Assembly: GCA_902728285.1 (NCBI GenBank)
Contig: CACVBU010000189.1
Coordinates: forward strand, 516,185 to 580,184
Direction: 5' to 3'
Length of the DNA: 64,000 nucleotides
Source: Clytia hemisphaerica
Taxonomy: Eukaryota; Cnidaria; Hydrozoa; Leptothecata; Clytiidae
Made by a program: the position numbers and the translations under genes. Positions 1-64,000 of the stretch are shown in pieces. Each line of letters opens with the position of its first letter. Position 1 is the stretch's first letter. The notes below the pieces were generated by a model. That model was not told where the DNA came from, made no database searches, and saw only the letters and a program-made list of their open reading frames with translations.

Positions 1-339
1 TTGAACTCAGTGATATAACCACTTTCCTTGTTGCATGGAAACTAGAGTTGTATTTCTATCAATTCTAACAAGATTGTATGATAAAAAGAGGCTATTATAT
101 GTTGATTTACATGTGTATGACACCGAATATTTTATTTCTCGATAGGCTGTCTAAAGCATTTAAAAAGGCCTGGTACAGGCTCCGACCGAAGACGGAGACG
201 ACCCGAAAGTTATCAACCCGAAGGTAGGGGAGGGCGCCATTCTTTCTCCCTGAGTTGCTCCATTGCTTAGACGAATGAAACTTGTTGTTAAGACGTTTTA
301 AGTCATTAATATCCCATTGCTACTCTATTCTATTTTTAG

Positions 340-1739
340 ATCCGTGAAACTACAGATGTATTGGAGCGCCGAATGCACCAAATGGAAGTCGACCTCGAGG
401 GAGAAGTGAAAGAGCGCGAAGCCCTCAATAAAACATTGCGCCGAACAGAAAAGTCATTGACTGAAACCACTGCACTCATGACCGAAGCACAAGAAGCTGA
501 AGAAGTCTACAAAAGCCAGGTACTGATTTCTCGACTCAAAATCGAAACTTTCCCAATTCTATAGAATCATTTCATTGTCTTTCCTTACAATATCATCCTT
601 TTGATCTACAATCACTGCCATAATATATTGGCACTTTTGGCTAATTTACCATTTTTCGAAATTGAAGTTCGAGCGAGAATTACTGAACTTTTGGATCCTC
701 AGATCCTAAGGTCCTAAGTCTTAGTTAAAACTCTACCCTTCGAACCTACTTTAGAGCACTTTCAAATCGATTGTGGTTTCAAAACACCCCAGTGGATTTC
801 CTTTTTGTGCCAAGTATTTCGACACCGATTGTAGGTCCGTTTGGAGTAGGTAAGGAGTAGGTAAGGAGCTCTGACATAAAATTCTCCCATTCAGTTAATA
901 GAGGTTTTTCAAGTGAATAAGTTACGTAACTTTCACTATCATTATGGAAGCAAATGTTTCGATTTGCGTAAGGAGTCGCTTCTACAAATTCGAACGTTTG
1001 CTTCCATAATCTCTCAAGTTACGTAATTTTGTCAAAACTTAAAAGAGCTCTATATCTATCCCTGATTCTCACCCAATTCGGCTAATGCATTCCCGATTTT
1101 CCCCGATTTCAGGCTGACAAGTTAACGAAGAAGAACGAACAACTTCGACGTGAATTGATGCAGGCTGAGGAAGATTTGAAGAGGTCACAATTGGGCAAAA
1201 TTAATGCTGAAAATGAGCTAGAAGAGAAACAAGACGAATGCGAATCTTTGAAACGAGAATTACAACGTGCAAGAGGAGCGTAAGTTAGCAACTGTCCGAA
1301 ATTAAGTCGTAAAAAGCTGTTAACTTAAAATTTGCGAGTTTGTCTGTGTGTACGTATGTCCCGAATACTTTGGGTTAGCCTGGAGACTTCAATGGTGTTT
1401 AAGTTAGCTTTCGCCTACGAATCGTTGAAATCCCCCTTCCCCGTCTAAACTAGCGCTGTATTTAGTCTTGGAAGATAGGTCAAATTCTTGAGGTTTACGA
1501 GATAAGCTTATTTGACCGTTTTAGAGAACAATCTAGAAGTCAGTTAGTTAAACTGTTAGACTAGACTGAAACCTATGCCATGTATTTCTTTCTTGATTTC
1601 TCTCATTTTCAGAGCACAAGTGAGAAGCCGATTTGAAGAACTAGATTAGAATCTATACTCTGTATTTTCTCTCCTTTTCAGAGCACAAGCGAGAAGCCGA
1701 GCTGTTGAACTTGCCAGCGACGACGAACTTGAAGATTAA
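340..1739 (+). CDS. Myosin-II-type heavy chain, C-terminal rod (3' end of gene; exons 340-519, 1113-1279, 1682-1739)
   Basis: Two exons joined in phase give an uninterrupted charged coiled coil with no proline. It starts IRETTDVLERR, passes through LEGEVKEREALNKTLRRTEK and KLTKKNEQLRRELMQAEEDL, and ends LKRELQRARG. Spacing and charge pattern resemble the last 120 residues of myosin heavy chain rods (the segments LEEEVEDEQ.., QAEEAEEQ.., KFRKVQHELDEAEERAD..). The coiled coil is followed by a short acidic non-helical tail, AVELASDDELED, then TAA at 1737-1739. The rest of the gene lies upstream of the window. In this family the tail drives filament assembly and is often phosphorylated; the SDDE here fits a casein kinase 2 site. 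Another long coiled-coil protein (paramyosin or tropomyosin-like) cannot be excluded. Introns are 520-1112 and 1280-1681 (or 1280-1612). Confidence 0.7.
913..1033. repeat. Hairpin-forming inverted repeat in myosin intron
   Basis: The arms contain AAGTTACGTAA and ATTATGGAAGCAAA on the left, and their complements TTTGCTTCCATAAT and AAGTTACGTAA on the right, around a 40-base loop. It looks like a small foldback or miniature element. I see no clear target duplication. Confidence 0.5.
1613..1649 (+). CDS. Candidate alternative last exon of the myosin-like gene
   Basis: A second acceptor (TTTTCAG) sits 69 bases upstream of the last exon and opens on nearly the same sequence. In the same phase it reads AQVRSRFEELD then TAG, versus AQARSRAVELASDDELED then TAA for the downstream exon. 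The pyrimidine tracts before the two exons are also alike, so this is a tandem duplication of acceptor plus exon. Myosin heavy chains with alternative tailpieces are known in several animals; use of this exon here is inference. Confidence 0.5.
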
Positions 1740-3483
1740 ATCTTTGCTTTTTTTGCGGACCACAAGAGAAGATCAATAGATTTGCTAACATTGACATAAA
1801 TGAACCAATCAAATGTTGAGCACATTGATAAACTCGAGTACCGCAATTATTATGAACCTTGAATAGTGTTGATGGAGAAATATGAGCAAGGCTTTTAATC
1901 TAAAGATAGCTACAATCAAAACATAGACTAAAAGCTGAGCACTCTTTCCTCAACTGGGAAAACAGTTCATTAAATATTAGAATGAAAAGCAGATTTAATA
2001 TCAACAAGTCCTGCCGCAGCTGACATCTTTCAATCTTCCTGTATATTTAAAGGGTACATGACGCCCTATACGCCCCTTTTATCTACCGCCCTTTAATTTT
2101 ACACCCCTTAACAACATTTTCCAGATATTTCAACAATGAAACACTTCACAAGCTTCTGTATAGGAGATATAAAATGGAAAAATGGTACCTCCTTGATTCT
2201 CAATCCGCTACTAAATAGATCTCAACAAAAGATTCAACAGATCCCCTTCCCCTTGGGTTTTCACAACATCCTATTAGGGCGTCATGCATATCCTTACAAA
2301 ATTTTATCTTATAGCTAGGTCTTTATAATTTTTTTCTTAAATTGAATTTTTGTGTTAGAGATTAGACGAGAAACTCTGTACCGTAGAATAACCACCTTGC
2401 TTTTGCACTGATTTCCTTTATCCTAAAAATGTTGCTGAATTTGGGAAGGGATCATTTAATATTTCAATTATTAAATGATCCCATCCCTGAAGGTAGATAA
2501 CGCCCTCCCTAATATTTTATCACAAAACTTCATATTCAATAAATATTACACTAAATTAGAGAAAAATATTGTCAAAGAATTTAGTCTAGAAAGATATTAT
2601 ATTGTTCAAAAAGATTTTTTGTAAAGGTTAGGGAAAGTAGAAAATGAGAGAAAAATCATGGTACCAAATTTGAAAAGTAATTTTTGGTACTGGGAGATTT
2701 TAACTCTATTTTCTTCTTTTGACCAAGCCTATTGTTTCCATTTTGGTTTGTTTTTCACATTTAAAACTTTGTCAGATTGATAAAAATATTTATATAAGAG
2801 CAAATGGAATACATACACGTTTTTTATGAGTTCTTATTTTCATCATTTTGTGAGTGTTTTGGTGAAATTTCCTAAGAAATTTGGTGTTTTAGAGTCTGCG
2901 AAATGTTATTTTGGACATCGAAGCTTTATATAGTTTGTTCTCACAAAAAACTTAATGTTATTGCATACAGGTATCCAGATCCAAGATGTGTTTTTGTTTC
3001 CCTTAAATTGCTCTTATATAAATATGATTTACTTTATATTTTTTTGTTTCAAATTTATTTTTTTCGTTTCGCCCAATTTCTATTTTTGTATTTACTGTAT
3101 GTTAAAAATATTTTTTTTCTTGTAGAAATATTACTAAAATAAATTAAATAAAACCATGTACAAAAATCCACAAAATCTTACAATATCTTCCTGACTATTA
3201 TTGGTTTTGTTTTGAAATAGCCCATCGAATTATCAGTCGCTTCGTAACAATTACTTCGAATTTACCAAAGAAAGACACTTAAGGAATTACGAGGCCTGAA
3301 AAAATAAGAAATATCGAGGGCTTTGAGCTAAGTTAAGCTTCTTATAAAAAGAAAACATATATATCATAATAAAAACACATTTTCCTTCAAAAATACAGGA
3401 ACTGAATTTTCTCTATATACAAAAGAATATTTTCCTTTAAAAATACAGATGAATAGAAATATTTTGGGAAATTGCCTCTGAAC
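1740..3483. other. 3' flank of the myosin-like gene; no further gene seen
   Basis: This stretch holds the 3' untranslated region and flank. It contains a perfect hairpin near 2448-2482 (GGGATCATTTAAT arm). Words of the type ACGCCCTWTWCGCCCC at 2059-2075 recur at 16160-16200. A partial copy of the TACACGTTTTTT element family lies at about 2816-2958. I see no convincing coding exon. Confidence 0.5.
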
Positions 3484-3911
3484 TAGGCTGCACACATCCC
3501 CTCTGATAAGTTTTGATATAGGGGATGCGAATCAGGCTCTCAAAACCGTTCCGAACTTAGCAAAAAATCTGCTAACCAAAAAAAGAGTTGAATGATAGAG
3601 AACTTTGATTGACAGTTTGTCGTCTTTTATTATCTTGAGAGTTTTGTTTGCTAATTCAATTAATTTCGATAAACAAAAAGAAAGAGAGGAGAAAGAGAGA
3701 TTTCTAGCCATATGTTCTTTTATTTGAATCTTTATTTGATTTCTATTTACGTCATCAAATAACTCAAACAATACACATCGAGTTTTTTGAAAAATACAAG
3801 TCGCCAAAATTCTGCAAAATACATAGCTATTCGGTAATTTTCTCGGAAGCGATATCAGAGCCCGATTCGCATCCCCTATATCAAAACTAATTTGGGGATG
3901 CATGCAGCCTA
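3484..3911. mobile_element. Non-autonomous DNA transposon with 9-bp target duplication
   Basis: Ends are TAGGCTGC and GCAGCCTA. The subterminal inverted repeats carry TTTTGATATAGGGGATGCGA and its complement. The element is flanked by identical 9-bp direct repeats CCTCTGAAC at 3475-3483 and 3912-3920. It is 428 bp with no transposase. A 9-bp duplication fits Mutator-like elements; 8-bp families (hAT) are less likely because the symmetric ends leave 9 bases. Confidence 0.8.
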
Positions 3912-3920
3912 CCTCTGAAC

Positions 3921-5030
3921 AGGACAAATAGTAAATCACTAAGGGTCAGTGACTCTTACTATCTAGCTTTCTAATCTTTAAGACAGGCTCAAAGTTCGAA
4001 GCACCCTTTCATCTTCATCTTCAATAAGAAGGTGTCAAAAATTTTGGTCTATTTGAACGATAACTCGACCCATTATGATCAGCAAATCGAATTCTGCTGA
4101 TGTCATCAAAATCCTTGGTGATATCCCTGGTCACACAGTAAACGATATATTGTAAACATAGATACATTGTAATGAAAGTGAACATGGTTATGACGATATG
4201 TTTCAACATGAAATCCATAGTGTGGTCACAAAAACTTTCCCAAAAAATATCATGTAATCAAGTTCCTTTAAACTCCAGTTTTCTGTGGGTTTTCAAATAA
4301 TACGGCACGATAGCCAGATATCTCTGTTTTGTTTCGCCGATTCCAATTTCACGTTTCCACTTGTCTTTGCCGAGAGTTTTTATACCAAACAATCTTCTTC
4401 GATTTCTCAACTCTTAAGATATAATCATTATTCTTCTATGTTCAAAACTCTAGGAGACTCTATCATCTATCTACCCTTTTGTTATGAATATGGCAACAAT
4501 CAACAAATAAGCTTTGAAAAATAACCAGATATCTCTACTGTATATTCATATTCGTTCAAATTGCATTAAAATGTCATTTTCATACAATTTAAAATCAATT
4601 ACTGTAGGTATTTTAGAGTAATTAGGCTGATTACCGTCCCATTAACAAAGCTTTTCCGGTCAAAACAAAACTCAATTATCTGTCATTGTTCTTCGCTTGG
4701 TTAGTCTTGACTGACCTACAGGTCTGGGAATAGAAGCATAGGACTATTCTACTCGAGAATCTTTCTTTTTACAGCTTAAGAAAATAATACTTTATCAATT
4801 ACTTACATATTTATTCTTTCAAAGACATTCAGGGAGGACCTCGAGAGGGGTCATTTTTTAGCCAAATACTAGTGAATACTGGACAATCTCGTACCCAGAG
4901 CTATTTGCACCACTTTATGATTTTACTTATTGACTTTTTGAGTTTTCAGCCTAAAAATGCTCTCAATATGTTCGTTCTTATAAAAGAACGTGTACCGGGT
5001 TCTCGCGGAAGGAGCTCCTTAAAAAACGAC
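3921..5030. other. Gene-free stretch
   Basis: No exon I can support. A minus-strand open stretch at 4021-4218 predicts a hydrophobic N-terminus (MLKHIVITMFTFITMYLCLQ), but it has no recognisable domain and no clear partner exon. A partial copy of the CACGTTTTTT family lies at about 4921-4994, ending in TTCTTATAAAAGAACGTGTA. Confidence 0.35.
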
Positions 5031-5103
5031 CATGATACCTTAGGCTTTTTTTTCTTTATTTAAACAAAGACACGTGTACACTACGAACATATATTACAAA
5101 ACA

Positions 5104-5990
5104 TTACTTAAACACAAAATATAGTCCCTCCCCCCTGCTAGGAACTAACGTTATACCGACCCGAAGTCGATTATCAAGAAAGATCACTCCTTGAATGTCA
5201 GGAACATCAAAAACATGAGATTGCTTGGGTCTCAAAAATTTATAGATTGCTTTTTTGAAAGTTTTAATTGAAGGTAGATCTCGTATATTACCTCCCAGAA
5301 CATTCCACTGAGATATGCAGTACGGAAAAAAAGTGTTACGGAAACGCTCAGTTCGTATATTAAGAGGATAAATAGGATTTCTTGTTCTAAGGCCACCTGG
5401 TGCTGTAAGTCTTACTGGCAGGTAGTTACGTAAATACGAAGGGGCTAAATTGTTAATAATTCCATAGAAGAATGTCATTCTTCTAGCAAAGCGCCTGTCA
5501 GCAAGACTTTCAAGACCAAGTTCTGAATATAGTTTTTCTTGAGACGTTCCACGAAAATAGCCTGTTATAGCTAAACAGACATTATATTGAATAGATTCAA
5601 GCTTCTGCACAAAGGTAGCATTTCCTGGGCGGTCATATACGATATCACCATAATCAAGATGAGGCCTAATGAAAGATTTATAAATGGTTAGTAAAGATGT
5701 CCTAGGCACATGCTTGCGAAGTCGGTTAATAAGACCAATTCCTTTATTGGCCTTTTTTATCTTCTCGTCTAGATGGCGATCAAAAGAAAGTTTTGAATCT
5801 AAGATTAGACGTTTCTGGTACTCACTGGTCGCGATATTAGAATTATTAAAGGAGATTACTGGAGCATTAGGAGGAGTGAGTCTACAGGTAAAATAGACTT
5901 CAATGGCTTGCTTAGATGGATCAGGGTTAAAAGACATCTTCCATTGATGAGCCCAGTCAGTTATCCTGGAGAGATCTCAGGTCTTCCTTA
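5104..5990 (-). mobile_element. 5'-truncated CR1/L2-type LINE, C-terminal part of reverse transcriptase ORF
   Basis: The minus strand reads RITDWAHQWKMSFNPDPSKQA, then LILDSKLSFDRHLDEKIKKA, LLTIYKSFIRPHLDYGDIVY, KLESIQYNVCLAITG and TSQEKLYSELGLESLADRR. These are hallmark motifs of the C-terminal half of CR1/L2-like non-LTR reverse transcriptases (after the YADD motif: thumb and connection). A stop codon lies a few codons upstream of RITDW, and the endonuclease and RT catalytic core are missing, so this is a dead 5'-truncated copy. The reading frame is intact over 277 residues, so the insertion is fairly young. The end after NRLRVGITLV departs from the family. Confidence 0.9.
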
Positions 5991-6133
5991 GACCTTAGGC
6001 TTCTGCTCATCCTCTAGCGAAAAAAGTTTCTTATAGAATAGGAAGTATATCTATAGAGGTCTGCGATTCAGACTAATGATACCTTTGGTGTAAACAGCAA
6101 AATTACTTTGCGCCCAACTTTAAAGTGGAAATA

Positions 6134-6381
6134 CACGTTTTTTTTTTTCAATAAACAATGGCTAAAATGTCAAGAACAAGTTAGGATCATGTTGAGAACA
6201 TTTTTAGATGCTCTTTTTAAAAAAAACGTGTTGTTCTTAGCATGTTCCTATTTTCACTGTTTTCTTAAGAAATTGGGTGTTTTAGAGTCTGCGAAGCCTT
6301 AAACACTTTCTTCACTATTTTTTGATATATTGACCATTGAAGCCTTATGTTCTTATATCGCTTGTTCCTATAAAAAACGTG
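6134..6381. mobile_element. CACGTTTTTT family miniature element (diverged copy)
   Basis: Flanked by TA. The left end is CACGTTTTTTTTTTTC and the right end is CCTATAAAAAACGTG. The interior carries the family words GTTCTTAGCATGTTCCTATT, TTAAGAAATTGGGTGTTTTA and GAGTCTGCGAAGCCTTAAA. Confidence 0.7.
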
Positions 6382-7507
6382 TATTGTATTGCTGAAGCTT
6401 TAAGCTTTAACCAAAAAGTCCAGCTATTGATATTTAACGCAAAAAGCTACTTCCAACAAGGCTCTAATTAGCATATTTTCATGGTGCTGAAGCGATTTAG
6501 AGGATTTAGAACCGACTGGGAACAGTAGTTTTGCTAGAAAACCGGTTTTTAGGCCTCCAGAGCCGCCTGGGCTTACGCTGTAAGCTTACAGCGCTTTACT
6601 GGAGCCTTAGAAAAGCTTATTCTGAGCTCCATACAGAGCTAAGCTGGTTCTCAATGGTCCTAAACCTCGTGGGACACTCCAATGCAAAGGATTAGACCCA
6701 TTGAAGTCCAGCGAAGGGGGCAGAACCGATGAATTTTCACTAAAATAGCTTTAAAACGCTTAAAAAGCTCTATTTAAGCGATTTTAAGGCTTTTTTAAGC
6801 AAAAAACGTAAAAACGCGACCTTATAAGCGAGTGAGCTACTTCCAAAGGCACTAATTAGCATATTTAATCAGAATTTGACCAAACTTGTTATTGAAACTA
6901 ACTTTTTTTCCCCAGAACAAACTAACTTGCTAAGCTATTCCTGTTGCAATGTATTCCTCCTTCCTCGTGCAGTGCTCTGGAAAAATCTTGTCTTGCACAT
7001 CAGCTTATATGGTCATCTTCTTAAGAAATTCTTTTTTTTTCCAAAAAATTACAGCCAAAACACTCTAACAGAGAGTGAGTGAGATCAGATTGTGATTATT
7101 TTTTGCACACCACGCTGAAGCTCTAAAGGGATGGGTGAAAACAAAACAATCTGACGAATATTCAATCTCGAATTTGTGAGGAGCATGCCCGTCTTCTAGG
7201 ACTGGGAATGACAACAAAGTTGCTTGATTGTGTTTGAAAATAGGGCACCGTATCAGGAAAATTTTGTTGTTGACTTTCCTGTGCACAACAATATTCTTGT
7301 TGCAGAATTTTCTGCGAGAGGACTATTTTCCTCAGAAGTTTAATTTTCAAGTACCTTGAGAGGTTTACCATGCGTGTAAGAATATTTTGACCAGCTGTTA
7401 TCAGGTTAAAATACTCTTGTTGTTGCATAACTACCATAAAGTAACAAGTTGAATCTAAAATTGAGACAACGTAAAAATTAAAAACTAATTGGAAAATTGT
7501 TTCTTTA
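6382..7507. other. Gene-free stretch with a palindrome
   Basis: A perfect 14-bp palindrome CTGTAAGCTTACAG at 6583-6596 lies in a longer imperfect hairpin starting TCCAGAGCCGCC. At 7065-7437 two overlapping minus-strand open stretches read like weakly constrained protein (for example GHAPHKFEIEYSS), but I do not recognise them and find no splice context. Confidence 0.35.
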
Positions 7508-7760
7508 CACGTTTTTTTTTTATAAGAACAAACTATATAAGAACATAAGGCTTCGAGGCCAAAAGTTTAAGAACATTCTAAGAACATTCTAAGGCTTTGG
7601 AGACTTAAAAACATGCAATTTCTTAAGAAATTACATCAAAATACTCAAAAAATGCTGAAAATAAGAACATTTTTAGAACATTTTTAGGCTTCAAATCCAA
7701 AAAACTAAGAACATCCGAAGGCTTCGAAAATTTATGACGTTCTTATAAAAAAAAAACGTG
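7508..7760. mobile_element. CACGTTTTTT family miniature element, full length
   Basis: TA duplications at 7506-7507 and 7761-7762. Ends are CACGTTTTTTTTTTATAAGA and TCTTATAAAAAAAAAACGTG. It is 253 bp, in reverse orientation to the 18850 copy. The interior is rich in AAGAACAT and AGGCTTCG words. A TA target and AT-rich terminal repeats suggest a Tc1/mariner-driven miniature element. Confidence 0.75.
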
Positions 7761-8009
7761 TATTCCCAATGGGGAAAATCGGCGGGACTGCAATTAAAAA
7801 CTTTTGATTCCAGACAATCAACAATAATTTTCGCTTCCATCACGAAATAAGAGATCTTGTCTTTGTTCACTGTTGTAATTCAGAATCTGGAGTTACAGTA
7901 GAGAAAATTGGATTTGGGAAAGAAAATTTGATGTACTGTAAGTCATATGAAATAAAAAGACGCTGTAATCTGTATGTAAATGGCTGCTAGGAGTTGAAAC
8001 TTTAATAAG

Positions 8010-8256
8010 AACATCCAAAATTTTTTAAGCCTTCGGATTGTTCTTGTAACCTTTTGAGTCTTTTAGTCTAAAATTGTTCTTAAGGTGTTCTTAATTCTCA
8101 CCATTTTGTGAGTATTTTTGTGCAATTTCCTTAAAAATTACGCATTTTAGAATCCATAAATCCTTTAAATATTCTTAGCTTGTTCTTAACATGTTCTTAA
8201 TATTTTGACCATCGAAGCCTTATGTTCTTATGTAGATTTTTCTTATAAAAAACGTG
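8010..8256. mobile_element. CACGTTTTTT family element, left end damaged
   Basis: The right end TTCTTATAAAAAACGTG plus TA and the family interior (GTTCTTAACATGTTCTTAAT, TCGAAGCCTTATGTTCTTA) are present. The left end starts at TAATAAGAACATCC without the CACG motif. Confidence 0.65.
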
Positions 8257-8323
8257 TATATGCAAGCCAAACACCAAGTTCCAAAAGGAGGCTAAATTTT
8301 TAACGTGTTACGACCCATCATAA

Positions 8324-8908
8324 CAGTTAGTCACACTAGGAAATCTAGCTTTCAGAAAAAATAACATCAGTCATCTACAGGATGGATTTGCACAACAAGG
8401 ATGAGAGTTACCTGAATCAAGTTCGCAAGACAATTAATTAAAACTTGAAAGTTTGAAACAAAATAAAACGTGCAGCAGCCAAAGCAAAATCAACCAACCA
8501 AAATTTGTCATTCAATTCCCGAGCCACTGCGCTTCGACTTTTAAGCATATGTAAATGGGTCATTATTTGAGGTCCGGCAAAATTTCCGGGAAACAGCCTA
8601 TCCGGTGGTGCGCGGATCTAGGTGGGTTCCGCCTCCCCCGTAGATAATTTTCTTGGGAAGTTGATCTTCAAATTAGTTTTCAAGGTTGGCTTGGCTCAAA
8701 TTTTTTCATCTATGGCTCAAATTTTAGGCAATTTCTCAAAATTTTTGAAAATTTTAATTTCATTAAAAAGCGCCGGGTTTTATTTTCATGAATCCCTTTA
8801 GAAGTTTTGCGCCGCATTTTTTTGCTTGAGAGTCAAGTAAACGATATAGCGCTTTCGCAGCATTAATCTTTGATACGTATTTTGGCGGGACGCTAGTGTG
8901 ACTAACTG
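8324..8908. mobile_element. Non-autonomous DNA transposon with 5-bp target duplication
   Basis: Perfect 16-bp terminal inverted repeats CAGTTAGTCACACTAG at both ends and CATAA direct repeats at 8319-8323 and 8909-8913. It is 585 bp with no open frame for a transposase. The interior segment at 8709-8745 (CTATGGCTCAAATTTTAGGC) recurs inside the 22563-23186 element, which also starts with CAGTT and has a 5-bp duplication, so the two probably use the same kind of transposase. Confidence 0.8.
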
Positions 8909-9156
8909 CATAAAGAGACCATTTTCCTAAAATTTATTAAATTGCCAAAATTTAATGGATTCGTGAACTTTGAAAGATTAAAATTCGATTTTTGCAATAC
9001 AATACAGTATTGAAACCCTTATATAAAATGAATAGCTTTTTCATGATTTTTTACCCCTTTGAGAGACTTTCAACAGTGTGAAAAGGGACCCTTATGACTC
9101 CACATACCCGACACCCGATCTAAGTATTTCCCCAACGTCACAAGTGGGTAGGTTAA

Positions 9157-11838
9157 CCAGGGGGTGAAAATAGAAGGGACCCTTACACTGCTTTTTTCCG
9201 GTCAAGTGTCTGTAACCCCCATTGTTTGAGTTGATAATGTTATTGTTCTATAAACAGCCAATCAAAAGCCAAGAAGAAAATAAATAAGCCAATCAGCGAG
9301 CAGGAATAAATTTTTCAAAATGGTAGATTTCACTTTCGTTTTCAGTTAGGCGGCTTATGGATCTGAGCAAATCTGAGCACTATAAGAAAAATAAACAGAT
9401 TTAGCAAAGAAGAAGCTGAGGAATCATGGGCGGATCTAGGATTTTGAGGGTACCATGCAAAAACTAAACCTTTTTATCAGGTTTACATTAAAATTTTAGT
9501 CGGAATTAGTATGAAAAGTGTGTCCTTTGCTTTCTCTCATAAAAACCATTAATTTTCAGTACAGTAATTTAAACAAAATCGTTCTTTTCTCTGTATAATA
9601 TAATAACAAGACCAAATAAAAGAGAAACCATATAAATATTTAATGAAAAGCAAACAGCAAAAGAGCAAAAAAAATTTGAGAGTTTTATCTATTACTGTAC
9701 TTTGTATAACAAGAAAAGTGTGTAAAGAGGGCAGTATCGAGTGAGAAAGATCTTCTTTCAAATTTGTTTTTTTTTAATATTTGAAGTCATAAAATATTTT
9801 CCATGAATTACATTTTAAAGATATTACATATATACCTACAAATATATTACAAACAATCCCACCAAATAGAAATTCTTGTTGATACAAAAAAATATTTTGT
9901 CTGTTTTGAAATTTATTTTGCAATCTTGAATTCCAAGAGTTCCATACAAAAAAATGTCATTTAACTGTAAATCCCATGTTGTAATTTGATCAGTGTCCAT
10001 AGGCTCAATCTCGCTGTCTCAGTCCACAGTGGGATTGAATTGTATGCAAAGTTTTAGGACTACGCAAATGAAAATAATATAATACACATCCTGAATTCAA
10101 AACTAGGGGTGGAGAATTCATACCGTGATTGACTGATTGACTGCAATAATCTTGAGGACCCTCATATTGTTTTTACGGTATATGTAATTTTTTTATGAAC
10201 TTCAGAATTCAGTTCTATAAAAACATCCATTATTGGCATTAATTTTCAAGCCAGCACATAAATAATGTCTTCTGCAACCTCATCCTTGAAGCATGACCTT
10301 TGATGTGTTTGTACCCTTCGTGTATCCTATTTGCTATTAAACATCGAGCTGTCAGTAAAGTGTTCAACGAAGCCAAGACCAAAACCAAAACAAAGCTAAG
10401 TGAGCAACTATCAAAAGAAATCTCCTGATGGTCAACCTCCTGGTTTGTTGTTGGGGTTTCGATTATATGTACTACTTGCTCATTTTCTCCATAGCATTGT
10501 TCTTGAAACTGATAGAATTCCAGATAAAAAACCCAATGCTTCTTTAAACTCTTCTGGCAGTATGCTGATGTGAGTGTTATTGTTTTCCATTTCCAAATTA
10601 TAAACATATAATTTCCATAAAAAAATCTGATCTTGTTGTTTCACAACAGGAGTGATTTTCCAAATGAGGAACATACAAAAAACCAAATTTCTCTGCAGCC
10701 TCTCTGATGTGGTTGATTGAGAATTTTCTTATTTCAGAAACTGAATAATTATTTGCTGCCAATAATGAACCACTACAAACTAAACAGTTCTCAATTGTGT
10801 GTCTGTGGTTGTCAAACAAAACCATTGACTGAATTTGATAGTCTATTTTTGTGGTCCACTTTTCTCAATTTTTTCACACAATTACAGCACAAGTATTCAG
10901 GATCCTTGGACTTTTCATCATCAGCAATATCATAATCAAATAAAGTTTTAATTTTAATTTTAAATTCTGAGATGTGTTTAGCATTTCTATAGTTTGCTTG
11001 ATATTTAATCTTTGATGCACAAAGTCTGCAAATCTTATCGAGTATTTCATAATGATTCTCCATCGATCCCAGAGATTCTAACACAATTCAAAAATTAAAC
11101 GACCATGAAACAAACAACGACATTTTAAAGGATAAGCCACTTTCAAGGCTGCACCACGACATATTACTCTGCTTTCCAGCTAGATTCTGGTTTCTTGATC
11201 TAATTTTTGCTTTATTATTACACGTGATCGTGTTATAATAGAGTGGGGAAAAGATCGGGAGAAAATAAAAACCACGTGATAATCAAAATTAGAAGATACG
11301 CAACGTTGTCTGAAAACAGAAATAAAATGGCTGACAACATGACATTTGATAGTGACTTCAACTACCATGAGGTTTAAGCTAAGGTCTTTTGAGGTCTCAA
11401 AAAAGGCAAAAATCCTTTGGTACCAATCGAAAGAGGAATAAATTTGGCATCTATATCTTAAAGGGTTTTAAAATTGGTGTTGATCTTGTTGAGATATTAA
11501 GCTCTAAAGTCACTTCAAAATTATCTCTGTTTTTAGCTAACCTTCGTTTACTACTTGTTCAATGAAGCATGACAAGTGAAAAGCTTTATGGCTTAGAGAA
11601 CAAGAGTATATAAGAAGCTTGTGTGCAAAAAGACAGGATCTAAAAGCATGTATTTCTCGAGAAATCAACCGATATTTGAGGGAGGGAAATTTCAAAATTC
11701 ATCAAATCGGCCGCCATTTTTAATTTGTTCGGGTTATAGACATAAGATACCATTGAAACCCGCGAAATAATAGCCAAAACAAAAGAAAATGTCACTTTAA
11801 ATTTTGCGCAAGCGTCCCTTCTATTTTCACCCCCTGGG
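9157..11838. mobile_element. 2.7-kb DNA transposon, TTAA target site, carrying a RAG1-N-like relic gene
   Basis: TTAA at 9153-9156 and 11839-11842 flanks terminal inverted repeats. The left is CC-AGGGGGTGAAAATAGAAG and the right complement is CCCAGGGGGTGAAAATAGAA, followed by GGGAC. A TTAA target is typical of piggyBac and Kolobok superfamilies. The only coding signal is on the minus strand (10239-11084), and it is not a recognisable DDE transposase, so the element is either non-autonomous or belongs to a lineage whose transposase I do not recognise. Two CCAAT boxes (AGCCAATCA) lie near the left end at about 9258-9297. Confidence 0.75.
10239..11084 (-). pseudogene. Frameshifted gene resembling the RAG1 N-terminal zinc-binding region
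   Basis: The first segment (11084 down to 10812) has KICRLCASKI, a linker, then FDYDIADDEKSKDPEYLCCN-C-VKKLRKVDH. In a second frame (from about 10825 to 10598) comes FDNHRHTIENCLVCSGSL. The order C-x2-C, an ID/FDYDI-type helix, a P-E-x-L/F-C-x2-C, and H-T-x3-C-x2-C matches the layout of the RAG1 N-terminal region, also found alone in the N-RAG-TP transposons described from molluscs. A one-base frameshift sits near 10812-10825, and another is likely near 10500-10600 before SILPEEFKEALGFLSG. Recognition is by motif layout only. A different treble-clef zinc domain (ZAD-like) is the main alternative. Confidence 0.45.
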
Positions 11839-11950
11839 TTAACCATCAGTGATGCTTGTTATATTTTTCTTTATAATTATCCAATTAGAGAGTCTCCTCC
11901 TCTAATTTCCTATAATAAAACGACTTGGATTGATCGGGAATTGGGGTTAA

Positions 11951-12157
11951 ATTAGACACCCCTTTCTCACAGACCCACTGGGACCCCTTCCCAACTGGAA
12001 AAATTGACCAAAATTTCGACCCCGGTGGAAAACTATATGCCATTTTTCCCTTCCTCACTGAATTCTTTTAGTTTTATGAGTTTTTTCACTTGAAAACAAT
12101 GAGTGAAAATATGGGAATATCAATCCCCATCGAGTCTGTGAGAAGGGGGTGTAATTA
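11951..12157. mobile_element. Short inverted-repeat element (CTTTCTCACAGAC family)
   Basis: The left arm ATTAGACACCCCTTTCTCAC continues AGAC. The right arm GTCTGTGAGAAGGGGGTGTA continues ATTA. The interior (GACCAAAATTTCGACCCCGG) is shared with 18260-18560 and 36225-36500, so this is a multi-copy family. Confidence 0.6.
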
Positions 12158-12174
12158 GTATCAGGGAGGGGGGT

Positions 12175-12601
12175 CAAAATGACCAGCCGGCCGTCGAAAC
12201 GAACATCTGGCCGTCGAAGCGAGCAGGCAGGCAGGCTTATTATTCAAAAGTGGACCTCGCAAGGACCCCAAGACCCCTTAATGAGGACCCTAATCTTGTT
12301 AAAACCCTCAATGGGAATCACAAATCTTTCGAAAGTGGACCGCTTTGAGAGGACCATTATAAACCTTGTCAATGTCATGGTCTGCTCTCAAAAAATTTGG
12401 TGTCCTGATCATAAGGCGTGTCTAGCTTATGGTCCTCATTAGGGATCCTGTGGTCCTGGCGGGTTCCACTTTAGACAATATAAAAGCATGTTCGCTCTGA
12501 CGGCCAGATGCTCATTTCGACGACCGGGTGGTCGTTTCGACGACTGGGTGTTCGTTTTGACGGCCGGGCGGGCATTTCGACGGCCGGATGATCATCCTGG
12601 A
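12175..12601. repeat. Foldback with CGACGGCCGG tandem units
   Basis: The left end has two copies, and the right end about five, of a roughly 21-bp unit with the core CGACGGCCGGRTG-TCGTTT in opposite orientation. The inner arms also pair (AAAGTGGACCTCGCAAGGAC against GTCCTGGCGGGTTCCACTTT). The GC-rich unit stands out from the AT-rich surroundings. It looks like a foldback element whose ends expanded as minisatellites. Confidence 0.7.
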
Positions 12602-14625
12602 TGCATTATCGATTTGACGATTTTGAGTCTCCCCCTCTGATAAAATAGGGAGTTCTTTTCTTTCCGCTTCAATATTGTTTCCGGGTTCACAATTTCTTTG
12701 CATTAGGGGAGTCATCCTCAATTTTGGTTGTTTCATTAAACTATTGTCATCTATAGAATTTAAACCGAGAATAGCTGTTCTCACTAAGACTTATTAAGTC
12801 GGTATGGGAATTTCTTACTTGGAATTTTGTCATTCATTCAAGAAAGACTGTTCTTAAGCTGTTCCTATTCTTTTTGAAATTTTTTAAGCATAATTTTTAT
12901 GAATCTCTCAGTCTCCTCACTTTCAATTAAGCATTGGCTCCAGATGGTTGATTTTTGTTTTTGAATTTACATCATTTAGTGGTTTGATTCATGGTACAAC
13001 CGTTACGTCTTTTTTATAAGATTGTCCGCAAAACTAATTCAAAAACATTTCAAATAGAAATCTAAAAGCCCTAAAAGCTTTTTAAAGATCAAAGATGTTT
13101 TATTATTTTGGATAAAAAAAGACTTAAGAATGAATAATTTATATTTAATTGGTTAATAATCTCTTTAATTCTTAGGCTTGCTATGTTCTTACAATGTTCC
13201 TATTTTTTCCATTAGTGTTCTTAAACTGGATGTTCTTATAAAAAATATACCAAGGGTGACCGTAAAAAGACGTGGTAAGTATGTGTAACTATGACAACGC
13301 TTTTACCATATTCAAAATATACTCAATCAAAGCAAGAAAACATTAAAATTTATGAAGCAAAATATTTATAGAAAATAGAGGAAATACTTAATTAAAATAC
13401 TAGAAAATATTGAATTAAATATGCAAGCCTATTTAAGGCTGAAAAAGTTACAAAACACAACATTCTGAATAATCAGTTGAAAATATGTTTGATGATTCGT
13501 TGGAATTTTCTTTTAATTGAATATCTTATGAATTGACTTGACCACGCATACGTGAGATGTTTCGAAGGACATATTATATTTTCACAGAATATGGCTTTAT
13601 TTTTGTTCCACAATTTTCATAGATGTTTTTGAGGATTTCGGGAGATGATATGTTATGGTAGATTGGAAGAAGACATCATATCGACTTTAGACTGCTGACT
13701 TTCTGCAAACTTGTTTCTAATCGAGCAGAAAGTCGACCGTCTAAATTAGATCTTCTGTCCAAGATTTCCCGGGCCGGATGATGTCAAATGACAGTAGCTG
13801 TAAGCCTAACCTTTTCCCCGTGTATCCCAGTGTTTATCTACTCTACTAATGGACGCCAGAGAATATAATCTAGCGCTATCAGTAAAAGATCAAAAAATAG
13901 GCGAGTCATGAGGTTGCTTAATCGGTATCAGTGAGCACACTGGATGGTTACAACAATTGAAGATTATTCGACAGTGGTACACTAACACTTAATCTTCTTG
14001 CGTTTTTTAATTTGGTGTAGTCGGGGAAAAGTCCGGTCGGGGAAACGGACGTCAGGGAAATGTCCCTCGAGGAATTGTCGGCAGGGGAAATGTCTGTTGG
14101 GAAACCATCTGGTTTCCTGTTTTACATGTGTGTTTAGATGTCTTCATTTGTGTTCATCCATCCACTTTTTTAGAAGGAGTGTAGTAAATATTTCTTGAGG
14201 TCCAAGCTGTTCTTATTTTCAGCCTCAAATTGTTCTCATCGTGTTCTTATTTCTAGCAAGAAATTATACTTTTAAGGAGGATTCAATACCATATTATTTC
14301 TCTTTTTGACCCTTAGTTTCTTTAAAATTCATTTAGTCTAGGATTTTTCTTAAATTTTTCTTATTCTTTAGTTCAAGCTTCATTATTCTTAGAAAATTGT
14401 TCTTTTAAAAACAGAATGTACTCAATTCTAACCCTTGTTTGTTACACCGTTAATTTGGACAGTGGAAAAGGATGACTTTATTACAAAATTAGAATTTGTT
14501 ATGTTATATAATATAGATAAAGGTGTAAATCAGATATTCCCCATTCTTTCTCAACATTTATTGCATTTTAACAAGATTAGGTTCTCATAATAATATTTAA
14601 CCCCTGATCATGATTTATTACAAAA
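12602..14625. other. Gene-free stretch with element fragments
   Basis: Fragments of the GTTCTTA-rich CACGTTTTTT family lie at about 13170-13250 and 14210-14410. A 13683-13740 inverted pair (CTGACTTTCTGC against GCAGAAAGTCGACCGTCT) resembles the ends of the 45583-45805 element. No exon is supported. Confidence 0.4.
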
Positions 14626-15609
14626 TCGGCAGGTCCAAAATGCATAAAACATAATGCATATTGCATAATGCATAATGCATAATATTTGAAAAATGTCAAT
14701 TTTAGAGGCTATAATAAAGAGAATTTGAAAGATAATACTTTCAACAAAACAAATATACCATTTTCTACCAGAAAATAAAGGGTAGGAAGCTGTAAATTTG
14801 AATTTTAGATGATGAAGAAAATCCATGATCCACTGAAAATGCTTGTCGCCATTTTGATTTTCATAGTTGTATTTTACAGAATGTAGTATAGTGTAGAAAA
14901 AACACGAAAATATCTCATCCGTATATTACTTTTCTAACTCAAAAATATAAATTTTGTAGCAAGTTCTTTATTCTGGGTTTTCTCAGAGATCTTTTCGAAC
15001 AATTACCTTATCGGTAGAAATTTCGTCGGTGGAAAATTTCGTCGGCAAAAAATATTCGTCGGCAAAAACTTTCGTCACTTGCTGGTTTTGGTTAAGCGCA
15101 TTAAGGCCGGGGAAAATATTCGTCGGTAAAAACTTTCGTCACTAAGCGATTTTTTCGTCACTTTTTACCGACGAAATTTCTACCGATAAGGTACTAATAA
15201 ATTTCAACGGGTTTTCCTTCTTACAAAGCATTAAACATGTTTTTTGTTAGATAAGCCAATATAAATTAAAGAGCGTCATGCGAAAGCTAGATAAAAGAAA
15301 ATAGACTTCAAATATATGTACATTCGAATGTTTATATGTTTACGTTTTTTTTTGAGAAAGAAGAAAGGGGAAAGTCTTTCTGAGGGGAAAACCTTTCTGA
15401 TCTGTTGCATCTTCTTATTATTCATGCTGACGGAAAACCCTTTGTTGTTATGATTCGAATGTTTTCTCTTTCGTTCGGATTCGAAAAGTTTGCGGTTTTA
15501 GCCTCTACAAAGGAGAGTTTTAGAAAATATAAAAGCGTTCTGTAAATTACACAATACTATTATGCATTATGCAATATGCATTATGTTTTATGCATTTTGT
15601 ACCTGCCGA
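14626..15609. mobile_element. Non-autonomous DNA transposon with ATGCATAATGCAT-rich inverted ends
   Basis: Ends are TCGGCAGGT and ACCTGCCGA, each followed inward by matching arms such as AAAATGCATAAAACATAATG. The flanks repeat TTACAAAA (8 bp; up to ATTACAAAAT if the element is taken to start at CGGCAGG). An 8-bp duplication points to a hAT-type element. It is 984 bp and carries a younger nested element at 15006-15191. Confidence 0.75.
15006..15191. mobile_element. Nested TA-flanked miniature element (CCTTATCGGTAG ends)
   Basis: TA at 15004-15005 and 15192-15193. Perfect terminal repeats CCTTATCGGTAGAAATTTCG then TCGG. The interior repeats the words CGTCGGCAAAAA and CTTTCGTCACT. It is 186 bp and looks like a mariner-type miniature element inserted into the 14626-15609 element. 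Confidence 0.8.
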
Positions 15610-17345
15610 TTACAAAATCCAACAAAAATACGTGCCGATATTTGAAAAGCTCTTAAAAATTCGCCTACTCTCACTTTAGAACAACAAAGAAACTAAAACC
15701 ACGAAAAAATTGAAGACTTCGGTCAATATGAGGAGTCAATATGTACACTATAAATCACTTGCCAAAAACCTCACTCTAAATCCTCTATACAACTTCGGAA
15801 AGACACCTCTGGGGGAGGGCCTATATCAATGTTTTGAACCGTATTTTAACAACACTGCACTCCTTTGTTGAGTTTCTTAGTGGTACTTGAGAAGGAACGA
15901 GATTACACTTTAGGGCTTTGTAAGAAATGAAAACAGTTTTTTATCAACTTTTAGTAACAAGCTGCGCAGTGCAGTGATTACTCTTTTACATATACACGTT
16001 TCGTGTTTCAGACACAGAGGAAAACAATTTTTAAAGGGACGGAAGCATGGTTTGCTATTACGGATACAGTTACATTTTGTGTTGTGCTAAAATGAACGTG
16101 TAGATCAGGTTGGAGAAAATTGAGTTCTTGGTTCAATCAAAATATAATACCTTATCAGCCCTTTTTACGCCGGCCCTTTTAACGCCAGCCCTTATTACGC
16201 CACGAGCCCAAAAATAACGATAAGGTAGCCGCATTCTTTTTCACTGTTCAACATTTTGTGTTGGCTTTATGATCTAATAGGATAATTTTCAGAGCATAAT
16301 TGCACAACGTATTTTCCTTGTTTTCTGGACCAATATTTTGGTAGGTTGCATATATACTGTACTTGCAGTCAGATGTCAGAGATCGATATTCATAAGGCGT
16401 GTCAGAATCTTAATTAAAGGGGGAGTTTTGGTTCGTATTGAGACGAGATTCGAAGCAGTAGAAAACAGTCACAACATCTTAAAGACGTTTCAAAAACGTC
16501 TGAAGCTAGTATTGACAGTTTAGTGTTAAAGAATAATGTGTTCGTGTTTTTCTGGCTCCTTACAATAGAATTGTGGATGGTAGTGGTGACAGTCTCGAAT
16601 GGCGTATTTCTTCTATTTAGCGCCGCCCTCCAATGAGTGCCGCCCTCCTAATGCTGTTCGAATGAAAATTTATACCGTTTTCAAGAGCTAAGTCTAAGAG
16701 AGAATACGGCGGAACAGGGGTCTACCAATGGGCTAATAGCCATACAGGGAAATTATTGAATGTGTAGAGGAAGTCATTGGTGGCAGCCTAGAATGATAAT
16801 TAGGCAAATCTTTCGCAGTACCGTAGTGTACTTTGTTTGTTTTTTAGAAAAAATACAAACGGTACCTTGTCATATATTTAGGAAATGAAATGTCACTTTG
16901 CTTGTGAGAGAAAACTTAAGTGTTAACGGATTCAAGTCCGGAACTTCATCAGTGGAAAAGCTTTATCATTTTACAATGTATCTCTCGTTGTACTGGAACT
17001 TTGGGATTTTGATTCGTTTTTTTTTGTTTCACATGGGAGCTATTCCAGAAATAGCCTGCTCCCTATTGAGGAGGTGTGACGTGGTGTTGCGGTTTGATTT
17101 GGTTTTTCGAATGTTAAAGTCCAGTAAAATTAGATTGAAAATTTAAAGGGTGATCCAAAAATGAGAATACCTCCTCAACATAAGGCGTACAAATTCTTTC
17201 TGGAATACATAACCTATTTTGTGTCAAGATTTTGGATTTAAAGAATAGAGACAAAATGTTAACTGATCACAAAATGCACACGTTTGTTCTTATATAAAAA
17301 ACCTGTATCAAGGCATGAGGTGATACAGATATTTTACACGGCATA
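15610..17345. other. Gene-free stretch, one 76-bp TA-flanked hairpin element
   Basis: At 16150-16225 a tiny element with CCTTATC and GATAAGG ends and TA flanks contains tandem GCCCTTWTTACGCC words. It shares its terminal heptamer with the 15006 element. Nothing else coding is visible. Confidence 0.5.
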
Positions 17346-17607
17346 CACGTTGTTTTTTTTTAATAAGGAACCTTAACTTTGCTCTGAGCCTGGAGTTCCT
17401 TATTTTTACAGAGAATTTCAGCCTCAGAGTTCCTTATCGAGTTCCTTATTTACATAGCTGCTAAGTTTGGATAACCATCTCTTACTGTTCTTTAAAACTT
17501 GTTTTCTTATTCTCAGCCTGAGCAGTTCCTTAACAATTCCTTATTTTTTGGACAATTTTCAGCCTCGAGTTCCTTATAAACGTGTTCCTTATAAAAAAAA
17601 CAACGTG
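17346..17607. mobile_element. CACGTTGTTTTT subfamily miniature element
   Basis: TA at 17344-17345 and 17608-17609. Ends are CACGTTGTTTTTTTTTAATA and the complement TATAAAAAAAACAACGTG. The interior repeats GAGTTCCTTAT and CAGCCTC words in place of the GTTCTTA words of the main family, so it is a distinct subfamily. Confidence 0.75.
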
Positions 17608-17757
17608 TATATAGATTAAATACAACTAAGTGTGTAGATCATATCGAGATTTTTTTTTATCGAAATTATCAACACACGGGATGAAGAAGGAGTTGTGTAA
17701 TTAGACCACGCCATCTTAATACCATTTTTCTAATTCATGAAAGAAATGTACGCAATA

Positions 17758-18011
17758 CACTTTTCTCGAGATGCATAAATTTATTGTTGTCCTCGTTTTC
17801 AAACAGATTTCATTGCTATGAAATTATACATTTAAACCAATTTAAATTCCCAAAAGGCAAACATTAACTCTAAATAACAAAAGTACTTGAAATTCAAAAT
17901 GTCTTATGAGGTGTAAGCAACACAATTATCATTGTGAATATGTAATTTTATAGCAATGAAATCTGTTTGAAAACGAGGACAACAATAAATTTATGCATCT
18001 CGAGAAGAGTG
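17758..18011. mobile_element. TA-flanked miniature element with ~70-bp near-perfect terminal repeats
   Basis: Left CACTTTTCTCGAGATGCATA and right TATGCATCTCGAGAAGAGTG. The match continues through TTATTGTTGTCCTCGTTTTC and CAGATTTCATTGCTAT. It is 254 bp. The near identity of the arms suggests recent insertion or ongoing pairing-based repair. Confidence 0.8.
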
Positions 18012-18259
18012 TATTAAGTTTTTTGATTTACTTCTTAATACGACAATACCTTTTCAACAGTGGCTTTATTGGGATATAAAGATTTAGGATTTAGATTTTA
18101 AATTTATGTTTGAACTTGTGTGCTTTATAATCGTTTAAAGCGAGAAAGAAATCTGGGTTGATTTGATGAGATTAATTTAGAATTATCTAAATTTATACCC
18201 AGCCTCTTTAAGGTTTATCTTCAGAAATCGAATAACTCTAGAAGCTCTAAATATTATGC

Positions 18260-18565
18260 ATACTTTCTCACACCCCTGTCTGACAGCCCCGGTGGAGATT
18301 TTTTCCCACAGTGGGGATGAAAATTTCTATCAAAATCCCAATAGGAATAGAAATTCTATTGTTCCTATCCTAGCTTAAAATATTCAGTGTGGATAGTTTT
18401 GGATTGAAGTGCAATTTTTTGTATTGGATTTCGAATAGGGATGAAACCAAAGTCAATTTCCAAGTGGTGGGCTGAAATTGTAGGGTATTTCTACCACCTT
18501 GGACGAAATTTTCTGTTCGGGCTGGGGTTTCAGCGGATCTGTGACACAGGTCACAGGGGTGTTTT
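18260..18565. repeat. Copy of the interspersed repeat also at 11951 and 36225
   Basis: It contains GTGCAATTTTTTGTATTGGA, GGGTATTTCTACCACCTTGG and GACGAAATTTT. These match the complement of the 36225-36500 copy closely. Open frames here on either strand are repeat sequence, not a gene. Confidence 0.6.
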
Positions 18566-18849
18566 TTTTCAAACATGCGATTTATTTCTTGGATTTTACC
18601 ACTTACGTTTAAACTCAGAGGACTAGGTACTAATTTGCTCTTGATTCTAACTGATCGGTAAAACAAACAATATTATTTACTTTTTGAGTTAAAATAAACC
18701 TCTCAACTTGAATGTAGAATAAGTACTATTGCAAAATTCTCCTCTTAAAAAAAAGTTTAAAGTGATGCATGAAATCGGTATTTTGAATCCCTGGTTGAAA
18801 ATTGATCACTTTTCTTTTTCCAGATGAGGTGTTAGTGATGATTGTTGTA

Positions 18850-19098
18850 CACGTTTTTTTATAAGAACATCAAAAAATTTTCAAGCCTTTGAATGTTCTT
18901 AACTTTTTGAGTTTTAAGCCTAAAAATGTTCTTGACATGTTCTTATTTTCACCATTTTTGAGTATATTTTGTCCATTTTCCTAAGAAAATAGGTGTTTTA
19001 GGGCCCACAAAGCCTTAAAATGTTCTTAACTTTTTCTTAACATTTTGGCTGTCAAAGCCTTATGTTTTTATATAGTTTGTTCTTATATAAAAAACGTG
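18850..19098. mobile_element. CACGTTTTTT family miniature element, best full-length copy
   Basis: TA at 18848-18849 and 19099-19100. Ends are CACGTTTTTTTATAAGAACA and TTGTTCTTATATAAAAAACG then TG. It is 249 bp. A partial copy follows directly at about 19150-19322, ending in CTCATGAAAAACGTGTA. The family is the most abundant repeat in the left third of the window. Confidence 0.8.
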
Positions 19099-19644
19099 TA
19101 TCTAATAATTCTCAGCTTTTGTGTGTTTGCTATTGTTCTTCTGAAGAAGTTGGAAAGATGTCTATTTTATATGAACGTCAAAATTTTTTATTTTCTAAAG
19201 CCTTCGGATGTTCTTGAGTTTAAAGCCTATAAATGTTCTTGAAATGTTCTTATTTTCACAATTTTGTGAGTTTTTTTTGTGCAATGGTCTTGTATAGTTT
19301 GCTCTCATGAAAAACGTGTATCTTAAATACCAAGTTCCATCATAGTTATACTAGCCGAAAACCCACATTGATTGAAACGGGGGATGCGTCAAGAGTTTGG
19401 AGTTTCTGTATTATATGATTTGACCTGTTATATGTTTCCCTAACACTTGGAAGTGCTTGGGATTCGATTTGAACACACGCCCATGAAGCTGTCCAAATTT
19501 TTGCATACATATCAATCTTGCTTTTCTTGGTTTTATGGTCATAGCTAGAAGATGCGAAAAGGCTGCAATGGTTGGCAGTTTGACTTTTAATTAAAATTTT
19601 GTTCTAACCTAAGAACAAATTTTATGCCTAGATAAGTACTTATA

Positions 19645-20322
19645 TGACCCCCAGCGGTTTACGTGAATGCGTGAATGGGCTTTTTCCTCAGGCAAATTAA
19701 GGCCTGTCCAGATTTTTCAAACTTACATAAATTTTTTATCACCGTTTCCACTTGTCCTGCATATCCTTCATTCCGGTATTGGAGTGGATACTGGTGCTGT
19801 CCCTTAATTTTTTCACCCAAAAAAGATAGGCAAAAACCATGTCAGCAACTTGTTTTTGCTCTGGTAAAATGCACCACAAAAAGCATTTTGAAAATTTTTT
19901 TTTTCAGCACTTTATTGCAAATTCGTATTTTGCTTTCTGCTGACGTCAGCAAAATTGCCAAAAAATGCAAAAATGCTATTATTGATGGTCCAACTTTCAT
20001 TTTTACCTAAGCCAAACTGGTTATTCAAAAATAGTTTTGCTGACTCAGCATTTTTTGGTTTTGTCTAATATCTTTTTTTTGTGAAAAATTAATTATGGCA
20101 CCGGATTCCAGCTCTTCCAAAGGCTTTTTCGACTGAATGAGTGGAAAAAGGTGATAAAAAATTCCGACAAATTGGCGGCCGATTGCGTGGATTCCCGCTG
20201 CGTGCTTTGAAAGCTTTTGCGTGCAACAAATTGCGTGACTTGCGTAAAAAACTTGGGGTGCGGAACTTGGGAAAGAACTTGCTGATTGCGGAATTGAAGG
20301 TCCGCTGGGGGGGGGGGCCTCT
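19645..20322. mobile_element. Inverted-repeat element with GACCCCCAGCGG ends
   Basis: The left end is GACCCCCAGCGGTTTACGTG and the right end is CCGCTGGGGGGGGGGGCC. The words GCGTGAATGCGTGAA and CACGCATTCACGC recur. A short copy is at 28317-28460. It has no coding capacity that I recognise. Confidence 0.6.
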
Positions 20323-20827
20323 GTGATCGAAACCTTCTTCACACTACCAATGAAACAAAACATTGTGAAGAAAGAAAGAACACTAGATCCCTATTCACCC
20401 TAACGAATTGGTCCAAAATAAAATAAAAAGAACCGCAGGGTCTTGACTGCTACTCACATCTATCTCAATATGACCGAAACTCACAGTTTGCTATTTCTTA
20501 AAAATTTCGTAATAGATAAAATTATCATTGAAAATTAATTTTCATGTTATCTTTCAAATATATTTTATGTTATGAATGGAATTTTTTAGTGGGTTGGAAA
20601 AATATTGTTAAGATCCAGCACTATCCAACTAATTATGATCTTTCATTTTTATGAAAATTCCTGGGAACCTTTGTGTATTACCTCCTTTGACAAAGAAATG
20701 GAAACATTTGAGAGAAATATGAGAAATATTTTTGGGTTCACTGTTTGTCAGGGGCGAGGCTCTCATTTTTACGTTAGCGATATACTGTAGACGCTAAAGA
20801 ATATCCTAGTGCTGGCAAATCAACCTT

Positions 20828-20895
20828 GTTCCCTGTGTATTATCCAGCGCTTTCAGTATGCATGAAAAACCGATAACACACAGGGAATGAGGTCA
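20828..20895. repeat. Short hairpin TTCCCTGTGTATTATC
   Basis: TTCCCTGTGTATTATC pairs with GATAACACACAGGGAA around a 32-base loop. It could be a very small miniature element. Confidence 0.5.
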
Positions 20896-21471
20896 ATTAG
20901 TACCAATACTCGAGATTCTAGATGAAGATACGATACGAAATAGTTACATAATAAATGATACATCATTAGTCTGAAAATTGATATTAATCTTTCTAATATT
21001 TGTTCATACGTCTGAGAGTACATATTTGTAAAATGAGAGCTTTTTCAATCTCGACTTCCAAATGTTTATAGTAAAATAGTAACATTTCGCAATCTTAGAC
21101 ACGCTATTATATAGTAACGGTAACAAAATACAAATTTGGTTCAAAGTCCCCTAAGCCAACTTATTATACGTTCATTTCAATTTCTTTTGCTATCACTAGA
21201 GTTACATTGAACAGTTTCTCGTAAAAGCTTCAAGCAATTCTTTTTCTACTGGAATAAGCGGGCATTCGATTCGTTCATAATTATCATGCGATGCCAGTTT
21301 TTCCAATGACTAAATCTTACTTTATATTTTCAGTTTTTATCTAAAAACAGCGAAGATATAAAAATTTGTGAATAAGCGAACATTCAAATATAATCTTCAT
21401 GAAATTGTAAAGATAGACAGAGACGGTTAGCTTAGAAGTTCATCAGCTGATTGAACAAAACCGGTGGAAAT
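20896..21471. other. Region upstream of the PKHD1L1-like start codon
   Basis: This should hold the promoter and 5' untranslated region. I see no clear TATA box tied to the start. A partly repeated segment GAATAAGCGRRCATTC occurs at about 21253 and 21372. The start codon context GGAAATATGG is acceptable for translation. The transcription start cannot be placed from sequence alone. Confidence 0.3.
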
Positions 21472-24400
21472 ATGGTGGCGCTGAAAATAGCCAAGCCGTC
21501 GGTGGTTTTCTTCTTTTTACTTTATGCAGGTGAGTTTCAGTGAAATAAAATTTACTGATGACTTTAAACATTTTAGTTTTTACATATAAATAACAATTTG
21601 AAATCTTCTAAAGGGGACTCCAAGGTCGAAGCGTAATGGAATTTAGAGAACGTTCTTGGGCGAGAAGGGAATACATACGGGATGTGCCACCAACACCCCA
21701 ACAGGCAGTAGCAAGGGGTTAAGCACTTTATCTTAAAACACCTCGGTTGTAATAAAATGTTTCGATTTTTTTCGAGCGAGCCGTTTCGCTAGCCTTTTTC
21801 ACTTTTTCACCAACTAAAAGTTTTGTGGTCATCATATGATATCCTCGATGGTACCACCCTTATTCAATCAATATCGCGAAAATAAATCTCAGTTCTCACT
21901 ATCACTAACTAATGACACTGGATAAATATCCTCTGGCATATCCAACCACATATAAAGCTTTGGAGCGCGGGATATACACCCCCTGTAACCTTTGACGAAA
22001 AATATAGAACTTACATTCTACCTACTTTCGGTTTCGATTCCCATTTCTTAGAAAACGGCATCTGAAAAAATTCTCGGGAAATCGGGCTACTTATCGGAAA
22101 GATCGGGGAAAATATTTTGGCGGGAAACTTTTTTGGCCATGCTGCCTTCAGTGCCTTGGATATTTTTTCTTTTTTAACAGTGTTGGAAGTTGATTGCACT
22201 TTGCCAAAAGTGACAAGAGTCAAGTCAGGCAATGTTGGCAGTTTAGCTGGAGGCACCATGCTGATACTCGAAGGAGTTGGTGAGTTATTTTTTTATTGTG
22301 TTTTCTCTCAAACAAAGGACTAGGGCTATTCCAAAAAAGAATTTATACGACAGGCAGGGGTATTGACAAACTTCACAAACTTTTTTCACTAACCCCCTGA
22401 AAATTTTAGATATAAACAAACTATCCCCTGGAAGTTAGGGGTTGACACCCCTGGAAAGTGAAATTTTGCAAAAAAGGACCTGAACTATTGATGTCAGTTT
22501 ATATGAGCTGAAAAATGAACCTAGAGACAAGATAATTTATCATGTTTTTATTGGCTGAGGAACAGTTGGGTGTTTTAAAAGACATAAACTGCAATTATTG
22601 CCGAAAACGGCAATTTTTTCAACAATGAAATGCTGAATCAGCAAAATGTGTTGTCCTTATTAGGGCAAAGATGTCAGAGGTGTTTGAAAATTGTAAAATT
22701 GCATTGAGAAAAAGGTTTTTCGGATTTTTAAAAGTGATCTTTTCAATTTTTCGTTGCCCAATAACATGGAAAGTTATAAAATAATATGTAAAAAGATCCT
22801 GCCTCGATGCCGAAACACAGCCAGAAAGAGATAACAAAACCCCCGTTGTAAGTTTGTTTACATATGACTCGATTTTGCTATCTGTATTTCCAACAAAAAC
22901 CAGTTGAAAACAAAACTAAACGAGGCACAGTTTTCATCTATGGCTCAAATTTTAGGCAATTTCTCAAAGTTTTTCTTATCGCGAAGGTGTCAAATACCAT
23001 GTGTTCAATAATAAATCAACTTTTCTTTCCAAAAATGGCAAAAATTGCCGAAAACTGCAATTTTCATTTATTTACTTTTTTTATTTTTCTGCTGATTCAG
23101 CATTTCATTGTTGAAAAAATTGCCGTTTTCGGCAATAATTGCCGAAAAGAGCAATAATTGCAGTTTATATCTTAAACACCCAACTGAGGAAAAGTAATGT
23201 ATGTGGAGTAATTAGTAGAAATAGTACGAAAGAGATTCCGAATAGTGAATTCATTATCATAATCTTGATCAGAAAATTGACAACGAATTGATGTTTGATA
23301 AAATATCTATATTTCGAGCATAACTTCACTCATCTTTCAGGATTGTAAAATGTAAAATTACAAAGTTGCTACTTATGTGAAAAATTGGAAAAAAAAAAAA
23401 GGCGCTAATTGAAGGCTATTAAAATTGTAAAATGGTTAAAAGACAAGGTCGTAATAAAAAGTAGTTAAAAAAGGTATAATTCTCTAGAGGCTTTTAGGCA
23501 TTTGTTTAAAATAGGTTTCAGTCTTTTGATATGTAAAGCTTCTTTGTATAGAAGTGATGACCAATTATCACTGTAATCGCACGCTGGGTTATTTTTTCTT
23601 ATTTGGCACGCCCTCAAAGAGAGCAATTAATCGTTAATTGCATCCTGTAGAGAGCAATTAATCGTTAATCACACTCTCCAATGCCGCGCCAATGTTTACA
23701 AAATTGATTTTAATGCTTTTTCTTACATTTTTATTTTGCATCGAACGTTTTAATTGCATTCAAAATTTATTTTGTGAGAAAGAAAATCAAAAAACAACAC
23801 TAAAAGAAAGACATAAAGAGAAGAGAAAAAGATAAAACTCTCAGTGTAATTTCTCTAATTTACTTTCCTAACTGGGAAAAGTAGTGACAGTCATTGTGCG
23901 ATTAGCTCGTAATCACATAATAACTCGTACGATTCGAAAATTGCACTCGTGATTTTTTTGTTTCAAATTTTCCTCGTCCTTTTGGACTCGGCAAATTAAT
24001 AACAAAAAAATCACTTGTGCAATTATATTCGAATTGCACTCGTTATCATGTGATTACATATACGAATCAATTACTGACGTATTATCATTTACGAGATTTA
24101 TGTAGATGGAGCGAAAATTAGGCTTTTCAATACCAAGCGTCAGGAGGGTAGTTATAAACTTGAGTTCAGAGCACTCCTTCAAATGTTCGAGAACTGCACT
24201 CTCCTTCTTTGTAGCATGTTCTGAGCATCGCGTGAATAAATTCCTCTCCGTTTTGCCGACATAAGAGGCACGACAACCAGGGCAGATAAATCGATAAACA
24301 ATGTTCGACTTGAACTTCAAGGGTGTTGGGTCTTTCATGTTGGTGTAGAAGCCAATTTTGTGTGTTGAGTAGATTACTCGAAACTTGACATTAGTGTCTT

Positions 24401-27078
24401 TCTTGAGACAAAACTTTAATTTTCTTTTAATGCAGAAAAACAAGTTGTTCTCCTGTCGGGCCAGCGTAAGGGATACGTAACCAGAGTGTTGTCGGTATGG
24501 TATTATCAGCGTTGTCATTTTCAGAGTGTCGGGGACTGGTTGCGGTTTTAATGATGTTGTTGACGACAAAGCGAGGAAAACCATTCCAAGAAGCGAACTT
24601 TTTGATCAGGTTAATTTCATTTTTCAATTTAGCAGGATGACAAAGTTTGGTGGCATGGTTGGCAAGGCTAGAAATCCATGCTTTTCGGTAAGACCAAGGA
24701 GCGTAGCTATCAAAATTTGTATATAAGCCACTGTTTGTATCTTTTCTAAATATAGATAGACCATCTGGTGAAATCTCAAGATCTAAGAAGTGCGGTGTTT
24801 CATCTTCAAATTTGTCAACTGTAAATTGAAGATTTTTATCAAATTTGTTAAGGGAGCAATGAATAAAAATTGATAAAATTGATAAAATTGATTTGATTGA
24901 TATTGATAAAATTGATTTGATAAAAATCTTCAATTTACAGTTGACAAATTTGAAGATGAAACACCGCACTTCTTAGATCTTGAGATTTCACCAGATGGTC
25001 TATCTATATTTAGAAAAGATACAAACAGTGGCTTATATACAAATTTTGATAGCTACGCTCCTTGGTCTTACCGAAAAGCATGGATTTCTAGCCTTGCCAA
25101 CCGTGCCACCAAACTTTGTCATCCTGCTAAATTGAAAAATGAAATTAACCTGATCAAAAAGTTCGCTTCTTGGAATGGTTTTCCTCGCTTTGTCGTCAAC
25201 AAAATCATTAAAACCGCAACCAGTCCCCGACACTCTGAAAATGACAACGCTGATAATACCATACCGACAACACTCTGGTTACGTATCCCTTACGCTGGCC
25301 CGACAGGAGAACAACTTGTTTCTGCATTTAAAAGAAAATTAAAGTTTTGTCTCAAGAAAGACACTAATGTCAAGTTTCGAGTAATCTATTCAACACACAA
25401 AATTGGCTTCTACACCAACATGAAAGACCCAACACCCTTGAAGTTCAAGTCGAACATTGTTTATCGATTTATCTGCCCTGGTTGTCGTGCCTCTTATGTC
25501 GGCAAAACGGAGAGGAATTTATTCACGCGATGCTCAGAACATGCTACAAAGAAGGAGAGTGCAGTTCTCGAACATTTGAAGGAGTGCTCTGAAGTCAAGT
25601 TTATAACTACCCTCCTGACGCTTGGTATTGAAAAGCCTAATTTTTGCTCCATCTACATAAATCTCGTAAATGATAATACGTCAGTAATTGATTCCAGTGA
25701 TAATTGGTCATCACTTCTATACAAAGAAGCTTTACATATCAAAAGACTGAAACCTATTTTAAACAACGGCCTAAAAGCCTCTAGAGAATTATACCTTTTT
25801 TAACTACTTTTTATTACGACCTTGTCTTTTAACCATTTTACAATTTTAATAGCCTTCAATTAGCGTTTTTTTTTTTTTTTCCAATTTTTCACATAAGTAG
25901 CAACTTTGTAATTTTACATTTTACAATCCTGAAAGATGAGTGAAGTTATGCTCGAAATATAGATATTTTATCAAACATCAATTCGTTGTCAATTTTCTGA
26001 TCAAGATTATGATAATGAATTCACTATTCGGAATCTCTTTCGTACTCTTTTATTTGAAGTTATCAGCTGGTAATGGTTTTTTTAATTAGTTGAAGACTGT
26101 CGCGTTCGCCAAAACATCTATTATAATTGGAGTAACTATTTGATAATTCCAACTATATTAGTATAGAATAACTCAAGTTTTCACATTATTCCTATCAGAG
26201 TGTTTTCAATTCTTAGGATTTTCTGAAGACATGTATACTACTGGCAAAGGCAATGAAGTTTACTTTGAACATAAAATATCAAAAGAGGTTTTGACTTGCA
26301 AATTGGTTATGACAGATTCAAATGAAAAGAGGATAGCATGCGAGACACCGTAATTATTTTTTTGATCTTATGAACCAAAAGCCCACCTCTTTGAAAGTTT
26401 TTAAATTATCATGAAACACAAAAAAAAAAAAAATTCATTAAAAACAGCATTGATAAACAAATTCTGGAAAATTCTGGAAAATTAAGTGTTTTATTAATTT
26501 ATTTTCACACGTAAATTGGAAAAACAACTCATTGGAACCTATGAAGCTATGGACTTTCTCTAATTTGATCTTCAAGGGACTAAAATTTCTGTTTGAGTTA
26601 GAGAAAGATTCGAATTACAGATCGACAGAGTTTGACCTACTTTATTACATGTTATATCAAGCTTTTCTTATTTTTTTTAGGCCTGAACCATCTTCTCGGG
26701 ATGGAGATTACCATATAAAAGTCAAAGTAGATGGAGAGTCAATCTATTGCACTCAAACTTTTCATGTAAGTTGATTTTTTTTAAGTCTTGAAAATTAATA
26801 ACTAGAAAGTTGTTTTTTTAAGTTTCTGTACAGTACACTGTAGGTTTTTACATGAACAGGAGAGTTGTCATGAGGTTTTCTCTCCTAAAAGATCTCCTTT
26901 TTAGCGTCATTGAATATTTATCTACGTTTGAATAATTAAAAATTGCATTTGATTTTTGATTTTCAATTGTTTAAATATAAGTATTTTTTTGCTAAAAGTT
27001 ATTTTGTCTATTTTGTTTAGTACCGTAATAATCAAACACCATTCATCAGAAAAATCACATCGCAATCTGGTTTTCCAG
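21472..27078 (+). CDS. PKHD1L1-like exons 1-5: signal peptide, IPT 1, start of IPT 2
   Basis: Exons 21472-21529, 22181-22279, 26217-26349, 26681-26765, 27021-27078. Exon 1 encodes [19 protein letters not shown], a typical signal peptide. Exon 2 opens the first IPT with [20 protein letters not shown] and exon 3 gives [19 protein letters not shown] with the conserved ACETP end. Exon 5 starts IPT 2 ([13 protein letters not shown]). The ATG at 21472 is chosen because it gives the only signal peptide in phase with exon 2. Intron 2 (22280-26216) is swollen by a DNA transposon and an inverted pair of Penelope-like elements. Confidence 0.9.
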
Positions 27079-30000
27079 GTAACATAGCTTATTTCTGAAA
27101 ATGAACCTGCTTTCTTAAAATGGTTAACCTCCAAAATAGCAAATGTTGGATTGGAAATTCTCCCACAAAAAGGGAAAGTAGTGAGTAATTATAAAGTTGA
27201 AAGATAATTTGAAAGTTGTTTTGTTATGTTACTAATTTTCACTTTCTGATAGGTAGACTTTTCTTATTCAGTGATATTGAAAGACAGTTTAAATAGAGAA
27301 TTTCATGTTTCTTCAAGAAATTAATGTTTTATTTTTTTAACCAGGGGAGACAATGAGGATTGAGGGTCGCTTTCTTTCCAAACAAATCAGTCGTATCGAT
27401 GGAGGAAAAGAGGGAGATGGTGAAACTTTTGTTGCTGATGCAAGAGAAATTAACAAGTACAGAATAGCTACCGTTTAATTGTGTTCTAATTTGGAATAGA
27501 GTCACAGAAAAGATATTGCTAAAACTAACAGAATATAACATTCAAATTGGATATTTCTGAAATATTTTTATTTTATTTTCAGATTTTTTGTTGGTACATC
27601 CATTGGGAATGCTTTTGACGAGACAAATGAAATGTAATTTTTGATTTGGTTAAAATTCCAAACTCTGACAACTACAATTGAGTTTTTCTTAATCTTATGT
27701 AAAGTTTTAGACAAGCACATAAAGGAAATAAACAGAAAAGTTTTTGATACTGTTTCAAGCTGTCTTTAGTCAGACTTCCCATGTTTTATTATTACTATTA
27801 TTATTAAAATTTTGTTTTCACTGTTTTAAAAGGGGATTTACTTTTTGAACAAGTCATGACTGATTCTTCTATTTCTACAGAATTGGGATGCAATTTGATT
27901 CGAACAATTATCACACTGAAGGATGGGTCAAAATTCAAGCAGAACTGAAAATTCCTGGTAACCAATATATGATCTGTTCATCTATAATTTTGAAGATCTG
28001 ATTTGATATAATATTTTAGAAATGCTTGCATCATTGTAAGGAATAACAAGGTTAAGGTTAAGAGAATCATCAGAAGGTATTGCATCAACTTAACATTGAG
28101 GTTTTGATATAGTTCAAACCCATAACAAACATTACTTTAAGTGTTTTCAACAATAATTTTGAATTGTTTCTTTTCATTCAGGCTCATTCAATGTATCTTT
28201 CATCACTTCACTCAACGCTGGAAGAAGTCGGAGATTACAATCATCCTTGTTTGTTGATGCAACCGATGAGATTTATAATTATCAAACATATGCTTGTAAG
28301 TTGGTCAGCTATAAAGAAGCCCCCCCCTGCCCCCAGCAGATCTTTAATTCACACAATCACGCAAATATTTTTCCCAAATTCACGCATTCATGCAATGTTT
28401 TTTCGCAGTTCCCGGAAAGTTTTCCAATTCACGCATTCACGCAAACCGCTGGGGGTCCCTTTAAAAAACAATTGATACTCTAATTCGATTTTCAAGGAAT
28501 GGAATTTTCATTGTCTGAGAGAATGATTTGAATTACAGGGAATGTTTCATACAAGCTTAAGGAACAACCTTTTTAGTTTGAATGATAGAAATATTTGAAT
28601 AATAGAGGTTCGAATCAGAGCCTGCACATTAGTAGAATAATAACATTTTTGTAGAGCGTTCTAGAGCTTTTATTTGTGGTATCTGCACAACCGTATCATG
28701 TTTAACTTTTTGATAATATCTACCAACTATTAATTATAATGAGCGATATTCTTAAACATCATAGCACTCTATTCATTGATTAATGTTTGCATTACAGTGT
28801 TCAAAGTTCTTCTGTCTCAGACAAATTTTCGAAAATTCAAATATAAGAAAAATACTAAAAGAATATAAGAAAAAAATATAAGAAAAATATTAAGAAAAAT
28901 ATATAATATAAGAAAAATATAAAAAAAATATAAGAAAAAAATATAAGAAAAAAATATAAGAAAAATATTAAGGGTCAGGGCTGAGCTTTTATTTTTATTT
29001 TTCTATCTGAGAAAAATAACATTGCTTTGACCAATTGATTTATGATTGCATATAAAGCTTTGGCATATTTGAAAAAGAGTTAACATTTTATAATCCTTTA
29101 TAATCATCTAGTGGTTCATTCAATCAAGCCAAACAAGGGAAGTATGGAAGGAGGTACCACTTTAGAAATTCATGGAGAATTCTTTGGAACACCATCCATA
29201 ACTAAAAATGTTTGGATCAAAGTTGCCGGCATCAAATGTGAAGTTATACAACACACTCGTGAAATGATCAAATGTATTACTGGAAAAGCTGACCAAAATC
29301 TTTTGAATGGTGATCTGTTTGCAGGTATGTTTTTGAAACCTTATTGCGGATAGTTTGAATTTTTTTCTGCTTTTTGCTATCTTAATTTGATCTCAAAAAT
29401 TGTTACATTCTTCTGTCTCATAACTTTGAGGAAAGTTTTTCAGGAAGGACAAGCTTTGCCCGATCAATAGAGAATATGCTAAGATAAGCTTTGGCCAAAA
29501 AGGGGGTCTTTTCATAGTTATCAGAGAAGGGCTCCTTTGATTAAAATGCTTTTATTTCTTACAACTCCATACATAATGTTTTATACTAATATCAATTTAA
29601 TACCTACCTAGGAAGGAAACGCTATCAAAAAGGTTGAATTTCATTTTATTTTGGTCACATAATCAATAGCCGATCACTTCGCCATTCCCTGCATTGCCTT
29701 CCTAATTTTATTGACCACTCTCTGATGCTGATTTTGATCATGTAATCCATGTGATTAAAATCAACCTAATTTCCAAAACATGTTCTTTATTCTATTGACT
29801 ATGGTTTTATCTTTAGAAATGTATATCCTGTACCAAATGTCAAGATTTTTCTGCTTCTTTTAGGTGGCAGAGGCTATTTCCAAGAAGCTTGGCCAAATCA
29901 TAGAAACTATGATGTAAAGACTGTTCGTACAAGATACAATTCAACATACCCCATCAAAAGTTTAAAGACAACTGAATATGCTCTTCAAGATTACAATAAT

Positions 30001-33000
30001 TACGATAAATATGAAGTCAAGCTATCATATGCAAGCGCAAGGTAAGAAATTAAACTTATGATTTAAAGGGATAATCAGATGGTTTGAGATATTTTGCCTA
30101 TAGATAGTTTCTAGGATTTTAGGAAAAACTTCTAATTTTTTCGGTGTACTTATTTTCCTAACTCAAGTTATGCCACTTTGAAATTTTGAACCTTTGCTTG
30201 AAAATAATAGAAAAAAGTGTGAAAAGTCCCTGAAAAGTCCCATTTTTCGAGATTTCAAATTGGCATAACTTGAGTTAGGAAAATAAGTACACCGAAAAAT
30301 TTAGAGGTTTTTCCTAAAATCCTAGAAGCTATCTGCAGGTAAAATATCTCAAACCATCTGATTATCCCTTTAATTCATATCTATATATTCTCAACACTTA
30401 GTGTTTTTAACACTCTGGTAACAAAAGCTGTCTGTGCTTGCTTACCTGAGGCAAACTGATGAGTGGGAAGGACGAAATTCCTGCCTGCATATAGATATTC
30501 ATTGTCATGTGAATTGTTGAGTTTTAAACCGATTTTAACAGTGCCCAACAAAAATACCTGATGGAAACACAAAGCCTTGATTGATTTAAAACCTTGAATT
30601 TGAATCACTTTTGTTTCTAGGTATGAAGGGTTTTTGAGACCTCCATACAGTGGGATGTTTCGTTTGATGATCAATTGTGATGACCAAGGGGAATTCTTCA
30701 TCAGCCAAGGATCACAGAATCGATCACGTGACAACATGGTAAGAAAGGATCCGGTTCTGAAATTTTTATCTGTATGCAATGCCACGATAGTTCTCTGAAA
30801 ACTTTTCGAGTAAATTAAAGATCTGAAACTGATAATAATAGTTATAATTGGCTTCTCTCTTACAAAGAATTCATGGATTCCTGTTTTGAGCTCCCAGGAG
30901 TTTTTTACTAAATACAAGCTCGCAAAATACTGACACACAGCTTTTAGATCATGTGTAAACCATTAAGTATTCGGTACCTAGTACTGTTACACTGACAGAC
31001 TTCTTGGGTTTCCGTCTACAAAATACCCCTCACATGGCTAGGATTGACCCTGGGAAAGGTACATTCAATTGCCAAGTGAATCATAGAGGGCTTATCTAAA
31101 GAATCCTGCATTACTAAAAAAAGACAAAAAGTACGACAAATTTCATAAAGAACGACAAATTTCATAAAGAACGACAAATTTCGCCATCCACAACCCCGAC
31201 TACACCACATTGGTTATCACGGGAATTATCTTCATGTGGTTTTAAAGAATGCAGGATTCTTTAGAGAAACAGACTGATAGCATTGACTGGGAATTGCACC
31301 TCGACCTTCTTGACTGCAGTCTAGTTCTTAAGCTAGGATCTTTACAAGAATATCTTATTAAAGATAATTTTAAATGCACATCATCCTTGTATTCCATTAA
31401 CTATAACTTTGATACCATTTAATTACCTGATAAATGATTTTTACTTTCTAGACACTTGTTGCATTCAGTTACAGTCACACTAACCGTAACTTCTGGTACC
31501 GTGCATCGCAGCAATCTGAACCAATGTATCTTGACCGAAACAAAGAATATTTCTACCAAGCCTATGTTGCTGATGGAGGTGGATCCCTCTATTTTCAATT
31601 AGGATTATTCGGTGAAAAGACACAACATCCTAATAGCAGAGTTAACAAAGCTAGAGACGAGAAACAACAAATTTTTATTAAATCATACCATAGACCTAAT
31701 GTTCAGGTAAGTAAGGATTGATTACAAACACAGAGCTTCCTCTAAGCAGTTTTAGCTTGGAAGGGTTTTCAGATTTTGATAGATTTTTTTATTGACCCTA
31801 CCATTTCTTGATAAAGCGAATGATGCATCTCGAAGGATCGACCTTTTGAACGAAATTCTTTCTTGTTAGTAAATTCACATTGTTGACCCCTTCGTGCAAT
31901 ATTTTCAGCCAAGCCAAGCCAAAAAATACCTTGTTTTTTGTCGTCAAAATGAAGAAAAGTGAATATAAAGCGCAGTGTTGATTTTCTATGTGAAAAATTG
32001 ACGTCACAATGAATTTTCTTGACGAAAACCCTAAAGGCAACTATGTTTTCGTGTGAAAAAAACAAACAATGACATTGCGTAATAAGTTGTTCAGACTTCG
32101 TAAGATAAACCGATTAAAAATAGTTAGACATATTAATCTTTAGATTTTGAATATGACCAATGCATCACTTCACACTAAATTCAACATATCAATGGATGGC
32201 AAGAAATCATCTCAAGAAATCAGTAGAAATTCTACCACAAAAGAAATCGAGAAGGTCTTCTATGACTTATTTAGTACTAGCTGTGAATATCAACCTATTC
32301 CAGGTGAGATTACCTTCGACATTCAACGTAATTTTCATAAGCGGGGTACCTCTTGGGGTCTTCCTTCCTAAAAGAATTCAGTTTAGATTTTTTTCCATAT
32401 TTGAAGCAATATCCCCTATTAAATGCCAGTCCTCCTATTAGGAATTATAAGAAACCAATTTAAGACCCTTCACAAATTTTTGAAAATCTCAGACCTGCCC
32501 TCTTAAGGGGTGTTCTAAGGGATGTAATTAAAAAATTAACTACATTAGAATCTGATTGAAAAGTTTGATAATGATGATGTGCCCTTCATCGTGTTGTTTT
32601 TTAGATTTATTCTTCAAAATTCAGTCCAGACCAAATCTTCAATCCAATTTCAAGCAAATTGATGTTTCTGAATGAAAGATGCTACGGATCCTAAGGGTTA
32701 GGGGGGATGATAAAAGTTATGGCAATATTTTTATTTTTTAGAGTCTGCTATCTTTTACCATGAGAGTTACGAAACATCAAAACACAAGGACCATACTGAG
32801 TACGGATGGCGTACTACCAACAAACGGGCGGCTTGCGGGCGTTACTCATTGAAAATGCATGACAATAACAATATTGCTTTCTTGGCTACAAGAACAGCAC
32901 GTCCTGATACAGGAAGGATTAATAATTGGTATCTGGTCAACACATATAATTGGGTAAGTGATTAGACTTCTCAATGTTAATCATTTTAGTGGTAGGAAAA

Positions 33001-36000
33001 ACAAAAATTTCTTTGAAGGTTCCACCAACGGAACGAAACGTAACAAGTGTGAATGTCAAAATGCGAAATATCAAAAAAGAAGACGTTACACAGATCGAAA
33101 CAGTTTCACTCCACTATTTTATCGGAACGGAACTCTTCCGTTTTCTTGCTCTGAAACGTTCCGAAACTAATATGAACACTCTCGGTCCGTAACGAAAATC
33201 ATACCGGAGCGACAAACGGAACAGTAACGTCAGAACATGGTCTATAACTATAAATTTAATACTGAGAATATTTACTAAGTTTTGTTTCAGTTCAAACTTA
33301 AGAGACAAATCCAAATACAGTAGACTTCTTTGTTAGAAATACCTCACGAAGGGATGCAATGAACATAAATTTTGACCCAGAGGGGGGCTACTAGGATTTG
33401 AGAATGTCGGGTATGCGCGGGCCGGACTTCCGAAAACCGACTTTAGGTTTGAACGTGTATTTGCCTCTTTATGTTGCAATTTGACATATCTGGGCTCACC
33501 GACATTTTCGGTTTCGAAATCGCTGTATGAGAAAAATGTTCTTTGATTATTTTTTTCATCGTTTTCAGATCTGCTTCTCATATATTGGTCCAATTGAGAA
33601 GTTAGAATTACAAGTTAATTACCAAACAGGAGAGAATCATGAGTCTCGAAGAACAGATACGCGAGTTTATACTTTGGCTAAGAAGGATGGAAACTGGCAA
33701 TGTTTTGATTTAAAACAGATGTTTGAAGCTGACGCATATCTGAGAGATACGAAAAAAATGAATTGGCAAGGTGATGTCACTATAAGGTATAAATATTTTA
33801 TTTTGCGGATTGAATTTTTTTTCTTAGCCTTTAAAATTCGGCATAAAAATTCGAAACATATAATTAGAACCCTTGAAGCATAATAGTGCGACATTTGGAT
33901 TTTCAGTTTTTCTTAGACCGATAGTAAAGCAAGTTTGGTTATTTTTCTCAAAATGACGATCTTTGATTTGTAAAAAAGTTCTTCTAGTCTACTTAAATGG
34001 ACCCAGAGAAAGCAAAATTCGATTTACGGCCTTTCTTTAAATATGATTCATATGAAATTCTACAAATGTTACTTGTTTTCCTTCAGGTATTTGAAGTTCA
34101 GGAAATATGCAGGCGCTACTGATCCCATTTATTTGGACGAGTTTTGGATCACGTCAGAACCTCCTATACGTAAGTGGAATTGTTGTGCCAGATTGTTAGT
34201 TAGAATCATTTCACCAAAATTTTTGTTGACAATTTGCTGACAATGGTTTTCGTTTTCTTAAAAACATCAGTAACGCTATGATCCTATACATACTTGTAGT
34301 TCCTCTCTGACCAAAATACGGCTCGTTCCAAATATTTCTTATAGTTTCAACAGAAGTACACTTAATTTACACTGTTTTTTATATTGATTCTCAAAAAATG
34401 AAATTCTCATGGCAAACTTTGAGAAGTTACTTGGTAATCTTTAAGACTTCCTATTCTTCCAGAACTTTTAGATGTATTTACTCTGAGAATCATTTGTATT
34501 GTCATTCTTTTAGCTATGAAGAAAACTCCAGCCCCTGGCAAGTATTGGATTCACAAGTATGACGTCATCAAAGACGACACGTCAATCAAAGTTGACATTT
34601 ATCCATCAGAATGCGGTCTCGATGTCCCAAGAATTAGAATTGATAACTGGAATAGTAATTTTGATGGAGAAAGCAAGGCACACTGTGATAAAAATGTTAC
34701 ATGCTCTGAGGCAATCGAGACACGAAATTGCACCATGAATGTAACATGCCTTGATAAGTCAACCTGTGAAACAGAAACTCGATTAACTTGCTACAATATA
34801 ACAAAAACACATAATTGTACTGCACAAAATTTAATTTGCCTTAACCAGACAGTCGAAAGCCGAAACTGTACAGGCCAAAACACGACCTGCTTTAACCAAA
34901 CAGTTTCTAAACAAAACTGTACAGTTCAAAACATGACTTGTCTCGATCAATCAGTTACCCAACAGTGCGTGTACGAGAATATTACAACCTGTTCTAAAAT
35001 GAGCGAGGCAAAGAATTGCTCCAATCTAAACCATACTTGCTTCTACAACGTAACTATAACAACCTGCCGAAACGAGACCGATCCAAATTGTCCAGAGTTG
35101 ATGGAGCCAAATACAGTGATATATTCTGATGGCCAACTTGGTTCGATTGATATTCAACAGCAACAATATCCGAGCCCTCCGGTCACCGGCACTTTTGTTT
35201 TGAAATACACTGGCGAAAACGGGGAAGAACATTTCAGTCGAAGTAAGGAAAATTTTCATTATCTTTTTATTTGCAACTCGGAACAGTTTTGAGAAAAGAT
35301 TTCCCTAATTCTTTTTGAAAAAATGAAAAATTTGAGAAAAACGTGAGTTGTGAAAACCCATGTAAGATTTCAAACCCAGTAGCGTAGACAAGAGGGGCGC
35401 AAAATTTGAGTAGGAAAGCAGATTTTTATGACACTCTAATTATCTTTTTACATTATGAATGGATAATTACAGTGTCATCAAAATCTGCTCTTCCTACACA
35501 AATTTTGTGCCCCTCCTGTCTACGCTACTGCAAACCTACTCCACTTTGGATAAAAGATCTCAATATTTATCGATCAATGAAAAAGGAATATCAGAAAAAT
35601 CATGACAAATATAACACCAAAATATGTACACATTTCACAGAAATCTGTAAAGCATCTTTTATTATTATCATAAATTTTACTTTAAGAACTTTCAAAATGG
35701 TTTCAAAATAATGATTGGTTGTGTTTTTTTTACTCAAGGGATTAAGCCGGATGTAAGCGAGGAAGAAATGAGAGAACATGTCGAACTTGCTTTCCATCAT
35801 ATTACCGGACACGTCAAAGTTGTCCGGAAAGGTATATTCGTTATATACAGTTGACTCTCTCTAATTCGATCTTCAAGGGACAAAAAAAATTTTCTTCGAA
35901 TTAGAGAAACATTCGAAACACAGAAATTATTTTATACTAATTTCCAGCTGAGAGGACCAATGGTTCAGTTTGAATTATAGAAAGATTCGAATATTCGAAT

Positions 36001-39000
36001 AGAGGTTGGAATTAGAGAGAGTTGATTGTACGCGTTGTCTCTTTATCTCTTGTTTGAAAACCATTAATCAGTGCACTCTTGGCCAATATTGAGGCTATCG
36101 ATTCAAAATATTGTTGATGGAATTATTGCAATTTTAGTTTTTTTTCCAAATGGAAATATATTCATTTGAGCATGATAAAAAGCTTTTGAGCTTACACCAT
36201 CATCAGTTGTCGTATTAGTTCACAGACCCGCGAAACCCCAGACCCACTGGAAAATTTGGCCAAAATTTCGTCCCCTGTGGTAAAAATACCCTAAAATTTC
36301 AGACTTAGTGGGAGACTGATTTTGATTTCATACCCACTCAAAATTCAATATAAAAAATTGCACTCCAAAACCAATTAAAAACATTTCTGAGAAAACTGAG
36401 ACTCTTTTTACTTTGCTAACTCAAAATTTTGCATTTTGCATTTCTTGCAGTGTGGAAGGATCTTATTTACGAGAGAAAAAGGCGAATCCCAAAATTTTCA
36501 GCAAAGTAAAGTAATTAAGTCTTTAGTTTTCTCAAGACACTATTTTGAGATTGGAACTTTTGCGTCTCGATCGCAGAGATATAAAGCTTAGTGTCTATAA
36601 TGCTTTCTTATTCATAGGTACATGCTCGGGCTACAGTTGGGACATCACTTTCTACACCGTCGGTGGAAACAAACAGCAGTTAGAGATCATCAATAGTACG
36701 TTAGCAGGGTTGGAAATGGAAAAAGGTGTCAAGACCATTCAAGATGGCGGCATGTTATTCGGGCCGTTGACTGGAGAGTTTTTACAAACAGCTGAAACAA
36801 AACCTCAGGTGATTTTTTTTTAGTTTTCTTTAATTCACTTCTTTAGACAAGGTAAGGTTCAGGCTTTAAAAGGGTTGAATCCATGGCGTTCTAAATCTAC
36901 AGGCCTAGCAAGCGTGCAGGACGTCGATTTTTATGGGATTTAATTTTCTAAAAAGATTTGAAGACACTGCATTGTAGATTTAGAATGCTATGGTCGAATC
37001 AAACTCTACATCTGTGTCTATTACAATGTAATAGCTACACACATTGCAGCCATTCGAACTTTTTAAAATCGCTTTCAACCACTTTTCGTTTAGGGTCTGG
37101 CACAAGGGTTGCCTTGTGTATAAGAGTATAAAATAGAGTCTGGTTAGCATTGGTTAGGCATGATATTTTGTTTATAGGGAATGAGCCCAATATTGATCTC
37201 GGCTCCATTTCAATTTCTAGGTTGTTGTTTCCATCAATGATATTGTGAGTGTATGCAAGGGTGATTGTTCTTTCGAATATTCTGACGCCCTTACGCCCAC
37301 TATCAGCTCAATCACGCCCAAGACTGGAAAGGGTGGTGAAGCAAGTCAAGAAGTTACCATTTCGTGTACTGGTTGTTTAGCCGGTGCCGATAAGAATGAC
37401 GTCACAATTGGTGGTGTGAAATGCATGATTACTACGGCTACCGAAACTGAAATCAAGTGCCGTCCAGGTATTGTTAAAACTCTTCAGTTGAGACACGCGG
37501 AACTTAGTCAGATCATCAATCTTAAAGATTCCGATATGTTAGATTTTTCTATCCATAAGCGATACTTATAGGTGACAAGAGAAACTATTCTTAAATAGAG
37601 CTTTAGTGAGTTTCATAAGAAACGAGTGCGCAAACGGATAAAGGATTTTTTCTTAAAACTTTCCTATATAACGTATAATTTCCCTTGAAGCATCCTTTGT
37701 CAAATACCTAGCAACAACTCTCTAACAATCTCGGTGATTTTGTCCTTAAGTATCGGCTTTAGATGTTTGCTGGCCACGAAAATCCAGTGCTTGAAACGCA
37801 TGGGGATGTGGCTGGCCCTTACTGTCTATCTCTCCAATTTTCTAAATTTTTAATAGCTTTTATTATTATCATAATTTTCAGGTACATCGCCCGCAGGAAA
37901 TAAACCAGTAGTGGTCAATGTCCATGGAAAAGGGAAAGCCAAAACATCGAATGGAGAACCCATCCTTTTCAAGTAAATTTTTTTGTCTTAAAACGCCATA
38001 ATTTTTTTAGAATAAGAATTATCGCCCTAATACATCATATCTACTACCTTAATTTAAACGGTCAACGATCCATTAGGGGTTAAAAAAAAAAAATCATTTT
38101 TGGTCAGAAACCTTGTTACTGTTGGGATGCCCTGCAACCTAATTGCAACCGACATATTTTTGGAAAATGAAGTGGTTTCAGGATATGACCAAATGATGGA
38201 AGACGGGTGAAATGGAAAATTACATTTTTGGCTTTTCTAGGGGTTAATGATCTGTTTTTTTTTTTACAGATGTGTATTTTTTATGTACCCAACAAAAAAA
38301 TTCCTGTATACAATGTCTTTTTTCTCACTTTATAGCTACGAATTAGAAGTCAGTTCTATGGAGCCTAAAAGCGGTGCCGCGGCCGGTGCACAAATTACCG
38401 TAAAAGGCAATTTTGATAAAGAAGAAAACATCACGGCAACTTTCACAAAAGTGACGTCATCAACGTCACGCAAACGTCGGAACGCCGATGACGTTTATGT
38501 ATTAGCAGTTAGACGTGTCGACGAAGGGCAGTTGATGGTAACAACGAACTCGATGCCAGATGCGGAATATCAGTTGACCGTAAGTGTATAAAAAAACTTT
38601 GAACCCTTCAGAACCGAATGGTGTGTATACTATTGTTTTTAAGAGCTTAATTGGGCCGTTTAATTTTATATCCATACAAGGGGTGGACGAACATTTCCAT
38701 GAGCCTGTTTTCATTTTTTCAGGGGGTAAAAAATTATTCTAAAAATTCTAGGGGGTAAAAGACTGATTTTAATTGTCCATCGTCACGTTTAAGGTATTTA
38801 GAAAAAACATTTCTGACATGAAAAGGTTCGTCCACCCCTTTATGATTTTTAATGGAACAGCCCATTTATCACATTGTAATATAAATCCAGTCCGGTTACT
38901 TAATTCAAAGGTTTATGAACCACTGTTAGATAGAGTCTCAAAAATCTTTTGAAAATTTTCAAATTTGAAAAATTTATGCGTGCTGGAAAGGTTTATCGAG

Positions 39001-42000
39001 GGGAAATTAAAATCTACCTAGTCAATGTAAATTTACTTAACTCTGTTGGATATAAAACTTAATCGGGGGAAACATGATAATATCGACACTTTGTGAATAT
39101 TTAGCTGGCAGCTTTATTTATCTGAAGATTTTTGAATTCGCCGTTTGAAGTTATTTTTTTTTCTCCATAAAAAATCGGCTTCCCCAAAATAAAATAGGGT
39201 TCCTAAAAACAAAATTAAAGAAACATGACGTCGACATAGCATCCGCCCGACGTGGCCCACCTGGGCGTCCCGCCATTTTAGTGCTACTGTTCTTTGGTTC
39301 CGTACGATATTGGCTATACTCTTAAAGCACTTCTGAGATCCAAGATGGAGGCGTACAAGTCAAGAAGAAGAATTTTACCACCCTCCCGCCCTACAGATAT
39401 TGGTTGCCGGTAACCCTTTTCTAGTTTATGTTAGTTTATCACAAGACGATGCTATCGTTTGTTTAGAGGTCAGTGAACGCAGGAAAGAGTTAGGGCGTCA
39501 GGGCGGTTTACGGGAAAAAGTGGCGGTAGAGTTTTGGAACATTGTAAACATTTCCGCCACTGCTTACTGAATTTATCACGCCTCTCCTAAACTATTCCCT
39601 TTTTTAGTGATCTTGTGTAGACGATAGGATCGTCTAGTTTATCACAAGCAACGGGACTAATTTTTCCCTAAAACTGATTATGGGTTAGCCAAATATTTCA
39701 ATGCCAAAACCTAAACGCAATTGTCTCAGTCTCAGTCTCAATCTGCTTCCTCCCTACCAAGTTGTACGATTTTGGAGCCTAATTATTTTATTTAATTCTG
39801 TTTTAGATCACTAATGGTGACCATACATACACAACCACCGAGAAATTCACAGCTGATTCAAGTCAAAATGTTGCCATCACATCCATAACCCCTGACACTG
39901 GCCTCCCTGTTTACGGCGGCGTCGATATTGTAATCAAAGGGTCCAATCTAAAAGATGACATGAAGGAAACTGAAGTTCATATTATTGATCCTTTTGGTCC
40001 GAGGTGTGAAATTCAATCTTTAACTCAAGATGAAATTCGATGCACATTGCCACGCATTACCATCATTGGCAAGGTCACTGTGCTTGTCCATGTAAAAGAT
40101 AAAGGTATGCTTCACTTTGTTAAAAGGTTCATTTTTTTCAAGAATTTTAATTTTCGGGTTTTCGGGACGGGTTTTAGCGGCAAAACGAGGCTGAAAATCG
40201 TTTTTTAAATTACAGTTAGATTAAATGAGAGAGATGTGATTTTCTGGATCAAAGTTTCTTATCCGTTAATTTTTAATAATACAATAGACCTTTTCATAAA
40301 TTACGCCACGAACATCACTTGCCTCGTTTTGAAATTATTGCCAAGGTGATTAACTCCCAGCGGATTTTTTTTCAACTACCTTCTATTCATAAAAAAATGA
40401 TTTAATATCTCAAGGGATATAATCACCATGGTAATTGTTTGAATACGGGGCAAGTGATATTCGTGACGTAATTCAAGTAAAGGTCTATGTGTGCAAGGTT
40501 TGATATCAAAATATACCTTGCGATTTTTACGATATCTGACTGATTTGAGATTTATTTTGGTTCCCATTTTCGTCTTTAGGTACTTCTTTGAGTTCAATCA
40601 CAACTGAGTTATCGGTCACAACAATGGACATCAATTCCGGATCTCTTGCCGGTGGTTCCCGTATTAAAATCACCGGATCAGGATTCGGAACAAATCCGGA
40701 AAAAGTATCGGTAATGTTTGGCGATATTCCTGCAACGAATATCTTTTCAACCAGTGATTCAGAAATTGTGATTGAATCACCGTCGTTAGCGAAAACAACA
40801 GCTATTGATAACAACGGCAGACACAGAGGTACGATTTCTTTTGTGATCTTTAATGTGTCTGATATAAAGAAAAATACTTTTGTAAAATAAAAGCTTGTTA
40901 TTCCTTGTTCTTTTTGCAAACAAATTTTCCCTAACAAACGACCCTTCTTATAGATAGATAGATAGATAGAGTCGATATTTAACGTGGATAGCCCAGTAAC
41001 CTAGGACTTTTAGGCAGTCTTTCTATTGTTTTCACGGGGTCAACGGCCAGCTGGCTCGGCTATCTATGAACTGAACGGAACATTGGCAGGGGTTCGAACA
41101 TCGAACCCCTGGTTTGAGGCGCTGATGCCTTAGTCCACTCGGTCATCGCTTCGTATGCTATCTTCTTATTGCTTTATATTAGCTTTCTTTTTATCAGGAA
41201 TCCTTTTGTATTATTTTCCATAGAATTTGGACTTGGATACGCATGGAGTGAAAATCTGATCGAAATCCAGGCCGGAGATGAAATGAAGGTAGAGATCACA
41301 GGCTAATTTTTAATTTCGCAGAAGTTTATAATCCCTCTGATATGATACTTCCTTTTATTCAAACTTTTTATTCGATGATATGTAATTGCAACCACGCCGA
41401 CACAAGATGTCAAATGAATGTTCATTTAACGTCCATAACATCTATATTAGGATCCTTGTACATTTTTGCTCAGAATTTCATGCTCTTTCAAATGGTATCG
41501 ATCGTTTTCGTTATATTGAATTCGACTTTGAAAAATGATAAATTTTTTAAACCTTTATTGGTGGGTAGGAGTATTACATATAACCTCAGTTTATTGGCCA
41601 TAAAGACTTTTGCCAGGCCTTATTTACGGGCCCTTTTTCAAAATTTCATAGTACTTTCGAACCATCATGATACGATAAGATAATGCGTCCAATGAAAGAT
41701 GCCACAGGTCCCAAGGCAAGGGTTTGCCCCATACTACAAAACGTTGAATCAATCTTTTAAACTTTTTCTACTTCAGTTTACATTAAGTTCATCTATTTTC
41801 AATATATGTATTAAAGGTTAAGCGATGCTTCAAGAGTGCTCTACTAGAAAATGATACAAATTTCAGAAAAAATACACAATTTGCTTCACAGTACTTTCAG
41901 TTTCATGTTAATACAATCATTAAAATGTACAAGCCTAGATGTCCAGTTCTATTTTCAATATTGTATTAAAACAAAAGTTTAAAAATTCATGAAAATTTTT

Positions 42001-45000
42001 TATTTCTTTCGAAGCTTTTTGGTTATGTAATAATATATTTTCAATATATTTTGTACTTATCTTTTTCAGTGGAGCTGGACTTCAAACCCACTTTCACCCA
42101 ACAAGATTGGAATTTACCTAACGCAATCATCCGATGCGCTTGAATTTCTTGAGAAAGACATGATCTGTGCTCAGGTCAAATCAGGTGATTGTACTCATCG
42201 GTTTGACGTACCTGGTACCTACTACTTTACCAGTGGCATTGTCGCTCAAAAGGATGATTTTAAACTTGCTTTTGGTGGGAAAATTGAAGTGTACGCGAAA
42301 GAAGATCGAATGGTTGACGTAACTGTTAAGATAGATGGTACGCAATTTGTTTCATTACATTTTATTTTCGTTTTTGTCACTGTTTATGACGGTCGAACGT
42401 TATCAATGGAAAGCCATATAATTTCTGCATGTCCGAGGTAAAAAAGAACATTAAATTTTTTGAAAGCTTTTCTTCGTCGGAAATTCATTCTTAAATGTCC
42501 AAATTCCGATCGGAAACAATGGAGCTCGTCCAAAAATCTATGCTACACTTCTAATTATGACATAATAGAAAGCAAGCAAAAAATAATGGCATGGAAAAAT
42601 TGCAGTGTAACTGATATTATCTCGTAACAACAATTATCGTATCATCATACCTTGTAATGCCCATATTACTTTATTACACTGATTATGTACGACTCTTCTC
42701 TAGTAAAAACCTTTCTTTTATCTACTTTTAGGTGTCACTGCTCCAAGTTCAGATTCTTTATCGTTTGAATTCTTGTCTCAAAAAACACCGACCATCAACT
42801 CTCTCAAAATGGATCACGAGGTTGACGAGATTAGAGGCGTCGTTCAAAACACAATCACAATCGAAGGTTCTCATTTCAGTGGATCCAATACAGAAAATCT
42901 CATCAAGTTTGGTGGATTCGATTGTATAGCTGAACAATCAACGGAAACTATGGTTACATGTAAAATGGATACCTCGCAAAAACCTTCTATGAACACTTGG
43001 TTGAAAGTTTCAATGTCGGTTACTGGTAAAGGAAAAGCTTTTGTAAACATTATTGACAGCTATAAATCAGCTGTTATTTTCCAACAATCTTTGACCAGCA
43101 TTGAACCAGCAGTTGGATCTTTTGGTGGAGGAACGCTTGTTAAAATCCATGGTTTTGGATTGGATGTCGGTACACTTAAATCTAATTTGATGGACATTTT
43201 AACTAATGAAGAACACCCAGTCACCATTATCAGCCAATCCTACACAGAAATGAATATCATAACTCCAGAACTGGACTTTTCTGATGATTTAGAGAAGCAT
43301 CTTCGTGTCAAAGACTCAGCTTACAACGCTTGGGACCAAAGCCTTGGAAACATGGCAGACACTAAATTCACCTATAAGAAAGATCTAACCACTATCTTAA
43401 CAAACGTTTCTCCAAAGGAATATGATACCACAGGCTCGATAATGACTATCACACTAGCCGGTGCTCCAATTGGTTCTACGAAAGATGATTTTAAAGTCAA
43501 AGTAGGTGGTAAAGAGGCTAAAGTCACCGATTATTCGTCCCCAGACCTTAAAGCTGAGATTCCAGCCCTTGTAGAGGGAAAACAACAAGTTGTAGTTTCA
43601 GTTGGGGTCCTTGGTCATGCTTACTTGAATAAAACTCTTACAAATGGTACTGTGATTGTCCAAGGTAAAATCGATAGTGTGAGTCCATCATCTGGTAGTA
43701 TCCATGGTAACCAAGCTATCGTTGTTCGTGGCAACGGTTTCGTTCCAGAAAATACTAAAGTAAAGGTTGGAAACAATTTTGCGGAATGCTCATCAATCAG
43801 TGAAGTACAAATAGATTGTGTCACGCCTTCCGGCTCTGCAAGCGATCAGACAGTTTCTGTTCTCGTTGGGGCGAAATCTTATCCCGGGTCTGTAAAATAC
43901 ACGTATGATCAAGCCAAAAGTCCAACGATTACGTCAATTTCACCTACTAAAGGAGTGGGTGGTGATACGCTAACTTTGGATGGTAGCAACTTCGAAGGTG
44001 TAAAAGCTGATTATGATATTCAAGTAGGATCGGCCAACTGTGATGTTCAAACTATGACTAAAACACAAATTATTTGTATACTTAGTCCACACCAAGGTGG
44101 CACCGTAAACTTGAAAATGCATCTTAAGGGTTATGGTAATGCGAATAGTGATAAATCTTTTGTTTACAATTTGGATGTCAATGATCCAGGAACATTTCAA
44201 AGCGGCTTAGGAGGAGGGTTAACAATCTCCTTAGATGGGCGTGGTTTTTCGAGCTCCACCGTTGTGACTATTTGTGGAGAGAACGCTGAAATCAAGGGAG
44301 CTCCAACTGAACAGAAGCTTGAATTTGTATCACCTTTGTATGAGCAATACGAGGGAGTGTCCTCTGATGTACCATGTGACATCAAGATCCAACAAGGAGG
44401 AGAGACCAAGGAGCTTACCGGAGCTTATACTTACAAACCTAGCCTCACAACCAAGATTACGGAAATCGTACCAAACCGTAGCGGAACGGGTGGTGGCGTT
44501 GATATCCGTATTACGGGTCAGAATTTTCAAACTACCGCCACCGCCTCAGTGCTAATCGCCGGCGTTCCTTGTCAAATCCAACCGCCCATTACTACAACGG
44601 AGATCAAATGCAAGACAGGTGAATCCAACAAGACTGCAATGGGCATTGATCTGGAATTGAGTTTTGAAGGATTTGGGCGCTCGATACCATCGGAGAAGAA
44701 ATTTGATTATATTGATCTATGGTCAAGCAAATGGTCTTGGGGCGGAAACGACCCGCCCAAAGAAGGTAAAATCATAGTTGTTCTTTACAATTAATTCACC
44801 AAATGTTCAAAAAGTACAGCTGGCTATTATTCTTTGCTTATCTAATGTTAAAATATGGGCATGGTAAACTCATAAGATTGGCAATGCTTTAATGACATTT
44901 TATACCAGGCTAGATTTGCTAAGTTTAATTTTGATCTATTTTGTTACCATTTTTTTGTCTGTAAGTGCAAGATAGTTAAAACACTAAATTAATTTACCAC

Positions 45001-48000
45001 GGTTTTTTTCTCGCTTTCTAGATGACATGGTAGTGATCGAAGAAGGCCAGACAATGTTGTTAGATACAGACACACCTGTTCTCTCCATGCTTCTCATCAA
45101 AGGCGGTCATCTTATCTTTGATCGCAAAGATATTCATTTACAGTCTAAACACATCCTTATCGTTAATAACGGCTCACTACAAGTCGGTACCGAGGAACAA
45201 CCTTTTGAACATAAGGCTGAGATTACACTTCATGGACATGTGAGGTCAACAGAGTTACCGGTTTATGGTGCTAAATCGCTGTCTTTGAGAACTGGATATC
45301 TCGGTTTACACGGTAAAGTTCTTTTTCGAAATTTATGTAAAATGTAGTGTGATTATACCCTTATAGAGAACACTATTATGTATGTTATACATTTCGAACT
45401 TATAAGTAAGACTTGGACAAACTTCCACTGACTTTTGAACATATTTACTTTTTCGTAGATTCGATTTATTCTATTTATCTATTTACCTTCTTGATACGGA
45501 GAAAGTTCCCTATCTAGTGAGATGAAACACGATGTTTGTAATTCTGAATAAAACACCATGTTAAAACAGTTGTGGTCTTAGTCCTAGTTTAGACGGCTCA
45601 ATTTTCATCCTGCCTATTCTAATTGAGAATTAAATTAGCAGAAAGTTGGCTGTTTAAAGTCAATGCATTGCCCACTTTTGACGTCAATACAATGACTTCT
45701 TTCTATATTTTTCTATCACGGATTGTAATTACCAACTTTCTACCCACTTTTATCTACTCTAACAATTAGAATAGTCGCAGGACAGAAAGTCGGCCGTCTT
45801 GACAAGAGCTTGATTAATGACAAAGAAAACCGTCTCGTAAGAACACTTTCCACAATTTCTTTTTCAGGCAAACACATCTTGAACACGTGGACACGCCTTT
45901 CGAAAACAGCAGACGTTGGAGCCACTCAAATGGAAGTTACTTTACCAGTCCTCGATTGGGAGGTTGGGTACGAGATTGTTATTGCGTCAACCAGTAAAAG
46001 TATGCGTGAAAACGAGGTTAGTGTATATTAATAGGGGTCGATGATATATCAATGTTTTGTTCTTACCTAGGAACGTCTGAATTTGCAGCGGAGGGAACAC
46101 ACGTTTCGACGTTCTTTCAAATTGAAATATATCGGCTGTTTTAATCTTTGTTTATAATTTGACTGAATTGTGTAGAGGAACCAATCAAATTCAGCGATTA
46201 TATCGGATTTTATGCGCCATTTTTTAAACAGTATTAACACTACTATATTACTCCAACTTTTCTTTAGGTTTTAATAATCACCGCCGTTGAAGATAACGGC
46301 AAAACTATCAAATTCGATCCACCATTAAAATATAAGCACATCGCTTTAACACAAACAATTGCTGGACGCACTATTGAGACGGCAGCCGAGATTGGTTTGC
46401 TGTCACGAAACGTGGTGGTGAAAGGATCAGTTCATGATGAATGGAATGGTGAAATCAAAGCATGTCCCAAAGAATTTGATCCTGACCAATTTGCAACACA
46501 GACTTGTTTTGAAGGTAAGCTAATAACTCTATTCGTGATACAGTACACTGAAGTTTCCACAACTCTGACCTCTTTTACTCAAATGTCTCCTTAATTTGAA
46601 CAAATTTTCTCGTCCCTTTTGTTAACAATACCTTACAAATCAATCTCCATAACTCGAAAAAATTTCAGTTCCGCGTGCGTGTTCGAGTTATAGGGACTCC
46701 ACTGTATTCATGACGTATTGTTTTATACGGAAACACCCCAAAAAGGACAGAGGGTTTGCCACTTATTTTGAAAAGCTAGTGACAGGCGCTTGAACTGTTT
46801 TAGGTATACTTCTGTATAAAATAATTTACGTGGCACAATACACAGGTTGCAAAATTAAAGTTCTGAAGACAAACCACGCTTTTACTCGAAAATTTTATAT
46901 GTGCTTGTTACATGATATTTATTTCTGATTGGTTCGAATTTATTGACACTAATAAAGTTATCAGCTATAAGTTATAAAGCAAGTAACATTGGAATAAAAT
47001 TACGTGAACTTTTTCGAGTAATCACATGTTTTGACATATGATTTTGCAACCCGTGTATTGCCTTCGAAACTTCGACTTAATTTTGTAAACCCCGAGACTG
47101 TATTTATGTGTCAATGTCGAGTCTAAATCGCAAATCTTAACCGCAGGTAGTATCGGTTAATGGGTGTCAGCCTAAAGTTAACGCAGTAAGTTGTATTCGA
47201 AACTTTCTGTAATGATTTCCATTTTCTTTAAAGGGCGATATGGTGATGAAAGAGGTAGTGATCAATTTGGTGTTCAAATCATGATTCATTCCGACAAGAA
47301 AGATCAAGGATTAGCTGTTGCTCATTTCAACCACGTTGAGATCACCCATGCGGGTCAAGCGTTCCGCCTCGGCCGCTACCCCATTCATTTCCATATGGAG
47401 GGTGATGTACATGGTTCCTATGTGAAGGGCTGTGCAATCCATCGTAGTTTCAATCGAGCGGTCACAATGCATGGTGTACATAACTTGGTCGTGGAAAGGA
47501 ATGTGATTTATGATATTCTAGGTAAGTCACTAAAATTTCTGTTTTTCAAAATACTCACTAAATTAGTCAGCTAAGCCCGCACTTATTCATTCATTTCATT
47601 TTTCACTTCAATGATTTATTTGCCGTCACCAAATAAATTAAACAGTGAGAAATAGAAAAACTAAAAAGCAAAGCAGGCCATTCACTTAGACGCTCCCAAG
47701 GCTTACGGCAATGTAGCGTTTTCGGTTCTTTAAAGATTTTTTATATTTACGTGTTTTGAAGTTTGCCTTGGAATACTGACTTTTGGAAGCTTCTGATTGG
47801 TCAGAAATGGGTCAAGTGGTAAAAAATAGGAAACTTTAGCCTAGTTTTCTAGGCTAGCTGTAACTAAAGAAAAATATTCGAATTGTCGGCTTCCGTGAGA
47901 AAAACCAATAGTTTTAACCAATCAAATCTCTTTTCATAGGGAACGCGTACTTCATGGAAGATGGTATCGAAACAGGGAACGTAGTCCGTTACAATCTAGC

Positions 48001-51000
48001 CATCTTTGTCAAACCATCAAGTTCCACTTTGAATGTAGATATCACGCCGGCCGCTTACTGGGTCACCAACGCTAACAACACTGTTAGTCACAACGCGGCC
48101 GCGGGTGGTAGCCATTTTGGTTACTGGTACCAAATGTTTAAACATCCTGAAGGACCAAATTTTGATAGAAACATCTGCCCGAGGTAAAGTAATGATACAG
48201 TTGAGTCTTCTCAAATCTTTCCAGCTGGCACACAACGTTATTTTAACGTTCATCTAACGTTCATCTAACGTTCACAGGGTCCATATAACGTTAGATGGAT
48301 GTTGAAACAACGTTGTGTGCCAGCTGGGTTAACTCGAACCTCTATAATTGAATATCTCTTTAATATGAACAAGTTTTACTGTCCCTTCAATTAACAATGC
48401 CCTATAAACACTACTCCGTAACTCGAAATGTCCTTAACTCGAAGAAATTTTTAGTGTTCGAATTATCGAGACTCCACTGTATTGATAGTTGGTAATTAAT
48501 GACCGTTGGTTTATATCAGCTGTGTCATTCCTGTATTTTCTTCGGCGATTCCTGCCGGGCAATAAATTAAAGATCTCCTTATTTTTTAAACTTTATCCCG
48601 CGATTCCTGACGTTACTCATCAAAAAATTTTAATCAAAAGCCCATTTACTGCCATAGTTGCTAAAACAGCTGAAATTGCTGTTTGAAAAGAAGTCAATTT
48701 GTCCATCCGGCAAGTACCTGAATCTATTAACAGATCTTATTTTGCCGTTGACGTTCAATTTAAAATCCTCATATAGTGGAGTGGTCTATAACTCGAACAT
48801 GCACAGGGAACACAAATTTAAAGCTAAAAAAAGTTAAAGAATTTTGAGACATGGAGGTTTAGAATGCATTGTTAACTAAAGGGACTAGTCCTTGTTCGAT
48901 TTAAGAAAACATTCGAGTTATAAAGGGTTCGAGTTAAAGAGACATAACTCTACTTACTTTTAAAACTTTATCTGTCAGCCACAATTTTCGATATTATAAT
49001 TGATAAAATCTTTAACAATTCTTTTTTTCATTATAGAAATGTTCCAATGTTAGAGTTCAAGAACAACACCGCCCATTCCTTCGGGCGTTATGGATTATGG
49101 GTGTTCCCCATTTACCACCCAATGAAGGGCGGATCGTGCAATTCAAGAGAACACGAACCCGCTCATTTCCATTCTTTGACTACGTGGAATTCCATGAGAG
49201 GCGCTGAATGTACAGAGTGTGGTTCCGTAAGGTACGAAATTTTAGATTCTGTTTAGATTTATATCTTTTCAGAAAACGTGCATAAAAATAAAAGGCGCGT
49301 GAAAAAGGGTTATTTTAATCAATGGGTATTCAAAAGAATTACAGTAACCAATTTTTGACAAACGCATTGCATGGCTAGCAACTTTCAAGCTTCTCTTTCA
49401 CTTTTTACTTCGGCTAGATTTTTTGTTTGGTTAAAGATTTGGTCTTAAATATAAGAAATTAAAGCAACAATTTCCTTGAAAACTTTGGTTTTCTCTAATC
49501 AAATTTGACGACATGGTAATGGGAAAAAAATCTTCATTTTTTTAATTTTAGGTTTGTTGACTTTATCGCCCTTGACAACGATGTTGCAGGAATTGAATAC
49601 ATACAGGCTAACTCACAAGACTCGCCCTGGGGAGGTGCTATGGTCAAAGATTCACTCATTGTGGGTCACTCAGAACTGCGGGATATTGGTAGCTATGACG
49701 TCAGAACAAGCGATCAAGCTAACTGTACTCAAGCAGGTTCGTTGTATGATTTGTCAAATTTCATATTATTTCGACTAATGGTCCAGCTATAAGAATAGCC
49801 ACGAAATTAAGCAACTTGGCCTTAATAACGTAGTCCTGAAACTGAGCATGAACCGGGAAAGCAACAAAAAATATGTTTTCGGCATAATTTGGTATCAAAA
49901 TTTGTACCGATTGTATTTGCATACTAAATTTGAGGCATTTTGGACATAAAATGAAATAAGAAGTCAAAACCTTAGCAACTTAAGCCCTGAGCCAAAAATT
50001 TGGGTTTCTTATAAAAAAATGTGTAGCTTGGGCAAAATTTCAAAATCTTTCTTGAGAATTTTTGAAGGGCTCAAACATTGTAAAACTTATTTGTAGAAAT
50101 TAGGGAGCCAGATAATTGTTAAGTATTGTTTTTACCGATAGTGCTATTAATGGATTGAAAATATTTCGGCAAATTAAGCATTCTTCAGACCAGAAAAATA
50201 GAATCTCCATACAACTCTCTATAAAACACGCATTAGTTACACATTTCCTTGAATTATAGAACTCTCGAGTTATGGAGTAAGGTTCATAAGTCATTGTCAG
50301 CTACATGGACGAAAAAACATGTTCGATGAAAGGAGACATGCGAGTTCGAGTTAAAGGGTTTCTACTGTAGTTCATGATTTTGAAATGAAATTTAACATTA
50401 CATATTTTAGGTATTTGGTTGCCCTTCTCAACGCGTTTGACAGTTTCGAACGTTACCCTAAAGAATTTTGACGAGGACTCGTGCGTGACGTTTAAAACGT
50501 GTGCTCATTGTAAGCCGAATGACGGAGGTGCTATTATCAGGTAAGATTGCCTAGTGTTTTTTCAAGCTGTCAGATTTTAATCAAGCTGAAAGTTTGTAAA
50601 AGCATGCTCTAAGAAGTATATAAGGATCCCATGCAAGCTTTTTTTATGAGAAAATAAAGCTCATTTTCGGCCAAAACCCAAGAACAACCGCAGCCTCAAT
50701 TTCAGAAATAGCAAAGTAGATTTTAAACCCTTCTAGTCATATTGATATAATTTTAGAAACATTTAAGCCTGATACCACAGAAAAAAATGTACAGCCGAAC
50801 CTCGACCAAAATTTACTGGTTCTTATAAAAAAAAGTGAATAGCTAAACTTTATTTTGCAACCTACTCTAAAGCTTTTAGCCTCCTGTTACAAGTATGGAC
50901 AAAATGGAAAATTGCCATTACAATATGTAGATTTTCTGACAGTAAATGTTTTTTAAGTCCAAACTCATAAACTGATGTTTAAAAGTGGGGGTCGGATATC

Positions 51001-54000
51001 AAATTCCATGCTCCTGGCTTATTTCTGAAGCAACTATTTCATAATTTTGATGATGTTTAATTTCACATTTTTCATTTTACAGAATGAACAAATTGGATTT
51101 TGATAATTCACCGAACAGAGTCTCCTTTCCTTTCCAACACGCTTCTGCGCTTATGGATGAGGATGGTTCATTAACAGGTATTTTTACGGGTATTTTTATT
51201 GTCTCGATTATTCAAATAATCTTATAATGAGTTTATACTAGAAAGATTTTAAGGGGTTAATCAATTACTCATTCAATCGTCTTACAATAATTATTTCAAA
51301 CTAACTCGAATCGGCTCTTTGCCTTGATTATTCGAAAATTGCCCACCATGTTAGCTTTCATCTTTATTTCTACTCCTAGGACACACGGGCGGGAATATCT
51401 TGTCTGCCCTCATAACTTTCAATTTCTCCGCTCCCGAGGACATGTGGGTGGGAATGTCTTCCCCGATAAGTTTCCTATTTTCTACACCTAAGGACACACG
51501 GGTGGGAGATATCTTCCAACCCTCATAACTTTCATATTTTCTAATCCCAAGGTCCTAAGGAAACACAGGCGGAAGTATCTTCCAACCCTCATAATTTATC
51601 TCCTTTTATTTCCATGGACACGTGGGGGTTAGTATCTTACCCACCATGTCAACTTTCATCTTTATTTCTACCCCACACGGGCGGGAATATATTGTCCACC
51701 CTCGTAGCTTCTTTCTTTCCTATTCCTAAAAAATACGGGCGAGAATATCTTGCCCAATGAAGTATAAGCCCGAAGGGCTAGAATCAAATCTTTAACCTTT
51801 CTTAGGCGAAAAAAAGTGAACCCTTAGAACATGCGCCGTATTTTGACTACGGATTGAATCTAGCGATTCTTTTATTTTCGAGTGATATCTTTTTCGAAAT
51901 TTTGGTGTAAATTTCAGTTTCAATCTGTCATTTGTGTAAAAACCAGGCGGACCACGCTAGGCCGCGCAACTTTGGTAGGATTTGGTAGGTTTCAAATCCT
52001 ACCAAGGAGATTTGAGTCTAGCTATTCGGGCTTATACTTCATTGATCTTACCCACTCTCATAACTTTCATTTTTTCTACTCCTAAGGACACACGGGCGGA
52101 AATATCCTACCCACCATGAAAACTTTGGATCCCGCCAAATGCACCGACGACGCTGCTTCATCTTTTGGGGGTGTCAAAGGTGTGAAATGTACTGGAGGAA
52201 AATATGCGAAAGTCAACTTCAATAACGTTCATCCAAAGTCGATCAATGAGAAGGATGCTTTCTTTGAAAATTCTCATGGCAAGGATGAGGTACTCTATCG
52301 TTTTTATACCTTTCTGGTGGGAATATAATACATGGGCTTCAAAATTATATAAATGCAGTCAAAACATTTGATTACTCGAAAAAGTTCACGTTAAAGTTAC
52401 TTTGCAACTTACAGTTAATTACTTGACATTTTTTGTTTGTTTTTTTCACCTTCAAGACTTTAATTGTTTCTCAATCTCATTAACTATTCCTAAGCATAAA
52501 TTAATGAATTCTTTGCATTCTTCTCTTAAACAGGTTTTCTTCCGCATGAAAGCTAAATCGTTCCCTAACGGATGGACAGCGCTAGTTCCAATCAACGATG
52601 TGTATACATTCTCATTCAAAAACTCTACACAATTTGTCAACATTACATACGATTTACAAGCCAATGAACTAGGACCTGACGACTACTTACTGTTGAAACA
52701 TGAATTTAAGAATTTGCCAGATCACTTCAAGACAGTCAGTAATGGGCAGAAAGAAAATTTGGAGAATTTACCGGCAGTCGGTAGTAATAAACATGGCGAC
52801 TGGTTCTTTGATGAACAAGGTTTGTTTAATGTGTTTGACCTACATACATTTAACCTCATCTCCAGCGTATTATCAGCTGATTTCTCTATCAGTAATGTAA
52901 ATAAAGCCTGGGATACACGGGAACCACGTTAGTAGTTGCCATATTCCTTTACACACTAGATAGACTATATACTTGAAAAACATCTCTCATGGTACGTCCA
53001 GTTTGAGGAAGTTATTTAAAAAAAAGTTTTTGTTTCACTCCCTTGAAGCAATTTTTAATATTTTTGCACCGATCATAGGACGAGGTTTTCCAATAGTCCA
53101 ATTTTCAAGCCAATTAAAATATTCGTTTTGTTCTTTTTTGATGATCTCGAAGGCGATTCACCTGCTCATATGTTCCAACAAAATTCGAATTCCAACCTTA
53201 TTTTGTCTGAATATACTATAAAAGAATATTTAAAGATATTTAAAAATTCATATTCTCAATTTCAGGAATGTCTATGACCTATCTCGTCTCTGGCAAAGGA
53301 AGCTCACCTCTCAAACCTACACCACGAAACATCAAGATGCATACCTACCGCTGTTTCTTCGAAAAATGTGTTGTACCCACACCCCCACCACCACCAAAGG
53401 GGCGGCCAATAGATGCCAAACAGTGGAGTCAAGCCGAAAGCTGGGCGGGCGCCCCTGCAGGTTATGGTGGATCAGACGGGCGTATCCCACAAGAGAATGA
53501 TAACGTCATGATTTTGCCAACATGGTGGATGGTTTTCGATATTGAGCAGCCTGTTATTCTTGATCGCCTATACGTTTATGGTGTTCTAGACTTCGGGAAT
53601 CAAACCTACGACCAAGTCCTAAAGGCTAATACCATCCTTATCAGTGGTCTATCTGGTCAGCTTATTGTGGGCTTCCCAGATCAACCAGTTATTAGTAATG
53701 TTATTATCAGTTTGACCGGGAATCATGATTCTAAGGATATGCCCTTGACTAAGGATTTGAATCTGGGTGCAAAAGCGTTAGGCGTGTTCGGGCTATTACA
53801 AATGTACGGCAAAAAGCATGACGTCCATTGGACGAGGCTGGAGCAGAGTTTAGCAGTAGGTGGTACCCAGATCTCTGTTGAGGACGCGGTTGATTGGGAG
53901 ATTGGGGATGAGATTATCATTACGACGTCATCATTTGTACCAGAGGAAGCCGAGAAATTCACATTGACCGATATCAGTGACGATGGTATGACTTTAACAC

Positions 54001-57000
54001 TCAATCGCGGTGCAACGTACAAACACACCGCTTTCCAACAGAAAATCAATAACTATGAAGTGAAAATGAGCGCTAAAGTTGGTCTCCTGTCTAGGAATAT
54101 TCGAATCGAAGGCGCCAATCATCCGGCCCGCTCGCTTGAAGATCAGAGTTTCGGCTGCCGTGTACTTGTCGGTAAATATGCCGGTGACGAAGGTGTTCCA
54201 TACAGAGGTAAAGCTCAATTGAATGAAGTACAGTTTAGCAACTGTGGGCAGTATGGATGGACTGAAAGTTATGATCCAAGGTATGTAAAGTTTTCATAGA
54301 AAATACTGTTGTTTATGGTTGGGTGGGCGAGTCTTGAAAATTTGTTTCTTATTAAGCACTAGTAATATAAAAATTGGCTGGATGAGATTAAAGTTAGGTA
54401 TAGTTTCATTCATCGTGAGAAGTAGGGATGGACTGAAAGTTTTGATCCAATGTATGTAGAGTTTACAAAGCAAATACTGTGATTTATGGTTTGGTGGGCG
54501 AATGCCCTAGTAATAAAAAAAGTTAAAGTTGACGAGAAAAGCTTAGGTATCGTTTACATTGGAAATATGCGCTATTATTCATGGTAAGGTGGGCGAGACT
54601 TAAAGGTACTAACTATTATTATGGTTGAAATGGGCGAGTTTTTGGATTGAAATTTACGATCCAGCAGGATCCAGTATTATACATAAGACTGAGTTAAAAT
54701 ATGGAATAATTTCAGAAAAGTGCTATTCTTGAGATGTTTTATGTTGAAATTCTTAAAAAGAATCAAATTTTCAAACTGAAAAAAAACTCTTTCTATTCTT
54801 CTCCATTTAGATTTTCACTCAGTTTTCTAAACCTTGGTGACATCGCACACGGCAACGAGTCGTTCGTTGACGGATGTTCTTTTAACGACGGTTATAACGT
54901 CGCCGTCGGCGTTTACGGCACCAACAATCTGACGGTCGAAAATAACGTCATTTATCATACTGTTGGACAAGGTATTGATTTGGAGGGAACTGGTAACAAG
55001 TTGTTGAATAATTTGGTTATCAGATCTGTTGCTGAGTCGACGTATAAGGTAAAGCTTTGTTTAAAAAAGAAATTGTGAGTAAAAATCTTTTATTAGTAGA
55101 GAAGTTGTGAATTTTTATTTCGATTATAATGCTACTGTCCTATCAATCGCAAATTATCTAGAAAGTAAATTTTTTAGCTTTCTTATTTCACAATGTAGTG
55201 AAAGACATGAACAAGTACGTAAAACTATTTAAACTATTTTAGAAACTGTAACTCTATACGAACCCTTGAAACGTCAATACTCCCCCAAAATTATTTACTG
55301 TCTAGCCTAGCGAATAGCGAGTTTATGTATTCGAGATAATTCGACGGGGACGGTATAAAGCAAAGTTGACATGTCTCCAAAATCACCGTCCACTTTGCTC
55401 GACGACGGTAAAAACACCAAAATACCGTCGTCTGTTTAGGTGAGCAAAGGCGATACAGAGCCGTACATCAACTATCGACTTTGTTTTGTATCATTTCACT
55501 TACCGTCGCCCTCGATATCCTCCGATACATAAACTCGGTAATAATGTCAATCTAACGGTGAAATTCAATTTTATTCAAATTCTAGTATATTACTTCGTTA
55601 TCTCTTCGTTATAAATAATTCAATTCTAGGTTAGACTCATTGTCACTTGCTGCTAGCTACAGTCTAGTGCCACTAGCGGTTATTGTTTTCAATTATTTAT
55701 TTTATTTATTTATAAAACCAAATTTACTCTAATTTATTGCCCCTATTGTAAGTATATATGAAATATAATCCGAGAAATTCAATTTCATTGAAATCACGAG
55801 GTTATCGAATGATAGAACGTTGAATAAGAGAGTGTCAAATGTAATAATGTTTTTTTTTTACAAAACAGGTGGACAAGAAGTACCCGCACGATTTAACATG
55901 GCCAGGAGCTATCCAAACCATCAACGCTAAAGACTTAACCATGATTGGAAATGTTGTTGCCGGTAGCGAGAAATTGGGATTCTATTTTGCCGGTACCGAT
56001 TGTGATGATGAGAATGCGCACTTGAAAGTTCGAGATAACGAAGTAATACTTTGTGTTTTTAATTTTTTTAAGTCTAGAAGAGCATTTGATTACTCTCCGC
56101 AAGGTTGTTGATCTAATAATCAGCAAGTCTTTCTCTTATAGGCCTTTATGCAAGCCTGGTCGTTATTACTTGACCTCGGTTATAATTCTCACTAACCGGC
56201 CATTCTTGTATTAGTGCAGCTCTTGTGCAAATTTGCATCATAAAGTGATATAGGTCTTATATGATATTGCGATAAATGTGATGGGATAATTTGTATGATT
56301 TGTTCGTTTATCCATGATATGCACCATTGCAATGTCTTCTGACATTACATCTCGGACCCAATAGCTGATTGATTGTAGGTGACGTAAAATCAGTCAATAC
56401 GATACGTCACGTTCAACAAATCAGCTGTTGGGTCCGTGAAAGACATTGCAGTGGTGCATATCATGAACATTATATTAATGTAGTATAGTTTTTATAAACT
56501 AACATTATCTCGTCACATTTTATCGTGGTATCATATAACACCCATATTACTGTATAATGCATTTTATAAACGACTCCAGTATCAAGGGCACGCGGTAACT
56601 ATATCATAGGTATAATATAGATCTCTCTTTATTCAGGTTCATGCCACGTTACACGGTGTTCATTTCAAGAAATCTACAAAGCATTGCTGGAAAGCCGAAC
56701 ATTTTCTTATATGGAAGAACTTGGATTACGGGATCTTCACATGGCCCGATAAAAGTATCGTTGTCTCTAACACCATCTTGGCAGACAACCGAGTATCACT
56801 CGCACTACACGTTGCTCGGCCCCATGCCCTTTCTCACGATACACGTGACAATACTATCACGGTCCGAAATTCTTTAATTATCGGACAATCATCGAATTTC
56901 GATTGTGTTACGGATCAGAAAATACCATTCCATGCAAGTCAATATATGGATAGGCGGCTACCACGCCCTAATAAAGGTAATAAAAGATTTGCTCTTTAAA

Positions 57001-60000
57001 TCATTAACACTTTATTTCACGATAAGGCGAGACCTTTTTTTGCTGGCCCGACCATTCTAAAATTTGAAAAAAGAATCAAAAAAACAAAATATTAGCAATA
57101 AATGTTGGGAGTTTATATTTTTGTTTTCATTATTGTGAATTATCAACGCTGTCTTGGGCATGTGTTGCTTATTTTTCATATTGACGCAAAATTTGTTTGC
57201 TGAAATATATTATCTTTAAAAAGTTGTGGGATAAAAACTAGGAACCTAGAACGTTATTTAATTTCATTTTTAGCTGAAATGATTGGTATTAAATCTTCTA
57301 TCTTCTCTTCGACCCCTTCAACTGGCCCCAAAATGTCATGGGAAGACCCAATGTCATATCCGGCCATTAAGGGCCTGACCCGTTTCGATGGCGTTACCAT
57401 TTCGGACTTTGGACCTACTGGATGTAATAATGGCGCGCATAATTACTTCTGGATGACGTCACCAAAATATGGGGATATCTTTCATCCAATGGAAATGGAG
57501 AAAACGGTTTTGAACAATGTTGCAGAAAAAAGCAAGGTACTAACAAAGTTTCAACTGTTCTACTGTAAAAAGCTTTCATTATTCCAAAATTAGCTCCACC
57601 TTTACTTAAACCGCTTATCTCATTTCTCCGTTATAGTTTCAGACCCATGTTCCTAGCATTTTAATTCATAATATTTCATATCTAGATATTTTCGCATATC
57701 AGCTCAACACGTTATATGAAATAACGAGTCCACTAGATACTTAAGTTTTATCATATTCAAAATCTAATATTTTTATCTCTCTAATACTTTTATCTCCTTG
57801 ATACGTAAATCTTCCTAATATTTTTATCTCCCCAATATTTGTTCTATCCCCTTAAAAATTTTTATCTCCCTCATATTTAATTTCCAGATATTCCATCATC
57901 CAATGACAGCGCGTTGGATCAATCCAGCAGATTGCGTAGACATGGATTGCGACGCTCGCCGTAAAATGATTATCACTGATTTAGACGGATCATTTTTTGG
58001 GGAAGCAATGACAACATTATTATCCCGATCGGAATTCGGATGGGATGCGGCACCCGTTTGGGGTATTGGTAATTTCCGTATACCCAGGACAATGTTAACG
58101 AGACCGGACGGCTCAAGGATTGATGCGAACACTAAGTACCCTAACAAAGGTCAGTGAAAATTCCTTCTTTCTGAAGAAAGCGTTATTTTTAAAGTACAAT
58201 AAAACGGCTAAAACTTCTTGATTTCGGGAAAACATTCAAGGCCCGTTTCAGGAGTCTTTTTACTGTTTTTATTGGGCATACCGGCAAAAGTCGTTTTCTA
58301 AAGTCTGTCCAGATATAATTGGCCTGTAACTTTCGATAGTTAAATATAATTATGGAAATTCTTTTTGCTTGTTTTAGAAAATCAAAAGCGCTATATTTGA
58401 ATGTATTTTTGGTTGAAAAATTCGCGATTTTTAGCGGTTAAATTTGCGATTGCAAAAATTGAGCTTTTTTTCTACTTATGCTATAACGTTCATTTTTACA
58501 CCAGTGGTAGTTCAACCTTAGGTTAAAAAGTTTGTCAAATTTCAAGGAAAACAGAAAAGTCCTTCGGAAGATATGGGCCCCGAAATACCCCTTAGTAGCA
58601 CTTTTCTTTGAAATATCAAATCTCCAACTTATTACTAAAAACGGGGGTAGTGATATGATTGATAAAACAGTTTTTCGATCATAACACATTTTACGATCTG
58701 TTTAATGACCTCATAGCCAAATTGTGTTTAGTGTTTTAGGAATTAGCAAAGTTCTTTAGACTTAAAAATAACAAAGGCAATATAAGTTCATGCTTATCTT
58801 TTCACTAAAAACAATTATACTGTGATTTCACTTCGTTTCGAAATAATAAATGATACCAATAGCAATAATACCAATGCACCAACACTTAACATTTTCCAAC
58901 TTTTAATTGCACTGTTCAAAAAAGATAACATAACCCCCGTTTTTAGTAATAAGTTGGAGATTTGATATTTCACAGAAAAGTGCTACCAAGGGGTATTTCG
59001 GGTCCCATATCTTCTGAAGGACTTTTCTGTTTGCTTTGAAATTTGACAAACTTCTTAACCTAAGGTTGAACTACCACTGGTGTAAAAAAGAACGTTAAAG
59101 CATAAGTAGAAAAATAGCTCAATTTTTACAATCGCAAATTTAACCGCTAAAAATCACGAATTTTTCAACCAAAAATACATTCAAATACAGTACCTTTGAC
59201 TCTCTAAAACAAGCAAAAAAAATGTCTATAATTATATTTGACTATCAAAAGTTACAGGCATTCTTGTTTCCACTGCCAATTATATCTGGACAGACTTTAG
59301 TTGGCTGTATGATAGTCTACGGTTTTTGTAACTGACTGAATTTTATCTTCACCTACCCAAAATCTTGGTCTTTTTTAGTTGTAAAGTGACAATGTGTTAA
59401 AAATTTTCCTTTCTATGGTTTTACTCTTAGTCTTTATAGTGTATTTTACCTTGCCAACTCTTTGCGTTGTGTTCTCACCTACTGAAACGTAGTTTGCAGT
59501 CCAGTTCTTACTGGCTGTCAACGGGTTGAACATGTTTCATGCAGCCCTAATCCTCCCATTTAAGTCAGTCAGATAATAATTATATGAATTAAAATCTATA
59601 GGTATCATTCGCGGTACAGAACAAGGATCCAAATGCACCTTCATTGATGATTGGAACATGTATAAATGCCAACAAATGTTTTATAAAATGTTTGTTATTG
59701 AGAGCTTGGACAAAGATACAGAAACACGTCGATTGTCACCCATTGGTATCGCCAGTAATGGGTATGTTTACCTCTCTTATTCAGTCGAATATAAGAGACT
59801 CCTAACTAAAAACTTTCTCGTTTAGTTTTTTTTCAAGTAACGGGTATGTTTACCTCTTTTATCCAGCCAAATATAAGGGACTTTTAACTAAAAACTTTCT
59901 CGTTTAGTTTTTTTCAAGTAACGGGTATGTTTACCTCCCTTATCCAGTCGAAAATAAGGGACTTTTAAATGAAAATTTCTCCTGTTGTTTTTTCAAGTAA

Positions 60001-62392
60001 CATTTATGATTTTAGCCTCACTTATCCAATCAGAGATAAAAGGAATTTGAACCAAAGCTTGTCTCTTATCCAGACCAAATTAAGAAAAATGTAAATGCTG
60101 ACTTGTCACAAAAGTCATATGCATCCTCGATGATTTTTTACCGATTTATGCCAAATTTTTCTCGCTTCCCAAAAATATCGTATTTACCTTACTCACCCAA
60201 ACTAATATTAGAGACTTCTCTATCTAAAACTTTTTCAGTTACATCGATCTGATCAACGGACCACAAGATCATGGTTGGTGTCATGGTTACACATGTCAAG
60301 AACGTGTCTCGATGTTTCAAACTGTTATCTCGACTAACCAACATTACGAAGTTCATATGACGTCATACAATCCTCACAAAACACGTTTTATGATGTTGAA
60401 CGCGAACGAGGAGGAAAAGATCCGCGTGGAAATTTTTTATCCCAAATCTCAACGATTGGATGTATATAAACAAGGTGGGTAAAAATACATCCTATTCATG
60501 GTATTCATGACGTAATGTTTTCTACGGAAATACCCCGGTTTTAGCCAGTTTAGCAAATTTAAACTAGACAAAAAGTTGTATAAAATTTGCCACTACTGAC
60601 AAAAACCGAGGCCTTGACCTTGCCCAAAGTCGAAAAATAAGGTGTAAAACACAGAATCTGAAAAATGTTTAACCTAAATTAAAATTGATTTTAAATTAGC
60701 ATATTCATTCCCCAAAATCTGTGCTATTTCAGGCCTTAAAACAGGCCTTTTTTTGGCCAAAGATACCCTTTAACCGCCTTTTTATGTAATTCAAAACCAG
60801 TGTATGAAACGCTGTTTATTTTTTTATCGATTCAGGAGTCTACATCGCTCCAACAAATGCTTTCTTCGAAGATGGAAAAATGAAATTCCACTCTAAAAAT
60901 ACTGGTCAATCCTTTATACCTGAGATGCATGAGAAATTCAGTGGTGCAAATTTCTTCGATTTGGACACAAAATTGTTGTATGTTGTTATTGGGGGAAGTG
61001 AGGCTATTGATGTCCGAATGGTGCCCGTTGTTCAGGTGTGTATGGCCAAGGGTGTTCATCAAAATTTAGCGAATCCTTATATTTCTTCCAAAATTCATGA
61101 TATTCCTGACGTAATATTTTCTACGGAAAAAGCCCGGTTTTTGCCAGTAGTGGCAGATTTTATACACGATTTGTCTAGTTTAAAGTTGCCGCTACTGGCT
61201 GAAACCGGGGTATTTCCGTAGAAAACATTACGTCATGAACATCATGAATTAAAATAGATTTTTATTGAAATCAGCAAGGCTTAAATACACCCAATCGCTT
61301 TAAATACGTGCACTTTTTTTATACCATGTGGAAACAGCTCTCAAGGGAGAAAGTTTAATTTCAGTAACATGGTTGTCATATGGTAACAAAGAAGATTGAC
61401 GTAAAGTGGATTTAACATCTTTATTTGCAAAGTGAAGAAGCTTTGATTTTTTTTTGGTATAACTCTTAGAATAACAATAACTAAATCGCTTTGTTTGTTG
61501 CATATCCTCATTTGCCCAAAAAGAGTTTTGAATGATTCTAACCAATATATGACTACCAAGATTCTATAATAGTTAAGAGATAATCAGATGGCTTGAGATA
61601 CGTTTTTTATAATGTCAAACTATATAAGAACATAAGGCTTCGATGGCTAAAATGCTAAGAACAATTTAAGAACATTTTATTATTTCTTTAAAAACTAGAA
61701 TAGCTAATGTGGATATAGATGAAAAGTAAATGACAAAATATTTGTTCAATTGTTTTTCTTGTAGCTCCGTATCGGCACAACACAATCCAGCGTCAATATT
61801 GATGATTTTTTCAAAGAACAAATTGTCAACAACCTTGCAGCTCTCTTAGGAATCACCAAAGACCGTATACGTTTCGTTGACGTCGTTGCGTCGAAAGACG
61901 GATCGTTACGTAAACGACGTAACGCAGATGATATCACGTATATCGAGGTTTGTGTTTTCATCATATTACCACGTAAATTTTTGTACATAATTAGCCTGAA
62001 TAGTTCAGTATTAACCAATGTATTAGGTAGAGTCGTGATTTACGTCAATAGACCAAGTAATATAGGACATTTAGACATTATTTTGGGTCTTTTCAGTTGG
62101 TCCAAGGCCAACCGGCTTGGGTGTCTATATGAACAGAACTTATTATAGGAAGGAGCAAGCAAAGATTTCAAACATGGACACTTTTCTTTTTTTCTGCTGA
62201 CAATAAATTAGCCCTTTCGGCCATCTTCTAGTATTTGCACCCAATCATAAACAGTGCGAAAGCTAGGGCTCTTCTTGGGTTGTCAGTAATTAAAGGTTTG
62301 AAATTTTTTTCCATTGCAGCTTGAAATTAGTGAACCAGCAAAAGTCAACGGAACAGCCGAAGCAACCAATTCAACATCTGCTAATTCTACCG
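21472..62392 (+). CDS. PKHD1L1-like: Fibrocystin-L (PKHD1L1)-like giant surface protein, 50 exons, 3' end outside window
   Basis: Fifty exons chain with consistent phases, all with GT-AG introns, giving about 4,063 residues against about 4,240 for vertebrate fibrocystin-L. Domain order: signal peptide (1-20), IPT/TIG 1-3 (20-333), PA14 (about 334-520), exon-18 Cys/N-glycan insert (798-935), IPT 4-7 (1080-1455), cupredoxin-like (1478-1566), IPT 8-14 (1567-2244), G8-1 and beta-helix (2245-2852), G8-2 and beta-helix (3016-3830), then the C-terminal ectodomain. This order is diagnostic of PKHD1L1 and not of PKHD1, CEMIP or TMEM2. In vertebrates the protein is a type I membrane protein (for example the hair-cell stereocilia coat); its role here is unknown. 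The chain stops with carry-over phase 1 after ANSTG, so at least one more exon (stalk, membrane span, tail) lies beyond 64000. Confidence 0.93.
22563..23186. mobile_element. DNA transposon with ~80-bp inverted ends and AGGAA duplication, in intron 2
   Basis: Ends are CAGTTGGGTGTTTTAAAAGA and the complement of ATATCTTAAACACCCAACTG, and the match runs on through ATTGCCGAAAACGGCAATTT and AATGAAATGCTGAATCAGCA. Target duplications AGGAA lie at 22558-22562 and 23187-23191. It is 624 bp. It shares an interior segment (CTATGGCTCAAATTTTAGGC) with the 8324-8908 element. Confidence 0.8.
23223..24885 (-). mobile_element. Penelope-like element, 5'-truncated, left (minus) copy
   Basis: On the minus strand the RT thumb region reads [40 protein letters not shown] and [20 protein letters not shown]. 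It is followed by the GIY-YIG endonuclease region [20 protein letters not shown] with [12 protein letters not shown]. This is the canonical Penelope layout. The copy is frameshifted near 24430 and carries a 489-bp insertion at 23574-24062. It forms the left arm of a large palindrome with the next entry, joined head to head through their truncated 5' ends. Confidence 0.9.
23574..24062. mobile_element. Insertion inside the left Penelope-like copy
   Basis: The right copy reads continuously through AATTATCACTG/GAATCAATTACTG, while the left copy has about 489 extra bases here. Its ends resemble each other in inverted orientation (GTAATCGCAC and ATGTGATTAC), so it is probably a small DNA element that entered after the palindrome formed. 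The interior has a duplicated AGAGCAATTAATCGTTAAT. Confidence 0.65.
24905..26046 (+). mobile_element. Penelope-like element, 5'-truncated, right (plus) copy with open frame
   Basis: An open frame from about 24925 to 25803 encodes the same RT C-terminus and GIY-YIG endonuclease as the left copy, here uninterrupted, and ends [21 protein letters not shown] 240-bp 3' tail identical to the left copy follows to GTACT at 26046. The centre between the arms (about 24868-24925) is a TTGATAAAA-type microsatellite. In this family the polymerase copies RNA at exposed DNA ends or nicks; the catalytic part of the RT is missing, so neither copy is active. Confidence 0.9.
25925..25962 (+). other. Degenerate hammerhead-ribozyme-like segment in the Penelope 3' tail
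   Basis: Reads CCTGAAAGATGAG, a loop, then CTCGAAAT. A GAG/CTC stem II followed by GAAA and a nearby GATGA resembles the hammerhead core (CTGATGA..GAAA) known from Penelope-like elements, but the first box is off by at least two bases. The mirror copy lies at 23309-23342. Confidence 0.3.
27345..29324 (+). CDS. PKHD1L1-like exons 6-10: IPT 2 and IPT 3
   Basis: Exons 27345-27456, 27583-27633, 27881-27957, 28182-28295, 29112-29324. IPT 2 ([46 protein letters not shown], ending YNYQTYA) lines up with the unusually long second IPT of vertebrate fibrocystin-L, including the final QTYA. Exon 10 holds a complete IPT 3: [41 protein letters not shown]. Splitting IPT 2 over five small exons while IPT 3 sits in one exon shows uneven intron gain and loss. 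Confidence 0.88.
28317..28460. repeat. Short copy of the CCCCCAGCGG / CACGCATTCACGC repeat family
   Basis: CCCCCCCTGCCCCCAGCAG at the left and AAACCGCTGGGGGTCCC at the right enclose repeated AATTCACGCATTCACGCAA words. The same family forms the 19645-20322 element. It lies in intron 9. Confidence 0.6.
28845..28972. repeat. (ATAAGAAAAAT)n microsatellite in intron 9
   Basis: About ten imperfect units of AATATAAGAAAA in a row. Confidence 0.85.
29864..34169 (+). CDS. PKHD1L1-like exons 11-17: PA14 domain and linker
   Basis: Exons 29864-30041, 30621-30738, 31452-31706, 32144-32303, 32742-32953, 33569-33786, 34087-34169. PA14 signatures: [34 protein letters not shown], ending [19 protein letters not shown]. 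The PA14 fold is a beta-barrel often used in carbohydrate or surface binding. The following linker (exons 14-17) carries [42 protein letters not shown] and [11 protein letters not shown], all in phase. Intron 11 holds the TTAA-flanked element at 30067-30369. Confidence 0.88.
30067..30369. mobile_element. TTAA-flanked miniature element with ~120-bp arms
   Basis: TTAA at 30063-30066 and 30370-30373. Arms begin AGGGATAATCAGATGGTTTG and run inward through CTAGGATTTTAGGAAAAAC and AACTCAAGTTATGCCA. It is 303 bp, in intron 11. A fragment of the same end (GAGATAATCAGATGGCTTGA) is at 61577-61600. Confidence 0.85.
31096..31265. repeat. Inverted pair with tandem ATAAAGAACGACAAATTTC
   Basis: TCTAAAGAATCCTGCATT pairs with AATGCAGGATTCTTTAGA. 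Between them a 19-bp unit containing AAGAACGACAAATTTC occurs nearly three times (about 31125-31185). Confidence 0.6.
34514..35242 (+). CDS. PKHD1L1-like exon 18: cysteine / N-glycosylation repeat insert
   Basis: The exon is 729 nt with phase 1 at both ends, so it can be skipped without a frameshift. It starts with family-like sequence ([18 protein letters not shown]..) and ends with family-like [20 protein letters not shown]. In between, residues about 798-935 form an insert with 18 cysteines and 16 N-x-S/T sequons. Cysteine gaps alternate between 5-7 and 8-9 residues. Three central units are 17 residues long and read NCT-x-QN-xx-C-x-(N/D)Q(T/S)V, matched by a 51-bp DNA repeat. In several sequons the middle residue is cysteine (NCT), which could compete between disulfide formation and glycosylation. 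I know of no such insert in vertebrate fibrocystin-L. Confidence 0.9.
35377..35530. mobile_element. 154-bp foldback element with CAGTAGCGTAGACA ends
   Basis: Arms CAGTAGCGTAGACAAGAGGG and CCCTCCTGTCTACGCTACTG pair almost end to end. Direct repeats CAAACC flank it (35371-35376 and 35531-35536). Ends of the type CAG-x-GGCGTAG are common in hAT miniature elements, although an 8-bp duplication would be expected. It lies in intron 18. Confidence 0.75.
35739..41288 (+). CDS. PKHD1L1-like exons 19-26: linker and IPT 4-7, with RKRR site
   Basis: Exons 35739-35831, 36618-36808, 37221-37467, 37882-37972, 38336-38579, 39807-40104, 40580-40828, 41224-41288. Exon 20 ([20 protein letters not shown].. DGGMLFGPL) and exon 21 ([19 protein letters not shown]) closely match vertebrate fibrocystin-L. 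IPT starts: [14 protein letters not shown] (ex 21), [20 protein letters not shown] (ex 23), [20 protein letters not shown] (ex 24), [20 protein letters not shown] (ex 25). Exon 23 contains SRKRRNADD, a possible convertase site inside an IPT. Exon 26 is only 65 nt. Confidence 0.9.
35848..36029. mobile_element. Pogo/Tigger-type miniature element
   Basis: TA at 35846-35847 and 36030-36031. Left end CAGTTGACTCTCTCTAATTC and right end GAATTAGAGAGAGTTGATTG. The interior has the repeated TTCGAATTAGAG words of this family. Diverged relatives lie at about 26525-26645, 28530-28625, 46555-46720, 48196-48483, 48776-48965 and 50223-50370 (ACTCGAA-type ends). All are in introns of the PKHD1L1-like gene. 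Confidence 0.75.
36225..36500. repeat. Interspersed repeat, third copy of the 11951/18260 family
   Basis: GACCCACTGGAAAATTTGGC, CAAAATTTCGTCCCCTGTGG and ATTTTGATTTCATACCCACT are shared with the other two sites. It lies in intron 19. Confidence 0.6.
36880..36997. repeat. Inverted pair around a short loop in intron 20
   Basis: CCATGGCGTTCTAAATCTAC pairs with GTAGATTTAGAATGCTATGG. Confidence 0.6.
38650..38878. mobile_element. Inverted-repeat element with AAGGGGTGGACGAAC arms in intron 23
   Basis: The left arm has GGGCCGTT and ACAAGGGGTGGACGAACATT. The right arm has AGGTTCGTCCACCCCTTTAT and AACAGCCCAT. The interior carries a repeated CTAGGGGGTAAAA motif. Confidence 0.6.
40287..40485. mobile_element. 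TA-flanked miniature element in intron 24
   Basis: TA at 40285-40286 and 40486-40487. Ends are GACCTTTTCATAAATTACGC and the complement GACGTAATTCAAGTAAAGGTC (CGTGACGTAATT arm), with further pairing between CATCACTTGCC and GGCAAGTGATAT. Confidence 0.75.
40953..41160 (-). mobile_element. tRNA-derived SINE in intron 25
   Basis: Read on the minus strand from 41155: GCGATGACCGAGTGGACTAA (A box TGACCGAGTGG) then GGGGTTCGATGTTCGAACCC (B box GGTTCGAnnC). Both are internal RNA polymerase III promoter boxes of a class II (Leu/Ser-type) tRNA. About 130 bp of unrelated body follows, ending in a (TATC)n tail at about 40953-40975. A degenerate body copy without the tRNA head is at about 62036-62165 (GCCAACCGGCTTGGGTGTCT). 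Confidence 0.75.
42070..42337 (+). CDS. PKHD1L1-like exon 27: cupredoxin-like segment
   Basis: Reads GDEMK (end of exon 26) [37 protein letters not shown], then [20 protein letters not shown]. The pattern W-x-W, a C-x-H pair and F-x-x-P-G-x-Y-Y-F-x-S-G is that of the plastocyanin-like fold found at this place in fibrocystin-L. The full copper ligand set is not evident, so it is probably structural. Confidence 0.75.
42732..44765 (+). CDS. PKHD1L1-like exon 28: seven IPT domains in one 2-kb exon
   Basis: A single open exon of 2,034 nt. IPT starts: [95 protein letters not shown], a shortened [20 protein letters not shown], and [20 protein letters not shown]. It ends [15 protein letters not shown], the lead-in to the G8 domain. 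Elsewhere in this gene single IPTs are split over several exons, so this block probably lost its introns, perhaps by cDNA-mediated conversion. IPT domains are immunoglobulin-like beta-sandwiches. Confidence 0.95.
45022..51177 (+). CDS. PKHD1L1-like exons 29-37: first G8 domain and beta-helix
   Basis: Exons 45022-45312, 45868-46016, 46268-46514, 47234-47521, 47940-48183, 49037-49231, 49552-49736, 50411-50540, 51083-51177. G8 signature: [20 protein letters not shown], then [20 protein letters not shown]. Then [114 protein letters not shown] and [13 protein letters not shown]. This is the region shared with CEMIP and TMEM2 (hyaluronan-degrading proteins). Whether this protein binds or cuts glycans cannot be told from sequence. 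Confidence 0.93.
45583..45805. mobile_element. Inverted-repeat element with TAGACGGC ends in intron 29
   Basis: The left has AGTTTAGACGGCTCAATTTT and CCTATTCTAATTG. The right has CAATTAGAATAGTCGCAGGA and AAGTCGGCCGTCTTGAC. It ends only about 60 bases before exon 30. Confidence 0.6.
48222..48327. mobile_element. Nested element with AGCTGGCACACAACGTT ends
   Basis: AGCTGGCACACAACGTTATT and AACAACGTTGTGTGCCAGCT are inverted ends around tandem AACGTTCATCT words. It interrupts a pogo-like element that runs from about 48196 to 48483, so the order of insertion is clear. Confidence 0.75.
51380..52086 (+). repeat. Intron 37 tandem array of acceptor-plus-exon-38-start copies
   Basis: Units of about 57 bp start at 51380, 51438, 51493, 51560, 51617, about 51671 and about 51730. 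Each has a pyrimidine-rich tract like TTTCATCTTTATTTCTACTC, then (in units 1-4) AG, then GACACACGGGCGGGAATATC. The eighth unit is the real start of exon 38 (52087). Reading unit 1 in phase gives HTGGNIL as in exon 38, but the frame runs to a stop within the array. Units 5-7 have lost the AG. A 284-bp element (51758-52041) separates units 7 and 8. Confidence 0.85.
51758..52041. mobile_element. Inverted-repeat element inserted in the intron 37 array
   Basis: Ends TGAAGTATAAGCCCGAA and TTCGGGCTTATACTTCA, with further pairing CTAGAATCAAATC against GATTTGAGTCTAG. No clear target duplication because the surroundings are themselves repeated. Confidence 0.7.
52087..52819 (+). CDS. PKHD1L1-like exons 38-39: linker between the two G8 modules
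   Basis: Exons 52087-52289 and 52534-52819. After DEDGSLTG the best acceptor at 52085-52086 gives [18 protein letters not shown], which keeps phase and fits the turn that family members have after SLTG. The exon continues [20 protein letters not shown] and [10 protein letters not shown]; exon 39 has [20 protein letters not shown] and [12 protein letters not shown]. The first 30 bases of exon 38 are the last unit of a tandem array filling intron 37, so the exact acceptor used needs RNA evidence. Confidence 0.8.
53266..58149 (+). CDS. PKHD1L1-like exons 40-45: second G8 domain and beta-helix
   Basis: Exons 53266-54280, 54811-55048, 55869-56042, 56637-56976, 57274-57536, 57888-58149. Exon 40 starts [14 protein letters not shown], passes a proline run (TPPPPPKG) and the second G8: [50 protein letters not shown]. 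Then [33 protein letters not shown] and [11 protein letters not shown]. Beta-helix repeats: [60 protein letters not shown]. Exon 45 ([20 protein letters not shown] then DLDGSFFG and [12 protein letters not shown]) closely matches vertebrate fibrocystin-L. Confidence 0.93.
54420..54690 (+). repeat. Intron 40 copy of the exon 40 end with its donor site
   Basis: GATGGACTGAAAGTTTTGAT followed by CCAATGTATGTAGAG at about 54427 copies the exon 40 terminus at 54255 (GATGGACTGAAAGTTATGAT, CCAAGGTATGTAAAG), and the likeness continues through AAATACTG and GGTGGGCGA. More degraded copies follow to about 54690. Confidence 0.75.
55318..55542. mobile_element. Inverted-repeat element in intron 41
   Basis: Ends CGAGTTTATGTATTCGAGAT and GATACATAAACTCG. 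Inner pairing of GACGGGGACGGTA with TACCGTCGCCCTC and a central GACGGTA/TACCGTC pair. Confidence 0.7.
56225..56570. mobile_element. Two nested foldback elements in intron 42
   Basis: The outer arms GATATTGCGATAAATGTGAT and the complement of TCACATTTTATCGTGGTATC lie at about 56230-56295 and 56500-56565. The inner element at about 56314-56465 has ATGATATGCACCATTGCAAT and ATTGCAGTGGTGCATATCAT ends and an inner GGACCCAATAGCTGATT pair. Confidence 0.65.
57760..57887. repeat. TTTTTATCTCCCTAATA tandem words forming the intron 44 pyrimidine tract
   Basis: Five or six imperfect 17-21-bp units (CTAATATTTTTATCTCCCC type) run straight into the acceptor TTTCCAG of exon 45. Confidence 0.7.
58299..59299. 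mobile_element. 1-kb foldback element with ~365-bp arms in intron 45
   Basis: Ends TAAAGTCTGTCCAGATATAA and TTATATCTGGACAGACTTTA. The arms match along CACCAGTGGTAGTTCAACCT, GCGGTTAAATTTGCGATTG and AGTAATAAGTTGGAGATTTG (in opposite orientation), with about 270 bp of loop. No transposase frame. Confidence 0.85.
59602..62392 (+). CDS. PKHD1L1-like exons 46-50: C-terminal ectodomain with second RKRR site
   Basis: Exons 59602-59761, 60239-60474, 60836-61035, 61765-61947, 62320-62392. Family landmarks: [60 protein letters not shown] and [20 protein letters not shown]. Exon 49 reads [20 protein letters not shown], then [19 protein letters not shown]. Basic residues at this point are also present in vertebrate fibrocystin-L. 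Exon 50 is rich in N-glycosylation sites ([17 protein letters not shown]) and looks like a stalk close to the membrane. The chain leaves the window in phase 1. Confidence 0.92.
59757..60075 (+). repeat. Intron 46 tandem array of donor-site copies
   Basis: Three to four units of about 81 bp start at 59760, 59842, 59923 and about 60003. Each starts AACGGGTATGTTTACCTC (exon 46 ends AATGG before GTATGTTTACCTC), then has TTATCCAGTCGAAWATAAGG and ACTTTTAACTAAAAACTTTC. Units 2 and 3 keep a full GG/GTATGT donor. Confidence 0.85.
61092..61249. mobile_element. 158-bp foldback element in intron 48
   Basis: Ends ATTCATGATATTCCTGACGT and ACGTCATGAACATCATGAAT, inner arms TTTTCTACGGAAAAAGCCCG and GGGGTATTTCCGTAGAAAA. 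Single-ended relatives lie at about 60505-60610 (intron 47) and 46707-46790 (intron 31). Confidence 0.75.
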
Positions 62393-62502
62393 GTAAAACA
62401 TAATATTGACGAACTTAATTTGCGAAAATATGAGACTATACAAATGTTTTAGTATATTACCAAGAGTGCTCGATGATTGTTTATATCAATACTTGCCTAC
62501 CC

Positions 62503-64000
62503 TGATGTTCCTTTTTCATTTGACAAGGCTACAAATCGTAACGGTGAACACCTTTTAGATCTTCTACAAGAATTTGACCTTTTTTCCTCAAATAACTCCT
62601 TCATGAAATGTGCTAATCATCTCTGGACCTTCAAATATCCAAACGGCGATAAAGCACAGATCGACTATATCATTTTCCGGAAAAAATGGCGTAATAGCAT
62701 ACAGGACTCAAGAGCATATTCTTCCTTTGCTACTGTGAGTACTGATCATCGCATCGTATCTTCTAAGGTCAAACTTAGTCTTCGCTCTTCCAAACCTTCG
62801 AAACCTAATCCTTTAAAACAAATAGATTGGAAAAGAGCCTCTACAAATCCTGAAGTCTGTAGCATGTTTGGAATTGAGGTCTTTAACCGTTTCTCTACTC
62901 TTTTCAATGAAGAATTGACCAAAGATAATGTTGAGCTAGCGTATTCTTGTCTTAAAGATTCCACAGAAAAAGTTGCCCTAGAGCAACTTCCAGAAAACAA
63001 AAAACGAGCTAAATCAGACCCAAAAGAATGTCCCTTAGTCAAGAAAGCAAGAGAAAATCTAACAAAAGCTTCCTCTTTGTATAATGCAGCACCAACGCGG
63101 AGACGCAAGGAGCAACTTACCTCTGCCAAGATTAAACTTGACGAGGCCTACCTAGAGGCTCAAGTTTCTTTTATTAATACTCAGCTGAAGGACATGTCTG
63201 AGCAATTTTCCAAAAATTCTCATCGCGATGCTTGGAAAGTAGTACAAAAACTAAGTGGCAAGAACTCAAAACCGTCCATCCAGCTGCTGAAAGGTGGCTC
63301 GGATAAAAAACGCTTAGATAATTGGTTACAGCATTTTAAAAATCTTTTAGGTAAAAAACCGGTGTTAGCAACAAATAACTTTCTTCCACGAGAGCAAATT
63401 TCTCCCCCTCTAGATATATCTACTTTTTCTTTTTCCATGGAAGAGTTGACAAAGGTCCTTTCCACAACACAAATCATGCAAGGCCCTCGGTCCAGATAAC
63501 ATACCACCTATTATCTGGAAGGACAGAAATTTTCATGATATCCTTTTAAAGCTTTGCAACCTCGCGTTTGAAGACAAGTTTGTACAACACACTGGTTAAA
63601 ATCGACCATCGTTCCAGTACCAAAAAAGGGAGACCTTAGTCTTGCCACAAACTATCGTGGTATCTTCTTCTCCCAATCGCAGCAAAAATCTATAATAAGC
63701 TTCTTCTTAATAGAATACGGCTTCATGTTGAACCCATTCTTCGTAAAAATCAAAACGGTTTTCGAAGTGGTCGTTCTACTTTAAGCCAAGTTCTTGCTCT
63801 TCGACGAATCTTAGAGGAAGCTAGAAACTTCAATCTTGAAGCAATTTTGATTTTTGTTGATTTCAAGAAAGCCTTTGATTCGGTTGATCGCGACTTAATG
63901 TTTGATATTCTCTCTCTTTACGGCATCCCTCAAAAGATCATTGATGCCATAAAACTTCTGTACACTAATACAAAATCTTCAGTACAAACACCTGATGGTG
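62503..64000 (+). mobile_element. CR1/L2-type LINE, endonuclease end and reverse transcriptase, frameshifted, runs off the window
   Basis: In phase to 63499: ATNRNGEHLLDLLQEFDLFS, QIDYIIFRKKWRNSIQDSRA and VSTDHRIVSSKVKLSLR, the C-terminal part of the apurinic-type endonuclease. After a one-base shift near 63470 comes GPDNIPPIIW, then (further shifts near 63590 and 63660) STIVPVPKKGDLSLATNYRG, NGFRSGRSTLSQVLALRRIL and FVDFKKAFDSVDRDLMFDIL. This is the RT core including the first catalytic aspartate region. At least three frameshifts make it a dead copy. It sits in the intron after exon 50, in the same orientation as the gene. Confidence 0.9.

Follow-up and report, generated by a model that had tools for sequence, protein, structure and literature searches.

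A fibrocystin-L-like gene and the repeat array in its intron 37

The window, a 64,000-nucleotide stretch of Clytia hemisphaerica DNA, carries on its forward strand a large gene whose product contains, by Pfam, IPT/TIG repeats (E 3.3e-66, seven stretches within one exon frame), two G8 domains (PF10162; 45024-45311, E 9e-28, and 53478-53840, E 1.6e-24) and a CEMIP-type beta-helix (E 6.8e-26). We take the architecture of IPT/TIG repeats, two G8 domains and beta-helix to be that of fibrocystin-L (PKHD1L1), and as all three elements are present we refer to the gene as fibrocystin-L-like. Its exons were placed with a home-made, simple splice-and-codon model that yielded 42 introns and 84 junctions in the window, and whose training stretches partly included exon 38 itself. 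Two slips in this model, an exon start at 50444 that homology places nearer 50410 and an exon end at 52927 that homology places near 52819, mean that a small number of the 84 junctions are misplaced in the comparison below. In the numbering of an earlier, sequence-only reading, which we retain, exon 37 (51083-51177, + strand, placed by the gene model and paralog homology) ends in the residues SLT and the first base of a G codon (phase 1) at the donor AACAG/GTATTT, and is followed by intron 37 (51178-52086, + strand, from the gene model and paralog comparison). Exon 38 (52087-52289, + strand, from the gene model and paralogs), which is exon number 31 when the model is counted from 26681, ends at the donor GAG/GTACTC, and the second G8 domain lies 3' of it. 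Elsewhere in the window, frames at 5104-5937, 24054-25803 and 62477-63499 resemble retroelement proteins by eye; one gave a weak GIY-YIG match below the cut-off, and such others as were scanned gave no Pfam match.

Intron 37 contains, at 51339-51754 and 52045-52086, an array of degenerate head-to-tail units of approximately 57 bp, each composed of a pyrimidine-rich intron end followed by about 40 nt that resemble the start of exon 38. The proposal that seven copies precede the real exon as an eighth unit was borne out by a self-search of the window, with matches inside the array down to E 5e-17, and by a shuffle test in which the acceptor at 52087, aligned to its own intron, scored 65 while 40 shuffles averaged 19.6 (z 20.9). 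All units lie on the + strand. At 51339-51379 lie the tail of another, partial copy and the pyrimidine tract and AG of unit 1, and the exon-start homologues of the seven upstream copies open unit 1 (51380-51438, AG/GACAC), unit 2 (51439-51492, AG/GACAT), unit 3 (51493-51559, AG/GACAC), unit 4 (51560-51616, AG/GAAAC), unit 5 (51617-51671, no AG, reading ATG/GACAC), unit 6 (51672-51733, no AG) and unit 7, whose first part (51734-51754, no AG) is cut by an inserted element and whose second part (52045-52086) holds a branch-like CTCAT, a pyrimidine tract and the AAG that serves the true exon. The array thus fits a unit size of about 57 bp, but the spacing is not constant, ranging from 54 to 67 nt. 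An AG is kept in four of the seven upstream units, in each case as AG/GA, whereas the expectation that at least four units would follow it with GACAC held only at 51380 and 51493, in addition to the real site at 52087. The copied stretch does hold the first codons of the exon, as proposed, but is not limited to them, the best copy covering 40 exon and 27 intron nucleotides.

The units, real exon included, are 48-87% identical to one another in pairwise comparison, which fits with the failure of Tandem Repeats Finder at score 40 to report the array; these identities, like the column-agreement test below, took unit 2 to start at 51438, while the correct 51439 was used for stop positions. A search of the genome (417 Mb) with the unit returned seven matches, all at the array locus and therefore with no second haplotype, a result that is strong rather than absolute as the search skips very common words and scores the best candidates only. 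Scans of the array with Pfam, Rfam and tRNA models gave no match, and a PDB search gave a single match at E 0.22 that is not a relative.

The element that splits unit 7 and breaks the run of copies before unit 8 is 290 bp long (51755-52044, no strand assigned), with 37-bp inverted ends (CAATGAAG...CTTCATTG) and flanks ATCTTGCC/ATCTTACC that form an 8-bp target duplication matching at 7 of 8 bases. A genome search with the element gave 2155 candidate places, of which 40 were scored. Twenty copies were fetched for a check of the flanks and 17 listed, three with incomplete matches being omitted, and 13 of the 17 had 7 or 8 of 8 matching bases, although the 17 are not all independent because the flanks of copies L037 and L038 are shared in reverse and probably represent one insertion seen twice. 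We presume that this high-copy element is probably hAT-like and non-autonomous. The flanks of L037 (C771) and L038 (C428) are each other's reverse complement throughout and those of L032 and L033 (C879) on one side only, suggesting duplicated or alternative stretches in the assembly.

The start of exon 38 and the origin of the array

Five paralogs in the same genome (L009-L013) carry one open frame across the exon 37/38 join, in alignments of 49-54% identity. When these were re-aligned at the join to 52087, four were ungapped and the fifth had two extra residues, with HVG[GA]SILPT at this place in L009, L011 and L013, and TKGGSLVPK and SAGNTILPT in the other two, which have diverged further. 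The gene model likewise picks 52087-52289 as the exon, with consistent phases, though after training partly on exon 38. Taken together, the paralog alignments and the choice of the model support the prediction that the true exon begins with the last copy, as the sequence-only reading had it.

At the site of intron 37 the DNA of the paralogs is uninterrupted, with all five of those found coding straight through. Because the exon-derived half of the unit is common to paralogs that have no intron there, it is old coding sequence, which argues that the exon seeded the array. Of the two origins previously offered, that the exon was built from a minisatellite or gave rise to one, the second is thus preferred, and a minisatellite as the source of the exon was rejected given that the unit matches only its own locus and its codons are common to uninterrupted paralogs. 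Comparison of the rest of exon 38 with the array gave no supported relation (29 of 300 shuffles reach the score).

In lancelets, minisatellite-like tandem duplications across an intron/exon boundary are termed mirages (PMC3087553, PMC3902484), and the array in intron 37 is one by this anatomical definition. The explanation that we favour, with a probability of roughly 85%, is that the array is a mirage-type minisatellite seeded by the exon, of which the last copy is spliced. Under this model, some 57 bp across the 3' splice site of intron 37, comprising the last ~20-27 intron and ~40 exon bases, would have been duplicated, and several head-to-tail duplications through slippage or unequal exchange would have been followed by decay. 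The last copy, still joined to the remainder of the exon, would be the one spliced, while the earlier copies would have become intron, leaving the protein unchanged, and the 290-bp inverted-repeat element would have landed in the seventh copy.

A further proposal, compatible with the mirage explanation, is that intron 37 is itself a novelty of this gene, created by the tandem duplication as exon copies turned into intron; we consider this possible but the less probable case. In its favour, the intron is missing from all five paralogs found, whose coding sequence is uninterrupted in this within-genome comparison, and the branch-like CTCAT of the true acceptor sits in an exon-derived copy. The gene moreover groups with paralog L015 (support 0.947, in a tree of 787 aligned columns in which L019 is represented by 142 residues), which makes a single gain more parsimonious than two losses, provided that the root is not on the gene's own branch. 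Against it, the similarity of the 5' part of intron 37 to the unit is within that of shuffles (100 of 300 and 246 of 300 reach the score), as is that of the donor segment taken by itself (233 of 500 or more), and the end of exon 37 does not account for the unit's non-coding part (151 of 500). There is hence no support for a first copy at the donor end of intron 37, where the score lies within shuffles, and the pattern expected of the Rogers model, in which both intron ends derive from the duplicated segment, was not found, the 5' part of intron 37 being within shuffles; an old, decayed copy of the unit may nevertheless lie there. Judged by alignment gaps, the intron before 51083 is apparently common to L016 only and that after 52289 to L017 only, and such conflicting sharing of neighbouring introns with single paralogs probably reflects losses in the family. 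That there was a recent gain of intron 37 in one paralog, with the exon-like copies that fill its 3' half left over from the duplication by which the intron was made or stabilised, is accordingly a tentative suggestion. If true, it would place in a cnidarian family the outcome proposed for lancelet globins, with the five uninterrupted paralogs as a natural before-state. Among the sequences of the family, L019 (C788) is 93.6% identical to L017 (C144) over 141 aligned residues with few further exons nearby, and is perhaps a recent incomplete copy.

Upstream acceptors and duplications at other junctions

Splicing of exon 37 to the AG-bearing units 1-4 would retain a start resembling GHTGG, GHVGG or GNTGG before running into a stop after 146, 50, 137 and 32 nt, respectively, in each case before the second G8 domain. 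The prediction that upstream units give premature stops is thereby confirmed for all four AG-bearing units, with none reading beyond 146 nt. On a crude acceptor score unit 1 reached 3.8, the highest value in the intron, with 3.4 for the true site and 2.1, 1.0 and -1.1 for units 3, 2 and 4, respectively, and local strength is therefore not the explanation of acceptor choice. With the donor at 52289, the true acceptor delimits an exon of 203 nt, versus 730-910 nt for the upstream acceptors; the last acceptor may thus be chosen through exon definition, as it alone would form a short exon. We infer the use of the last acceptor, from homology, and likewise the reason for its choice and the mutational process set out above.

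A rival idea is that the upstream units act as functional decoy acceptors that tune the gene, with a share of transcripts using them and being destroyed or giving a protein that lacks the second G8 module; the sequence-only reading had called the units decoys and offered truncated products as one of two outcomes. The AG and pyrimidine tract kept in four upstream units, all of which lead to stops, and the score of unit 1, which is no lower than that of the true site, are in keeping with such a role. However, three of the seven units have no AG and the units are badly decayed. Comparison of units 1-6, excluding both unit 7 and the real exon, revealed 63% agreement in exon-derived columns versus 55% in intron-derived columns, which is not a significant difference (P 0.11) and is as expected of copies without function. 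While the first 23 exon-derived bases, at 68% agreement versus 56% for the intron part, hint at better conservation, the test of the whole exon part does not bear this out. Lancelet mirages, whose pattern is similar, are moreover reported to leave splicing undisturbed (PMC3087553, PMC3902484). A special decoy role is thus not borne out and we consider it improbable; the array is most likely a harmless repeat.

Copies that cross a junction are not confined to exon 38. Each of 284 junctions, 84 in the window gene and 200 in the paralog loci (150 kb around five paralogs; the paralog model omitted exons shorter than 61 nt and introns outside 120-4000 nt), was compared with its own introns, and a boundary copy was called at a score of at least 34 with at least 3 nt across the junction. 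This revealed boundary copies at five of the 284 junctions, three acceptors and two donors, namely, in the window gene, the acceptor at 52087 and the donors at 54280 and 59761 and, in the paralog loci, two acceptors, so that several junctions at either boundary are affected within this gene and the five paralog loci. In the paralog loci four of the 200 junctions were high-scoring, of which two truly cross the boundary; the donor at 16301 of C34 was dropped because the model had taken a coding-like repeat there for an exon, and the acceptor at 1640 of C90 was dropped as its minisatellite ends before the AG. The repeat in question at the C34 locus (joined position 15669-16301) is long, reads ELRCRTTD and lies near the gene. 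Junctions did not stand out as preferred targets of duplication in the gene, three of six repeat clusters crossing one versus a random mean of 2.2 (P 0.37). Weaker boundary-copy signals were seen at the acceptors 60239 and 57888.

Several of these junctions adjoin local repeats. A tandem array of 82 bp (59754-60056, 3.1 copies by Tandem Repeats Finder), starting on the last codons of an exon, copies the donor AATGG/GTATGT at 59761, and the intron end before 60239 resembles part of the 82-bp unit, such that this intron looks partly composed of mini-intron-like units. At 54244-54501, 37 exon and about 50 intron nucleotides around the donor 54280 are copied 171 bp downstream. A 17-bp array of 6.5 copies (57764-57878, CTAATATTTTTATCTCC), which resembles a branch site and pyrimidine tract, lies immediately ahead of the acceptor at 57888, and the matching exon of paralog C34 has a 63-bp array at an acceptor. 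Within 60494-61210, two stretches that resemble each other, 599 bp apart, each lie shortly 3' of a donor (60474 and 61035).

The array could alternatively be an artefact of assembly, with reads collapsed or mis-joined, as tandem repeats are prone to misassembly. The units differ from one another by 13-52%, however, and are therefore not repeated copies of one read, and boundary copies occur at four other junctions too, so that an artefact is very improbable. Least probable of all is that a dispersed repeat landed at the edge of the exon and supplied its first codons: the unit is indeed repetitive, and the array does contain a mobile element, but the genome search with the unit found no match elsewhere and the codons are common to uninterrupted paralogs.

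The host and comparison with known systems

The mitochondrial contig of the assembly (14,551 bp) has AGA and AGG at conserved arginines in cox1 and cob, and TGA at tryptophan. Arginine for AGA and AGG together with tryptophan for TGA is a code found in cnidarians and certain other non-bilaterians, which rules out the lancelet host that the literature had at first suggested. The gene order, with frames named by eye, is cox2, tRNA(tca), atp6, cox3, nad2, nad5, nad6, nad3, nad4L, nad1, nad4, cob and, at the end of the contig, a partial cox1, and the tRNA with anticodon tca, called selenocysteine by ARAGORN, was read as tryptophan. In the hydrozoan Eutima japonica, the mitochondrial genome is reported to be linear and to carry a partial copy of cox1, with tRNA-Trp lying between cox2 and atp8, in a gene order common to other hydrozoans (PMC7995878). 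Code, gene order and terminal partial cox1 thus indicate a hydrozoan host. A COX1 search in the Clytia assembly gave a single match, at the contig end, over 304 of 436 positions, and the second, full cox1 expected of a hydrozoan was not found in it, perhaps due to an incomplete mitochondrial contig.

The original description of the Adh mirage is reportedly that of Canestro et al. (2002). In later papers, mirages in lancelets (Branchiostoma) are described for Adh3, the globins BflGb6 and BflGb9, troponin C and PGBD5 (PMC3087553, PMC3902484), with PGBD5, Adh and troponin C given as further cases in the second of these (PMC3902484). Splice signals are kept there in many copies, RT-PCR suggested normal splicing and unit number differed between haplotypes (PMC3087553). 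The likeness to intron 37 is close: the BflGb6 mirage also joins a 3' intron end to a 5' exon part; splice signals persist in many but not all copies, here as an AG in four of seven; and either boundary can be hit, as in the window gene and its paralogs with their three acceptors and two donors. The units of intron 37 are more decayed, being 48-87% alike versus 81-100% in BflGb6, and a mobile element interrupts one copy, unlike in the lancelet mirages described. Whereas splicing in lancelets was assayed by RT-PCR, the intron 37 array is described here from the genome, and the host is a hydrozoan rather than a cephalochordate as in the cited cases, a difference that leaves the anatomy unaffected. 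Among the matches listed in a search of the open-licence literature, no mirage by that name was found outside lancelets.

Other repeats at exon-intron boundaries are more distant relatives. A minisatellite in human IFI6 (6-16), from a paper cited in PMC2572611, reportedly also offers several splice sites, but these are donors rather than acceptors and, to judge by the title of that paper, the transcript makes use of the copies. At the exon-intron boundaries of human genes that duplicated recently, minisatellite expansion is described as altering gene structure and as able to form introns (PMC2812944); these repeats are paralog-variable and transcript-supported with units averaging 30 bp, unlike the array in intron 37. 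Tandem duplication carrying splice signals is also described as creating introns in potato RdRp (PMC4974935) and, through repeat expansion, in Cryptococcus (PMC2395259), whereas in intron 37 the 5' part is not recognisably a copy.

With boundary copies at five of 284 junctions in one hydrozoan gene family, our results suggest that duplication at exon edges is a wider route by which introns lengthen, and perhaps one by which they arise. The array itself offers a set of natural constructs for asking how the spliceosome skips a series of similar acceptors that lie upstream of the correct one. Set beside the lancelet mirages, it is ordinary in mechanism and apparently new in its lineage.
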